Source: Synechococcales cyanobacterium M55_K2018_004 | GTDB lineage: Bacteria; Cyanobacteriota; Cyanobacteriia; Elainellales; Elainellaceae | Direction: 5' to 3' | DNA: 48,099 bases | Assembly: GCA_015295905.1 (NCBI GenBank) | Contig: DVEB01000283.1 | Location: 1-48,099, forward strand | Shown: one piece after another, positions 1 to 48,099 of the stretch | Layout: the number at the start of each line of letters is the position of its first letter | Position numbering within the stretch: position 1 is the stretch's first letter | Made by a program: the position numbers and the translations under genes | The notes under the pieces: generated by a model | Seen by the model: only the letters and a program-made list of their open reading frames with translations | What the model was told of the DNA's origin: nothing | Databases searched by the model: none

Positions 1-3000
1 TCTTCCAGGGTGAGGTCTTCACGCGGCGGGGGTGAGGGTATGTCTAGCATCTCCTCAATCTCACTGAAGGGATCAAGGGGTTGGGCTGCGGTCGTCGTGG
101 GTAGCCCCATAACGGCCTGGTATTCCTCCAGCGTCAGATCTTCGCGGGGGGGGGCAGGCAGGTCACCGTGGCTAGCCATGGGAGGAGTCACTGGTAGATC
201 ACCAGTAAAGGTGGGTGGTGAGGGCGGTAGCACTTCCGTAGCAGCGGGGGCATCGCCCAGCAGAGCAGCCAGAAAGTCAGGCGACAGGGCGGCTTCAACC
301 CCGGCAGAGACGGGTGGATCAGAGAAGCGAGCAGCCTCAGGAGTCGGTTCGGTTGGAGCAACTGGCTGAGCTGACGTGGATTGGTCTACCGCAGGGGAAT
401 GGGGTGCGATCGCTGAGGGAGCCTCCAGCAGCCGGATCAGATCTTCATCCTGGGTGGATGACGACACCGGGAAGGGCGGAATTCCAGGTGTTGCTGGGGG
501 GGCAGGCACTGCTTCTGGAGCCACCTCCGGCGGTAGAAACGCGGCCCAGTCGTTCAGGACAGTTGCCTCGTCTGTCTGCACTGGCTCAGTCTCGTTTTGG
601 CGCATTCCCGCTGGGCCGGTGGGTGGTGTGCTGAAGTCGTCACCAGCAGAGCCTAGAGGTGGCGTTGTCTCAGTGGAAACATCTTCAACCGCTCTGCTAC
701 TCCACGGTTGCTCTGCGAACATGCCGCTTTCAAACCGGGTCAGATCGTATTCCAGTTGTGCCAGCGTATCTTTCCCCATCTCCACGGCAATCTTTGACTC
801 CGCTGGTAGGGTATCACTCGCCAGCAGGTCTTCGTCTGGCGAAGCGGGTTCAAACAAGTCTTCAGCGGTGATGGCATCGGCAGACTCTAAGGTCAGTTCG
901 CTTAGTTCTGTCGGGTTTAACTCCGCTGGATTGCTGCTGACTAGGGCAGACAGGTCGTGCAAAGAGGAAATCACGTCCTCTGGTGGCACGTCTGGCTGGG
1001 GAGGAGTAGCTGTCAGGTCTTCTAGGCGTGTTTGATTGGGGATTGCCGCTTCCCCGGAGAACAGCGTCTCGAATTCTAGTCCATCTACAGGAGCAGATTC
1101 GGTCGGTGTAGGCGGTTCCTCAAAGAAGAACTGATCTAGGGTCAGGTCTGCTGCTGTGGCAGCAGCGGCAGCGATCGCCTCTTTCCCACCCTCTTCCTCG
1201 GCCAACTCAGGGCTGTGCTGTGGCTCTGCCGCTGCGCTGGTAGAACCATCGGCCAAGCCACCAAAAAGCTGCTCCTCCAGTGTCTGTCCTTCCAGACCTG
1301 CCGTGTCAATCGGCAAAGCCTCGACGAGAGCGGCCTCATCGGCAGGAGATGGGGTAACAGCAGCAGGTGGCTCCACGACAATGGCCTCTTCCCCAAACAA
1401 ACTCTCGTAGAACTGATCCAGTTCCCCAAATTGTTCTGCTGGGGCAGCGCCGGGTTGGGTTTCTGATTCTGTCAAGGCAGCAGTAGTCGGAACTTCAGCC
1501 GACACTTCCTCTACGCCCAACTGGTGGAGCAGGTCCACTGCCGCATCTAGGTCTACGGGGTCAGGATTGGTAGACAGTGTGTTCCCGCTTAGCTCCTCTT
1601 GCAGTTCAGTTAATTCTTCCCATTCCTCGTCGATTTGCAAAAACGTAAGATCTTCCTCATCGAGTTGGAACTGGGTGATTTCTTCTGGTTCGTCAGTTTG
1701 CAGGAAGGTAAGGTCATCATCGTCTAGGAAGTTTTGGGGTGGGGCGGCTTCCTCTAAGTCCAGTTCCGCTAGTTCCAGGTTCAACAGATCCAAGTCATTC
1801 ATATCAGCCTGGGTCGGCAGAATAACTGGTAAATCAGCAGGATTGGGATCTGGTTGTAATGTTCGCCCGGGCTGGCGATCGCGCAACGCATCGCTGCGGA
1901 GTTCGTCCAATAACTGGTCAATCTGACTGTCCAACTGACTGTCCAACTGACTATCTAACTGACTGTCCGACTGATTGTCCGAACGATGGACATTGCCCTC
2001 GACTGCGGGCGAGTCTGGTGGGGGCGAAGCGAGGCGAGTCAGGGGGGGATTAGCACTGGGGGCGATCGCCTGCGGCGGTGAAGCTTCTGGCAGCGGGGGA
2101 TGTGCAGCTTCCCAATTGGTGGTCTCAACGGAGGATTGCAGATACGAGGAAGCCTCTCGCCCCAACTGTTGGGCCAGCCGATTAATCAACGCTGAGAACA
2201 TCGCCTCACCCTGTTGCCCCAGGGCGTGCATCTGGTTCAGGCCATTGTTGAGCGATTCTTGGTAACTCTGGATGTTGCTTTGGAGAGACTCGAAGAAGAC
2301 CTTAAGAGTCGAGTCGAGCTTGAGCGCAAGCTGGTCAGACTGCACCTGCAACGCTTGCATCTGGGCCAGTCGTTCGGCAGGGCTGAGGGGGGGCAAAGAA
2401 GCTTCCGACAACCACCGAGAAGAACTAGCGGGCAAGGGTCCCACAGACGCATCGGTGCTGGCCAGCAACGCAGTGTTAGCAGCAATCTGGGCAACCTGGG
2501 CAGACAGGGTTTCCTGCATTCGAGCCATCAACGCCTGCAAAAACTCGTTGACTTGCTGTTGGTTGACTGACCCCAGAGAACCAGCGACTTGCCGTCGCTG
2601 CGCCTCCAGTTGTTGAATGTCCTGCAACAAGGTTTCCCGTTGTTGCCGCATGATTTCCAGTTCTTGACGCATTGGCTGCATCAAGTGGGTGCGCAGGTAG
2701 TTCATCTCCTGCAAAACCGCCTGGAGTACCTGCTGGGCCGATTCCCCAGCGTAGGGCAAACCGTTGCCAGCAGAAGGCCCATATCCTCCTTGTAGGGCTG
2801 GAGCTACATATTCAGAAGTCTGACTGCTACTCGGGGCTGCCATCTGTTGCTGGAGGGCAACCAAATAGTCGCGGGTCTGTTCTAGAATGCGCCGCTGTTG
2901 ATCCACTTCGCCTGACATCACCCAGGGCAAGCGAGGGCTGGCCTTGCCTAGAACACTATTGATTTCTTCTATCAGCGCTTGCAGTTGGGTGGGGTGGAGA

Positions 3001-3005
3001 GTCAC
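1..3005 (-). CDS. Large coiled-coil protein with acidic repetitive tail (partial, GTG start)
   Basis: I do not recognise a named family. The minus strand is open for 1001 codons from a GTG at 3005 to the window edge, with no in-frame stop; the C-terminus lies outside. An upstream in-frame stop (3050-3048) and an AGGA about 8 nt before the GTG support this start. Residues 1-60 (MTLHPTQLQALIEEINS...) and roughly 88-175 and 208-290 are Gln/Leu/Glu-rich and look like coiled coil. About residue 300 onward is Pro/Asp/Glu-rich and probably disordered, with a DSQL tandem near 346-362 and repeated acidic motifs of the type DLTF-L-Q or EDLTLEE. No signal peptide or membrane helix is visible. It reads away from a SpoIID gene and lies 2.8 kb beyond the end of the eCIS minus arm, so a link to the injection system is possible but unproven. 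Plus-strand open frames here are shadows of its biased composition. Confidence 0.85.
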   Translation of the reverse strand, partial: MTLHPTQLQALIEEINSVLGKASPRLPWVMSGEVDQQRRILEQTRDYLVALQQQMAAPSSSQTSEYVAPALQGGYGPSAGNGLPYAGESAQQVLQAVLQEMNYLRTHLMQPMRQELEIMRQQRETLLQDIQQLEAQRRQVAGSLGSVNQQQVNEFLQALMARMQETLSAQVAQIAANTALLASTDASVGPLPASSSRWLSEASLPPLSPAERLAQMQALQVQSDQLALKLDSTLKVFFESLQSNIQSYQESLNNGLNQMHALGQQGEAMFSALINRLAQQLGREASSYLQSSVETTNWEAAHPPLPEASPPQAIAPSANPPLTRLASPPPDSPAVEGNVHRSDNQSDSQLDSQLDSQLDSQIDQLLDELRSDALRDRQPGRTLQPDPNPADLPVILPTQADMNDLDLLNLELAELDLEEAAPPQNFLDDDDLTFLQTDEPEEITQFQLDEEDLTFLQIDEEWEELTELQEELSGNTLSTNPDPVDLDAAVDLLHQLGVEEVSAEVPTTAALTESETQPGAAPAEQFGELDQFYESLFGEEAIVVEPPAAVTPSPADEAALVEALPIDTAGLEGQTLEEQLFGGLADGSTSAAAEPQHSPELAEEEGGKEAIAAAAATAADLTLDQFFFEEPPTPTESAPVDGLEFETLFSGEAAIPNQTRLEDLTATPPQPDVPPEDVISSLHDLSALVSSNPAELNPTELSELTLESADAITAEDLFEPASPDEDLLASDTLPAESKIAVEMGKDTLAQLEYDLTRFESGMFAEQPWSSRAVEDVSTETTPPLGSAGDDFSTPPTGPAGMRQNETEPVQTDEATVLNDWAAFLPPEVAPEAVPAPPATPGIPPFPVSSSTQDEDLIRLLEAPSAIAPHSPAVDQSTSAQPVAPTEPTPEAARFSDPPVSAGVEAALSPDFLAALLGDAPAATEVLPPSPPTFTGDLPVTPPMASHGDLPAPPREDLTLEEYQAVMGLPTTTAAQPLDPFSEIEEMLDIPSPPPREDLTLE
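1920..1982 (-). repeat. 12-bp tandem repeat encoding DSQL units
   Basis: About five copies of a 12-bp unit (plus strand ctgtccaactga and variants) lie inside the acidic protein gene. The length keeps frame and encodes DSQL or DSQI tetrapeptides. It marks the junction between the coiled-coil/Pro-rich part and the acidic tail. Copy number could vary by slippage without a frameshift. Confidence 0.8.
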
Positions 3006-3276
3006 GGTCGCAGTCCTGACGAAAACAGTGCAGAGGAGGAAAATAGGCTAGCAGAGATGCACGTCTGCTTGTATTGCCTAAATCTTAGTTTAGTTTTTCC
3101 CAAAGATAGGGCATTTTCTTACGCTGTTCTGATAGCAATTCTTATAATTGTTGCATTTGATTTTTGATTGTTGTATTTAGGGGCGACCCTACCTACCAAC
3201 AACGACCGCCGCTCTATACGCCGCCCGCTGTGCTGAGAATGGTGCTAGGAAATTCAGCGATTCTCATGTTGGTCTT

Positions 3277-3364
3277 CTAGTGTGGTTTTAGTCCGCCTGT
3301 GACGGGCTAAAACCACACTAGAGATTGGAGGGTTGCCCCCTGCAAGTGTGACCCTCCAATCTCT
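3277..3364. repeat. Two adjacent hairpins, palindromic family A
   Basis: The first hairpin (3277-3321) pairs CTAGTGTGGTTTTAG with its complement around a short loop, with one mismatch in 18. The second (3320-3333 with 3351-3364) has perfect 14-bp arms, AGAGATTGGAGGGT. The lead-in ATTCTCATGTTGGTCTTCT at 3260 resembles ATTCTCACGTTGGACTTCT near 28410, so these belong to one dispersed family. Confidence 0.75.
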
Positions 3365-3374
3365 AGCTTTTACG

Positions 3375-3486
3375 CTGATACGGAATCCGGCTGTAAAGTG
3401 GCAGTTTGTTGTGGGGTAAAACGTGTGCGTAGTGCACGTTTTACCCCACAACAAATCGACTCAATAACCGACGGAGTCGGTATGAG
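3375..3486. repeat. Palindromic repeat family B, complete copy
   Basis: The core is a perfect 21-bp inverted repeat (3405-3425 with 3435-3455) around a 9-nt loop, with arm core TTGTGGGGTAAAACG. It is flanked by two different ends: GATACGGAATCCGG on the left and CCGACGGAGTCGGTATGAG on the right. One or both ends recur at 29979, 32672, 39350 and 48035, so this copy shows the full element. Confidence 0.85.
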
Positions 3487-3608
3487 AAGGGCTGAAGGGA
3501 CTAGCCTAGGTTGTCGATCGCTCGGAAAGGCGGCATAATGCTGGGCAGATTGTTTTGCTTTAGCTCCCGCTTCACACTTCTTAAGGACGAAAGTTAAGGA
3601 CAAGAGCC

Positions 3609-5492
3609 GTGAAATACTTAAGCGCCAATGGGAAGGTGAGCAGTTCCCCCTTCACCCCTTCTAGACCATCTGCCCTCGGGTCTGCTGCTGTCTCAAAGCT
3701 GGCAATTGCCGCACTTTCAGTCGGTGGCGTTACATTATGTAATGTTCTACCTACTCCAGCGCAAGTGGTCACCCCAAATCCCGTCATTAAGGTTGGGGTG
3801 GTGCAGCGGTTCGGCTCGGAACCCACCCAAACCCTAACGTTAACTCCTGCAACGGGCGATCGCCTCACCCTGCGGTTTAAGACCAACGATCAACCCCAGA
3901 CACTAACAACCACGGCCCCCGTTCAGATCGATATTGTTCAGCAACCCCTACCGGAGCCACAGGTTGTGGAGCGGGTGGTATTGAGTACTCACCGCAGCTT
4001 TGAGAGTGCGGAAGACAGCGCCAACCAGTGGCGATCGCGCGGGATTGAAGTGGAAATTGCTCAGCCCCGCCAGTGGCAGGTGTGGGCCAAGCGCGACACC
4101 TACTCTACCCCCCTGTTGCGTCGCTTGCTGATGAAGAATCTAGAATCCCAGGGAGCACGCACTGCGTTTATTGACAGTCAGACCCAGCAGGAAATTCCCC
4201 GGGCTTCCTTTGTGGTCAATGGGTTTCGTTACACCCGCGATGAGGTGGATATTCTCAGTGGCAATAACCGGGTGACGGTGCTGCGGGGAGACTCGGCAGA
4301 TCCGAGGGTCGCCGAAAAACCTGAAAGTCGCCGCATCTACGCCGGGACGCTGCGCCTGCAACCCAATGCCTACGGCACCTATACCCTGGTCAATACGGTG
4401 CCGATCGAGACCTATCTGCGCGGTGTGGTGCCCCACGAAATTGGGCTACAGGCACCAGACACCACAATTCAGGCGCAGGCCATCCTGGCACGGACCTACG
4501 CCCTGCGTAATTTGCGCCGGTTTGCCATCGATAACTACCAGTTGTGTGCCGATACCCAGTGTCAGGTCTACTGGGGGTTGGGCGGTGCCGACGAAAAGAG
4601 CGATCGCGCCATCTATGCCACCCGTGGACTGGTGCTGACCTACCGCAACGAACTGGTGGATGCCCTCTATTCTTCCACCACAGGCGGTATCACAGCCCCC
4701 TTTTCGGATGTGTGGAATGGCCCCGACCGCCCCTACCTGCAAGCCGTGATCGATTCGGTGCAGAACGCTTGGGATTTGGTCAACCGTCCGTTGTCGGTAG
4801 AGGCAAACCTGCGGGCCTTCATTAACCTGCGGCAGGGCTTTAATGAGGTGGGATGGGACACCTTCCGCTGGCGGATTGAAAGCTCTGTGGCCGAAGTGAC
4901 CGCAGACCTGCGCCGATTTTTGCAGAGTAAGCAGCACCCCTTGGCAAACTTTACTCAGGTGCAGGGGTTGCGCGTGACGCAGCGATCGCCCGCAGGTCGT
5001 GTTCAAAAGGTTGAAGTGCAGACCGATCGGGGCGTTGTCACTCTGGAAAAGGACGAAATTCTACGGGCACTTTCGGCTCCCAATAGCTTGTTGTTCTACG
5101 TTGACCCCCTCTTTAAAACGGCAGAGGCTGCGGGGGACAGTCCAGACGGAATCGCTCAACCTGAAACAGTGGCGATCGCCCCTGACATGACTGGTTCTGA
5201 GGGCAGTTCTGACGCAGCGCCAGACCTCAAGTCAGGCATGACTCTCGCCGCCGATGGCGGCAGCCCTGCTGCGGCCCCCTTACGCGGATTTGTCTTCACG
5301 GGTGGAGGGCTAGGTCATGCCGTGGGAATGAGCCAAACGGGGGCATACAACCTGGGACGGCTCAACTGGAGTGCCAGCCGCATCCTGAGCTTCTACTATC
5401 CTGGCACCCGCGTGGAAATGCTGAACCCCTCGATTGTGTTTTGGCGCGACCCGGCAGAATCGATCCAAGTGTCGCAGGTGGAAGCTCGCTAG
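3609..5492 (+). CDS. Exported SpoIID/LytB-domain protein
   Basis: A 627-aa protein of the SpoIID/LytB family, whose studied members cut or help cut peptidoglycan (SpoIID is a lytic transglycosylase on denuded glycan). The N-terminus has a hydrophobic stretch (about 25-48, KLAIAALSVGGVTLCNVL) followed by APAQ-like sites, so export is likely. The SpoIID domain spans about residue 245 (TLRLQPNAYGTYTLVNTV, then PIETYLRGVVPHEIG) to the end. It includes AQAILARTYAL and the late motif GGGLGHAVGMSQTGA (about 566), then FYYPGTRVE. Length is usual for cyanobacterial members, which have a long N-terminal extension. The ATG at 3609 precedes the signal-like segment directly. It stands alone, convergent with the eCIS fibre gene. 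A role in letting the particle through the wall is speculation from position only. Confidence 0.92.
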   Translation: MKYLSANGKVSSSPFTPSRPSALGSAAVSKLAIAALSVGGVTLCNVLPTPAQVVTPNPVIKVGVVQRFGSEPTQTLTLTPATGDRLTLRFKTNDQPQTLTTTAPVQIDIVQQPLPEPQVVERVVLSTHRSFESAEDSANQWRSRGIEVEIAQPRQWQVWAKRDTYSTPLLRRLLMKNLESQGARTAFIDSQTQQEIPRASFVVNGFRYTRDEVDILSGNNRVTVLRGDSADPRVAEKPESRRIYAGTLRLQPNAYGTYTLVNTVPIETYLRGVVPHEIGLQAPDTTIQAQAILARTYALRNLRRFAIDNYQLCADTQCQVYWGLGGADEKSDRAIYATRGLVLTYRNELVDALYSSTTGGITAPFSDVWNGPDRPYLQAVIDSVQNAWDLVNRPLSVEANLRAFINLRQGFNEVGWDTFRWRIESSVAEVTADLRRFLQSKQHPLANFTQVQGLRVTQRSPAGRVQKVEVQTDRGVVTLEKDEILRALSAPNSLLFYVDPLFKTAEAAGDSPDGIAQPETVAIAPDMTGSEGSSDAAPDLKSGMTLAADGGSPAAAPLRGFVFTGGGLGHAVGMSQTGAYNLGRLNWSASRILSFYYPGTRVEMLNPSIVFWRDPAESIQVSQVEAR

Positions 5493-5513
5493 TGGAAGCT
5501 TGCTAACGGAAGA

Positions 5514-5615
5514 TATGGCGCTACACGCTTGTGATGTCAAGCGCATTTGGTGGGAAAACCCGTGCTGCGGGGGTTTCCACAAAAACTTGTTACACCATGA
5601 GCGCGTAGCGCCATA
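5514..5615. repeat. Palindromic element (family E) after the SpoIID gene
   Basis: Outer arms TATGGCGCTACACGCTTG (5514) and GAGCGCGTAGCGCCATA (ending 5615) pair with about two mismatches. An imperfect inner hairpin around 5550-5580 pairs GGGAAAACCC with GGGTTTCC. It lies 22 bp after the SpoIID stop and could help end transcription, though no U-tract follows. Confidence 0.65.
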
Positions 5616-5637
5616 AATAACGTCAGTTCTGGTTAAA

Positions 5638-5720
5638 AGAGTTTTGGGGCACCGCGCCCGGCGCGGTGCCCCAAAACTCTTGCTTTTCCGTGCGCATCGC
5701 GCACGGAAAAGCAAGAGTTT
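5638..5720. terminator. Twin perfect hairpins (family C) between convergent genes
   Basis: Hairpin one has perfect 20-bp arms (5638-5657, 5661-5680; AGAGTTTTGGGGCACCGCGC) with a 3-nt loop. Hairpin two has perfect 22-bp arms (5674-5695, 5699-5720) with a 3-nt loop. They share the bases at 5674-5680, so both cannot form fully at once. The site lies between the 3' ends of the SpoIID gene and the fibre gene and may end transcription in both directions. Related copies at 36369 and 47911 show that it is a dispersed repeat. Confidence 0.7.
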
Positions 5721-5754
5721 CAGCTTATCCCGAATGCACGTTCAATAGGAACTA

Positions 5755-8700
5755 TTAGCGAGCATTGATGTGCTCAAACAGAGTGGCGATCGCCGCCTGT
5801 TGTTGTTTCACAATCCGATTGAGCAAGATGATTGCTTCCCGCTGGTCTTTCACCGTGCGAGTCAGGACAGCCACCACATCCAGGATGCGGATTGCCTGCC
5901 CATCGGTGGAGGTGACTAGGGTGGGGCTGTCTTCGGCAATGAACCCGGCGTGGAGAGCCGTGTCCTTCGTCGTGGTGTAGTTAAACGTGACGGGGTTGAG
6001 CGATCGCAGCAAGTCGGTCGCTGCTTGACTGGAGAGGGCAACAATATTTTGCTTTTGCGTGCGGCTTGAAACCTGTTCGATCTCTGTGCCAGCTACCTTC
6101 TGGGCAAACAGCTTACCTGTGACTAGCCCATCCCCACTCACCACCAGTTTTGTTGCAGCAGCAGAGACTCCCGTCGGCAGGGTGACATTGAGCGGAGCCT
6201 GATCAGCCAGAGACCCGATCGCCACCTGTCCATCATTCCTCACGTAGAGCAGGCTCTTGCGGTTTTGATTGGTGATATTCAGGGCGCTATCTGTAGCATT
6301 GTTGGTGACTCCCCGCACTTCTAATTTCGCCAGCAATGGCTGACTGGTATCGGCGGAGGTATTGAATACCCCAATGCCCGTGTGCCCCTCCACCAACAGT
6401 CCATTGATCAGAGAATCGTTGCGGTTGAAGAAGTTGGCCCCTACCACTAGCTCACCCAAAACATTGACCCTGCTGTTACTTTTGCTGGCATCCTGGGGAG
6501 GAGCAATCGTCATCAGACGGGTATCCCCTTCTCGGATTGAAAGTCTGCGACCTGGCAAATCGATGATAAAAGGCGTAGGGTTGGCCGTAGTGGAATCTGT
6601 CAGCAAGGTCAGTTTTTCAGCCACTCCTGCCACTCGGCGTAAGGAAATCTGACTACTCCCAGTGATACTTGCCCCACCATTACCGACGGTCAGCCCATTG
6701 TTGCTGACGGTCAACCCGCCACTATTGACCGTCACCCCGCCATTGGCGACCGTCAGCCCTTCACTCTGGATGGTGACCCGTCTGGCGAAGGTGATGGCTT
6801 GGTTGAAGTGGGGTGGGTTGGTGGAAATGCGAAAGGCAGCCGTGGGTCTGCCAAAAGTGATGCCATCTCGAATGGTGATTTGATTAAAGTGAGTATCCGC
6901 TGCGTCTTGATCGATCTGGAAATTCCCAATCTTCAAGACGCCCCTCTTAATTTCAACATTGCCTTCCGTCAAAATGACGTTACCTTTGGCTATAGCAATG
7001 CCATCCGGATTCAGGGCAATAGTTTCAACTGCACCATTCATAACACTGAGTTTTCCACTGATCCGAACATCTTTGTCGAAGCTGTAGCCTGCGTTGGAGG
7101 TGAAATTGACAACACTATTATCTTGCGGCTGGATCTGGAAAAAGCCTGTATTAGTGGCGGTGCCTGAAGTCAAACGATACCCTGCGTTGGCGGTCAGCGT
7201 CACTGCGGCACTGTCCTGCGGTTGGATGCGGAAAAACCCTGTATTGTCGGTTGTACCTGACCGAAAGGTGTAGCCCGCATTGGCGGTCAAATTGACACCC
7301 CCACTGTCCTGCGGTTGGATGCGGAAAAAGCCGCTATTGGCAACGGTGCCTGATGTAAAGTTGTAACCTGCATTGGCCGTAAAGTTCACGGCATCGCTGT
7401 CTTGAGGTCGAATGCGCAGAAAACCTGTATTGGCGGCAGTGCCTGATGTAAAGTGATAGCCTGCGTTAGCGGTGAAATGAACAGCACCGCTGTCCTGCGG
7501 TTGGATGCGGAGAAAGCCTGTATTGGTGGCCGTGCCTGTTACGACAGTTAGGCTACGATCGAAACGATGACCAGCATTGGAGGTGAACTGCACTGGATTG
7601 CCGTCCTGCGGCTGAATTTGCAGAAACCCTCTACCCGTGCCCACGCCAGTAGCAACTCTGAGGACCCCTTTAACATCCAAATTGGCCTGGGGGGTGTCAA
7701 AGCCAATCCCGACTTTGCCGTCGGTCTGCACCTGTAACAGGCTGGTCCCCACCCCACTGCCCGCTTTGACGTGCAACACACTGGCGGCAGGCGTCGCTTC
7801 AGCACGGCACACCTCTAGTTTTGCTCCAGGTGCAGCGACCCCCATCCCCACGTTGCCCAAGTTGTTCACCACAAATTGCGGTTGGGTGGTTTGGGGGTCT
7901 TCTGTGTCGATGCGCACAATCGGATGCGGTTGGGCCGGACGGTAGGTGAAACTGGCGGCAATGATAGGATTGGCCAGGGTGGTGGTGAGGTTGAGCAGCG
8001 TATCAGTGGCGATCGCCTCCACCACCAGTTCTACCGACTTGCCAGTGCCATCCACAGTAGTCAGCCGATCGCCCGGAGAGAGCTGTTGTGCAAAGCGCGT
8101 CTCTACGCCAGTGAGCGTTTTTGACCCCGCCTCGCCAGATAGTGTCCCGCGTCCCTCCAGAACAGTCGCCCCCCGAATGTGCAGGCGGGCGGCTGGCTTG
8201 CTCACCCCAATGCCAACCGTCCCTGTAAAAATGCTCTCTCGCCCATCCAAGCAGTTGATCAGCGAAGGGAAGATACGGCGGCAGTCCCCCTCGTTACCCG
8301 GATCTGAAAACTGGGGGCTGGCCGCAGTGCCCGTGAGGACTGTCAGTGCCAGCCGACTATAGCCGTGTTGAATGCCCAGAGGGAGTTGACGCTGGGGGTT
8401 CCCCTCAACGTTCTTGATCCACTCAATGGCACCATTGGCGCGGGAAGGAATCAGCCAGTAATCTCCCGTTGCATAGCGCATGTTGGGACTAGTCTCAAAC
8501 TTAACCTGAATGTTGCGTTCTAGTTCAATCCAGCCATCGGGGTCAGACGACTTGAGCGGCAGCCCCTGAGAGTCGCTGGTCCAGTCCCAGGCCCGCAGTT
8601 TGGGGTGCTTGGCGGGAGCAAACTCGTCGAGGGCGATCGCCTCTCCAACACTCGATGCATTGTAGATCAGCTTGCCCCCGGGGCGGACATCAGTGAGGCG

Positions 8701-9903
8701 CAGCAAAATCCCCGCCTCACCTCGCAGTTCTCGGTCTTCGTTGATCAGTTCGACCCACTGGCCCGGCTTGAAGGAACGCTCACTGTCACTCTCGGTTGCC
8801 TGCACCTGGATAACGTTGCTATCGGGGAGGATGCGATCCACCGCACTAACCACTGTGCCGTTATCGCGCGACCACTTGAAGCGGGCCTCCTCTAGCGATC
8901 CGCCTTGGTGAATTTCCACCCGATATAGGGCATTCACCAGTTGATTTGCGACTCCGTTGGCGGCCTCTGGGGTGGGGCGCAACCGCGCTGTCATAAACAC
9001 CTGGCGATTTTGCGTAATTTGGTTGAACTGGGGGAAGGGCTGGTCAGGTGCTACGGAGGTGGTACTGTCGCCCACCTCCAGCAATTTCACCTGCCACACA
9101 GTTTTCAGGCGGGTGGTGGTGTCGATAGCGCCGAGCGCCACCTCCTGGAGATCAGGATCGTCTAGGGTTGTGATGTGGCGCTGCCAGGTGTCAAGGTAGA
9201 CCAGATAGCGACGGTCAGGCTGAAAACCGTTCTTCAAATCAGCAGTCAGCGGGCCAGGATAGTCCGGCTGGGTGAGGTAGGTGGTCAACCGCCGCAGGGG
9301 CAGAGGGATAGCTCCCTGTTTGTTCGCCGTCAATTTTTGTAATTGTGCATCCAATGCAGCGGGATCGCTAGCCGGGTAGACCAGGTCGAGTGTCTGCTCT
9401 CGGGGGTTGGGATTCTCAATGCGAAACCAGCGGTCTCTCGGATTTTTCAAGTCTGTAAAGGCTGGCACGTCTACCCATTGATTGGCTGCGTAGGCAAGCC
9501 CGTCCACTGTAAAGACCGGAACTCTCACCCTCAATCGGCGCGTCGCAGGAGTACTCGTCCTAGCGGCCTCCGGACTGGGGAGGGGGGCTGGGGGGGGAAT
9601 GTCGTATTCGGCAATGACCTCCGAGCCTTCTGGCAACTCACAGAGAATGCCATTGATGTAGTAGTTCCCGGCTGAGATTACCAGATCACTGCCATCTGGC
9701 GTAGCACTGACCTGAAACCCACCGACGGTGCGAGAAGTCCCCGACCCACCGATCATGTCCCTCGCCTGGGTCTGGTTGAGATAGCCCAGAATACTCATCT
9801 GCTCATTCCAGTCAGCATCGAGTTGCATTCGTCCCTGCTGCATGAGGACGTTGGTGTAGCGTTTCTCGGGACGGAAGGTGAAGCGGGTGAAATCGCCCTT
9901 CAT
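5755..9903 (-). CDS. eCIS fibre-like protein: DUF6519-type N-terminus, repeats, S74 chaperone end
   Basis: A 1382-aa protein and the last gene of the minus arm. Residues 1-50 (MKGDFTRFTFRPEKRYTNVL, then MQQGRMQLDADWNEQ) match the start typical of DUF6519 proteins in eCIS loci, likely the baseplate-attachment end. The middle has a T-x-F-x-x-x-L-x-x-G-D module (about 600-660), then six copies of a repeat of about 31 aa with core GFFRIQPQDS and TANAGY (DNA 7070-7629), then a GLTV-NGG repeat stretch (DNA about 6660-6775). The last 100 residues look like the S74/endosialidase-type intramolecular chaperone: VSSRTQKQNI at about 1279 fits the Ser/Lys cleavage motif, and the end is helical (DQREAIILLNRIVKQQQAAI). 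Family knowledge predicts a trimeric fibre that cuts off its own C-terminus after folding. A role in target or membrane binding is inferred. Confidence 0.88.
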   Translation of the reverse strand: MKGDFTRFTFRPEKRYTNVLMQQGRMQLDADWNEQMSILGYLNQTQARDMIGGSGTSRTVGGFQVSATPDGSDLVISAGNYYINGILCELPEGSEVIAEYDIPPPAPLPSPEAARTSTPATRRLRVRVPVFTVDGLAYAANQWVDVPAFTDLKNPRDRWFRIENPNPREQTLDLVYPASDPAALDAQLQKLTANKQGAIPLPLRRLTTYLTQPDYPGPLTADLKNGFQPDRRYLVYLDTWQRHITTLDDPDLQEVALGAIDTTTRLKTVWQVKLLEVGDSTTSVAPDQPFPQFNQITQNRQVFMTARLRPTPEAANGVANQLVNALYRVEIHQGGSLEEARFKWSRDNGTVVSAVDRILPDSNVIQVQATESDSERSFKPGQWVELINEDRELRGEAGILLRLTDVRPGGKLIYNASSVGEAIALDEFAPAKHPKLRAWDWTSDSQGLPLKSSDPDGWIELERNIQVKFETSPNMRYATGDYWLIPSRANGAIEWIKNVEGNPQRQLPLGIQHGYSRLALTVLTGTAASPQFSDPGNEGDCRRIFPSLINCLDGRESIFTGTVGIGVSKPAARLHIRGATVLEGRGTLSGEAGSKTLTGVETRFAQQLSPGDRLTTVDGTGKSVELVVEAIATDTLLNLTTTLANPIIAASFTYRPAQPHPIVRIDTEDPQTTQPQFVVNNLGNVGMGVAAPGAKLEVCRAEATPAASVLHVKAGSGVGTSLLQVQTDGKVGIGFDTPQANLDVKGVLRVATGVGTGRGFLQIQPQDGNPVQFTSNAGHRFDRSLTVVTGTATNTGFLRIQPQDSGAVHFTANAGYHFTSGTAANTGFLRIRPQDSDAVNFTANAGYNFTSGTVANSGFFRIQPQDSGGVNLTANAGYTFRSGTTDNTGFFRIQPQDSAAVTLTANAGYRLTSGTATNTGFFQIQPQDNSVVNFTSNAGYSFDKDVRISGKLSVMNGAVETIALNPDGIAIAKGNVILTEGNVEIKRGVLKIGNFQIDQDAADTHFNQITIRDGITFGRPTAAFRISTNPPHFNQAITFARRVTIQSEGLTVANGGVTVNSGGLTVSNNGLTVGNGGASITGSSQISLRRVAGVAEKLTLLTDSTTANPTPFIIDLPGRRLSIREGDTRLMTIAPPQDASKSNSRVNVLGELVVGANFFNRNDSLINGLLVEGHTGIGVFNTSADTSQPLLAKLEVRGVTNNATDSALNITNQNRKSLLYVRNDGQVAIGSLADQAPLNVTLPTGVSAAATKLVVSGDGLVTGKLFAQKVAGTEIEQVSSRTQKQNIVALSSQAATDLLRSLNPVTFNYTTTKDTALHAGFIAEDSPTLVTSTDGQAIRILDVVAVLTRTVKDQREAIILLNRIVKQQQAAIATLFEHINAR
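7070..7629 (-). repeat. In-frame repeats of about 93 bp in the fibre gene
   Basis: Six diverged copies of a unit of about 93 bp encode 31-aa repeats (GF-x-x-I-Q-P-Q-D, then T-A-N-A-G-Y, then G-T-x-x-N). Copies 2 to 5 are the same length and directly contiguous, so they arose by tandem duplication. The first is longer, with an insertion RFDRSLTVV. They probably form repeated beta layers of the shaft. Confidence 0.85.
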
Positions 9904-9972
9904 AGTGGACTCCTGGGGGTGGGTGAGGGGGATGAGAATCCCAAATTCGCAGGTTAAACGGTCACGTCGGCC

Positions 9973-12900
9973 TCAGGTGACATAGATCAGGTCGGGGGTG
10001 ATGCCGAAGCGGAGATATTCGTTGAGGCTGGCCTTGAGGTTGTCTTCTCGTTGGGGAAACTTGAGGGAATTGAAGACTCCCATTTCTGAGCCGTTTTCGG
10101 CTCCAGTGCGGACTGTGGTAACGGTGGCGCTGCTGAGTTGGGCATAGCCCGGTTGCCCATAGCGCTCGTCGGTGAAGCGGGGCTGCATCTGGTTGAGCAG
10201 GAGCAGCATATCATCCACTCGGTTGAGGCCGGTGTTGAGCGTAGCCCAGGTCTTGCCGCTGTTCTGACTGATGAACAAGCTACCGATGCGGGTGCCCGCA
10301 AGCAGGGAAGCCTTGCCGTTGACAGGACTGCTTAGCACCAGACAGGTGATATCCGTTTGGGTGAGGCCACTGCCTGCAACCTGCCAGGAGCAGCCATTGC
10401 TGCTGGAACGGAAGATACTGCCACCAGTGCTGCCCACATACAGGGTGGTGCGTTGGTAGGGAGTGTTGGGGGGGAGGTCGGGGTCGAAGGGTTGATCGAT
10501 GCGGAGTTCGTCAGCAGTGGAAATCGTCATAATGCGGCGGGTCTGTCCGGCGGCGGTGAGGCTGTCTCCCGGAGCAAATTCCCGTTGGAAGTCGGTACTG
10601 TTCCCTCTGACGCTGGTGTAGTCACTGGCGATCGCCCCTTTCCCTGGCACTGTTTCCCCCACGATTGCTGTGGTGTTGGGGTTCGTCAACCCGGCACGGG
10701 CAGGTTCCCAGCGCAGTCCCCCGTCTGTCGAACGAAACACTCCACCCCCCAGCGTGGCCGCAAACAGGTGTCTAGTGGTTGCACTCAAGCATAGTCCAGT
10801 GATGTAGGGATGGGTCAGCCCCGTCTGGCAGATGTTGACATCGCTAGGGTCGCCCCCTCTCCAGGTGTTGCCATTGTCGCTAGAGCGGAACACACCCCCA
10901 CCCCACGTGCCAACGAAGCAGTCCCCGCTGTGGGGATCGGTAGCGATCGCCCGCACATCGCGATTGGTCAGTCCCTCGTTCATGGCCTGCCAGGTCTGTC
11001 CTCCGTTGCTGGAACGGAACACCCCATTCCCAGCAGTGCCCATCCACAAAACAGAGGTCTGGAAGGGAGTAGGGGTTGTGATGTCGGGGGAGAAAGGTTC
11101 GGCAACGGTGAGACTGCCATTGTCGGGCGCAATTGCAGTGATGCGGCGGGTCTGTCCGGCAATTGTCAGACATTCACCCACTGCGAGTTCCACCGCAAAG
11201 AGGGTGCCTTGTCCGGTGACGGTGGTGCCCTTGGTGGTGGCCCTGCCTGTACCGAGGCGCTGTTGCAGGGCTAGGGCGGTGATGTCGGTGTTGCGGCGGT
11301 TCTCACTGTTGGGGATGCGCGGCTGTGGAACGGGTTCCCAACAGGTGCGCCGGATGCGGAAGGCGGTGGCGATCGCGTCTTGGTCAAAGGCGGGGCTGAC
11401 CTGAAGCAGGTTATCGGCAGTGATGGCAATGACCGTGCGAGACTGACCGGCCAGCAGGATTTCGTCACCAGGGCTGAGTTGTTGCAAGAAGCGGGTGTTG
11501 CACCCCGTCAGCGTGGTGCGATCGCGGCTGGTGCTGAGGCGTCCCTGCCCTGGGGTCGTTTGGGTATTGTGCAGGAGCAGGAACTCCTTGCCGGCAAAGC
11601 TTTGGGCAAAGGGGGCGTTGACCTCTAGCTCAAGGCCAGAACGGACTTGCGTAATGGTGCGGCGATCGCCCTCCACAATCAGCGTTTTTCCCACGTCCGC
11701 TGGCGTAAATTTGGTGCCACAGCCCACGACAATCGCCCCGCCAGCCGTAGGTTGTGTCGTACTCACCTGCCCGCTGCCTTCCATGAGGAGATGGGTGACG
11801 CGGTAGAGGGCGCCGCCCGTGGTGCCTGCCAACACTGCCACGGTCTGAAACGCGCTCTGGGGGGGCAGGTCGGTCAAGGGCTGGTCGAGTTGCAGTTGAG
11901 TGTTAGAGGGAATGGCCTGAATAGTGCGCACTTGCCCCTGAACGGCGATCGCATCCCCCACCTGCAATTCCTCCAGAAACCGAGTGTGCGTGCCGTTGAT
12001 GGTGCCGATGGGATCACTAGCGGCAGCAGGCGAAATTGTCCCCATTCCCGGCAGGCTAAAGGCCAGTAACGCTGTGACAGCAGCATTGGGCAGGCCCGTC
12101 GGCACGGGCGCCCAAGTTTGACTAGCGGCAATCAACCGATGACTGCCCTGGCCCGCGGTGCCTACCCAGGTTTGCTGAGTGATGGGGTTGCTGGTGAGGC
12201 TAGTGATGGCGACGGGCAGGGTGCCGATCTGCTCGATCAGGGTGAGGTCGGGCTGGCAGCGGTAGCGAGGAGGCGTGCGCGATCCCTGTGGGACAAAACA
12301 GAAACGCAAACAGCCTATCTGCTGCCGTTGGGTGGTCACCTTGTCGGTAAATAAACTGTTGCTGGCTTCCAGGGTGCGGACGAGGCTGGCCCCGAGGATG
12401 GTGCTGGTGGTGATGTCTGCGTCGGTGCCAGGAGCAGTGAGAGCGGGGGGAATGGGCAAGGAGGATGAGGGGGGTAGGGGGGAGTCGAGGATGGAGTCTG
12501 TGAGGCTGAGGTGGGGGACAGAGTCGGCTAGGGCGATCGCGCCGCTAATGCTGCGAACGAGGGAGAGATGCAGGCGAGAGTTATCTGCCCCTAGGTCAAT
12601 CACGGGGGGATCGGGGTAGCAGCGGGGATCGAGAGGTGCATCATCTTCGTCTTCGTCAGTCGGTAAGGGGGGTGGCGGTGCCCAGCGGGACAGAAAGCGG
12701 TGCAGGCCCTCCAGCAGGGTGGAGCACTGCTCGCCCCAGATCTCAGTGATGCGTCCAAGCCGCACTTGGAGCGGCAGGTTGTTGGCCGTGAGGCCGACCC
12801 GTAACATCCGTTGCAACAACGTCAGGCTGTACATCAACAGGGCTAAGAAGGTAACGTCGTCGGGTTGGGCATTGGTGATGGGAAGTTCCGCCCGTTCAAC

Positions 12901-15003
12901 GCGCAGTGTGTGACCAGGGACGAGGGTGCTGTGGGCGATCGCCAATCGTTGCAAGTTGCCGGGACGCACCGTCAGATTGCCCTCCAGCAAAAGGCCCTCC
13001 AGCGTGAACTCGCCGCCATCCTCAGTGGCAGGGGAGGCGGTGCCGCGCAGGGTGAGGTGGCCCAGCAGGTGGGGGCGATCGCCATCGGCAGCCACCAAGT
13101 ACAGGGGCTGCGCTGCCGGAATGCGGAGGAATAGATCGCCGCTGTAGGTCTGATTGCTCTGGAGTTCGATCAGGCCACCTGCTGCATCGCGAATCATACC
13201 CAGCGTGGGAGGCTGCTCTCCCTGAGCGGGTTGTAAAAAAAGGAAGAATACCTGGTTACGGTCAGCCGCTAGTGAGAGGGTGCCGCCACTAGGGAGGGCG
13301 ATCGCTTCCCCTCTGGCATTAACCGCCAGACCGGGGGAAACCGTTATTAACGCCTCTTGCTGGTTGACTGCCACCGCCAGACCGCTCAACACACCGGGCT
13401 GAAACCCTTGACGGACAGCGTTATCCAGCCGCTGCACCTGACCACTACTGTTGAGTTCTAAGCGTGCCAGCACAAAGTAGGGGCGATCGGGAGATGCCGT
13501 CGCAGGGAGCACGTCAATGTGGAGGCAGGTGGGGTCATGCTCGGCAGGACTCAGGATCAGCATCACTGCCTGACTCCGATAGCGGCCCAGGTAAATGCGG
13601 CGGGAATGCCCTAGCGTCAGCAGGTTGCCGCTGGCATCAATGCCGCTGCCAGCGGTGACTTGAGCCTCCAAATCACCACACTCTGCGAAGACGTTTAGCC
13701 CTGAAACAATGCCGGGATGGAAGGGGGGGAAAAGGCGCAATCGGGACGGGGAGGGCAGGGGGGAAGTGGCGTCTGTGGTGAAGCCGCTGCCTGCGAGGAT
13801 GGAGATTGAGCCATCGTTGCGACAGGCAACGTAACTAAGGGGAATGCTGATAAGGTCGTAGCAGGCTTGCCAGTGGCGGGCAAACTGATTCCACTCGCGG
13901 ATGGCCTGCGGCAGGGAGGGAGAGGCGTGGGGTGACCTGACTTTCCAGACGAGGTAGGTGCTGGCATCGAGGCTTTCTAGGACGGTGTTGCCAGTGCGAC
14001 TGTAGGGGCCACCGCCCACATCGTCGCTGAAGCCGTAGGAGTAGTTAACTGTTACGTTTTGAGGTGGGTCTTCCGTCAGCACAGCCATGCGCCCTCGCTG
14101 CAAGTCCAGCGCTACTTTGGCCTGAGAGTCGTGATCCTTGGTCTGCCAGTCTGCCAGGTCTGCTAGGTGAATTTCGGCCCGCTTCAAGGGGGTGCCATCA
14201 AAGTAAATTTGGACGGGACGATCGGCTTCCTCCACAGCCTCTGACTCCCACAGGGAGGGACTGAGTTCTCCAGGGATGTGGACTTCCTGCGCCAGTTCGG
14301 TGATATCCGTCTCGGTCTGGGGGTTGTTGAACAGGGGCGCGTCGTAGCCCAGTGGGTTGAGGGTGAAATAGCGTCCTTGGGGTGCGGCACTGAGGCCGGG
14401 GACGGCCCTGGGAGTGCCGCGTTCGATGGCATAGCTCTGCAGTCGCCACAGGTAAAGCGCCACGCCGTTGGGTGTGTAGGAGCCGCGTTGCTGGGGATTG
14501 CTGCGGATTTCGGGGGTAAAGGCCCCTGTGGTGCGGAAGGGAATGGGGATGGTGTTCTGCTGGGACTGTTGTCGCAGATTGACCGTGCTGCTCTGGGGAC
14601 GCAGGTGGCTGAGGTGTTGGGTGGTGGCGACAAAGGACTGGGCTTCGACGGCTCGCACCCCCCAGCCGGTAATGTCCCGGCCAATCTGTTCCAAAATGGC
14701 GGTGCTGCCCTTGCGCTGACGGTAGGCCAGGGTGTTGGCGACGTAGGTGCGGCGCTCCTGGCGATCGCGGTGAGCTGTCGCTTCGTTCAGGTCGCTCACT
14801 GCCAGCAGATCCCCGATGTAGGGCACTACCCAGCCATCGCAGGTCTCGATGAACCAGTTGTCGTATAGGTGCTCAATGTCGGCTTCCAGCAGTCGCAATT
14901 CCTGCTGGAGAATTTCCAGGAAGGCGCGTAACTGGCCGTCCTGCTCAGCATCGCGGATGCGGTAGATGGCGGGTAGCAGCTCGTACAGGGTGATCTGGCT
15001 CAT
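9973..15003 (-). CDS. eCIS gpI-type tail protein with inserted beta-propeller
   Basis: A 1676-aa protein. The ATG at 15003 (MSQITLYELLPAIYRIRDAE) overlaps the upstream stop as ATGA, so I prefer it to a longer frame. Residues 1-110 (ILQQELRLLEADIEHLYDNW, then WVVPYIGDLL) match phage P2 gpI-type tail proteins, which join wedge to fibres. A beta-rich middle ends in LEASNSLFTDKVTTQRQQIG, then RTPPRYRCQPDL at about 1000, and the last 80 residues (FTDERYGQPGYAQLS, GSEMGVF, LNEYLRFGI) are the ending I recall for eCIS homologues, where these two stretches lie close together. Here some 600 residues separate them. They hold five Asp-box repeats (FRSSNGGQTW type, about 1329, 1372, 1422, 1532, 1579) and five modules with T-x-F-x-x-E-L-x-x-G-D. 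The insertion suggests an extra binding platform on the baseplate. Confidence 0.88.
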   Translation of the reverse strand: MSQITLYELLPAIYRIRDAEQDGQLRAFLEILQQELRLLEADIEHLYDNWFIETCDGWVVPYIGDLLAVSDLNEATAHRDRQERRTYVANTLAYRQRKGSTAILEQIGRDITGWGVRAVEAQSFVATTQHLSHLRPQSSTVNLRQQSQQNTIPIPFRTTGAFTPEIRSNPQQRGSYTPNGVALYLWRLQSYAIERGTPRAVPGLSAAPQGRYFTLNPLGYDAPLFNNPQTETDITELAQEVHIPGELSPSLWESEAVEEADRPVQIYFDGTPLKRAEIHLADLADWQTKDHDSQAKVALDLQRGRMAVLTEDPPQNVTVNYSYGFSDDVGGGPYSRTGNTVLESLDASTYLVWKVRSPHASPSLPQAIREWNQFARHWQACYDLISIPLSYVACRNDGSISILAGSGFTTDATSPLPSPSRLRLFPPFHPGIVSGLNVFAECGDLEAQVTAGSGIDASGNLLTLGHSRRIYLGRYRSQAVMLILSPAEHDPTCLHIDVLPATASPDRPYFVLARLELNSSGQVQRLDNAVRQGFQPGVLSGLAVAVNQQEALITVSPGLAVNARGEAIALPSGGTLSLAADRNQVFFLFLQPAQGEQPPTLGMIRDAAGGLIELQSNQTYSGDLFLRIPAAQPLYLVAADGDRPHLLGHLTLRGTASPATEDGGEFTLEGLLLEGNLTVRPGNLQRLAIAHSTLVPGHTLRVERAELPITNAQPDDVTFLALLMYSLTLLQRMLRVGLTANNLPLQVRLGRITEIWGEQCSTLLEGLHRFLSRWAPPPPLPTDEDEDDAPLDPRCYPDPPVIDLGADNSRLHLSLVRSISGAIALADSVPHLSLTDSILDSPLPPSSSLPIPPALTAPGTDADITTSTILGASLVRTLEASNSLFTDKVTTQRQQIGCLRFCFVPQGSRTPPRYRCQPDLTLIEQIGTLPVAITSLTSNPITQQTWVGTAGQGSHRLIAASQTWAPVPTGLPNAAVTALLAFSLPGMGTISPAAASDPIGTINGTHTRFLEELQVGDAIAVQGQVRTIQAIPSNTQLQLDQPLTDLPPQSAFQTVAVLAGTTGGALYRVTHLLMEGSGQVSTTQPTAGGAIVVGCGTKFTPADVGKTLIVEGDRRTITQVRSGLELEVNAPFAQSFAGKEFLLLHNTQTTPGQGRLSTSRDRTTLTGCNTRFLQQLSPGDEILLAGQSRTVIAITADNLLQVSPAFDQDAIATAFRIRRTCWEPVPQPRIPNSENRRNTDITALALQQRLGTGRATTKGTTVTGQGTLFAVELAVGECLTIAGQTRRITAIAPDNGSLTVAEPFSPDITTPTPFQTSVLWMGTAGNGVFRSSNGGQTWQAMNEGLTNRDVRAIATDPHSGDCFVGTWGGGVFRSSDNGNTWRGGDPSDVNICQTGLTHPYITGLCLSATTRHLFAATLGGGVFRSTDGGLRWEPARAGLTNPNTTAIVGETVPGKGAIASDYTSVRGNSTDFQREFAPGDSLTAAGQTRRIMTISTADELRIDQPFDPDLPPNTPYQRTTLYVGSTGGSIFRSSSNGCSWQVAGSGLTQTDITCLVLSSPVNGKASLLAGTRIGSLFISQNSGKTWATLNTGLNRVDDMLLLLNQMQPRFTDERYGQPGYAQLSSATVTTVRTGAENGSEMGVFNSLKFPQREDNLKASLNEYLRFGITPDLIYVT

Positions 15004-18000
15004 AGACTGACCTCCGCCCTCAGGCCAATGCCTGCCGGGTTGATGAGAAGTAACTGGGCCGGCAGGATCTGTCGTTTGTCCACATCCCACCGGGCGGTCT
15101 GGGCCGGCAGCACAGCCTCTAGGCTGCGGGCGCGATCGCGGCGATACAGGGCATCTAAATCCACCGCCACCACGCCAGCCACTGCCTGCATCAGGGCGAT
15201 CGCCTCAGCAGAGGTGACCGCCTGCCCAAAGTGGCGCTGCTCAAAGGCAAACCTTGTGGTCAGCACTGCTTGGACCTGGGCCAGCACAGGTTCTGGCCGG
15301 TAGCGCGGGTCGATGAGCAAGCGTGCTTCCAGGTTAAACAGCAGGCGTTCGTAGGAATCCACTTGCACCTGCTGGATGGGGTCGTGAGCCTGGGCGATCG
15401 CCTGCACCAGGTTGGTGTATAGCACCGAGTCTGCTGGAACAACGCCCCCAGTGCTGGCCGCTACCGTAATGTGGACTGTCTGTACGCCGCCTGCTGACAC
15501 CACCGTTGCCCTGGCTTTACCGATGCCAGAGAAGGCGCGGGTAAAATCTTCGTAGTCTTGCAGGGAGACGATTCTGCCCAGCGTCCGCACCGTCAGGGGG
15601 GCACTGGTGCGAGCTTCGGTGATGCTTTCGGGGTCGGCAGCGCCACTGGTGGGGCGGGGATTGTTGACCTCTGAGATACCGAGGGGACGCACTCGCAACA
15701 GACTGAGGCGATCGCCCCCCATCAGTCCCGCCAGCCCCATGCCGCTGCGATAGGTGGCCCGCACGTTTTCCAGACCCGTCGGCAGGCGCATCCCGCTCAC
15801 CCCATCCCCGAAGATCACCGTCACTGTGCCATCCTGGGCACGACGGGTGATGTAGACCTGCTCGTCGGGGCCGTGGCCAAACAGTGAGTCCACCTCCTGC
15901 CACTGCACTTCGTTGACGCGCACCTCTAGCGTACTGATAGTGCCTTTGGGGGTGGTCGCTGCAACGTAGGTGAGGGGCTTTTTCCGCAGGACAAACGCCT
16001 GGTTGGGCTGGCTGCTGTCGCCGCTGCCCAGCACTTCGTCCGGCACCGTTTCGCCGTGGGTGGCCGGGACAATATTGGCGAAAATGCTCACCGTTGCTGG
16101 ATCGTAGCTGTTTTGCAAGGGAGCCTCTAGCGTCAGGATGGGCACCTGTTGGTCGATGGGAGGCAGCAGAATGGTGGCAGGTTCGCTGATGCTGGGGTCT
16201 TCAGCGATCGCCGCTTCTAGCACCACGTCCTGGGGTGTAGGGGTCAGCACCACCCCGACAAAACCGTCCCGGTCTTGCAAGCGCCAGCGTTGCTCCAGCG
16301 CTAGTTGGGGGTCGGGGTGACGAGGCAGGAGTGGCTGCGGGGGGGCCATCACAAACAGGCGATCGCCCGCCCGAATGGGAGCCGTCAGCAGCGCATCCTC
16401 CGAAATCAAAATGCCGATCCCCGCCGCCACCAAGCTACCCACAAATGGGATGATGGCGCGAAAATCGGTGTTCACCAGTCCTAGGGGGTTCAGTTGGGAG
16501 TCGAGGCTGGTGAGTCCCTGGTTAAAGGCGGCCCAGCGATCGCCCTGGTCAAGTGAGCGGAAGATCCCGGCTGTCTCGGTGCCAGCGTAAACTTGCAGGG
16601 TTCTGGGTTCCAAAACCAGACAGCGGATCGTCAGGTCGAGTGGTTGCACTGAGGCCGGTTTCCAGAGGGAACGGGTATTTTCAGCGTCGCGATCGGGCAA
16701 CAGGACGAAAATGCCACTCCCTGCAGTGCCCGCCAGCACACGCAGAATTTGGAACGGCGTGGGCGACTGTGCCAGTTCTAGGGGATTGGGAGCAGGGGGC
16801 AGAATCGCAGCATTCAACGCATCACTACCGTCATCCTGCACGTCAACGTCTTCTGGGACAGAACGGACTGGCTCAGGGCTGATTGCGTGATTGATCTGCA
16901 GAACGGTGTCGGAGACGATCGCCGTTACCTGACGAGTCACCCCTGCAATAATCAGGTCATCCCCAACGGCGAGTTCTTCTGTGAAGCGGGTGTTTTCCCC
17001 CAGAACCGTGGTGTTGGTGGCAATCACCGTGCCAGTCCCCGGACGGTGATAGGCAACCAGAGCCGTCACGTTGGGGTTGGTGAGTCCTCGGTTCAGGGGT
17101 TGCCAGCTCACCCCCCCATCGGTGGAACGGAACACCCCCCGATCGACGGTGCCCGCAAAGAGCGTCTGAGTCAGAACTGGCGATCGCACCCGGGCCAAGG
17201 TCTGCACATCTAGGGTTTCCAGCCCCGCCTGACTCCAGAGGTTGCCGCCATCGCGCGATCGCACAATCCCGCCGTTGCAGGTGGCGGCCAGCAGTTCTGT
17301 AGGCAGTGGCAGGAGCGATCGCACGTCCCGCGCCACTAAATTCCGGCTAGCATCCTGCCAGGTCTGACCATCCTCACTGCGGAAAATCCCATCAGGGGTA
17401 GCTGCAAACAGGTGTCCGGCCTGCACCGCCAAGGACTGAATGGAGCGGTTGGGGAGGCCATCGTTGATCGGTTCCCACACCTCCAAATTGGCCTGCTGCT
17501 TCAAGCGAAACACGCCCCCTCCAGCAGTCCCCGCAATCAACTGAGAACGATATACCGCGAGACAGGTGACCCCGGTGTGGGTGAGTCCGGCAGTGATATC
17601 CCTTGTCCCGCCACTGCTGGTGATGGGACTGGGGAAACGGTGCCACCGGTTTGGGTTCTGGGCATCATTCGGGTCATTTTGCAGACGCATGACGCCACCC
17701 ACATGCTGTACCACTGCCCGGATGCGCTGACCACTGACGATCACCTGTTGCTTGGGCAGCAGTTCAGGCACGTATTCACTTAGAAAGACCTGGTTGCGGG
17801 TGATGGGGTCGAAGAAGATATTGGCCTGTTGCGGGGCGATCGCCAGTGGGTCGGGGGCCAGTTCCAGAGATTCACTCTGCACCAGGAGGACTGTTTCACG
17901 CCGACGATAGTTTTCTGGGACAATGGCTTCTCTAAGTTGCAAGCGAGACACTTCACCCGTCAGCCCAAAATCGTTCACCTGGACGTTCTCAATAGTGTTA

Positions 18001-20471
18001 ACTTGACGCACTTGATGATGCACTCCATCCATCAACACTATCCAACTTTCGGGCAAGATTTTGGAATATTTATTATCTAACTCTAGATTTACTGGATCAA
18101 TCTTAAAATTGAACCATTCTTCGTCTTCCAGGATGGGTGGAGGCGACCCTGGATGAATACCAACTGCTGTTGCAGGAACTGCTTTAAACGAAACAAACTG
18201 AGTTCCTACCAGCATCTTTGTATGATCGTTGGATAGCCCAAAGGAAAGTCCTCCCCAGGGAATAATTTTCTGTATATTCTGCTGTGTTGTATCCTCATAC
18301 CGAAAAATTCCCTCATTTGTGGCTGCAAAAATATATTGTGGTGTATCTGTTCGATTCATCGTAACAATCGAGCGAATCACCCCTGTCAGAGCTGGGTCTG
18401 TGGTGTGAGCTGCCCAGGTTAGCGTAGGCGCACTCAGATCACAAACGTAAATTCCTCGTTGGGTGGCAGCAAACAATTTGTTGGAGACGATCGCCAGCGC
18501 ATTGACTCGCTTATCCTCAGGTAGTAATTCATTCGAGACTGCAAACCAGGCTTGCCCTCCATCATCGGAGCGAAAGACCCCTTGGTCGGTTGCCGCAAAC
18601 AATCGATTGCCGGTGAGATTTCTCAGCAGACCACGCACGACTTGATTAGTGAAGCCTCGCCGACTCCAGTTCTGCCCTTGGTCAGCCGTAAAGAACAGTC
18701 CATCATCCGTTCCAGCAAACAATAATGGTGTGTTGATCGCAAAGTCAAAGGGCAACGTACTGCTGACCGTTAGGGGTTGCGTTGAAGTTAGCGTAATAGG
18801 CGGATTAACCGTGATGCGGGCGGTATATTGAGAGGCTGCAATACCGATAATTGTGCGTGACACTCCGGCAATTCTGACCGATTGATTAACCGCAAACCGG
18901 GGTAGCACCGTATTGGCCCGAATCGTAATCTGGTTGCTTGAGGCTGCAGCCGTTGCGGTTAATCGATTGCCTGTGTCGAACGTGAACCCCTCTGGCCCAA
19001 AGGCGGGGGCAACTGTGAGCCGCACCTCAGAGGTGAATTCGACATTCGTAATGGTTGTAACGGTGGTTGTTTGACCACCCGCCGTCAAAAAGGAACCAAT
19101 CACCAGGATATCTGGAGGAAATCCTGTCCCTGAGATCTCAATTCTCCCATCGGCTAACAGGTTACCTGTCCCTAGGGACGTTAAGGGAGGAGCCGTTGAA
19201 AATGAGACCTGTAGGAGCGATCGCACCACCGTGTTGGGAATGCCTGTGTTGACGGTACGGACATTGCTTGTTCCCTGGTTTTCGACCCGCACTGTGCCCA
19301 GGTGGAGTGGTGTCCAACTTTCCCCGTCATCTTTGCTGCGAAAGACGCCGCCGTCCGCTGTGCCCACAAATAGATGTCCGCTGGTTGGCGCAACATAAAC
19401 CGTCTGAATATTGAGATTAGTTAGGCCCGCATTCACTGCTTGCCAACTCGTCCCAGCATCTTTAGAGCGAAACACGCCGTTGTTAAACCCAGCGAAGTAG
19501 TAACCAGAAGGGGCGATCGCCACACAGCGCACATCCGCACTAGGGAGGCCGGCATTCATCGATTGCAAGCTGGCACCATCATCCCCGGTAAACAATACTC
19601 CCCCTTGGGTGATCTGCCGGTTCTCAGCAGCGGCTTCCTGCTTCAGAGTGTCGGGCACATCCTGCCAGCGGGGGGCATTGAAGCCAAAAACCCGCGCCTG
19701 TTGACGGAAGGCCAGCAGGGTTGGTTTTTGGGGCAGATTGATCAGGGGAGTCAGGGGTTTCCAGGTGATGCGGGTGTGGTCAGCGGGGACCACAATCTCC
19801 AGGCTCTCGACCGTCAGCAGGGTGCGTTTCTCAATCTCCTGGCCATCACCATCCAGCAGCAGCAGCGTATCACCCACCTGCAATCGGGTATTCACCCCTT
19901 GCAACAAGAGTTCGCGGTGTTTGGGGTGAATCAACTGCGGGCGGGTGGGGCGTGGCTTCAGGGCGTTCCATTCCAGTCGGGCGATAAAGTCGGTGCTGGT
20001 CTCAAAGGTCTGGGGCAGTTCTTCCTTCTCGGGGATGCTCAGCACCGCCGTGCCCTTGGGGATGTTGACCCGCGTCGGGGAACCGGGAGCGTCATCCACC
20101 GTGAAGGCCAGCAGGGTACTGGCAGCGACTCCGGGGTTGAGTTCATAGCCCACCATGCGAGCTAGTTCCAGCACTGACCGCAACTCGGTGGCCGTGTTCA
20201 AAAAGCCTTCGTTGGCGATCCGTTCCTGATAAAACGTGAGCACATCCGCCAGCACGGCAACGCTGTCCAGCAGGGCGATCGCTGGGTCATTCCGGTCGCG
20301 GGTGGTGAGTTGGCGCAGCGTCACACCTTGGGGGTGGTTGGGGCTGGGAAAGGACTGCACTAGCCGCCGCAGCAACCGTTTGCGGATGCTGTTGAAATCG
20401 CCCAAGCGGTAGGCCAGCGCCGGCAGACCGGGGCGGTTGTAGTAGGGCTTCGGCGGGGGAATCTCAGTCAT
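15000..20471 (-). CDS. eCIS baseplate-J-like protein with two propeller insertions
   Basis: A 1823-aa protein of the putative baseplate assembly (gpJ-like) family, roughly twice the usual length. The scaffold comes in three pieces: residues 1-295 (ALLDSVAVLADVLTFYQERI, then NEGFLNTATELRSVLELARM), about 780-940 (NLELDNKYSKILPESWIVLM), and about 1370-1823 (VTVIFGDGVSGMRLPTG, then TLGRIVSLQDYEDFTRAFSG). Between them lie two inserts with eight Asp-box motifs, for example FRSKDAGTSW (about 334), FRSDDGGQAW (634), FRSEDGQTW (1030), FRSTDGGVSW (1113) and FRSLDQGDRW (1303). Such S-x-D-x-G-x-x-W repeats occur in sialidase-, Vps10- and Ycf48-like propellers. The gene starts in an ATGA overlap with the upstream J gene and ends in one with the gpI gene, so the three are probably translated together. 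It should form the wedge of the baseplate; the propeller role is unknown. Confidence 0.88.
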   Translation of the reverse strand: MTEIPPPKPYYNRPGLPALAYRLGDFNSIRKRLLRRLVQSFPSPNHPQGVTLRQLTTRDRNDPAIALLDSVAVLADVLTFYQERIANEGFLNTATELRSVLELARMVGYELNPGVAASTLLAFTVDDAPGSPTRVNIPKGTAVLSIPEKEELPQTFETSTDFIARLEWNALKPRPTRPQLIHPKHRELLLQGVNTRLQVGDTLLLLDGDGQEIEKRTLLTVESLEIVVPADHTRITWKPLTPLINLPQKPTLLAFRQQARVFGFNAPRWQDVPDTLKQEAAAENRQITQGGVLFTGDDGASLQSMNAGLPSADVRCVAIAPSGYYFAGFNNGVFRSKDAGTSWQAVNAGLTNLNIQTVYVAPTSGHLFVGTADGGVFRSKDDGESWTPLHLGTVRVENQGTSNVRTVNTGIPNTVVRSLLQVSFSTAPPLTSLGTGNLLADGRIEISGTGFPPDILVIGSFLTAGGQTTTVTTITNVEFTSEVRLTVAPAFGPEGFTFDTGNRLTATAAASSNQITIRANTVLPRFAVNQSVRIAGVSRTIIGIAASQYTARITVNPPITLTSTQPLTVSSTLPFDFAINTPLLFAGTDDGLFFTADQGQNWSRRGFTNQVVRGLLRNLTGNRLFAATDQGVFRSDDGGQAWFAVSNELLPEDKRVNALAIVSNKLFAATQRGIYVCDLSAPTLTWAAHTTDPALTGVIRSIVTMNRTDTPQYIFAATNEGIFRYEDTTQQNIQKIIPWGGLSFGLSNDHTKMLVGTQFVSFKAVPATAVGIHPGSPPPILEDEEWFNFKIDPVNLELDNKYSKILPESWIVLMDGVHHQVRQVNTIENVQVNDFGLTGEVSRLQLREAIVPENYRRRETVLLVQSESLELAPDPLAIAPQQANIFFDPITRNQVFLSEYVPELLPKQQVIVSGQRIRAVVQHVGGVMRLQNDPNDAQNPNRWHRFPSPITSSGGTRDITAGLTHTGVTCLAVYRSQLIAGTAGGGVFRLKQQANLEVWEPINDGLPNRSIQSLAVQAGHLFAATPDGIFRSEDGQTWQDASRNLVARDVRSLLPLPTELLAATCNGGIVRSRDGGNLWSQAGLETLDVQTLARVRSPVLTQTLFAGTVDRGVFRSTDGGVSWQPLNRGLTNPNVTALVAYHRPGTGTVIATNTTVLGENTRFTEELAVGDDLIIAGVTRQVTAIVSDTVLQINHAISPEPVRSVPEDVDVQDDGSDALNAAILPPAPNPLELAQSPTPFQILRVLAGTAGSGIFVLLPDRDAENTRSLWKPASVQPLDLTIRCLVLEPRTLQVYAGTETAGIFRSLDQGDRWAAFNQGLTSLDSQLNPLGLVNTDFRAIIPFVGSLVAAGIGILISEDALLTAPIRAGDRLFVMAPPQPLLPRHPDPQLALEQRWRLQDRDGFVGVVLTPTPQDVVLEAAIAEDPSISEPATILLPPIDQQVPILTLEAPLQNSYDPATVSIFANIVPATHGETVPDEVLGSGDSSQPNQAFVLRKKPLTYVAATTPKGTISTLEVRVNEVQWQEVDSLFGHGPDEQVYITRRAQDGTVTVIFGDGVSGMRLPTGLENVRATYRSGMGLAGLMGGDRLSLLRVRPLGISEVNNPRPTSGAADPESITEARTSAPLTVRTLGRIVSLQDYEDFTRAFSGIGKARATVVSAGGVQTVHITVAASTGGVVPADSVLYTNLVQAIAQAHDPIQQVQVDSYERLLFNLEARLLIDPRYRPEPVLAQVQAVLTTRFAFEQRHFGQAVTSAEAIALMQAVAGVVAVDLDALYRRDRARSLEAVLPAQTARWDVDKRQILPAQLLLINPAGIGLRAEVSL

Positions 20472-23011
20472 CGTCCGCCCTCCAGGTTAAACGTAATGCG
20501 GCCCTTTTCAGGGGCGCTGGGGTCGTTGTCGAGTTGGGCAATTTCCAACCGTCCGAAGCTGATCTGGCCGCGTTCCAGCGCCTCGTTGCTATCTAGCCCT
20601 AGTCGCTGAAAGCGCGTCACCACAACGGATTCCACACCAACCACCTGCATAGCAGTGGCGATCGCCCGACTCAGGTAAAGGGGTTGCCCAAAACTGAAAT
20701 TGTTGGGATGAAAGAAGCCCAGTTGCCCATTCTCTAAAACACCCTTGCTGAAGCTCTTCACCAGGGCATCCCTGACCTGAGCGCGGAAGTAATCGGGCAA
20801 CACCTGCACCTGAAAGGCTAGGTCCAGCGGCACAAAGCGGGGACTTTCGATCTCCAGATCGTGGCCAGTGAGGCGAAATCGTTCCAGGAAGGCGCGTAAC
20901 TCCCGCTTGAAGGCAGCATCAACGGGTAGACCGTCCTGCCGGTCTACTGTAATGAAAATGGTGTACCAGCTTCCTGTCCAGCGGCGCGTTGCCAGGGCTT
21001 TGGCCACCCCAGGAAAGCGCTGGGCAATGTCGGCGTAGTCGGCTTCGGTGACAGCCCGCTGTAGGGTTTTGAATTGCTGGGGGGCATACAACCGCACTTG
21101 GTCTAGTGGCTCAGGGTCAAGCCCACCCACAGCCGGGAGGGGATTGGCGATCGCACTGGGCCCGCTGAGGGCGTTGCGGAGGGTGGCGGCTAGGGTGGGG
21201 TCGGCTGTGTAGGCGTGGGCGATCGCCCCAGCTCCCACATTCCCAGCGGTGCCGTTGCCGACACGGTAGATTGCAGTGAACTGGTGGCCCGGCGTGGGTC
21301 TCCGTCCCTGCTCTCCATCGCCAAACCGTAGCATCACCCGTCCATCCTCCTGCGGCTCCACTACAAACTCGCGGGCAAAGCGACTGCTGTTCAACAGGTC
21401 TTTCTGGGGCTGCCAACGATGCGGTGGCAGGTTGGGGTCATTGCCCTGTTCCTCTAAGAGAATGGCCGGTTGAACCAGCAGCGAATTCATAGGATCCATG
21501 GGACTGGATGGCTCTAGTAACGCTTTAGCAGCGGCAAGGGTGGCATCAAACACCACAAATTTGCCCTGCGCTGTGCGGATCTTGCCCTGCTGAGTCAGTG
21601 GTCCCTCCGGTAAGCGGGGCCGGAATCGTTCGCCCACGGCTACTGTCCCTAAGTGCTGTTGCTCGGCAGCAACGATGGTGCGTCCGTGGTCAGCCAGAAG
21701 GATATTGCCCCGCGCTACGCTGAAATCGCTGAGGGGGCGATCGCCAATTCGCTTGGCAATCACCAGCGGGAAGGGGAGGGCATCGTCTGGGTGCCACTGG
21801 ATTTCGAGAATTTGCAGACCAAACAATGGGTCTTCCGTGGCGTTGACCTGCGTCAGGCGCACCAAGTGACGGTGGTTGCGATCGGCATCCAGGGGGTCGC
21901 CGCTGTCAGATCCCTTAACCTCCTCTAGCAGCAATACTATCCCCGGCTTCAGCAGCGAGGCCAGGGTGCCGTGGCGGTCGTCTAGGGTGGCGGCGGTGGT
22001 GCCGGCGGGCAGAGTGCAGGTGGCATCGCCCCAGGTGTAGAACCGCATCTCGTTGCAGGCAGGGAAGAAACGAGCAGCATGCAGCGGCTCAAACACAGGG
22101 AGATGGGTGGCGATCGCCGCTGCGTAGTCCTTTGGGGACAGCAGGGCAGGCAGTCCCGGCAGGCGGGTCAGGAACTGGATACCAGGGTTACCGGGAGTCG
22201 GTTGCGGCAGTGAAACGGCTTCACTCACCTGAAAACTCAGCCACACACGGGCATTGCGGCCATCGTTTAGGGTGTAATTCAACAATCGCGCATGACGACG
22301 CACAGAGGAACGCCGCCGCGCTGTTCCCAGATAGGCCTCTGTGGCCACTGCGTCCTGAAAGTAGCTGAGGTGGTCAGCAACGTAGGCCACCAGTTCCACC
22401 AGAAGGTTCCCCACATCAGCAGGGCTGCGTTCTGTCCAGGCGGGCATGGTGACGGCCAGCCGATCCAGCATCAGTTGTCGAAAGCTGGCGAAATCTTTGG
22501 CAAGATAGTCGATCGCCGGTGGAGCAGTTCCCGGCTCAGAGGTCGCCGTCGTAGCCTCACAGTCCACTTCGCTGGTCTCATGGCTGCGAAAGGTAAATTC
22601 CACCTGCGACAGTTGGTGGTCAAACCCTGGCGGCGGTTGATCTGGATTATCCTTGTCGATGGGAGAGCGCACCAGCCGCAGCAAGTAGGGCATTGCCTGA
22701 CCGGGGCGATCGAGCGTTAGGGTGAGGCGGTTGCCCCAGACGCTCACACTTTCGACCTCAACGGTCATGGGACTGACAACGGGCCTGCTGGCCGTTGGGA
22801 CTGGCGCAATTCGCAGGTTTTCAGCACTCAGCAGCGGTTCTTCGGGATTTTGTCGAAGCGGGTGGATAAAGTAGACCAGCAGAGTCTTGGGGTCTGCGGC
22901 AACCTCCAGGTAATCGATTCCATTCAGGCGGGGGAGGCCGTCCTGATCGCGGTAGTTTTGCACAGCCACACGGCGGCGCTCATTGGTGCAATGATGCTGA
23001 GTGCTAGACAT
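20468..23011 (-). CDS. eCIS baseplate J-like protein
   Basis: An 847-aa member of the gpJ-like baseplate assembly family, of normal size and without propeller repeats. I chose the ATG at 23011 (MSSTQHHCTNERRR), which overlaps the gp25 gene end by 8 nt; a frame 27 codons longer is open but its start lacks family-like sequence. Motifs include IDYLAKDFASFRQLMLDRLA (about 200), typical of the family, then NLLVELVAYVADHLSYFQDA, FGDGEQGRRPTPG, and a C-terminal GQISFGRLEIAQLD. In T4 and P2 terms it is the gp6/gpJ wedge component that links the hub ring to the periphery and triggers sheath contraction. Its stop overlaps the start of the next, propeller-bearing J-like gene. Confidence 0.92.
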   Translation of the reverse strand: MSSTQHHCTNERRRVAVQNYRDQDGLPRLNGIDYLEVAADPKTLLVYFIHPLRQNPEEPLLSAENLRIAPVPTASRPVVSPMTVEVESVSVWGNRLTLTLDRPGQAMPYLLRLVRSPIDKDNPDQPPPGFDHQLSQVEFTFRSHETSEVDCEATTATSEPGTAPPAIDYLAKDFASFRQLMLDRLAVTMPAWTERSPADVGNLLVELVAYVADHLSYFQDAVATEAYLGTARRRSSVRRHARLLNYTLNDGRNARVWLSFQVSEAVSLPQPTPGNPGIQFLTRLPGLPALLSPKDYAAAIATHLPVFEPLHAARFFPACNEMRFYTWGDATCTLPAGTTAATLDDRHGTLASLLKPGIVLLLEEVKGSDSGDPLDADRNHRHLVRLTQVNATEDPLFGLQILEIQWHPDDALPFPLVIAKRIGDRPLSDFSVARGNILLADHGRTIVAAEQQHLGTVAVGERFRPRLPEGPLTQQGKIRTAQGKFVVFDATLAAAKALLEPSSPMDPMNSLLVQPAILLEEQGNDPNLPPHRWQPQKDLLNSSRFAREFVVEPQEDGRVMLRFGDGEQGRRPTPGHQFTAIYRVGNGTAGNVGAGAIAHAYTADPTLAATLRNALSGPSAIANPLPAVGGLDPEPLDQVRLYAPQQFKTLQRAVTEADYADIAQRFPGVAKALATRRWTGSWYTIFITVDRQDGLPVDAAFKRELRAFLERFRLTGHDLEIESPRFVPLDLAFQVQVLPDYFRAQVRDALVKSFSKGVLENGQLGFFHPNNFSFGQPLYLSRAIATAMQVVGVESVVVTRFQRLGLDSNEALERGQISFGRLEIAQLDNDPSAPEKGRITFNLEGGR

Positions 23012-23360
23012 TTTGTGAGAGCTCCACCACCTGTCGTTGCTGGGTGCGTTTGACGATGTATTGGATGGTGATGGTGAGGCGAGACTCTTCACTTTCGACC
23101 TCCACCCCCTCGACGACCATCAATTCACCTAACCATTGCTCTAACGCTCCGGTAATTAAGAATTGAGTGGCTGCAGCCAGTTCTTCACGATTGGGTGCAA
23201 AGATGAGTTGCTGTACGCCGCTGCCAAAATCGGGGCGGTTCACTCGTTCGCCGGGAATGGTGAAAATCACCTGTTCAATCATCTGCCGAATGTGCAATTC
23301 ATCACTGGCATCGGCAGTCCGTCCCCGGCCATCGACCCGAAATGGGTATCCCACCTGCAT
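23004..23360 (-). CDS. eCIS gp25-like baseplate wedge protein
   Basis: A 118-aa protein of the GPW/gp25 family. I start it at ATG 23360 (MQVGYPFRVDGRGRTADAS), preceded by GGGGAT at good spacing; the longer frame to 23426 runs into the PAAR gene. IRQMIEQVIFTIPGERVNRP, then DFGSGVQQLIFAP, is the family signature (T4 gp25 has the same PGER...R-P-x-F-G arrangement). Gp25 seeds sheath assembly on the baseplate. The gene starts 2 bp after the PAAR stop and overlaps the J gene by 8 nt, so translation is probably coupled. Confidence 0.95.
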   Translation of the reverse strand: MQVGYPFRVDGRGRTADASDELHIRQMIEQVIFTIPGERVNRPDFGSGVQQLIFAPNREELAAATQFLITGALEQWLGELMVVEGVEVESEESRLTITIQYIVKRTQQRQVVELSQNV

Positions 23361-23362
23361 AG

Positions 23363-23686
23363 TCACATCCCCTTTACTCGCGGTTGAGCCAGTATCACGG
23401 TCAACGGTGTCCCCGTGGGCACACAAATGGCTTTACTGTCTTGCAGCAGGACGGGCAGCCCCATGACTTTCACCCGCAACGCCGCAACGATCCAGGGGGC
23501 ACTGACGCAGGGACCAACATTGGCCGGGGGCGGAGGGTTGGCGCACCCCGCAATGACGAAGGGTGGCCCCTGCGTGACGACGGGCACCCCCATGACGCGC
23601 ACCCGTGGATTGGGCAGAGTGGGCTTGGCCTGTCCTCCGTGGGCACAAATCACAGTCGATGTGGCGTTGAGTAGAAAACCTGGCAT
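23363..23686 (-). CDS. PAAR-like spike tip protein
   Basis: A 107-aa protein, MPGFLLNATSTVICAHGGQA at the start, with further beta repeats (RVRVMGVPVVTQGPPFVIAG and RVKVMGLPVLLQD). Its size, Cys/His content (C14, H16) and position right after the spike gene fit the PAAR-like tips of eCIS and T6SS, which cap the needle and bind a metal ion. Two halves of the protein look alike, as expected for a PAAR cone. It carries no effector extension, so cargo is not fused to the tip. Confidence 0.85.
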   Translation of the reverse strand: MPGFLLNATSTVICAHGGQAKPTLPNPRVRVMGVPVVTQGPPFVIAGCANPPPPANVGPCVSAPWIVAALRVKVMGLPVLLQDSKAICVPTGTPLTVILAQPRVKGM

Positions 23687-23737
23687 GGCGATCGCTCTCT
23701 CAGTGTGGTTTGGTTCCTCAATCTGAATCCCCCTGCT

Positions 23738-24538
23738 CTAAATCACCTCCAGGGCACCGTTGTTGACATTCACCGAAATGGGAGAAAGTATAATGCTGGC
23801 AGCCGTATTGCTGATATCCACCGTTGCCGGAGTCACCTTCAGATTGGCAACGGCAGCCCCTAACTCCACCCCACTCGCAGCAATCTTGACTGTGGCAGGG
23901 GGATACGTAATTTCAGTGCCACTCGTCGTTGCCAGCTTGAGGCTGGCTGGCAGTGCTTCCAGACTAATGCCAGTGAGCATGAGCTGGACAGAAACTGCCC
24001 CTTCTTGCAGTTCAATGTCTTGGAGTCGGAGTGTCACCCTGGAGGTCTCACCAATCTTGAGTTCAATCTCTGTTGGGGTCATCTTCACGGAGGTCAGTTC
24101 ACCAATTTTGAGTTGAATCCCCGTACTGTCAAACACCATTTTTTGCGGCAGGCCAGCGATCGCCGGAGCAGCACAATCGACCTGCAATTTACCCGCTCCA
24201 GGAATATCATCCAGCGTGATCTTGAAACTTTCGGTCTTCAACATTTTTGTCGTTGGTAGGGCCTGAGGACTAGCGGGGTTCTGCTTCAGGTTCCAGAAAC
24301 AACCGCTCCAGATGGGATAGTCTGGATCACCAGCTTCAAATTCCACCCACACATTGGCGTCCAGCGGCGGGACGGCAAACCAACCGACTCCATTGCCCGC
24401 GTAGGGAGTGCAAGGCATGGCCCAGTTCAGGCGGTCTGACCCATAGACCGAGGGAATAGACACCTGTAGGCGGCCCAGTTGCAAGGGGTCGAGGTTACTG
24501 GCAACCTTGCCCCGATATTTCCCGAAAAAACGACGCAT
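23738..24538 (-). CDS. eCIS spike protein, gpV/gp5-like OB fold and needle
   Basis: A 266-aa protein. Residues 1-90 (FGKYRGKVASNLDPLQLGRL, then VSIPSVYG, then PLDANVWVEFEAGDPDYPIW) form the OB-fold domain of the gpV/gp5/VgrG family. From about 110 to the end there are repeated short beta motifs (LKIGELTSVKMTPTEIELKI, then GETSRVTL) as expected for a triple-stranded needle. The lysozyme domain of T4 gp5 is absent, so the spike has no built-in wall hydrolase. No clear Shine-Dalgarno is seen at ATG 24538. It is separated from the hub gene by 566 bp, the largest gap in this arm. Confidence 0.92.
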   Translation of the reverse strand: MRRFFGKYRGKVASNLDPLQLGRLQVSIPSVYGSDRLNWAMPCTPYAGNGVGWFAVPPLDANVWVEFEAGDPDYPIWSGCFWNLKQNPASPQALPTTKMLKTESFKITLDDIPGAGKLQVDCAAPAIAGLPQKMVFDSTGIQLKIGELTSVKMTPTEIELKIGETSRVTLRLQDIELQEGAVSVQLMLTGISLEALPASLKLATTSGTEITYPPATVKIAASGVELGAAVANLKVTPATVDISNTAASIILSPISVNVNNGALEVI

Positions 24539-25104
24539 AAGTTTAAGGGCGAGATGAAGCTAAAGGCGAGATTCAGGGCAAGAAAAGAAACGTCGCGGCG
24601 CCGTCCGGTTTACCTGTAGGCTAGACCATTCCTACTGCACCTTCAGGTTTCAAGCGGAACAATGAGCAATCTGGCTGCGACCCAATAGAGGCACCCTGCA
24701 AAACTGAGCATAGGGGGCACGGTACTTTCTCCGGTGAGCGGTTAACAACGCCTGCAGCCAATTGGGAAATCTCGGATTGGGAAATCTTTGACCAGATACG
24801 CTCCTCTAAATATAGCAAGTGATCGATCAACCAGGAAAAGCAGCAAGGAATTTGAATGCCTAAGAGGAGATGAAAAGGAGCGATCGCCTTGATAGTCAGT
24901 GTGATTTGTCAGCAACAAGCAACAGAGTGATTCGTCAGCACCATATCATGCCTCATCCAGGAACACCCTATCCCATGGAATGAATTAAGAATTTGTCTTT
25001 CAAAATTACTTTCATCATTGATTTTTTGGCATAACTTGAATTTTCTTGACAAACATTCGAGTTTCTTTGGCTGGATTTGTCTGGGGTTAGTCCTCACCAA
25101 CTTC
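24539..25104. other. Gap inside the minus arm, no gene seen
   Basis: This stretch lies between the hub gene end and the spike gene start. Short minus-strand open frames (for example 24621-24830 and 24909-25235) have no ribosome site and no family resemblance, and the second runs into the hub gene. The right half is AT-rich and could hold a promoter for the spike-to-fibre genes. I see no RNA gene. Confidence 0.5.
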
Positions 25105-26241
25105 CTAGACCGGTAATATAGGCACTGTTGTGAACAGTCCATCACGCGTAATCGTGAAATTCTGCTTATATTCACCCTGGCGAATCGTGTGATTGACCCG
25201 CTTGACGTAATACAGACCGTCGTAGCTGTAGCCAACTCCCCGCAACCCTACCAACTGCCGCAGTTGTAGTAGATTGCCATAGCGCACTGTATCGAGTTCC
25301 CCAGAAATAGTGACAACATTGTCGATCGATTGGTCAGTCGTGGCTTGGGCGCGGCTGAACGCCTGTACTAGAGAGCGTCCACTCTCTCGGAATTGCTCGG
25401 TCTGTTTGGTTGGTGCAATTAAATTTAAGGCTCCCTTCATCGATAGTGGAACTCGCAATGTGGTGAACGATCGCACTGGAATTTGGCGATTCGTCACCCG
25501 GTCTTGGACCTGCCCCTCAACCACCTTCGGTTCCAGAGGGTTGTGCTGAAAGCTGAGCGAGGTTGCATTGGTTTGGCCTCCCATGTTGACCGTAATTGCT
25601 TTTTGAGGAATGCCCACGCGGATTGGTGGTCCCCAGTAGGCTAGGTTTGCCCCGACTGCTGGCCCCGGCACAATAAAAAAGACGTAGCCAAAGCGTGCGG
25701 CTAAATCCTTAATGTATTGCAGGTCAGTCACTTGTTGGGTGGGCGATCGCTCGACAGGGATGGGGCGATCAAGTGAAGGCGGCGGTATCACCAGTGGCAC
25801 CAAGCCATACTTGGCATAACTTAGGACTAGACGATTCACAATAATCGTTTCATCCTGAGCCGGATACATCTCCGATTTTGTCTTCCGATCCATCATCACA
25901 CTGACATCCTCACCCGTCAGTGTGAAGCTAGCCTGCCCTGCTTCTGCGCTTGGACTGAACTGCTGGTTGGTAATAATGCCGTCCATCAAGACGCGCGGAA
26001 ATCCGTTAATCGTCACTACGACAATGACCCGGTTAAACGTCCGTAGCAATGGATGGGCAAGCAGTTGATACTCCTGCAACCCACTACTGCCCGATCGCCC
26101 CACACGAAAGACGATCTGAAACCCCGATCGACCCTCATCGCTCTGAGTGACTTCCACACTCTCAAGCGATTCTGTGAATAATCGCGGCGCTGGCATGGGA
26201 ACCACTGGCCCAAGCAATAACATGAGGTTGACACCACGCAT
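25105..26241 (-). CDS. eCIS baseplate hub protein, gpD/gp27-like
   Basis: A 378-aa protein of the phage late control gpD/gp27 type, the trimeric hub that joins spike to tube. ATG 26241 (MRGVNLMLLLGPVVPMPAPR) follows GAGGA at about 8 nt. The pattern is family-like: VTINGFPRVLMDGIITNQQF, ASFTLTGEDVSVMMDR, the SPTQQVTDLQYIKDLAARFG segment with YVFFIVPGP, and a C-terminal YGNLLQLRQLVGLRGVGYSY. Hub and spike are separate genes here, as in eCIS, rather than fused as in T6SS VgrG. Confidence 0.9.
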   Translation of the reverse strand: MRGVNLMLLLGPVVPMPAPRLFTESLESVEVTQSDEGRSGFQIVFRVGRSGSSGLQEYQLLAHPLLRTFNRVIVVVTINGFPRVLMDGIITNQQFSPSAEAGQASFTLTGEDVSVMMDRKTKSEMYPAQDETIIVNRLVLSYAKYGLVPLVIPPPSLDRPIPVERSPTQQVTDLQYIKDLAARFGYVFFIVPGPAVGANLAYWGPPIRVGIPQKAITVNMGGQTNATSLSFQHNPLEPKVVEGQVQDRVTNRQIPVRSFTTLRVPLSMKGALNLIAPTKQTEQFRESGRSLVQAFSRAQATTDQSIDNVVTISGELDTVRYGNLLQLRQLVGLRGVGYSYDGLYYVKRVNHTIRQGEYKQNFTITRDGLFTTVPILPV

Positions 26242-26355
26242 CGGAAAATCCTCAGGAGAGGTTCTATAGGGAAGGGGACCTTACATCGAATACGGTTCAC
26301 AATCAACTGTTGAATTGATATTGATGAATTGATATCGAATTGATCGCGATATCCT

Positions 26356-26646
26356 TTACGGTTGCGGCACCGGCACGCGCAAGGTCTGCACTGGTTCAGT
26401 CAGCAGTTCAGCCGGGTTCATTGTGTTGTTGGCATCACACACTACCCAAAAGCGTTCAGGATCTCCCAGGGTCTGCGCTGTGATCAAGTCCAATCGGTCG
26501 TTACGAGTGACAGTGACTTGCATCAGCAGGGGGAGGCGATCGCCCTGAGGCAAAAATCGCCTGCGTTTGTAAGTAATCTTGCGGCCATCCACCGTCGTGT
26601 ATTCCGCAGTTTCGATGGAAAAGTATCGACTACGTTCATCAAACAT
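26356..26646 (-). CDS. LysM-like small baseplate/tail protein
   Basis: A 96-aa protein starting MFDERSRYFSIETAEYTTVD, with AGGAG 8 nt before the ATG. The segment VTRNDRLDLITAQTLGDPER, then FWVVCDANN, then NPAELL, matches the LysM-like pattern of small eCIS and phage tail proteins (gpX or T4 gp53 type), in which the fold works as a structural clip around the hub rather than binding peptidoglycan. It lies between tube-adaptor and hub genes, the usual place. Confidence 0.8.
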   Translation of the reverse strand: MFDERSRYFSIETAEYTTVDGRKITYKRRRFLPQGDRLPLLMQVTVTRNDRLDLITAQTLGDPERFWVVCDANNTMNPAELLTEPVQTLRVPVPQP

Positions 26647-26796
26647 GGGGGCTACTCCTAAATTTTGGGAGTGTGGAATATGAACTTTGAATTAGAAATT
26701 AGAGATGAATTAGGGATTTTGAATTGGGATTAGGTTTGTGGAGCAGGTTAGGCCACTCGAAACTCAACGACAGCAATTCCTGCTCAAGGGCTTTGA

Positions 26797-27450
26797 TCAG
26801 CGATTGATGTCTACCCCAGTGGGGCCAACTGGATTTGATGGAACACCGAGATTTGCCATTCGCTCTTTTTCGCGGTGGTACGACAGGAAGAGTTGCGCCC
26901 CCCGTTGTCCCCAAGGCAGATCATCGTAATTGAGTACCCGCAGACTCAGTGAAATCTTTGCCCGAATAGGATTGAGATTGACATCGTAGGCTTCTTCGGT
27001 GATGTTGAAATCCGTTAAGCGAACGGGTAGTACTCGCCTACGTCCCCACACCAAGAGGGTCATTGGAGCCTCTAACGGAATCACTTCGATCATGCCAAGC
27101 GCAGCATTCTGCATGTTCTGTGAGACTTGGCTGCTGGCAGGATAAATCAGTGTTTCCAGGGCAGAGAGTTGGGGATAAATGCCCAACTGCACACTGGTGC
27201 GATCAGCCTTTTCCAGGGGATCGGTGGCATCAATTTCGATATCGAGTTTGATGGTTTCAACCGGGGCACCCTTCAACCGCAGCGCTTCTGACCGAGCACC
27301 TGTGCCCTCAGTCGCCTGAGTCTGCAAGGTGCGTGACAAAGTTTCTGGATTGTATTGAAACGGAATTGTCCGCTCCACCCGACCTGACGCGGAATTGAGC
27401 GTTACCAGTGCACCTTTGAGCAGGCGAGGAGAAAGGGGAAAGCTGGTCAC
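26797..27450 (-). CDS. eCIS tube-end/adaptor protein (CIS tube protein N-domain)
   Basis: Likely 217 aa from a GTG at 27450 with an AGGGGG about 8 nt before it. An ATG at 27561 would add 37 basic residues but lacks a ribosome site. The sequence LLKGALVTLNSASGRVERTI, then PFQYNPETLSRTLQTQ, is the start I associate with the tube-adaptor (Afp7/Pvc7-like) family, which caps the inner tube at the baseplate. The C-terminal part (LRVLNYDDLPWGQRGAQLFL, then SYHREKERMANLG) is short, and the LysM-like part seems to be carried by the next gene. First gene of the minus arm. Confidence 0.82.
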   Translation of the reverse strand: MTSFPLSPRLLKGALVTLNSASGRVERTIPFQYNPETLSRTLQTQATEGTGARSEALRLKGAPVETIKLDIEIDATDPLEKADRTSVQLGIYPQLSALETLIYPASSQVSQNMQNAALGMIEVIPLEAPMTLLVWGRRRVLPVRLTDFNITEEAYDVNLNPIRAKISLSLRVLNYDDLPWGQRGAQLFLSYHREKERMANLGVPSNPVGPTGVDINR

Positions 27451-27664
27451 AGGCAATGCCCCCTGCAATGCAGAATGAAGTTGGTCGTAAAGTCTGAAAA
27501 TCGTCTTTTTCCTGAGTTTTGAGATCGTTTGGACGCGCAGTACCCGTCTAAATGATCTCATTTTCGATCTACGGCAAATGGCATGACACGCCTGAAACAG
27601 AGCGTATCCTCAATTGAATTGCTTTTTCAGGTTTGTTGCTGATTTGTGCAGAACCGTAATGATC

Positions 27665-27713
27665 ATTCACGTGAATTGAAATATTCATCTGTATTCGTAA
27701 ACGTTTACGAATA
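27665..27713. promoter_or_regulatory. Two palindromes upstream of the minus arm
   Basis: A perfect 22-bp palindrome at 27692-27713 (half-site TATTCGTAAAC, centre AACGTT) and a perfect 12-bp palindrome ATTCACGTGAAT at 27665-27676 lie 27 to 30 bp apart, centre to centre about 32 bp. They sit between the divergent tube-adaptor gene and the membrane protein gene. The centrally symmetric AACGTT form is common in LacI-type operators. A regulator site for the eCIS arm is an inference. Confidence 0.55.
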
Positions 27714-27805
27714 ATTGCATGACTTATTGCATTGACCTGTTGATTTTGGTTGAATGACCTGTTTGAATGAACTCAAATTGATCAAGAGCATGAGGTTCTG
27801 TTGTT

Positions 27806-28291
27806 ATGACTTCGATTCAGCCTCAGCCTGCAAATCTGCCCCCGGAACAAATGCTTGCTGACGGTGTTCGCCGCTGGTGGGCGAAGCTGCAATGCACAAC
27901 AACGGAACTCTGGCAGAATCTGAGCGATCGCAACACGGGCAAAATCTACCGTTCGGCCTTCCACAAGACCTGGGAACTACTTCAGCAAATCGGCACGTTG
28001 CTGTTACTGCTGCTGTTGTCCCTTCTGGGCTTATTAATTGGTGCCTGGTTATTGGGGTTCCACACAGGTCGTGAGTTTCGCAAGTGGTTAGAGGCCGACA
28101 GCCCCACCCCCCAAAAGATTTTTGCCAAGCTACTCGCTGTCCTGCTGCTGCCGTTCCAGATCCTCACCATCTGGCTCGATCGCGCCCTGAAACAAGCATT
28201 CGGCTGGGACCTAAAACTCACTCAGTTACTCCCGCCTGCTGATCCCGATCTGTTGCCCAAGGAACTTGTGGGTGAAGACAAGAGCAAGTAA
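27806..28291 (+). CDS. Hypothetical membrane protein
   Basis: A 161-aa protein I do not recognise. Residues 1-50 are soluble and polar. A strongly hydrophobic helix spans about 62-86 (GTLLLLLLLSLLGLLIGAWL). A second apolar segment at about 108-124 (LLAVLLLPFQILTIWLDRAL) may be a further helix or lie in the membrane surface. The tail is acidic (PKELVGEDKSK). It is divergent from the eCIS minus arm, sharing the palindrome-bearing region, and stands alone. A link with the eCIS, for example as a membrane anchor, rests only on position. Confidence 0.75.
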   Translation: MTSIQPQPANLPPEQMLADGVRRWWAKLQCTTTELWQNLSDRNTGKIYRSAFHKTWELLQQIGTLLLLLLLSLLGLLIGAWLLGFHTGREFRKWLEADSPTPQKIFAKLLAVLLLPFQILTIWLDRALKQAFGWDLKLTQLLPPADPDLLPKELVGEDKSK

Positions 28292-28356
28292 CGAACGTCA
28301 AAGACCGATTGGCCCAAGCTGACCCAAAGAGCATCAGGGGAGTACTGATTTGAGGT

Positions 28357-28525
28357 TATGACTGGTTGAGTGAGAGGTGTGCTCCTGGCCTCTCTCGCTC
28401 AACTCAGCAATTCTCACGTTGGACTTCTCGTGTTGGACTGCTGGTGTGGGATGGTCGCATCCGCAGGGTGCGACCATCCCACTTCTAGTTTTCATCCTGA
28501 GAATTGTGGCACTCAACCAGTCATA
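28357..28525. repeat. Nested palindromic element, family A
   Basis: A 169-bp element has perfect 16-bp terminal inverted repeats (28357-28372 TATGACTGGTTGAGTG, and 28510-28525). Inside are CAATTCTCA (28408) paired with 28498-28506, and a central hairpin with perfect 14-bp arms (28446-28459, 28469-28482; GTGGGATGGTCGCA). It fills half of the 28292-28643 gap. No coding content is seen. It resembles a miniature inverted-repeat element. Confidence 0.8.
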
Positions 28526-28643
28526 GTTGACCAGACATCCTGGGATGAAGCGAAGCCAGCATCGAGCACCAATCACTCTACGGTGTGAGGTTGTGTGCTT
28601 GATGCCTGCGTGGTTGTTGCTGCCGATTATCAACGCCTCGATC

Positions 28644-28970
28644 CTAATCGGCTGACGGTGTGGTGGCTTCTGTGGCTGGCTCAGTGGCTGGCGTGACGAC
28701 TTCGGCTGGAGGAACTGAGGCGGCGGCAGTATCGGTCGCAGGAGTTTCCACAAGGGGGGATGGTGCGATCGCAGGCTCAGATTTTGGTGGCTCAGGTTTG
28801 GGGGCTTCACCCTTTGGGGTCTCTGCCTGGGGAGGTTCAGACTGGGGAGGTTCAGATTTTGACGGTTCAGCTTTGGGGGACTTCAAGCTATCTTTCAAGC
28901 CGTAGGTGATAAACCCAACGATAAATGCCGTCCCAAACAGGAAAACCAGAAGTTCAAGTAATGTCAACAT
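28644..28970 (-). CDS. Small membrane-anchored Pro/Glu-rich protein
   Basis: A 108-aa protein from ATG 28970, with TTGAGG ahead of the start; a TTG at 28982 is an alternative. Residues 1-24 (MLTLLELLVFLFGTAFIVGF) form one membrane helix. The rest is a low-complexity arm with repeats of the SEPPQ / KPEPPKSEP type and many Ala, Thr and Glu. The 15-bp DNA repeats behind these (GGAGGTTCAGA type) are visible at 28790-28870. Probably a stalk or linker on the membrane; function unknown. Confidence 0.7.
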   Translation of the reverse strand: MLTLLELLVFLFGTAFIVGFITYGLKDSLKSPKAEPSKSEPPQSEPPQAETPKGEAPKPEPPKSEPAIAPSPLVETPATDTAAASVPPAEVVTPATEPATEATTPSAD

Positions 28971-29171
28971 AGGAGACCTCAAAGTTTTACAGTTGACGAA
29001 ATCCGCGAGTCAGACTAAAAAGCGCAGTGGCTTACCCTTTCTCAAACACAGGTCAATGTTTCTTGCAAGAGTCTGGACAATTTTCGACCTCACCCCCCGC
29101 TCCCTCGCCCCGGGTTGGGGGTTGGGGGTATGGATATGAAAATCGCTATGACTTTAATTGTGTAAGCCTCC

Positions 29172-29624
29172 TTAATCTCCTAACAGAAAGGAAATGACTG
29201 CGCCTGCTTTTGACACTTGGGTGCGGGGAGACCGAATGGAGGTCAACCGCATTTCTTTAGAGGCTTTAGCGGAGTGGTGACGAGGTGCTGTTGTCTTGGT
29301 TGCCGTTGTCTTGGTTGCTGTTGTCTTCACAGAGTTGCCTGACGATTTTTCGCGACGCAGCGCTGCCACGTAGAAACGCAACGACGCGGGAGCAATCTCA
29401 ATTTTTTTCTGGGCTAAGAAAGCAGCAATTTCTTCGTAGCTATAGCCTTTTGCCAAAGCGCTGACGATGGGGGTTTGCAGAAGTTTAACGGCTTCACGCA
29501 GGTTATACTGCTCCTGCCCGTCCGACAAGGATTTATCAGGCAAGTTTTGCAGCAAATCAGTCGTCTTACTGAGGACGCTTTGGTTAATTTCTGCTGATGA
29601 AGAACGGCGTTTTCTCGGTGGCAT
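29172..29624 (-). CDS. Small basic protein, possible nucleic-acid binding
   Basis: A 150-aa protein from ATG 29624 (MPPRKRRSSSAEINQSVLSK). Residues 25-95 are helical with YSYEEIAAFLAQKKIEIAPA, then SLRFYVAALRRE, which resembles small helical DNA-binding domains of plasmid or TraC-like accessory proteins. After it comes a basic linker with TATKT repeats (15-bp DNA units around 29285-29325) and a basic tail. It starts 19 bp after the Cys4 protein gene ends, so the two are likely one operon. The function is not known. Confidence 0.65.
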   Translation of the reverse strand: MPPRKRRSSSAEINQSVLSKTTDLLQNLPDKSLSDGQEQYNLREAVKLLQTPIVSALAKGYSYEEIAAFLAQKKIEIAPASLRFYVAALRREKSSGNSVKTTATKTTATKTTAPRHHSAKASKEMRLTSIRSPRTQVSKAGAVISFLLGD

Positions 29625-29643
29625 AAACACGGGGGGAGTCAGG

Positions 29644-29940
29644 TTAGGAAAAATCGTCCTGGTTCCAATCACGCCAGAAGCGATCGGGTTCAGGATGTTC
29701 GCGTTTGCTCAGGTCGCTGGGGGGACGCTCAGTACTCCAGGCCCACCAGACTGTGCCGCACTGGCATTGATAGAACTCCTGCCATTTGCGACGGTGGTCT
29801 TCCGAGAAGACGGGCGATCGCCGGTTGATCCACACCTGTTGAGCATCGGTGCTGTGGGCACGGCAGGTGGGACAGACAAACTCCCAGGCGTGGGTGGCTG
29901 TTTCGGTCCAGGCAGGGGGAACGGGTGCGAAGGCATCCAT
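29644..29940 (-). CDS. Small Cys4 zinc-ribbon-like protein
   Basis: A 98-aa protein with C23-x2-C26 (FVCPTCRAHS) and C59-x-C61 (FYQCQCGTVWWAW), a spacing suited to binding one zinc ion. The middle (INRRSPVFSEDHRRKWQEFY) is polar. No clear Shine-Dalgarno precedes ATG 29940, but other frames in the same place lack the paired cysteines. It lies just before the basic helical protein and both may act together. I do not know the family. Confidence 0.65.
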   Translation of the reverse strand: MDAFAPVPPAWTETATHAWEFVCPTCRAHSTDAQQVWINRRSPVFSEDHRRKWQEFYQCQCGTVWWAWSTERPPSDLSKREHPEPDRFWRDWNQDDFS

Positions 29941-29978
29941 GCAACAAGCAATTGTGAGAGGGTACCCCTATCCTACTA

Positions 29979-30075
29979 CTCATACCGACTCCGTTCATAC
30001 CGACTCCGTCGGTGATTGGATCGGGTTGTTGTGGCGTAAAACGCTATCGCAGAGAGCATTTCGCGGCCTGTTTCA
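29979..30075. repeat. Family B repeat, one end intact, other end decayed
   Basis: The sequence CATACCGACTCCGTCGGT, then TTGTTGTGGCGTAAAACGC, is the reverse complement of the right end and arm of the copy at 3375. CATACCGACTCCGT is duplicated in tandem (from about 29981 and 29996). The other arm survives only as fragments (TTTCACCACC at 30071). Confidence 0.65.
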
Positions 30076-30503
30076 CCACCTTAGCCCAAAGTCCAGTTGA
30101 AAACGTGGGATAGACTCAAAACGCAAAAGAGAAAAAAGAGAAAAATTTTTCAACAAAGTGTGTGAGTGCTTGGTTTTTGGGCTATTGTCTTAGGTAAAAT
30201 TCTGGGCAATCCAAGAAAAAATAGTATCACTCCGGCGTAGGGGTGTTAGCTGACGGTCATTTCCGTCGCATTTTGACATACTATCGTGAATGAAAATCAA
30301 ACCCTGTTCCTGGGTATTCTTCTGAAAACAATCCAGTTTTGCTAAACGATTGTCAGTTGCTAGGGGGAGTATTTTAGGGTGTTTCTTGCATCGCTGGTTG
30401 CCTGCCCCGCTGCTGCTTTAACCTTCATATTTATCCCGCTTAAGAACGTGTATTTGTTGCGACCCGTCTACCCTAAGCCGCTCATCCAGGAGGATTCATC
30501 TTC
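30076..30503. other. Leader region of the transporter gene
   Basis: AT-rich non-coding DNA with A-tracts (about 30115-30160). No gene or RNA is seen. AGGAGGAT at 30487-30494 is a strong ribosome site for the transporter start at 30504. Confidence 0.5.
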
Positions 30504-32060
30504 ATGACTGCGCTCAATGCCATTTCCTTCATCGGCATTTTTGGACTGTGTGCGATCGCCTGGCTCTTCTCCGAAAACCGCAATCCAAAATATTTCCCTT
30601 GGCGAGTGGTGGTCATGGGGATTTTATTGCAACTTGCCCTAGGCGCGCTGGTTTTCATCGTGCCGATCACGCGGGATATCCTCCAAGGCTTTAGCAATGT
30701 GCTCAACGTGGTGTTTGATGCTGCCGATGCTGGAGCGCGGTTTGTGTTTGGGCCAAACATCGTCCCCGTTCCCAACCAACAACCTGCGGTCAACCTAGGC
30801 TACATCTTTGCGTTTCGAGCGCTGCCTGCGGTGATTTTCTTCTCGGGTTTCATGGCGCTGCTCTATAACTTGGGGATTATCCAGGTGATCACCAACCTAT
30901 TTGCCATCATTTTCTACAGGGTGATGCGGTTGAGTGGGGCCGAGTCTCTCAGTGGGGCCGCCAACATTTTTGTCGGCATTGAAGCTGCCCTCGTCGTCAA
31001 GCCCTTCCTGGCTAAGATGACCCGCAGTGAGCTGCTAGCAATTCTGGCCTGTTGTTTTGGGACAGCCGCCTCTTCCACCTTGGCCATCTACGTGAATTTC
31101 TTGCGTCCAGTGTTCCCCAATATTTTAGGGCATTTGGTTTCCGCATCGATTATGGCGATCCCGGCTTGCTTTGTGCTGTCAAAAATCCTTCTGCCAGAGA
31201 CGGAGCTGCCTCTGACAGCGGGGAGTTTGCCCCAGGATGACGTCCTCCTAGAGGATGAAAATGTTGAGACAACCATTGATGGCGAACGAATTGAGCGCGT
31301 CAGTCCGATGGATGCGATGATTGCGGGGGTGATGGATGGGGTGCGGATGGCGATCGCGATCGCCGCAGTGCTGATTCTGATCCTGGGTCTGGTCTACCTG
31401 ATCAATGCCTTCTTTGGCTGGTTGACCGATCTACCCGAACCTGTGGGGGGCTTCTTCAAGGTCGTCACCTTGCAAAATATTCTGGGTGCCTTGTTCCTGC
31501 CGCTCACCGTGTTGACCGGGGTGTCACTCGACTGGCCCGAACTGTGGGCTTCTTCGGTCATTATTGGACGACGCTTGTTTGAAACAGCCATTCCGCCCTA
31601 CCAGTCTCTGGCGCTGGCGGCGGATCAGGGAATTCTGAGCGATCGCGCTCTGGTGATCGTCAGCTATGCCCTATCGGGGTTTGCTCACCTTGCTTCCGTT
31701 GGCATTTTTGTCGGGGGTGTGGCGGCTCTGATCCCCTCCCGCCGCAAGGATGTTTCTGAGTTGGGTTGGAAAGCGCTCTTTATCGGCACCCTGGCAACCC
31801 TGATGATTGCCTGTGTGGCCGGGGTGTATTACGGGCTGTTTGGCATTACCCCCCGCAGCATTCTCGGCGAGCCTGCCCCCCAGACGACGCCCCCTAGTCC
31901 AACGTCGCCTGCGAGTCCAGCAACCCCTGCTCCGGCGGGAACGCCGTCCTCTCCTGTCCCGGTTTCTCCTGGTCCCGCTCCTGTCGGCGGTGTGCCTTCT
32001 AGCGGCCCTAACGCCATCTCCCCAGAACCAATGAGCGTTTTGGTTGCACCGAGGATCTAA
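30504..32060 (+). CDS. Concentrative nucleoside transporter (CNT/NupC family)
   Basis: A 518-aa inner-membrane protein that should import nucleosides with H+ or Na+. The start MTALNAISFIGIFGLCAIAW, the family segment FRALPAVIFFSGFMALLYNL, and SGAESLSGAANIFVGIEAAL with VVKPFLAKMTRSEL are diagnostic for CNT proteins (the S-x-x-E-x-x-x-x-A-x-N-I-F-x-G motif). Further hydrophobic helices run to about residue 450. The last 65 residues form a soluble Pro/Ser/Ala tail (PPSPTSPASPATPAPAGT), which most CNT proteins lack. A strong AGGAGG precedes the start. The gene stands alone. Confidence 0.93.
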   Translation: MTALNAISFIGIFGLCAIAWLFSENRNPKYFPWRVVVMGILLQLALGALVFIVPITRDILQGFSNVLNVVFDAADAGARFVFGPNIVPVPNQQPAVNLGYIFAFRALPAVIFFSGFMALLYNLGIIQVITNLFAIIFYRVMRLSGAESLSGAANIFVGIEAALVVKPFLAKMTRSELLAILACCFGTAASSTLAIYVNFLRPVFPNILGHLVSASIMAIPACFVLSKILLPETELPLTAGSLPQDDVLLEDENVETTIDGERIERVSPMDAMIAGVMDGVRMAIAIAAVLILILGLVYLINAFFGWLTDLPEPVGGFFKVVTLQNILGALFLPLTVLTGVSLDWPELWASSVIIGRRLFETAIPPYQSLALAADQGILSDRALVIVSYALSGFAHLASVGIFVGGVAALIPSRRKDVSELGWKALFIGTLATLMIACVAGVYYGLFGITPRSILGEPAPQTTPPSPTSPASPATPAPAGTPSSPVPVSPGPAPVGGVPSSGPNAISPEPMSVLVAPRI

Positions 32061-32185
32061 TCCAATTTATTGTGAAGGATGGGGCATTTCGGAAAAATCC
32101 TCCAGCCCTCACCATTCATTTGTGTTTTGTGATGCGGTGTGGCTGCCCCTCAAACAGCGTTCATCCCTGTTGACCTGTCCCTCCC

Positions 32186-32569
32186 ATGTCCGATACGCAA
32201 TCAATTCTGGATACTAACCGAGCCTTTTACCGTGCCTTTGAACGCAGAGACCTGGAGGCGATGAGCGCAGTCTGGTCGAAGGGGACAGGCAGCTTGTGTA
32301 TTCACCCAGGACGGGGGGTGTTAATTGGCTGGGAAGAGATCCACGATTCCTGGCATCAGATCTTCAAGAATACGGATTATCTGGAGATTGAGACTGATAT
32401 CAAGTCCACCGAAGTGATTGGCAACTTGGCCTACATTGTTTTGGTGGAAACGCTGTTTCAGGTGGTGCGGGGGCGGCGGATGCAGGCACAATCCATGGCG
32501 ACTAACGTTTTTGAGAAAATGGGTACATCGTGGTATCTCGTCCATCACCACGGTAGTCCGTTGATGTAA
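32186..32569 (+). CDS. NTF2-like/SnoaL-type protein
   Basis: A 127-aa protein with the start ILDTNRAFYRAFERRDLEAM, then SAVWSKG, and later CIHPGRGVLIGWEEIHDSWH; this is the common pattern of small SnoaL_3/DUF4440-like members of the NTF2-like fold. The end AQSMATNVFEKMGTSWYLVH with HHGSP is also typical. Such proteins form dimers with a cone-shaped pocket; the substrate is unknown. It follows the transporter by 125 bp in the same direction but has no clear ribosome site. Confidence 0.88.
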   Translation: MSDTQSILDTNRAFYRAFERRDLEAMSAVWSKGTGSLCIHPGRGVLIGWEEIHDSWHQIFKNTDYLEIETDIKSTEVIGNLAYIVLVETLFQVVRGRRMQAQSMATNVFEKMGTSWYLVHHHGSPLM

Positions 32570-32639
32570 GGTGACTGACGTTGCCTGAGGGGCGCTCCCC
32601 AGGGGCTTGGTATGGCTAACGTGAATTCCGGATGCGCTG

Positions 32640-32752
32640 AAACCCCTTGCTGTTCCGTGGGTGACGCGCACTTTGTCGTGGTGCAAACCGTACGCGCAGC
32701 ACACGGTTTACACCACGACAAACTGCTACTTTATAGACGGATTCTGTATGAG
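32640..32752. repeat. Family B palindrome with adjoining family C remnant
   Basis: The hairpin 32672-32691 with 32703-32722 pairs with one mismatch in 20 (TTTGTCGTGGTG core). The right end, TATAGACGGATTCTGTATGA, is the complement of the end seen at 48035. The sequence before it (GCTGAAACCCCTTGCTGTTC, from 32635) resembles part of family C. The order C then B also appears at the right end of the window. Confidence 0.75.
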
Positions 32753-32760
32753 AAGAGGCG

Positions 32761-32922
32761 ATGTTAACCTGCTTGAGCTTGCTGCTAGTTGGTCTGGTGC
32801 TGCTGATCTTTCAGGTGGTGATCAGCTTGCCGTTTGACCTGCTGCGATCGCTCCACCTGCCCCAGTGGCTCCTGCTAACAGGGATTGTTGTGCTGTTTGC
32901 CTGGCTGATCAGCGATGATTAG
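32761..32922 (+). CDS. Tiny hydrophobic protein, two predicted helices
   Basis: A 53-aa frame, MLTCLSLLLVGLVLLIFQVV at the start and LPQWLLLTGIVVLFAWLISD at the end. Two hydrophobic segments (about 3-22 and 35-51) are joined by a short loop containing FDLLRSLHL. The ATG directly follows a family B element, with AGAGG only 2 nt upstream, so translation is uncertain. It converges on the ABC ATPase gene (31 bp gap). Possibly a real small membrane protein. Confidence 0.45.
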   Translation: MLTCLSLLLVGLVLLIFQVVISLPFDLLRSLHLPQWLLLTGIVVLFAWLISDD

Positions 32923-32953
32923 CCTTAGGTAGCAGTCATGCATCGGTATGAGA

Positions 32954-34864
32954 TTAACTTGCGGTTCGCTGGGTCTGGCGATCGCGAATCGTCTCCACAC
33001 TACCCACGGGAATGGCAGCGATCAGCGCACGCGTATAGCTCTGCTGAGGCTGACGATAGATTTGTTCGGCGGGGCCAATTTCTTCAATCCTGCCACGGTT
33101 CATCACCATGATGCGATCGCTCATAAACTTGACCACACTCAGGTCATGGGAAATGAAGATGTAGGTCAGCTTAAACTCCTCCTGGAGTTCCTTCAGCAAA
33201 TTCAGCACCTGTGCCTGCACCGACACATCTAGCGCAGATACCGACTCATCGCAAATAATGAAACGGGGATTGAGTGCCAACGCGCGGGCGATACAAATCC
33301 GTTGCCGCTGACCACCGGAAAACTCGTGGGGGTAGCGGTGGCCCCACTGAGGATTCAGTCCTACCCGCTCCAGCAGGTAGGCCACTCGTTCTTGACGGTT
33401 ACGGACACTGCTACCTAAATCATGAATCTTGAGCGGCTCCATCACCGCCTCACCAATCGACATACGCGGGTTGAGAGCACTGTAGGGGTCTTGGAAGATG
33501 ATTTGCATCTCCCGCCGCAATTTTCGCAGGTTTTTCTCGCTCAACTGGGCGATATCCACCCCATCAAACACGACTTGTCCACCCATCGGACGCACCAAGC
33601 GGAGCAGCGTCCGCGCCAGGGTTGACTTGCCACAGCCCGACTCACCCACCAATCCTAGCGTCTCACCGGGGTAGACAGAGAACGAGACCTCGTTGACCGC
33701 CATCAGGTAGCGGCGAGTCCGCCCAAACACCCCCTTCACCGGGAAACCCACCCGCAAATTCTCCACCTCCACCAAGGGTTTCTGGCTAGTCAAGCGACTG
33801 AGCCGTTCCAGACTTTCGGCTTCGCTCACTTCGGCATACTCACGTACTACCGCTGCCACCTCTACCGGTTTCTCGCGGATCACGGTTTCGCCCTCTGGGG
33901 TCGTGGTCACTTCCATGAAATCAGAGACCGTCGGCAGGAAGCGCAGCCGTCGGTGGGGTTGTGGGCGACAGGTGAGCAGCCCCTTAGTGTAGGGGTGTTG
34001 GGGGTTAGAGAAGATATCCAACACAGAACCAGACTCAACGATTTTGCCTTGATACATCACGGCAACCGTATCGGCAATTTCGGCAATGATGCCCAGGTCG
34101 TGGGTGATGAACATGATGGACATCCCCCGGCGATCGCGCAGTTCCCGCAGCAGATCAAGAATCGTGGCCTGGACGGTGACATCCAGCGCTGTGGTTGGCT
34201 CATCTGCAATTAGCAGGGAGGGGTTACAGGCGATCGCCATCGCAATCATCACCCGTTGAATCTGTCCGCCCGAAAGTTCGTGGGGATAGCGGTTAAGGAT
34301 GGCTTGCTTCTGACGGTTGACCGCCTGCATTAGGGCGCTGGCAGAGGGGGCGCGCCCACCGTTCTCTTGCTGCCAGTCTTCCAAACAGCGTTGCTCCAGT
34401 TCTGCGTCACTGGGCAGCAGCTTCACTTCCTGGAGGAGGGCGATCGCTCTCCTGCGGGCCTCTGTTTTGGAAACAGGTTCATGCTGGCGAATCGCCTCGA
34501 TTAACTGAAACCCACAGGTATAGACAGGGTTAAGCGAACTGAGCGGTTCCTGGAAGATCATGGAGATTTCACCGCCACGATACCGTCGTCGTTGCTCTTC
34601 GGACAGTTGTTGCAAATCAACGGCCTCGTTGGGGTGGTCGAGGCTGCAAAAGATGAGGCTGCCCTGGGTAACGCGACCAGGGCTGGGAACCAGCCCCATC
34701 ACCGCCAGGGCCGTCACTGACTTGCCAGACCCCGACTCTCCCACGATGCCTAGGGTTTGTCCCCGTTGTACCTGAAAGGAAATATCATCGACCGCTTTAA
34801 TCACCCGGTCTTCGACCTGGAACTGTACCTGGAGATTACAAGCATCGAGGACAATGTCAGCCAT
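32954..34864 (-). CDS. Fused dipeptide/oligopeptide-type ABC transporter ATPase
   Basis: A 636-aa protein with two complete ATPase halves, like DppD-DppF fused (GsiA/YejF type). Half one has Walker A GESGSGKS (about 40), Q-loop [10 protein letters not shown], signature LSGGQIQRV and Walker [13 protein letters not shown]. Half two has Walker A GESGCGKS (about 400), [25 protein letters not shown] and [12 protein letters not shown]. Both halves carry the oligopeptide C-terminal motif after the H-loop. A Glu/Gln-rich insert (about 155-190) lies before the first signature, as in cyanobacterial relatives. It would drive uptake of peptides, nickel or related solutes from the cytoplasmic face. No permease or binding protein is nearby, so partners must lie elsewhere. 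Confidence 0.95.
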
Positions 34865-34941
34865 AGGATAGCAACGTCAGTAAACGCTTTGGAATTTGGA
34901 ATAATGGTAACGAGCAGCACTGGGATCTGGGTTGTTGAGTC

Positions 34942-36063
34942 CTAAGGTGCCAGGTACTCTCCATTCGGCTTAATATAGCGCCACTCACTGCCCACCTGCA
35001 CCCGAGCCAGCCCTTCCGAAAACTGACCCACATTGTCAAACTGAGGGGCAATCACCATCTCTCCCGCTGGGTTGATAAAGCCGTAGCGATCGCCTAGCTT
35101 GACGCCGGCCAAGCCTTCGGAAAACTCTGATGCAAAACTAAACTGGGGTGGGATCACTAGCGTGCCATTGAGGTCCACGTAGCCCCACTGAGCACCCACC
35201 ATCACGGCGGCTAGCCCTTCCGAGAAATCGGAGGCGAAGGCAAACTGGGGGGCGATCGCCATCTGACCATCGGGGGCAACAAAGCCCCACTCACTGCCCT
35301 TGCGGACCCGGCCTCGCTGATCGGAAAACGTAAAAGCGCCATCAAACTGAGGAGCAATCACCACTCTACCCGTAGGGTCAATGTAGCCCCACTGACGTTC
35401 CACCCGCACCGCTGCCCGTTCCTCTGAAAAGCTCCAGGCGTCAGCAAACTCTAGAGGAATCACTGGCTTACCAGTCCGGTCGATAAACCCATGCCGGTCA
35501 CCCAGCTTCACCGCCGCCAGCCCCTGTGAAAAAGACCCAGCAGCAACAAACTGCACCTCAATGGCGATCGCCCCGTCCTTGGTGATGTACCCGTAGCGGT
35601 TGCCCGGACGCACGGCTGCCAGTCCCTCCGAGAAGGGGGCCGCACTCATAAATTGAGGCGGGATAACCAAGGCACCACTCCGATCGATGTAGCCATAGTA
35701 ATCATTGACCTTTGCCAGGGCGCGGTCTTCTGAGAAGGGGGATGTGCCATCCAGCGACTCATCTAGCTTAATGACGGGCTTTCCAGTGGAGTCAATGTAG
35801 TAAGCGCGATCGCCTGACCGCACCAAGGCAACTCCTTCAGCAAAATCAGAGGCGTAGTCAAATGTCAGCACAGGGTCACTGGGAAGAGGGTGATTGGGGG
35901 TCTTTACAGTAGTCAGTGGCAATTTAGCAGAAACTGCGTCGGTTTGAACGAAGGAACCCGAGAATTGTCGCCAAACGTTCATCTCGTAGGTCAGCGCTGC
36001 CCCAGTCAGCAGGCCGCAGCCTACCCAGGCGATCGCCCACCGGAAATTGGTTACCCTCGTCAT
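34942..36063 (-). CDS. Membrane-anchored WG-repeat protein
   Basis: A 373-aa protein from ATG 36063 with GGAGG/GGAG just upstream; a TTG nine bases earlier is less likely. Residues 5-25 (NFRWAIAWVGCGLLTGAALT) are a signal anchor or signal peptide. About residues 65-370 hold nine WG (KWG) repeats of some 40 aa, with core FSEGLAAVRPGNRYGYI, then GxxVIPPQF. These form beta structures of unknown binding role. The protein probably faces the periplasm or lumen. It lies 77 bp upstream of the ABC ATPase gene on the same strand. Confidence 0.93.
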   Translation of the reverse strand: MTRVTNFRWAIAWVGCGLLTGAALTYEMNVWRQFSGSFVQTDAVSAKLPLTTVKTPNHPLPSDPVLTFDYASDFAEGVALVRSGDRAYYIDSTGKPVIKLDESLDGTSPFSEDRALAKVNDYYGYIDRSGALVIPPQFMSAAPFSEGLAAVRPGNRYGYITKDGAIAIEVQFVAAGSFSQGLAAVKLGDRHGFIDRTGKPVIPLEFADAWSFSEERAAVRVERQWGYIDPTGRVVIAPQFDGAFTFSDQRGRVRKGSEWGFVAPDGQMAIAPQFAFASDFSEGLAAVMVGAQWGYVDLNGTLVIPPQFSFASEFSEGLAGVKLGDRYGFINPAGEMVIAPQFDNVGQFSEGLARVQVGSEWRYIKPNGEYLAP

Positions 36064-36346
36064 TTTCTCCAACCTCCCAAGTCACTCGGATGCAATGTGC
36101 AGTGTCCCTTGCCCTCCCTATCTCCTTAGCATAAGAAACGTGATACTACCCATTCCAAACCCTAGGGCGATGAGTGAGATCGGGGGACGTTGCCTCTTTG
36201 TGGGAGACGTCGTCTCCTCCTCCCCTTCCATAAGATCCGTCGTGGGATTTTGCGGAAATAGGGAAAATTTTTTAGGTAATACCAAGTTTAGAGTTTGGAC
36301 TTGCGATTTTATAATGTCAAAACCTGACAGCGTAATCTGTTCAACA

Positions 36347-36425
36347 CTCGTCGCGCACGAAAAAGCAAGGGTTTTGGGTCACCGTGCCGAGCGCGGTGAC
36401 CCAAAACCCGCTTAACCAGAACTAG
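36347..36425. repeat. Family C repeat, one hairpin kept
   Basis: Perfect 16-bp arms (36369-36384, 36394-36409; GGGTTTTGGGTCACCG). The flank CTTAACCAGAACTAG is the complement of the end at 5625 (AGTTCTGGTTAA), and the other side (CGCACGAAAAAGCAAGGGTT) matches half of the second hairpin of that copy. This copy has lost one half. Confidence 0.75.
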
Positions 36426-36447
36426 CATTACATTAGACAAATGGTAG

Positions 36448-36657
36448 AGGGCCATACCCTGCGGGTATGGCCCTCATAGCGTCCAGTGCGCCTACCGAGA
36501 ACTGCGGCTAGGCTATCGAGCGCATCCTTTGGCGTTGAATCTCTACAAATTCTCTGCAGATCGAGAGATTAGTGCCCAAAAATCATACCAGCAGGCTCAC
36601 CTAGACTTTGGGTATCAATCGATGCTCGTAGAGTCTAGACACCTCGACGTTGGGTAG
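36448..36657 (+). pseudogene. Possible gene remnant without start
   Basis: A 70-codon open frame ends at TAG 36655-36657. It reads ELRLGYRAHPLALNLYKFSA, then DREISAQKSYQQAHLDFGYQ: varied, protein-like composition, but preceded by a stop at 36445 and with no ATG or GTG at a sensible place. It may be the 3' piece of a lost gene, or chance. I do not recognise it. Confidence 0.25.
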
Positions 36658-36696
36658 CGGCCTGACGCTCCGGCCAAAATCAAAGGGAGTAGCCCA

Positions 36697-37560
36697 TCAG
36701 GACTGAAGCTGCTTCAGTGCTTGAGCAGGCGGGTTAACCACCTTGCGAGCCAAACCTACAATTTGCAGCGCTTTAATTACCCAATAGGTGGGATCGAACT
36801 CATACCAGCGTAGTCCAGCCTTCGCCATGTTAGGAAAAGTATGGTGATTGTTGTGCCAGCCTTCACCATAGGCCAAGATTGCTGCCCACCAGAGGTTACG
36901 AGAGTTGTCCTCAGAGTCAAAGTTACGGTAGCCAAACATGTGGGTAGCCGAATTGATAAACCAAGTGCTGTGCCACAGAACTACCGTCCGCACAAACATC
37001 CCATAGATTACGAAAGGCCATCCACCCAGGAAGTAGAGCGCCACACCCAAGGGAATCTGTAGGAAAACGAAGTACTTATCAAGCCAGCGATAGTAGGGAT
37101 CACGCGCCAAGTCGGGAGCGTAGCGCTGGTAGGCTTCGATGTTGAAGAACTCTTCGCGGGGGTAGATGAGCCAGAGAAAATGGCTCCACCAGAAGCCCCG
37201 GCGGGAAGAATAGGGATCTTTGTCCTCATCTTCGGTGTGGGCATGGTGCAGACGGTGACCAGAGACCCAAAAGATCGGGCCACCTTCAAGCGCCATGGCA
37301 CCGATGGTCGTGAGGATATACTCAAACCACTTGGGCACCTGGAAGCTGCGGTGAGTCAGCATACGGTGGTAGGCGAGACAGATGCCAATGCTACCGAACA
37401 GCCAGTGCAGAAAAATGGCAACTCCCAGCGCTGACCAAGAGAAAAACCAAGGAGCCAGCAAGGCCAGTAAATGAACGGCAGCAAAAAAGCCCAGATTAAC
37501 CCAGTTAATTTGGGAGACTTGCCGATTTTGTGGGGTGGGCTGAACAGAACTAGATGTCAT
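36697..37560 (-). CDS. desC: Acyl-lipid delta-9 fatty acid desaturase
   Basis: A 287-aa membrane enzyme that introduces a cis double bond at C9 of acyl chains on membrane lipids, using ferredoxin and oxygen. I start it at ATG 37560 (MTSSSVQPTPQNRQVS), preceded by AGGA at 7 nt. The three histidine boxes that bind the di-iron centre are complete: H65RMLTH70, H102RLHH106 and H236NNHH240. Hydrophobic helix pairs lie at about 22-60 and 165-195. Length and box spacing match the DesC group. It is divergent from the TetR-fusion gene, 281 bp away. Related desaturases in other bacteria are controlled by TetR proteins (DesT, FabR), so that gene is a candidate regulator. Confidence 0.93.
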   Translation of the reverse strand: MTSSSVQPTPQNRQVSQINWVNLGFFAAVHLLALLAPWFFSWSALGVAIFLHWLFGSIGICLAYHRMLTHRSFQVPKWFEYILTTIGAMALEGGPIFWVSGHRLHHAHTEDEDKDPYSSRRGFWWSHFLWLIYPREEFFNIEAYQRYAPDLARDPYYRWLDKYFVFLQIPLGVALYFLGGWPFVIYGMFVRTVVLWHSTWFINSATHMFGYRNFDSEDNSRNLWWAAILAYGEGWHNNHHTFPNMAKAGLRWYEFDPTYWVIKALQIVGLARKVVNPPAQALKQLQS

Positions 37561-37769
37561 AAAGGTTCCTGAACGAGTGCCTTGCATCAGCTACTGTCAG
37601 CCCAGCAAAGACAACCTAAAATCTTTCCTCCAGACAAGGTTTCCTGGCAAGATGCTTAGATATGCTTACCTTTGAATCGGACACTGTCGCCCAGGTGTGA
37701 AGGGAGACGAATGACCAGCTTGCAGCAAATCCCTCAGTTGAAAGATTGCTACGCTACAGTAGAGAGTAA

Positions 37770-37834
37770 TGCAAGTGCTACTTACAGCATTGAGCATAGC
37801 AACAATTCGCTGTAGTCTGCAAGTGTTACTTGCA
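37770..37834. promoter_or_regulatory. Paired 17-bp palindromes before the TetR gene
   Basis: TGCAAGTGTTACTTGCA at 37818-37834 is a perfect 7-3-7 palindrome, ending 7 bp before the ATG. TGCAAGTGCTACTTACA at 37770-37786 is the same with one mismatch. The centres are 48 bp apart. Position over the start region suggests autorepression by the TetR protein; the desaturase promoter lies beyond, so both directions might be affected. Confidence 0.7.
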
Positions 37835-37841
37835 CTGTTTC

Positions 37842-39143
37842 ATGGCTGACCCACGCTCATCCACTCGTCATCGCTTAATTCAGGCTGCAATCCAACTTTT
37901 CATCGCTCAGGGGGTGACCGAAACCACTACTCGGCAGATTGCAGATCTGGCAGGAGTGAATGAGGTCACGCTGTTTCGGCAGTTTGGTAACAAGTATGGT
38001 TTGTTGCTGGCTGTGATGGAGGACATGGAGGCGTTGCGGCAGATTGGTATGGCGCTGGGGCAACAACCAGAAGACAGCCAGACCGAAAATATGGAAGGTG
38101 CTGCTCAATCGCTGAAAAGTTATGCCAGTGTGCATTTGCAGGCGTTGGAGCAGATCCAGGAGTTTGTCCGATCGCTGATTGGCGAAGCGGCCCACTACCC
38201 AGTTGAAAATCGCCGTGCTTTGGGGCGCAGTCTCTCACAGGCCAACCGCTATACGGCTCAATATCTGGCTGCTGTAATGCAGCATGAGCATTTACAGACG
38301 CGGATGTCAACGAATAAACTCGCCAGTTTATTAAATAGTTTGCTGCTGGGTTACGCGGTGCTCGAGTTCACTAGCGAAATTAACGAACTCTGGCAGAACC
38401 GCGAAAGCTTTATTGATGGGCTAGTGGAACTGTTTCTCTACGGGGCGATCGCCCGTCCCCAAGGTCATGTCCCTGCTTCGGTGGCGGCTGGGTCGCTGAC
38501 GGGTTCAGCGTCACCAGCACTGCCGATTGTGGTGAATGACCTGCCCGCTGGCGTTGTTCATCACATCCTCAAGCAGGCTAAAAAATTGGGGACGCAAGAG
38601 TATGCGATCGCCTACATCCTATTTGCAGCGGGGCTAACGGCTGATGAGATTGTGGCCCTGCGGCGTAGCGATGTTCACATCGAGGCCCATCAGATGGTGT
38701 TGAGTCGGGTCAGGGGCGATCGCCAAGTGCCTGTGAACCAGTGGATCTTAGGCCGGCGGCTGGGTTCACCCAAAAATAATCCCCTGACTCGATGGTTAAA
38801 CGTGAGCCGAGAGCCATCCCCCACCGTTTTTGTCAATGCTGCGGGCCAAGCGTTGACGGTGGCAGAGGTCGAGCAAATCTGGCAGGCAATCACGGCTGAA
38901 ATCAATGCGCCTGATGCACCGCCTCAGCTTGTGCAGGCTCACCAGACTTGGTGTGTGGACATGTTGATCCGCGGCATGAGTGTGGACGATTTGAGTGTCC
39001 TCGTAGGCTGCTCTGTTAACGACCTGCAACCCTATGCTCGCCGGGCCCGCGAAAAAGCAATTTTAGACCGGGCGGCTCGACTTGATCAAAAATTGGGCAA
39101 TCCAGGCAGTACAACCGTCGTGAGTTCAACGGAAGCAGTTTAG
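37842..39143 (+). CDS. TetR-type regulator fused to a degenerate tyrosine-recombinase domain
   Basis: A 433-aa protein from ATG 37842; a TTG at 37830 lies inside the palindrome and is unlikely. Residues 9-60 are a TetR DNA-binding domain (RHRLIQAAIQLFIAQGV, then helix-turn-helix TTRQIADLAGVNEVTLFRQF). About 60-205 fits a TetR ligand/dimer domain. About 235-410 resembles the catalytic core of XerC/D-type integrases: YILFAAGLTADEIVALRRSD and HQTWCVDMLIRGMSVDDLSV, then LQPYARRARE. In active enzymes the first region has G-L-R and the second H-x-L-R-H. Here they read G-L-T and H-Q-T-W, so two key arginines are lost while a tyrosine stays. It probably serves as a DNA-binding or oligomerising module, not a recombinase. 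Divergent from desC. Confidence 0.85.
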   Translation: MADPRSSTRHRLIQAAIQLFIAQGVTETTTRQIADLAGVNEVTLFRQFGNKYGLLLAVMEDMEALRQIGMALGQQPEDSQTENMEGAAQSLKSYASVHLQALEQIQEFVRSLIGEAAHYPVENRRALGRSLSQANRYTAQYLAAVMQHEHLQTRMSTNKLASLLNSLLLGYAVLEFTSEINELWQNRESFIDGLVELFLYGAIARPQGHVPASVAAGSLTGSASPALPIVVNDLPAGVVHHILKQAKKLGTQEYAIAYILFAAGLTADEIVALRRSDVHIEAHQMVLSRVRGDRQVPVNQWILGRRLGSPKNNPLTRWLNVSREPSPTVFVNAAGQALTVAEVEQIWQAITAEINAPDAPPQLVQAHQTWCVDMLIRGMSVDDLSVLVGCSVNDLQPYARRAREKAILDRAARLDQKLGNPGSTTVVSSTEAV

Positions 39144-39349
39144 CCCGCGTTCTGTTTCATTCCTTTGAGGAGCGTAGCTTTTTCTGAAGAATCTGCAGAA
39201 TTTTGTAGAGATTCCTGCGATCGCCCAAAATATCCCAGATAATCTGAGCTAGCCCTGCTCACCGTTTCACCAATAAATAAAACAGATTACAAGGGCGATC
39301 GCTTTCGTCAGTGCGATCCTTCACACAGAGCCTACTTGTATACACTCGT

Positions 39350-39426
39350 CATACTAACTCCGTTGGTTATTGGGTCAAGTTATTGTGGTGTCAACCATGC
39401 GGAACATTTTACACCACGATAACCTT
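39350..39426. repeat. Family B repeat, diverged
   Basis: The end CATACTAACTCCGTTGGTTA and the imperfect hairpin AAGTTATTGTGGTGT (39377-39391) with ACACCACGATAACCTT (39411-39426) mark a decayed copy of family B. Confidence 0.65.
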
Positions 39427-39792
39427 CACACTGGGCCAGCGCAGGATTTGAGGGAGTTTTAGTCAACCAACGACCCGAAGAGGCGGGTTCGATATCCAAC
39501 CCCTTAGTTGATTGATGTCTGGTGAACATAGACCCGCCCGCGCCTAGTCATACTTGTCGCAGACTTTTCTCAGAAAGCGCCTGAGCGATCAGGATGCAAT
39601 CATGGATGCCCTCTTTCCTCTGTAGAGGCTAGCGTTGCTAAGCCTCCGCCCAAGCGCATCTGATTGATGCTGCCTGCAGAGCGCTAACCCTGGCTTGCTA
39701 AAAGCGTCTTGCAGGAATGAGAAAGGATCAATATCGGTTGATGCTTCACCCCATTGATGCTTCAAGCCACGGGAACAAGCATTGTTGACATC

Positions 39793-39832
39793 CAAATTGT
39801 GTTGACGGACAAATTGTGTTGACGGACAAATT
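39793..39832. promoter_or_regulatory. 17-bp direct repeats upstream of the sheath gene
   Basis: CAAATTGTGTTGACGGA occurs twice head to tail (39793-39809, 39810-39826), followed by a partial third copy, CAAATT. They end 85 bp before the sheath ATG. The repeated TTGACG could serve as binding sites or -35-like elements. The role is inferred from position. Confidence 0.5.
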
Positions 39833-39916
39833 AACGTCATATCTTTGAAGTTTTAACAGCATCTAGTTTTGCGGTTTGTGCGGTTACGTTGCACTGTTGA
39901 TTCACAGGAGAATTTC

Positions 39917-41464
39917 ATGCCTATTGCTCCGACGTATCCCGGTGTTTATATTGAGGAAATTCCTAGTGGAGTTCGCAGCATTACCGGGGTAGCGACTTCC
40001 ATTACTGCCTTTATTGGTTCAGCACTCAAAGGCCCGCTAAATGACCCCACTCGGATTCAAAGCTTTGCAGACTTTGAGCGGGAGTTTGGCGGACTTTGGG
40101 AGCAAAGCACAATGAGCTATGCGGTTGAACACTACTTCCGGCATGGCGGCCAGGATGCCATTATTGTGCGGGTCTATAAAAAAGCGGGGGACGCCCAGAA
40201 TGAAGGGAAGTCCCAAATTTCCCTAGGCGCACTTACCCTGCAAGCGAGCAACCCAGGGGTCTGGGGGAATGCGTTGCAGGCTAAGGTAGACCACGAAACC
40301 AAAGATCAGAATAATACCACCCTGTTTAACCTGACCATCCGCCAGATGCGATCGCGCGGTTCTCAGGAAATTGTGGCCGTGGAAACCCTGCGCAACCTCT
40401 CAACAGCTGCCAACTCTCCCCGTTTCTACTTAAAGGTAATTGAACTGGAATCGAAACTGGTAGATGCCGTTGGCGCAACCCTGATGACTAGACCCGAAGC
40501 CAGCGCGAATTTTGTTGAATCGAACCAAACAGGCAATGATGGGGTAGCGATTACCGATACCGAAGTCAAGGGATCTGCTGGCAACCGCACGGGCATTTAC
40601 GCCTTAGACAAGGTGGAACTATTTAACTTGATGTGTATTCCACCGCTGGAACGAGGCACAGATGTCGGCACTGATACGCTGGGAGAGGCCGTCCGCTATT
40701 GTCAGCAACGACGGGCCATGTTGATTGTAGACCCCCCCGCTAAGTGGAAGGATGTTGCGGCTGCGGAGAAGGGGATCGACGAGTTGCGGGCCTCGCTGGG
40801 TAGTGAAGCTCTGGGACGCAATGCTGCTGTCTATTTTCCGCGCTTAAAGCTAGGGGATCCGCTGCAGGAAAACCGCACCGAAGAATTTGTCCCCTGTGGG
40901 GCGATCGCTGGAATTTATGCCCGCACCGATGCCAGTCGTGGCGTTTGGAAAGCACCCGCGGGAACCGAAGCGGGACTGATTGGAGTACGCGAACTGTCCT
41001 ACAAGATGACCGACCTGGAGAATGGTCGGCTGAATCCCAAAGGATTAAACTGCATTCGGTTATTCCGTGACTACGGCAATGTCGCTTGGGGCGCGCGCAC
41101 CGCTGCTGGATCTGATGCACTGGCCTCAGAGTGGAAGTATGTGCCGGTCCGCCGGACAGCACTGTTTATTGAAGAAAGCCTGTACCGGGGAACACAATGG
41201 GTTGTCTTTGAACCGAATGATGAACCGTTGTGGGCACAGATTCGGCTGAATGTTGGCGCATTTATGAACAACTTGTTCCGGCAGGGAGCCTTCCAGGGCA
41301 AAACGCCCCGCGAAGCCTATCTGGTGAAATGCGACAAAGAAACCACCACGCAGAACGACATTAATTTGGGAATTGTGAATATTCTGGTGGGATTTGCCCC
41401 ATTAAAACCCGCTGAATTCGTCATCATCAAAATTCAACAATTGGCCGGTCAGATTGAAACTTGA
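39917..41464 (+). CDS. eCIS contractile sheath protein
   Basis: A 515-aa tail sheath protein, the subunit of the outer cylinder whose contraction drives the inner tube. ATG 39917 (MPIAPTYPGVYIEEIPSGVR) follows AGGAG by 6 nt. The N-terminus PTYPGVYIEEIPSGVRSITG with AFIGSALKGPLNDP and the C-terminal domain (SLYRGTQWVVFEPNDEPLW, then FMNNLFRQGAFQG, then NLGIVNILVGFAPLKPAEFV) are characteristic of the family. The family's N- and C-terminal arms that lock neighbouring subunits are present. It is the first gene of the plus arm and the only sheath gene here. Confidence 0.97.
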   Translation: MPIAPTYPGVYIEEIPSGVRSITGVATSITAFIGSALKGPLNDPTRIQSFADFEREFGGLWEQSTMSYAVEHYFRHGGQDAIIVRVYKKAGDAQNEGKSQISLGALTLQASNPGVWGNALQAKVDHETKDQNNTTLFNLTIRQMRSRGSQEIVAVETLRNLSTAANSPRFYLKVIELESKLVDAVGATLMTRPEASANFVESNQTGNDGVAITDTEVKGSAGNRTGIYALDKVELFNLMCIPPLERGTDVGTDTLGEAVRYCQQRRAMLIVDPPAKWKDVAAAEKGIDELRASLGSEALGRNAAVYFPRLKLGDPLQENRTEEFVPCGAIAGIYARTDASRGVWKAPAGTEAGLIGVRELSYKMTDLENGRLNPKGLNCIRLFRDYGNVAWGARTAAGSDALASEWKYVPVRRTALFIEESLYRGTQWVVFEPNDEPLWAQIRLNVGAFMNNLFRQGAFQGKTPREAYLVKCDKETTTQNDINLGIVNILVGFAPLKPAEFVIIKIQQLAGQIET

Positions 41465-41475
41465 GGGAGAACCCA

Positions 41476-42000
41476 ATGGCTCAGTTTAGTGTGAATGCAA
41501 ACCGCTTTGACCCCTACAAAAACTTCAAGTTTCGCGTCAAGTGGGATGGTCGGTACGTGGCAGGGATCAGCAAAGTAGGGGCGTTGAAGCGATCGACGGA
41601 AGTAGTCACGCACCGCGAGGGCGGTGATCCCAGCAGCGCCCGCCACTCACCAGGACAGTCAAAATACGAACCGATCATGCTGGAACGGGGGGTGACCCAC
41701 GACAAGGACTTCGAGCAGTGGGCCAACAAGGTCTGGAACTTTGGCTCTGGTCTGGGAGCTGAGGTTTCTCTGAAGGACTTCCGCAAAGACATCATTATTG
41801 AAATGATGAATGAGGCCGGACAGGTGGCGATCGCCTACAAGGTCTATCGTTGCTGGGTATCTGAGTTCACCGCCCTACCAGAACTAGATGCCAGCGCCAA
41901 TGCGGTAGCAATCCAGAGCATCCAACTGCAAAACGAGGGATGGGAACGTGACTACGATGTGACAGAACCTACAGAGCCGAGTTTCCTGGAACCGGCCTAG
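41476..42000 (+). CDS. eCIS inner tube protein (gp19-like)
   Basis: A 174-aa tail tube protein that stacks as hexameric rings inside the sheath. ATG 41476 (MAQFSVNANRFDPYKNFKFR) is preceded by GAGGGAGA and lies 11 bp after the sheath stop. VKWDGRYVAGISKVGALKRS and EGGDPSSARHSPGQSKYEPI, then MLERGVTHD, match the T4 gp19-like family. YRCWVSEFTALPELDASANA is the conserved late part. Only one tube gene is in the window; Afp and PVC systems have several. Confidence 0.97.
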   Translation: MAQFSVNANRFDPYKNFKFRVKWDGRYVAGISKVGALKRSTEVVTHREGGDPSSARHSPGQSKYEPIMLERGVTHDKDFEQWANKVWNFGSGLGAEVSLKDFRKDIIIEMMNEAGQVAIAYKVYRCWVSEFTALPELDASANAVAIQSIQLQNEGWERDYDVTEPTEPSFLEPA

Positions 42001-42005
42001 TTGTC

Positions 42006-42142
42006 CTGTGAGTGCGAGCACGCCAGTCTCAGGCTGGAGGTGCTGACTGGAAGGATAGATTTTGGGGTAAGCGTCGCAGGGTGTGCCACTCGTGTCCCAA
42101 AATTCGTCCCTAGAGGAAACAAGGCGCTCGCGCTCACACACA
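42006..42142. repeat. Nested hairpin element (family D) between tube and gp26-like genes
   Basis: Outer arms TGTGAGTGCGAGC (42006) and GCTCGCGCTCACACA (ending about 42142) pair with one mismatch. Within are CCAGTC/GACTGG and ATTTTGGG/CCCAAAAT stems. It fills the gap after the tube gene and could reduce read-through, which would raise sheath and tube over downstream genes. Confidence 0.6.
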
Positions 42143-42166
42143 CTCCTGCTTGACTTGGTGTAAACG

Positions 42167-42901
42167 ATGCGATCGCTCTCTGCCCAGCAAATTCTACAGG
42201 TTTGGGAAATCGGTCAGCGCCAACACCCGCTCGACCGGGCCATGACGCTGCTCTCCTTGGCGTTTCCAGACCGCAGTTTGGAAGAGTTGTCGCGCCTTAG
42301 CATTGGTCAGCGCGATGCCTGTTTACTAACCCTGCGGGAACTCACCTTTGGGCCGCAGTTAGAGAGTCTGGCGGTGTGCCCGCACTGTGGCGAACCGCTG
42401 GAATTTACGTTGAACGTGGGGGATATTCGGGTCAACGAATTGCCTCCCAGTGAAGCTGAGTTTGACCTGATGCTGGAGGGGTTTCACCTGCGGTTTGGCA
42501 CACCCAATAGTCAAGACTTAGCGGCGATCGCCCATGCCCCTAACCTGGAGACGGCCCAGACCCAACTTGCCCAGCGTTGCCTGCGACAGGCCACCCAGGA
42601 CGGACAACCAGTGGATATTGCAACTCTGCCCGCACCTGTGCTGACTCAACTGGCTAACCAACTGGCGACCTACGACCCCCAAGCGGAGATCTGGCTAACT
42701 CTGTGTTGTCCGGTGTGCGATCGCACCTGGCAACAGTTGTTTGATATTGTCAGTTTTTTCTGGGCGGAGTTGAGCACGCAGGCCCAACGTCTTTTGGGGG
42801 AGGTGCATACGCTGGCAAGGGCCTATGGCTGGCGTGAGGCTGATATTTTATCGATGAGTAGCTGGCGGAGAAGAATTTATCTGGAAAAAGTGGGGAGTTA
42901 G
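42167..42901 (+). CDS. gp26-like eCIS baseplate protein with paired CxxC
   Basis: A 244-aa protein resembling the T4 gp26-type baseplate proteins encoded after sheath and tube in eCIS loci. The N-terminus (MRSLSAQQILQVWEIGQRQH, then PLDRAMTLL) and LTLRELTFGPQLESLAVCPH fit the family. Two CxxC pairs, C71PHC74 and C181PVC184, probably bind one zinc ion and brace the fold. No clear ribosome site precedes the ATG at 42167. The end (GEVHTLARAYGWREADILSM, then RRRIYLEKVG) is also typical. Confidence 0.88.
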   Translation: MRSLSAQQILQVWEIGQRQHPLDRAMTLLSLAFPDRSLEELSRLSIGQRDACLLTLRELTFGPQLESLAVCPHCGEPLEFTLNVGDIRVNELPPSEAEFDLMLEGFHLRFGTPNSQDLAAIAHAPNLETAQTQLAQRCLRQATQDGQPVDIATLPAPVLTQLANQLATYDPQAEIWLTLCCPVCDRTWQQLFDIVSFFWAELSTQAQRLLGEVHTLARAYGWREADILSMSSWRRRIYLEKVGS

Positions 42902-42940
42902 GGTAATGCAGATGGGCGTTGCTGATTTTAACCAACGATG

Positions 42941-42983
42941 TTTTGTGTGAGAGATATACAGCGTGTGTGCCTCTCACACAAAA
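42941..42983. terminator. Hairpin between gp26-like and linker genes
   Basis: Perfect 13-bp arms TTTTGTGTGAGAG (42941-42953) and CTCTCACACAAAA (42971-42983) with a 17-nt loop. It lies 40 bp after the gp26-like stop. It could slow or end transcription, or protect the upstream message. The strong ribosome site of the next gene is 100 bp downstream. Confidence 0.55.
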
Positions 42984-43094
42984 ACCAGAGTTGGATGACG
43001 CAGTGCTGATCATGCAGATGAACGCAGAGAGGAGCAGATCAGGGGGGCAGCCGCCTAATTTTGGGAAAGCCGTTGTTTCTTCAGAGGAGGCTCA

Positions 43095-44393
43095 ATGACT
43101 CAGGGCAGTGGAGGACTAGCAGCACGTACATTAGGAATGGCGGCGGTGGTGCGTCCAGCGATCGCTCCCCTGTTTGCCCTTGGCCTTGCTTTAGACAGTA
43201 CTCCTGAGGAAGACGGAGGGGCTGAGGGGGCTTCATGGCAAAGCTCGTCTCAACTAATGCCACACGCGATCGCTACAGGAGTGATGCATAACTTTGCCGG
43301 ACTCCCAAAGAACAGTTTTTTACAGCAAACAGTGATGTCGGATGCATCTTTGCCGGAATGGGCAGGGGAACAGTTAGAGAATGCTCAACCCATTACTGCT
43401 GCTGATGATTTACGACATCAGTTCGGTAGCAATTATAATGACTCTGACTCGGCTGCTGTGCAATCAATACAGACCAAGCAAATAACACCGTTACACAGCA
43501 AGATGAGTACACTAGAGGCAAGCCCTAGGCAACACTATCCACGTCATCATCAACCTCATCAATCACTGCGATCTCATGGCTTACCTTCAGTAACCGCCGC
43601 AAGGGTTGACCAGCAATCACCACCACCTACCTTTTCTGCACTAGTCGCAAACCCATCTGCTCCTGAAATCAGACCTCCACTTGTCGCACAGACACCCGTC
43701 CTAGAGCCTGCTATCTCCAATCAACCTCACCAACACACTTCACCATCAACATCGGTTTTCTCTCTGCTCACTCCCCAGGTTTTGACTGAACAATCTGCAC
43801 CCCAAACTCAGAACCGTGAGTTCAAAACAGCAATCCGGCCTGAGAACCTCTCATCAGAAAAGCCCTCAGATCGACTTGTGAATTTGAGGATAGACACTCC
43901 ACTAGCGATCGCCCCCTCCCATCCCCCAAGGTCTATCGAAAACGATGGAGTTTTATCCTCCTCCACGCCAACTTCGCATTATCCAAACTCGAATTTAGAG
44001 CGTAATCCTGCGTTCACTACAATTATTCGCACTGCTTCTACGCCGCTATCAGAATTCAATACTGGAAATTCTTCACAGGATATCTCAGGGCCGATTCATC
44101 TGCCTATTGCCTCTGCCGAAGAGGGTGCGATCGCCCTTCCTGCTGCTCAATTCTCAAAACACCCCTTCTATCGGATTCCTGCCACCATTCTCCCGCAAAA
44201 GGCAACGCCTCTTGCCGCCCGCTTGCCACCTCCTCCCCTGCCCACCTCTGCACCTCCCCCCACCATCCAGATCACTATCGGTCGCATTGAAGTCCGCACT
44301 ACTCCCCGCCCAGTTCCGGCCCGCTCGGTCCCTGTTCCAAGGCCCCAAGTCTCACTTCAGGACTATTTGCAACAGCGTAGCCAGAAAGATTAA
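43095..44393 (+). CDS. Pro/Ser/Thr-rich eCIS linker protein with conserved C-terminus
   Basis: A 432-aa protein with a strong AGAGGAGG 5 nt before the ATG. Residues 8-32 (LAARTLGMAAVVRPAIAPLF, then ALGLAL) are apolar and might touch a membrane or pack in the particle. About 35-380 is low complexity, rich in Pro, Ser, Thr, Gln and His, probably unfolded. The last 45 residues, IQITIGRIEVRTTPRP, then VPRPQVSLQDYLQQR, look like a short motif I associate with small proteins at this place in eCIS loci. The function is unknown; the order (gp26-like, linker, Pvc16-like) is typical. The long linker could span sheath layers or tie the particle to another structure. Confidence 0.75.
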   Translation: MTQGSGGLAARTLGMAAVVRPAIAPLFALGLALDSTPEEDGGAEGASWQSSSQLMPHAIATGVMHNFAGLPKNSFLQQTVMSDASLPEWAGEQLENAQPITAADDLRHQFGSNYNDSDSAAVQSIQTKQITPLHSKMSTLEASPRQHYPRHHQPHQSLRSHGLPSVTAARVDQQSPPPTFSALVANPSAPEIRPPLVAQTPVLEPAISNQPHQHTSPSTSVFSLLTPQVLTEQSAPQTQNREFKTAIRPENLSSEKPSDRLVNLRIDTPLAIAPSHPPRSIENDGVLSSSTPTSHYPNSNLERNPAFTTIIRTASTPLSEFNTGNSSQDISGPIHLPIASAEEGAIALPAAQFSKHPFYRIPATILPQKATPLAARLPPPPLPTSAPPPTIQITIGRIEVRTTPRPVPARSVPVPRPQVSLQDYLQQRSQKD

Positions 44394-44424
44394 TGCCTGT
44401 CTTGCCTCCAGGATGCTCAAAACC

Positions 44425-45735
44425 ATGACCAACTCGCTTGCGATCGCGGCCGTCACCACAACACTCCGCAACCTGCTCACCCGTGGGTTGGGAAGCGAAC
44501 TGGGCAGCGGCGGAGTCACCACCCGTCCACCCGACAAAGCACGGGAGAGCAATGACCCCAACCAAGTGAATTTATTTCTGTATCACCTGATGCCTGACCC
44601 AGCGTGGCGCAATCGGGAGATGCCCAACCGTCGGCCAGGAGAGAACAGCCCCAGTCCCCTGCCGCTGAAATTGTTTTACCTGATGACTGCCTACGGCAAG
44701 GAAAATGACGACACGCTGGCGCACCGTTTGCTGGGGCGGGCCATGCAAATTTTGCACGACAACACCATGTTGAGTGCCGATCACATTCGAGCCGCGCTCC
44801 CAGAGAGCGACTTGCATAACCAGGTGGAACGGATTCGGATTACGCTGCAACCCTTGACCTTAGAAGAAACCTCAAAACTCTGGAGCAGCTTTCAGACGCA
44901 GTACCGCATTTCTGCGACCTACGAAGTCTCTGTGGTGCTGATCGACAGCCAGCGCCCCAGCGTAACTCCACTGCCTGTGCTGATGGTGGGTCGGAACAAT
45001 GCTGGAGTCATCGTGCAGCCTTCGGTGCTGCTGCCTTTCCCCACGTTGGAAACTGTGGTTTATCGCGATGGTCAGGCATCGATCTTCCTAGGCACTCCGG
45101 CGGACGGCACCCCCGACCTGACCTTGCAGGGACAGAACTTGGTCGGCGATGTGGTGCGGGTCTGCTTCCAGCACCCCCGCCTGAGCGTTCCCCTAGCACC
45201 GGCTCAAATTCTGGCTAGGACACCACTCTCCCTGCCGCTGGTGCTGCCGCAACCAGGCAATGCCGCTGACCCCAATGCTCCGACTAATCAGTGGCTAGCT
45301 GGACTCTATCGCGTCAAAGCAGTGATTTCATCGGCTGCGGCTCTGCCTGAGCGTGTCACCAATGAAATGGCAATCGCCCTTGCCCCCAAAATCCTGACGG
45401 AAACCGTCACTGTCCGCCGCGACCCCCCAACCAATGACGACCCCTTCGGCAAAGCCACCCTCAGCCTGCGCTGCGTCCCCACCGTAGCGCGATCGCAAGC
45501 CGTGAGTTTGTTGTTGGGCGATCGCGAACTTGCCTGGAATCCCCCGCTGCTGCCCGACCCACCCCCGCTCAGCCGGGACCTGCTGCGCTACAGCGACCTG
45601 CAATTTGAGGCAAAGCGCCTGCCCCCAGGTGACTACTGGCTGCGCCTGCGCGTCGATGGCGTAGACAGCCAACTGATCATCAACCGCACCACCCAACCTG
45701 GCTTTGACCCCACCCAGCGAGTCACCCTGCCATGA
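44425..45735 (+). CDS. Pvc16/DUF4255-type eCIS terminator protein
   Basis: A 436-aa protein from ATG 44425 (MTNSLAIAAVTTTLRNLL), with AGGA 11 nt before it; ATG 44413 is an alternative without a ribosome site. The first 200 residues are the Pvc16/DUF4255 domain: NLFLYHLMPDPAWRNREM and PLPLKLFYLMTAYGKENDDT, then LAHRLLGRAMQILHD. In PVC and Afp this protein caps the far end of tube and sheath. The second half (about 230-430) contains Ig-like beta segments (TLQGQNLVGDVVRVCF; DYWLRLRVDGVDSQLI), a common extension. Its stop overlaps the ATPase start as ATGA. Confidence 0.93.
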   Translation: MTNSLAIAAVTTTLRNLLTRGLGSELGSGGVTTRPPDKARESNDPNQVNLFLYHLMPDPAWRNREMPNRRPGENSPSPLPLKLFYLMTAYGKENDDTLAHRLLGRAMQILHDNTMLSADHIRAALPESDLHNQVERIRITLQPLTLEETSKLWSSFQTQYRISATYEVSVVLIDSQRPSVTPLPVLMVGRNNAGVIVQPSVLLPFPTLETVVYRDGQASIFLGTPADGTPDLTLQGQNLVGDVVRVCFQHPRLSVPLAPAQILARTPLSLPLVLPQPGNAADPNAPTNQWLAGLYRVKAVISSAAALPERVTNEMAIALAPKILTETVTVRRDPPTNDDPFGKATLSLRCVPTVARSQAVSLLLGDRELAWNPPLLPDPPPLSRDLLRYSDLQFEAKRLPPGDYWLRLRVDGVDSQLIINRTTQPGFDPTQRVTLP

Positions 45736-47636
45736 TTTCTACCGACTGGCCAACCACCAATGCTGAAGCGATCGCCGCTGCCTTGCACTGGTTACGCGAT
45801 CGCCTCAAGACCCTCTCCACGCCAGCCCCTTCCCCCCCCTCGCCCACTCCACCCATCCCCACCCTCACCTCCCTCGGCGACCGCCTCGGTCTCTCTCACT
45901 TCGAGCGATCGCTCCTGTGGCTCTGTGTTGCCACCGAACTGGACCCCCAAATGGGGGAACACTACGCCCGGGCTCAAGGCAATAGCAGCCGCCCCTATCC
46001 CACGTTTTCCCTGGCCTTTCGTTGTTTCGCCGAGCCATCCTGGGAGGCGCTCTCGCCCCAACGTCCCCTGCGCTACTGGCAACTGCTAGAAATCAACCAA
46101 CCCCCAGCCCAACCCCTGACCACCAGCGCGTTGCGAGCCGACGAGCGGATCACCAATTACATCAAAGGACTGAACGAACTGGATGACCGCTTCAGTGCGT
46201 TGCTGCTGCCAATGCAAACTGCTGCCTTTCGCGGTGAACTGCCGCCTTCGCAGCAGGCCGGCGTTGAGGCGATCGCCCAGTTTCTGCAAGCCCTCGATCT
46301 CTACGAGCCGCTCCCGCCTCTGCAACTGGTGGGAGCCGACAGCCTCAGCAAACAACTGATTGCCCAGCAGACTTGTGAATTGTTGGATTTGAGACTCTAT
46401 CGCCTGCCGATTGAACAATTGCCCACCCAACCAGCAGATCTAGAACTGCTGGCACGGCTTTGGCAACGGGAAAGTTTGCTGCTGCCCATGGCACTCTACC
46501 TGGATGGTCATGACGCTGAGGAGCACCTGACAAAGGGGGCAGCCAGCCCGGTGAATCGGTTTCTGAGTCAGAGCCGGGGACTGTTTTTTTGCAGCAGTCG
46601 AGATTCGCAGCAAATGCCTGGGCAAGATGGCTTTTGCCTCGATGTGGAAAAACCAACCCCCGCAGAGCAGAAGCGCCTGTGGGCGATCGCCCTGAACGAC
46701 TCCACCTCTGCCCTGCCGACTCAGCTTGCCTCGCAGTTTAACTTAAGTGCGGTGGCCATTAGTGCGATCGCTCAGCGCAGTGCTGCTTCCTCTGAAACCC
46801 TGTGGTCAAACTGTCTGATCCATACCCGACCTCAACTCGATACGCTGGCTCAACGCATTGACACCAAAGCAACCTGGACCGATCTAATCCTCCCTGCTGA
46901 AGCAACAAATCTCCTGAAGCAAATTGCCGACCAAGTACGCCAGCGACACCAGGTGTATGAGGAGTGGGGATTCCATCGCAAGCTGAACCGAGGAATGGGG
47001 ATCAATGCCCTGTTTGCAGGTGAAAGTGGCACGGGAAAAACTATGGCAGCGGAAGTGATTGCCAATGATTTGAAACTGAATCTTTATCGGATTGATCTGT
47101 CTGCTGTGGTCAGCAAGTATATCGGTGAGACAGAAAAGAACTTAAGACGACTGTTTGATGCTGCTGAAGATGGTGGTGCTATTCTCTTGTTTGATGAAGC
47201 AGATGCTTTGTTTGGCAAACGTAGTGAAGTGAAAGATAGCCATGACCGCTATGCCAATATTGAGATTAATTATTTACTTCAGAGGATGGAAGCATATCGC
47301 GGGTTAGCCATTCTCGCAACCAATATGAAGAATGCGCTAGATACGGCTTTTCTACGTCGCCTCCGCTTTATTGTTAACTTCCCCTTCCCTAGTTTGCGGG
47401 AACGGATTCGCTTGTGGCAACAGGCGTTTCCTCCCGAAACCCCCACCACAGGGTTAGACTGCGATCGCCTTGCCACCCTCAACCTCACAGGCGGCAACAT
47501 CCACACGGTTGCTATCAATGCCGCCTTCCTCGCAGCCCAGGCAGGTACTCCTGTCACCATGCCCCTCGTCCTTGCCGCCGCCCGCACTGAATATCGCAAA
47601 CTCGACCGCCCCATCAACGAACTCGATTTCCAATAG
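45732..47636 (+). CDS. eCIS AAA+ ATPase (Afp15/Pvc15-like)
   Basis: A 634-aa ATPase found in nearly all eCIS loci, thought to help assembly or loading. The first 380 residues form the winged or helical N-domain (LGLSHFERSLLWLCVATELD). The AAA+ core has Walker A GESGTGKT (430-437), Walker B AILLFDEAD with D488 E489, sensor 1 LAILATNMKNALD and arginine motif FLRRLRF (about 540). LNLTGGNIHTVAINAAFLAA is the sensor 2 region. All catalytic residues are present. It starts inside the Pvc16 stop codon (ATGA) and is followed at 20 bp by the small protein gene. Confidence 0.95.
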   Translation: MISTDWPTTNAEAIAAALHWLRDRLKTLSTPAPSPPSPTPPIPTLTSLGDRLGLSHFERSLLWLCVATELDPQMGEHYARAQGNSSRPYPTFSLAFRCFAEPSWEALSPQRPLRYWQLLEINQPPAQPLTTSALRADERITNYIKGLNELDDRFSALLLPMQTAAFRGELPPSQQAGVEAIAQFLQALDLYEPLPPLQLVGADSLSKQLIAQQTCELLDLRLYRLPIEQLPTQPADLELLARLWQRESLLLPMALYLDGHDAEEHLTKGAASPVNRFLSQSRGLFFCSSRDSQQMPGQDGFCLDVEKPTPAEQKRLWAIALNDSTSALPTQLASQFNLSAVAISAIAQRSAASSETLWSNCLIHTRPQLDTLAQRIDTKATWTDLILPAEATNLLKQIADQVRQRHQVYEEWGFHRKLNRGMGINALFAGESGTGKTMAAEVIANDLKLNLYRIDLSAVVSKYIGETEKNLRRLFDAAEDGGAILLFDEADALFGKRSEVKDSHDRYANIEINYLLQRMEAYRGLAILATNMKNALDTAFLRRLRFIVNFPFPSLRERIRLWQQAFPPETPTTGLDCDRLATLNLTGGNIHTVAINAAFLAAQAGTPVTMPLVLAAARTEYRKLDRPINELDFQ

Positions 47637-47656
47637 CGCAACAAGCCCAAATTCCC

Positions 47657-47920
47657 ATGCCGCTCCACCTCCACATCGATCGCCTCATCCTCAACGACAT
47701 CGATCTTTCCCCCCGCGAACGACGTATTCTCCAGGCTGCGATCGAGGAGCGACTAGTTCAACTGTTTAGCGAACACCCGGGGTCATTGCAGCAGGATCAC
47801 TATCTGGCGTCGGTGGCGATCGCTCCCCTCACGGCTGACCCCCAAAGCACCCCCACACAACTAGGTCAGCACATTGCACAACGTATTTACCAAAGCATAT
47901 CGAACATGAATTCGGGATAA
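47657..47920 (+). CDS. Small conserved protein at the end of the eCIS arm
   Basis: An 87-aa protein, MPLHLHIDRLILNDIDLSPR, then ERRILQAAIEERLVQLF. The pattern of a basic or apolar start with I-x-R-L-I-L followed by one long helix fits small proteins next to eCIS ATPase genes. The function is not known. The stop codon and last residues lie within the conserved end of a family C repeat (TTCGGGATAAGCTGAAA), so repeat insertion probably set the present C-terminus. Confidence 0.75.
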   Translation: MPLHLHIDRLILNDIDLSPRERRILQAAIEERLVQLFSEHPGSLQQDHYLASVAIAPLTADPQSTPTQLGQHIAQRIYQSISNMNSG

Positions 47921-48010
47921 GCTGAAACCCTCGCTTTTTCCGGCGCGGCGCACTGAAAAAAAGCGAGGGTTTTGGGACACGGTGCTGTGTGCGGTGCCCC
48001 AAAACCCTCT
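47911..48010. repeat. Family C twin hairpins after the plus arm
   Basis: The order is reversed compared with 5638-5740: end TTCGGGATAAGCTGAAA, a hairpin with AAACCCTCGCTTTTT arms, then a hairpin with GGGTTTTGGGACACGG and its near complement. It may end transcription of the eCIS plus arm. Confidence 0.75.
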
Positions 48011-48034
48011 GCACTCGAACTGATTTCACTCAAA

Positions 48035-48099
48035 CTGATACAGAATCCGTCTGTAAAGTAGCAGTTTGTCGTGGTGTAAAACGTGCGCTGCGCGCACGT
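48035..48099. repeat. Family B repeat cut by the window end
   Basis: CTGATACAGAATCCGTCTGT, then AGTAGCAGTTTGTCGTGGTG, matches the ends at 3375 and 32722. Only the first arm and start of the loop are in the window. Confidence 0.8.

Follow-up and report, generated by a model that had tools for sequence, protein, structure and literature searches.

Does the long stop-free frame on the minus strand at the left end of the window (the whole 48,099-nt stretch analysed, from Synechococcales cyanobacterium M55_K2018_004) encode a protein, where does its gene end, and what could the product do? The sequence-only reading had proposed a real gene of 1001 codons that starts with GTG, leaves the window and is covered by plus-strand shadow frames. 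Chance is excluded as the origin of this frame (hereafter ORF1): among 500 shuffles of the bases at 3–3005, none gave a stop-free stretch of more than 314 codons, and the probability of 1001 free codons in this frame is ~6e-16 under an independent-bases model. Codon-position GC in ORF1 is 0.69/0.45/0.57, and the long plus-strand shadow ORF at 376–1035 displays this pattern shifted. Homologue alignments begin at query residue 1–7 in most genomes, which makes GTG plausible as the start codon. The reading was correct on each of these points.

The ORF1 product consists of a coiled-coil head, for which AF2 predicts helices at residues 5–21, 31–56, 89–141, 148–184 and 209–291 (pLDDT 76, pTM 0.32), and a tail whose residues 293–1001 carry a net charge of −130. 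DLTLE-like motifs occur ten times in residues 293–1239, compared with a mean of 1.6 and a maximum of 8 in 2000 shuffled sequences. Pfam and NCBIfam searches of both head and tail gave no match above cut-off. A real gene whose product has the coiled coil, the acidic tail and the recurring short motifs read from the letters is thus borne out, unlike its proposed link to the eCIS cluster, which is taken up below. A function as scaffold or adaptor is plausible.

The sequence to the left of the window had been named as the place to look further. The window begins at the end of contig C139 of its genome (G000), and an overlap of 55 bp carries the ORF1 frame onto contig C339 of the same genome (locus L033), where it ends with TAG after a total of 1239 aa. 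Repeat copies at the break between the two contigs may have been collapsed, altering this length. Directly behind ORF1, in another frame, follows ORF2 (841 aa), which is open across a run of nine A in the −1 frame and includes a 640-aa domain resembling the nucleotide-binding domain of Hsp70. This continuation into a poly(A) tract and a second half is invisible from the letters of the window alone. The same order recurs in relatives: among 18 neighbourhoods, one (L036) stops at a contig edge inside ORF1, and in all 17 others the Hsp70-like domain comes immediately after the coiled coil, the two forming one ORF in five. In genome G002 the coiled coil is present and the Hsp70-like domain was not found, the only match being a weak one of the DnaK-level kind also seen in other genomes. 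By these comparisons, the long frame of the window is the front half of a two-part cyanobacterial gene (Table 1).

Table 1. Features of the two-part gene in the window and on contig C339 of the same genome (G000).
Feature	Position	Strand	Basis or remark
ORF1 (scaffold half), first 1001 codons	3..3005	(-)	Stop-free frame; homologues in 33/40 genomes, E<=1e-20
ORF1 GTG start codon	3003-3005	(-)	
N-terminal helical coiled-coil domain, 292 aa, conserved part of ORF1	2130..3005	(-)	AF2 model; alignment A3, 40 sequences
Acidic tail, rich in Pro and poor in Lys/Arg, with recurring DLTLE-like motifs	3..2129	(-)	
End of the window's contig; 55-bp overlap with G000:C339	1..55	(-)	
End of ORF1	G000:C339 (L033) 54-770		Outside window
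A9 tract	C339 754-762		Outside window, just before ORF1 stop 768-770
ORF2 with Hsp70-like domain	C339, frame open to 3256; domain about 1328-3253		Outside window

Conservation of the A run was followed in two sets of cyanobacterial loci. The first comprised 104 distinct loci (the 18 neighbourhoods, the best 80 of the 222 loci in a single scan, and further genomes, with eight duplicate loci removed), and the second 38 regions from genomes drawn after a prediction had been made, of which three had already been seen and 35 were new. In the first set, 43 of 104 loci have exactly one A run of nine or more between coiled coil and Hsp70-like domain, while the 1.71 Mb examined hold nine other A/T runs of at least this length; the tract is present in 22/25 split genes, 16/62 single ORFs and 5/17 loci with ORF1 off the contig. 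The prediction concerned split genes and was made beforehand: in the new set all 16 splits with a clear coiled-coil match (>=100 bits) carry A9–A11. Two more splits with weak coiled-coil matches do not (16/18 overall), and the tract occurs in 5/15 single ORFs, in 0/2 loci without ORF1 and thus in 21 of the 35 new loci, with one run elsewhere.

Over both sets, the 139 distinct loci comprise 77 with one ORF, 43 with two and 19 with the front half off the contig, which makes the fused form the rule. An A9–A11 run lies in the linker of 64 of them, with only 10 other A/T runs of nine or more in about 2 Mb, and is present in 38/43 split genes and 21/77 single ORFs. Its length is narrowly confined (A9 in 14, A10 in 46, A11 in 4, none longer). 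The window's genome (5.0 Mb) holds A9 at six places, counting both strands, of which the tract is one. On a tree of 100 rows tract presence changes a minimum of five times, although many long branches meet and the deep branching is unsure; the tract is found in many branches and absent from one large single-ORF clade (Nodosilinea, Leptolyngbya and relatives) and from part of the Nostocales. Assembly or sequencing error was rejected as its source, as the single-contig genomes G008 and G029 and many others show the tract, in different phases.

The phase between the two halves is far less constrained than the length of the run. Of the 60 loci that carry the tract and show ORF1, 21 have the domain in the frame of ORF1, 29, including the window's genome, need a shift of −1 to reach it, and 10 need +1; the phase of one of these ten (L063) is unsure, as its ORF1 contains a second break. 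On the domain tree, phase changes at least nine times among 39 tract loci versus three times among 49 loci without tract (both minimum counts), and the latter three are all single odd rows. The sister species L045 and L060 have domains 89% identical and both carry A10, and their phases differ. The tract is therefore conserved among orthologues while the direction of the shift is not, and a homopolymer of about nine or more A/T sits at the frame junction. The frame from which the domain is reached by −1 usually meets a stop within 0–11 nt after the tract, in split and many fused genes alike; several tract-bearing single-ORF genes of Nostocales have no nearby out-of-frame stop.

ORF2 is under purifying selection, with dN/dS of 0.08–0.33 in seven of eight pairs of sequences, the eighth (L044/L059) being saturated at synonymous sites; a pseudogene was rejected on these values. 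In three loci (L045, L046 and L048), ATG, GTG and TTG are all missing between tract and domain. A start of its own upstream of the domain is impossible there, and the whole domain would be made only through the tract. Five of the 43 splits have no tract. In L116 the break coincides with an N next to a duplication, and in two metagenome-assembled genomes (L072 and L094) it lies elsewhere in the linker. The remaining two (L162 and L184) belong to family f23, in which AAG codons replace the A run and an ORF2 ATG overlaps the ORF1 stop in L184, L161 and L162, and L175 retains A9. Loss of the run thus goes together with one of two states of the second half, an in-frame fusion to ORF1 or a coupled start of its own.

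Taken together, these patterns strongly suggest slippage as the mechanism, and we assign a probability of about three in four (0.76) to the reading that RNA polymerase slips at the A9–A11 run and that one gene thereby yields two proteins, the scaffold alone and a scaffold-Hsp70 fusion. ORF1 would supply the coiled-coil head and the acidic, motif-rich tail, and ORF2 the Hsp70-like nucleotide-binding domain, which a helical segment extends at the C-terminus. Slippage on the run of 9–11 A at the border of the halves would generate transcripts that differ in their number of A. In one transcript register, translation would end shortly after the tract, within a few codons, and release only the scaffold; in another, it would read on into the Hsp70-like domain. 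The coiled coil would build an assembly and the acidic DLTLE motifs would presumably bind partners, while the slippage rate would set the share of subunits that carry the Hsp70-like module, whose hydrolysis may be weak or absent. As slippage gives all registers, selection would keep the length of the tract and not its genomic phase. Transcriptional slippage would thus explain the narrow length, the free phase and the conservation of the run in fused genes. Against it stand the 56 of 77 single-ORF genes without tract, which show that the two forms are not needed everywhere, the five splits that lack the run, and the Nostocales genes with tract and no nearby out-of-frame stop. The lengths agree with known systems: the available portion of PMC1088944 gives nine as the usual length of slippage-selected runs and describes A8–A10 in IS elements of Nostoc PCC 7120, and the part of PMC4256274 at hand reports about 20% slippage at an A11 in tssM1.

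Programmed −1 ribosomal frameshifting on a slippery sequence of the A_AAA_AAR type could also produce the fusion, and is the best of the alternatives, although an improbable one. The 29 loci with ORF2 in the −1 frame would fit, A_AAA_AAG/A is among the −1 sites of GeneTack as given in the available text of PMC3711429, and an SD-like motif precedes the tract in 11/43 loci versus 3/43 control positions, which would suit some genomes. However, 10 of the 60 loci need +1 and 21 are already in frame, so that the shift is not always −1; a heptamer would be enough, and runs of 9–11 are longer. Apart from this mild SD-like excess, a search for stimulators of ribosomal frameshifting at the 43 tract loci found none, RNA folding downstream being not above control (mean z −0.40 vs. 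−0.28, n=43). The occurrence of all three frames and the sister A10 species that are out of phase argue for transcriptional slippage rather than directional ribosomal frameshifting, consistent with GeneTack, which, in the section of PMC3711429 seen, takes an unconserved shift direction as slippage.

Somewhat less probable still is slippage during DNA replication, with the tract as a phase-variation switch turning the Hsp70-like half on and off between cells. A runs are mutable and phase differs even among close relatives, but a switch would predict a wider range of lengths than A9–A11 with 46/64 at A10. Moreover, L045 and L060 share the same tract length though flanking sequences on both sides differ, and both are off in DNA terms, yet their ORF2 dN/dS is 0.08. 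It is very unlikely, in our view, that the tract is incidental and the halves are translated as separate proteins through coupling or reinitiation. The start-stop overlap in the f23 genomes, an ATGA next to A9 in L042, L168 and L178, and start codons within the window's own ORF2 would all permit coupling, but not in the three loci where no start codon precedes the domain. The tract is both specific and conserved, and the gene is a single ORF in more than half of the loci (77/139).

What the second half might contribute depends on its fold. An AF2 model built on alignment A2 (40 rows, the first being L054) reached pLDDT 86.5 and pTM 0.90. Foldseek with this model placed DnaK/Hsp70 nucleotide-binding domains on top (E 1.9e-14), as did VIA (Z 21.9, 3.7 Å over 369 residues). 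The model thus has a predicted Hsp70-type nucleotide-binding fold of the DnaK type, at 12–18% sequence identity among the structural matches listed. The assignment rests on the predicted fold, as a PDB sequence search with the Hsp70-like profile returned only matches of E about 0.1 and worse (SSE1, DnaK and PilM). Pfam gave no match for the window's ORF2, and PF00012 in L073 scored 18.2 bits, below the cut-off of 20.6 for the curated Hsp70 family. Membership in PilM is less likely, with marginal sequence matches below cut-off (PF11104, TIGR01175) and Hsp70s placed first by the fold searches. The DxGxxG motif is invariant (40/40 rows). The phosphate-2 loop of Hsp70 is DLGGGT, and that of the ORF2 domain reads AGA, an apparent alteration that may result in weak hydrolysis. 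Many of the structural matches listed end near model residue 515 and some reach 570–650; within this list the C-terminal ~135 residues have no consistent match to the substrate-binding domain of Hsp70.

Prevalence was drawn from genome samples, not from the best 80 of the 222 scanned loci. The Hsp70-like domain occurs in 14/21 sampled genomes of the class and 0/38 from the phylum's other classes (E<=1e-20), and in 45/96 genomes of a class sample (E<=1e-40). Many of those best 80 of 222 loci belong to genera that we take to be filamentous; a restriction of the gene to filamentous cyanobacteria is only a lead. The divergent upstream neighbours include a Crp/Fnr regulator in at least 56, a DUF2232 membrane protein in at least 53 and CobT in at least 47 of the 104 loci, all lower bounds due to the many contigs that end early. 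The SpoIID neighbour recurs only in four distinct near relatives (L037, L038, L040 and L043).

The sequence-only reading had linked the gene to eCIS and accepted that common homologues in genomes without eCIS would remove the link. Across 40 genomes, the scaffold (coiled-coil homologue at E<=1e-20) was called in 33 and eCIS (tube family PF19266) in 20, both in 19, the scaffold only in 14, eCIS only in one and neither in six (Fisher p=0.09, kinship not corrected for). When on one contig, the two lie 248 kb (G030) or 3.8 Mb (G002) apart, and elsewhere they are on different contigs, which leaves the window's genome as the only one where they are seen closely linked. An eCIS-associated adaptor is therefore hardly credible: the gene lies two genes away from the eCIS cluster in the window, but PF19266 is missing from 14/33 scaffold genomes, and the proposed association falls.

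The closest known counterpart is dnaX of Thermus thermophilus, which yields tau and gamma through transcriptional slippage and in which, according to the available parts of PMC1088944 and PMC5009743, an A run (A9 in dnaX, A9–A11 here) within a cellular gene is soon followed by out-of-frame stops. As for tau and gamma, long and short products sharing their front part would be expected here from the sequence. The proteins are unrelated, however; the phase of the present gene varies between 0, −1 and +1 from relative to relative, and some lineages have exchanged the tract for a plain fusion or a start-stop overlap. In tssM1 of Citrobacter rodentium and the slippage genes of the Shigella T3SS, an A run interrupts a long gene and slippage yields the full-length protein (PMC4256274, portion available), as we infer here; the present arrangement, unlike those, spans many cyanobacterial families. 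The ORF2 domain shares with Hsp70/DnaK the nucleotide-binding (ASKHA) fold and DxGxxG, but is carried on an acidic coiled-coil scaffold, stays below the Pfam HSP70 cut-off and has the AGA loop. Ssz1 and Hsp110, non-canonical Hsp70s that act as regulators rather than foldases, are both among its structural matches; they are related by fold only and are not known to show slippage or fusion to a coiled-coil scaffold. FcmB, described in the accessible text of PMC12645912 as a fifth bacterial actin-like family, is likewise a member of the actin superfamily that has a partner in filamentous cyanobacteria, but is ParM-like and encoded by a separate gene. On description and gene context, not sequence, both FcmB and the HmpF/DnaK1 system of Nostoc (PMC9239167, as far as the available text describes it) were rejected as the same system. 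A search of the openly accessible literature, with the available text of the papers cited, found no report of the gene or its tract; an earlier mention elsewhere is possible.

The arrangement further suggests that gene callers will split the gene wherever the two frames differ, and ORF2 can then easily be annotated as a hypothetical protein in its own right. Bacterial cellular genes that depend on slippage are, to our knowledge, few, with secretion genes and mobile elements making up most of them; the present one appears to be conserved across cyanobacteria. Built-in controls exist among the species, i.e., genes in frame, shifted by −1 or +1, fused without tract, and start-stop coupled. Whether the cyanobacterial RNA polymerase slips on A10 at a useful rate, and why the Hsp70-like protein would need a scaffold-only form, are now testable questions. 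In its widest form, a proposition that we consider evenly balanced, the tract would be a phase-indifferent slippage element in a chromosomal, non-mobile gene of many cyanobacterial families, setting the ratio between two forms of an undescribed coiled-coil/Hsp70-like protein that organises the cell, and left by evolution only via in-frame fusion or start-stop overlap. As slippage depends on the polymerase and on nucleotide supply, the ratio of the two forms could follow the state of the cell.

At the border between the scaffold gene (ORF1) and the Hsp70-like second half (ORF2), three loci of one cyanobacterial family, f23 (L184, L161 and L162), carry AAG codons in place of the A-rich tract proposed as a slippage site, and in these loci ORF2 has its own ATG via a start-stop overlap. 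An A9 tract and ATGA occur together in three further loci (L042, L168 and L178). Genome G002 (locus L134) is a scaffold-only genome, in which the coiled-coil scaffold was found without the tract and without the Hsp70-like half. In genome G019 (contig C49, 14995-16962), the Hsp70-like match contains a reported in-frame TAG.

A paralogous coiled-coil domain precedes an EamA-type transporter on another contig of the same genome as the window (G000:C186; L034 5092-7008, plus strand), with 35% identity to the ORF1 head across head residues 90-285. Most relatives have a comparable weak second coiled-coil match.

Three strong, hairpin-like inverted repeats were seen by eye in the gap between ORF1 and the SpoIID gene (window 3279-3452). 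Farther along the window, two giant adjoining genes lie next to eCIS baseplate genes; the two share 91 bp, each reading that stretch in its own frame.

The scaffold gene has a divergently oriented Crp/Fnr-family neighbour, beyond which DUF2232 and then CobT follow, in at least 56 of the 104 distinct loci; this neighbour, for which the copy in L125 serves as the example below, is a candidate regulator.

Coordinates of further genes
Feature	Location	Strand	Remark
Crp/Fnr-family regulator	L125 3316-4071	-	divergent from scaffold gene
Two giant adjoining genes, 1705 and 1823 aa	window 9973-20471	-	Sortilin/BNR-type beta-propeller matches

Follow-up and report, generated by a model that had tools for sequence, protein, structure and literature searches.

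Genes of the CIS cluster

The window, i.e. the whole stretch of 48,099 nucleotides analysed here, carries the gene cluster of a contractile injection system (CIS) located on one contig (C139) of a 5.01-Mb cyanobacterial genome. On the minus strand, from about 27.5 down to 5.7 kb, are found successively a member of the CIS tube protein family (26797..27561; PF19266), a Phage_base_V/VgrG-like spike protein (23738..24538; PF04717), a gp25-like sheath initiator (23004..23426; PF04965), two TIGR02243 proteins, a TIGR02242/gpI-like protein and a candidate S74 tail fibre. The genes encoding the tail sheath protein (39869..41464; PF17482) and an AAA ATPase lie on the plus strand, farther right. With the gp25, tube, spike and sheath genes and those of the AAA ATPase and the gpI-like protein, the window provides the genomic context of a CIS around its TIGR02243 proteins. 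A WG-repeat protein (PF14903, 301 bits) is also encoded at positions 34942-36072.

Three of these genes, all on the minus strand, encode wedge proteins. P0003 (20468..23092) is the first TIGR02243/gp6-like protein and contains no Asp box. P0001 (15000..20471, ATG start, 1823 aa) is the second one, J-like, and hosts two predicted propellers. P0002 (9973..15003) is the gpI/TIGR02242-like protein. The genes of P0003 and P0001, and those of P0001 and P0002, share ATGA overlaps resembling those of translationally coupled genes; on the basis of the latter overlap, the start of P0002 was placed at the probable ATG at 15003 (the GTG ORF reaches 15090). Downstream lies P0004 (5755..9903, minus strand), a DUF6519 protein with a C-terminal S74 chaperone, which is likely a tail fibre. 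In this fibre candidate, a motif of about 31 aa, SGTATNTGFxRIQPQDSxxVxFTANAGYxF, is repeated in tandem over residues about 740-960. Another unit of about 60 aa, GxG..VxGxxTxF..eLxxGDxIxxxxqxRxVxxIxsdxxLxvdxPF, recurs in P0004, P0002 and P0001 (5755-15090 and 15000-20471). In two of these three proteins it forms loops that leave the blades of a propeller, and it resembles the phage families phrog_1980 (tail fibre) and phrog_5838.

P0001 reaches 257.1 bits against TIGR02243 (putative baseplate assembly protein), well over the curated cut-off of 155.8, and this match is split into an N-terminal and a C-terminal stretch. P0001 thus belongs to the TIGR02243/gp6-like proteins of a CIS wedge, and two inserts interrupt it. 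Its N-terminal scaffold (residues 1-262; 19686..20471) covers TIGR02243 positions 24-108 and is present in all homologues. The middle scaffold domain (residues 788-912; 17736..18110), aligned in all homologues, separates the two inserts. The C-terminal J domain (residues 1438-1823; 15003..16160) covers TIGR02243 positions 340-655 and matches chain 9gtp_1K of the Streptomyces coelicolor CIS. The original prediction had described a J-like scaffold in three pieces, and rightly so, since insert-free relatives (879-905 aa) align on both sides of each insert. This alignment bounds insert 1 at about 265-788 and insert 2 at about 913-1370/1437, close to the ranges 296-780 and 945-1370 initially put forward.

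Relationships with known wedges extend to both TIGR02243 proteins: P0003 matches T4 gp6 and 9gtp, and a profile of the P0001 family matches T4 gp6, 9gtp and pyocin R2 Tri1a, placing both among gp6/Tri1 homologues. The wedges of T4 and pyocin R2 are built of two gp6-like copies and one partner. Likewise, in the wedges of the S. coelicolor CIS (PMC12237407) and of phage A-1(L) (PMC10966104), a single gp6-like protein is present twice, next to one partner. Judging from these homologies, the two gp6-like copies are here likely to be P0003 and P0001, which would form the wedge triplex together with the gpI/gp7-like P0002.

Predicted propellers within the wedge proteins

The inserts of P0001 had been credited with eight S-x-D-x-G-x-x-W motifs. 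Eight Asp boxes are indeed found in the two inserts; six of them are strict (336, 379, 635, 1072, 1116 and 1306) and the other two are variants (TADQGQNW at 595 and SEDGQTW at 1031-1032). They are distributed as four per insert and none in the scaffold. Sequence shuffles give a chance expectation of 0.006 strict and 0.07 relaxed boxes for P0001, to be compared with the 6 and 8 observed.

AlphaFold2 was run on residues 250-1440 of P0001 (16 sequences, mean pLDDT 67) and on insert 1 alone (14 sequences, pLDDT 65), that is with moderate model confidence. Isolated hairpins had been considered as the alternative outcome; the models show instead closed propellers in both inserts. The structural reference was 7bif, a designed 7-bladed protein, to which the model of insert 1 aligns over 265 residues (Z 24.4, rmsd 2.8) and that of insert 2 over 275 residues (Z 25.6, rmsd 3.0). 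Each insert also contains seven strand-A motifs of the LFAGT type. Inserts 1 and 2 are each predicted to fold as an independent 7-bladed propeller with a closed ring, in which closure appears, from the sequence, to involve an N-terminal GGV segment and the C-terminal strand. The Asp-box propellers initially proposed are therefore borne out by the models and the motif counts. A single propeller built from both inserts, as first imagined and as eight Asp boxes at four per insert could suggest for an eight-bladed ring, is hardly credible, because each insert closes as its own 7-blade propeller with its own seven strand-A motifs, and a sister pair of genomes (L042 and L051) has kept insert 2 in the absence of insert 1.

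Predicted propeller 1 spans residues 289-757 (18201..19607, minus strand; Asp boxes 336, 379, 595 and 635). Small beta units, about 150 aa in total and modelled with low confidence, are looped out of it at residues 425-580 (18732..19199). Predicted propeller 2 spans residues 924-1351 (16419..17702, minus strand; Asp boxes 1032, 1072, 1116 and 1306) and is followed by a small domain, GDxLxVxxPP..W.LxDxdGFxG (residues 1370-1437; 16161..16364).

An insert of the same type, absent from the original prediction, occurs in P0002 at residues about 960-1625 in the GTG numbering (10216..12213, minus strand). It holds seven further Asp boxes of the relaxed pattern, with interleaved small beta units, and seven strand-A motifs, two degenerate ones (TWVGT and CFVGT) being recognized by eye. 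These repeats suggest a third seven-bladed propeller. Up to three propellers per wedge, or 18 per particle, would result if each protein is present once. The three propellers score 72-111 bits against one another and 40-47 bits against five other cyanobacterial Asp-box proteins, and each of the three has its closest counterparts among the orthologues at its own position. With this small outgroup, such a pattern would fit a duplication within the cluster before the carrier clade diversified.

Distribution of the inserts and exchange at the insertion slots

Of the 163 relatives detected among 84,980 species genomes, the best 80 were examined. Among these 80, inserts with at least three Asp boxes were found in cyanobacteria only, which is a statement about this sample. 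They are absent from every non-cyanobacterial homologue examined and from several cyanobacterial ones. The 22 carriers, all cyanobacterial, form a single clade (99/100 support, one change) in a tree calculated from the J domain alone, with the insert columns excluded. They belong to the Nostocaceae, Rivulariaceae, Leptolyngbyaceae, Oscillatoriaceae, Aphanothecaceae and other families; the inserts are missing in cyanobacteria outside this clade, e.g. Elainella, Microseira and Brasilonema. A class-wide sample of 388 genomes contained again the two kinds, with and without inserts. In samples of two other phyla, 17 genomes gave strong matches and the longest ORFs checked had at most one Asp box. 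The inserts are thus not an integral part of every J protein, a point on which the initial reading depended. Length alone is no marker of the propellers, since long homologues from other groups or devoid of the inserts of this clade (L056, L082 and L146-L150) have at most one Asp box.

The enlargement of P0001 is accompanied by that of its neighbor. Wherever the gpI-like gene of a carrier locus is complete (18 of 18 loci), its product is 1241-1770 aa long and contains 2-6 Asp boxes; at the 58 other loci the product has 641-1155 aa and never more than one Asp box, and none of the 58 counts as Asp-box bearing. This co-occurrence is one of joint gain and retention, not of 18 independent events, because the carriers form one clade. 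No clade-specific accessory gene adjoining the wedge genes was detected by clustering.

A phage origin of the inserts was considered and rejected: 33 phage records and 21 viral contigs were matched, the listed phage matches lay in the J or the N-terminal scaffold, and the long ORFs of the viral loci had at most one Asp box. No full-length copy was present among the plasmid matches.

Several other loci display related features. Prochloraceae MO_167.B51 (L047:2474-11158) encodes a 2894-aa version in which both inserts reach about 1050 aa; its second insert contains 16 relaxed Asp boxes, which suggests duplicated propellers. In an Armatimonadetes CIS locus, seven Asp boxes are found in a distinct protein of 1191 aa (L095:14081-17656), the gene of which lies downstream of those for the wedge. 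The gp6-like wedge proteins of Calidithermus (L055 and L056) have several hundred extra N-terminal residues (740 ahead of the scaffold in L056) and no Asp box.

The site of insert 1 (slot 1) is a swap site. It is occupied by a PA14 domain (90-117 bits, cut-off 24) in a Bacteroidota (L111), an archaeon (L067), a Verrucomicrobiota (L097) and Azonexus (L113), by a long Ala-rich stretch in L082, and by a lone 60-aa beta unit in L031. The helical insert of L084, the position of which shifts between alignments, was excluded from the evidence. PA14 has probably been gained or lost more than once at this site, because its four carriers lie apart from one another on a quick tree. At the site of insert 2 (slot 2), insert-free homologues of several phyla possess the small domain GDxLxVxxPP...W.LxDxdGFxG without a propeller. 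Since other microbes put different, often sugar-binding, domains at the same spot, the propellers probably serve for sensing or gripping, and not for attachment to a membrane. PA14 domains and carbohydrate-binding modules (CBM) bind sugars in other proteins, which carries over to the wedge proteins by analogy at most.

Possible roles of the propellers and related systems

The chances are about even that the propellers bind something and thereby help to position or trigger the machine. They would be accessory modules for binding or docking, placed at two sites of the wedge where domains have been exchanged in evolution. The ligand would most likely be a glycan or a surface protein, either on the target or on the envelope or sheath of the cell itself; alternatively, the propellers may clasp the tail fibre. 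Contact with the ligand or the fibre could then orient the particle and gate the opening of the baseplate, as proposed for the CBM spike cage of AlgoCIS. The propellers need not be adhesins, because a separate S74 tail-fibre candidate exists.

Propellers are common structural scaffolds too. The main rival explanation, possible though distinctly less probable, is that they strengthen or widen the ring of wedges and provide sockets for the tail fibre, with no sensing of a ligand. In the Anabaena myophage A-1(L), an insertion domain of the wedge protein gp31 keeps the long tail fibre in place or fits into a cleft of the hub (PMC10966104), and the fibre-binding hotspot of AlgoCIS is the gp7-like part (PMC8894135). 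The co-occurrence of propellers in two wedge proteins would also fit a mutual contact. Against this explanation, the L042 and L051 genomes dispense with insert 1 and retain all else, and of the 65 loci that have no propellers, 52 possess a gene of the DUF6519 family, which shows that this candidate fibre does not need them.

Anchoring of the machine through its propellers to the thylakoid or another internal membrane, in the manner of the Anabaena tCIS, is rather improbable. It is favored by the extra domain of Anabaena Cis12 (aa 610-1100), which makes a wide connector to the thylakoid (PMC8894136), and by the fact that the host and all the carriers are cyanobacteria. The original prediction weakly suggested a membrane or protein docking role on account of similar repeats in Ycf48, a photosystem II assembly factor. 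However, P0001 scores 33.9 bits against the Ycf48 family NF010237, about one tenth of the cut-off of 326, and a true Ycf48 (507.8 bits) is encoded elsewhere in the same genome (C147) as a separate gene, unlike the propellers embedded in the wedge. Kinship with Ycf48 was rejected on these grounds, and the resemblance of the inserts to it is generic. By simple hydropathy of the window ORFs, none of the propeller proteins has a convincing transmembrane helix; a single peak occurs, in P0001 at residue 1339, and falls on the last blade of propeller 2. The membrane role is therefore without specific support; docking on a protein or a glycan is possible. In addition, no solved chain of the Anabaena CIS appeared among the PDB matches of the wedge proteins at E up to 1 or 10, an absence that is not a proof.

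An enzymatic function, in which glycosidase- or sialidase-like inserts would degrade the surface polysaccharide of the target, is very improbable. The NCBIfam glycosylhydrolase model F510_1955 matches five stretches and BNR enzymes are among the structural neighbors of the insert models; nevertheless, the 135.2 bits obtained are under the curated cut-off of 175, PF13088 gives 27 bits for a cut-off of 31.4, and Asp boxes are structural, not catalytic.

The binding role can be extended, more tentatively, to a class of cyanobacterial CIS in which some 18 seven-bladed propellers, three per wedge, would ring the baseplate as a multivalent firing sensor. The gp6-like slot might then be a general plug-in site at which lineages install different receptor modules, i.e. 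propellers, PA14 and possibly CBM cages. CIS specificity is usually credited to the tail fibres; here, large domains of a binding type sit in wedge proteins, at an insertion slot that is used repeatedly. Should they be sensors, part of the firing specificity could be read from the domain content of wedge proteins across phyla, the two-step firing model proposed for AlgoCIS would become testable in culturable cyanobacteria, and the relay from ligand contact to sheath contraction would be easier to explain.

Among the closest known systems is the class IId CIS of S. coelicolor, whose Cis11/Cis12 wedge (9GTP) gives a sequence match to the J region of P0001 (E 3.5e-11, single sequence) and likewise combines a gp6-like protein with Cis12. 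There, one cis11 gene is used twice, whereas two different gp6-like genes exist here; the 652-aa Cis11 chain has no Asp-box match region, in contrast to the inserts, together about 1000 aa, borne by one gp6-like protein in this cluster.

AlgoCIS offers another parallel. Its spike cage is formed by domain IV of Alg11 (residues 278-643), which consists of two CBMs and projects from the gp6-like protein; the gp7-like part of Alg12 is described as a hotspot of evolution and of fibre binding (PMC8894135). A secondary-receptor step before firing has been proposed (PMC13314943). As in P0001, a large insert of the binding type follows residue 270-280 or so of the gp6-like protein; it consists of two CBM folds in a cage rather than of propellers. 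By domain order and residue number only, the slot of the Alg11 cage could correspond to slot 1, put forward as a hypothesis because Alg11 is not alignable, profiles of solved structures giving no match to the P0001 family up to E 10.

The thylakoid-anchored CIS of Anabaena is also cyanobacterial, with enlarged wedge proteins; its reported anchors are the transmembrane helix of Cis13 and the extension of Cis12, and PMC8894136 names no propeller. Beta-propeller lectins do occur in the eCIS tail fibres of the eBAP3 group (PMC12923769), whereas here the propellers are within wedge proteins. In the literature searched, the coverage of which was partial, no report mentions BNR or seven-bladed propellers or PA14 in CIS wedge proteins.
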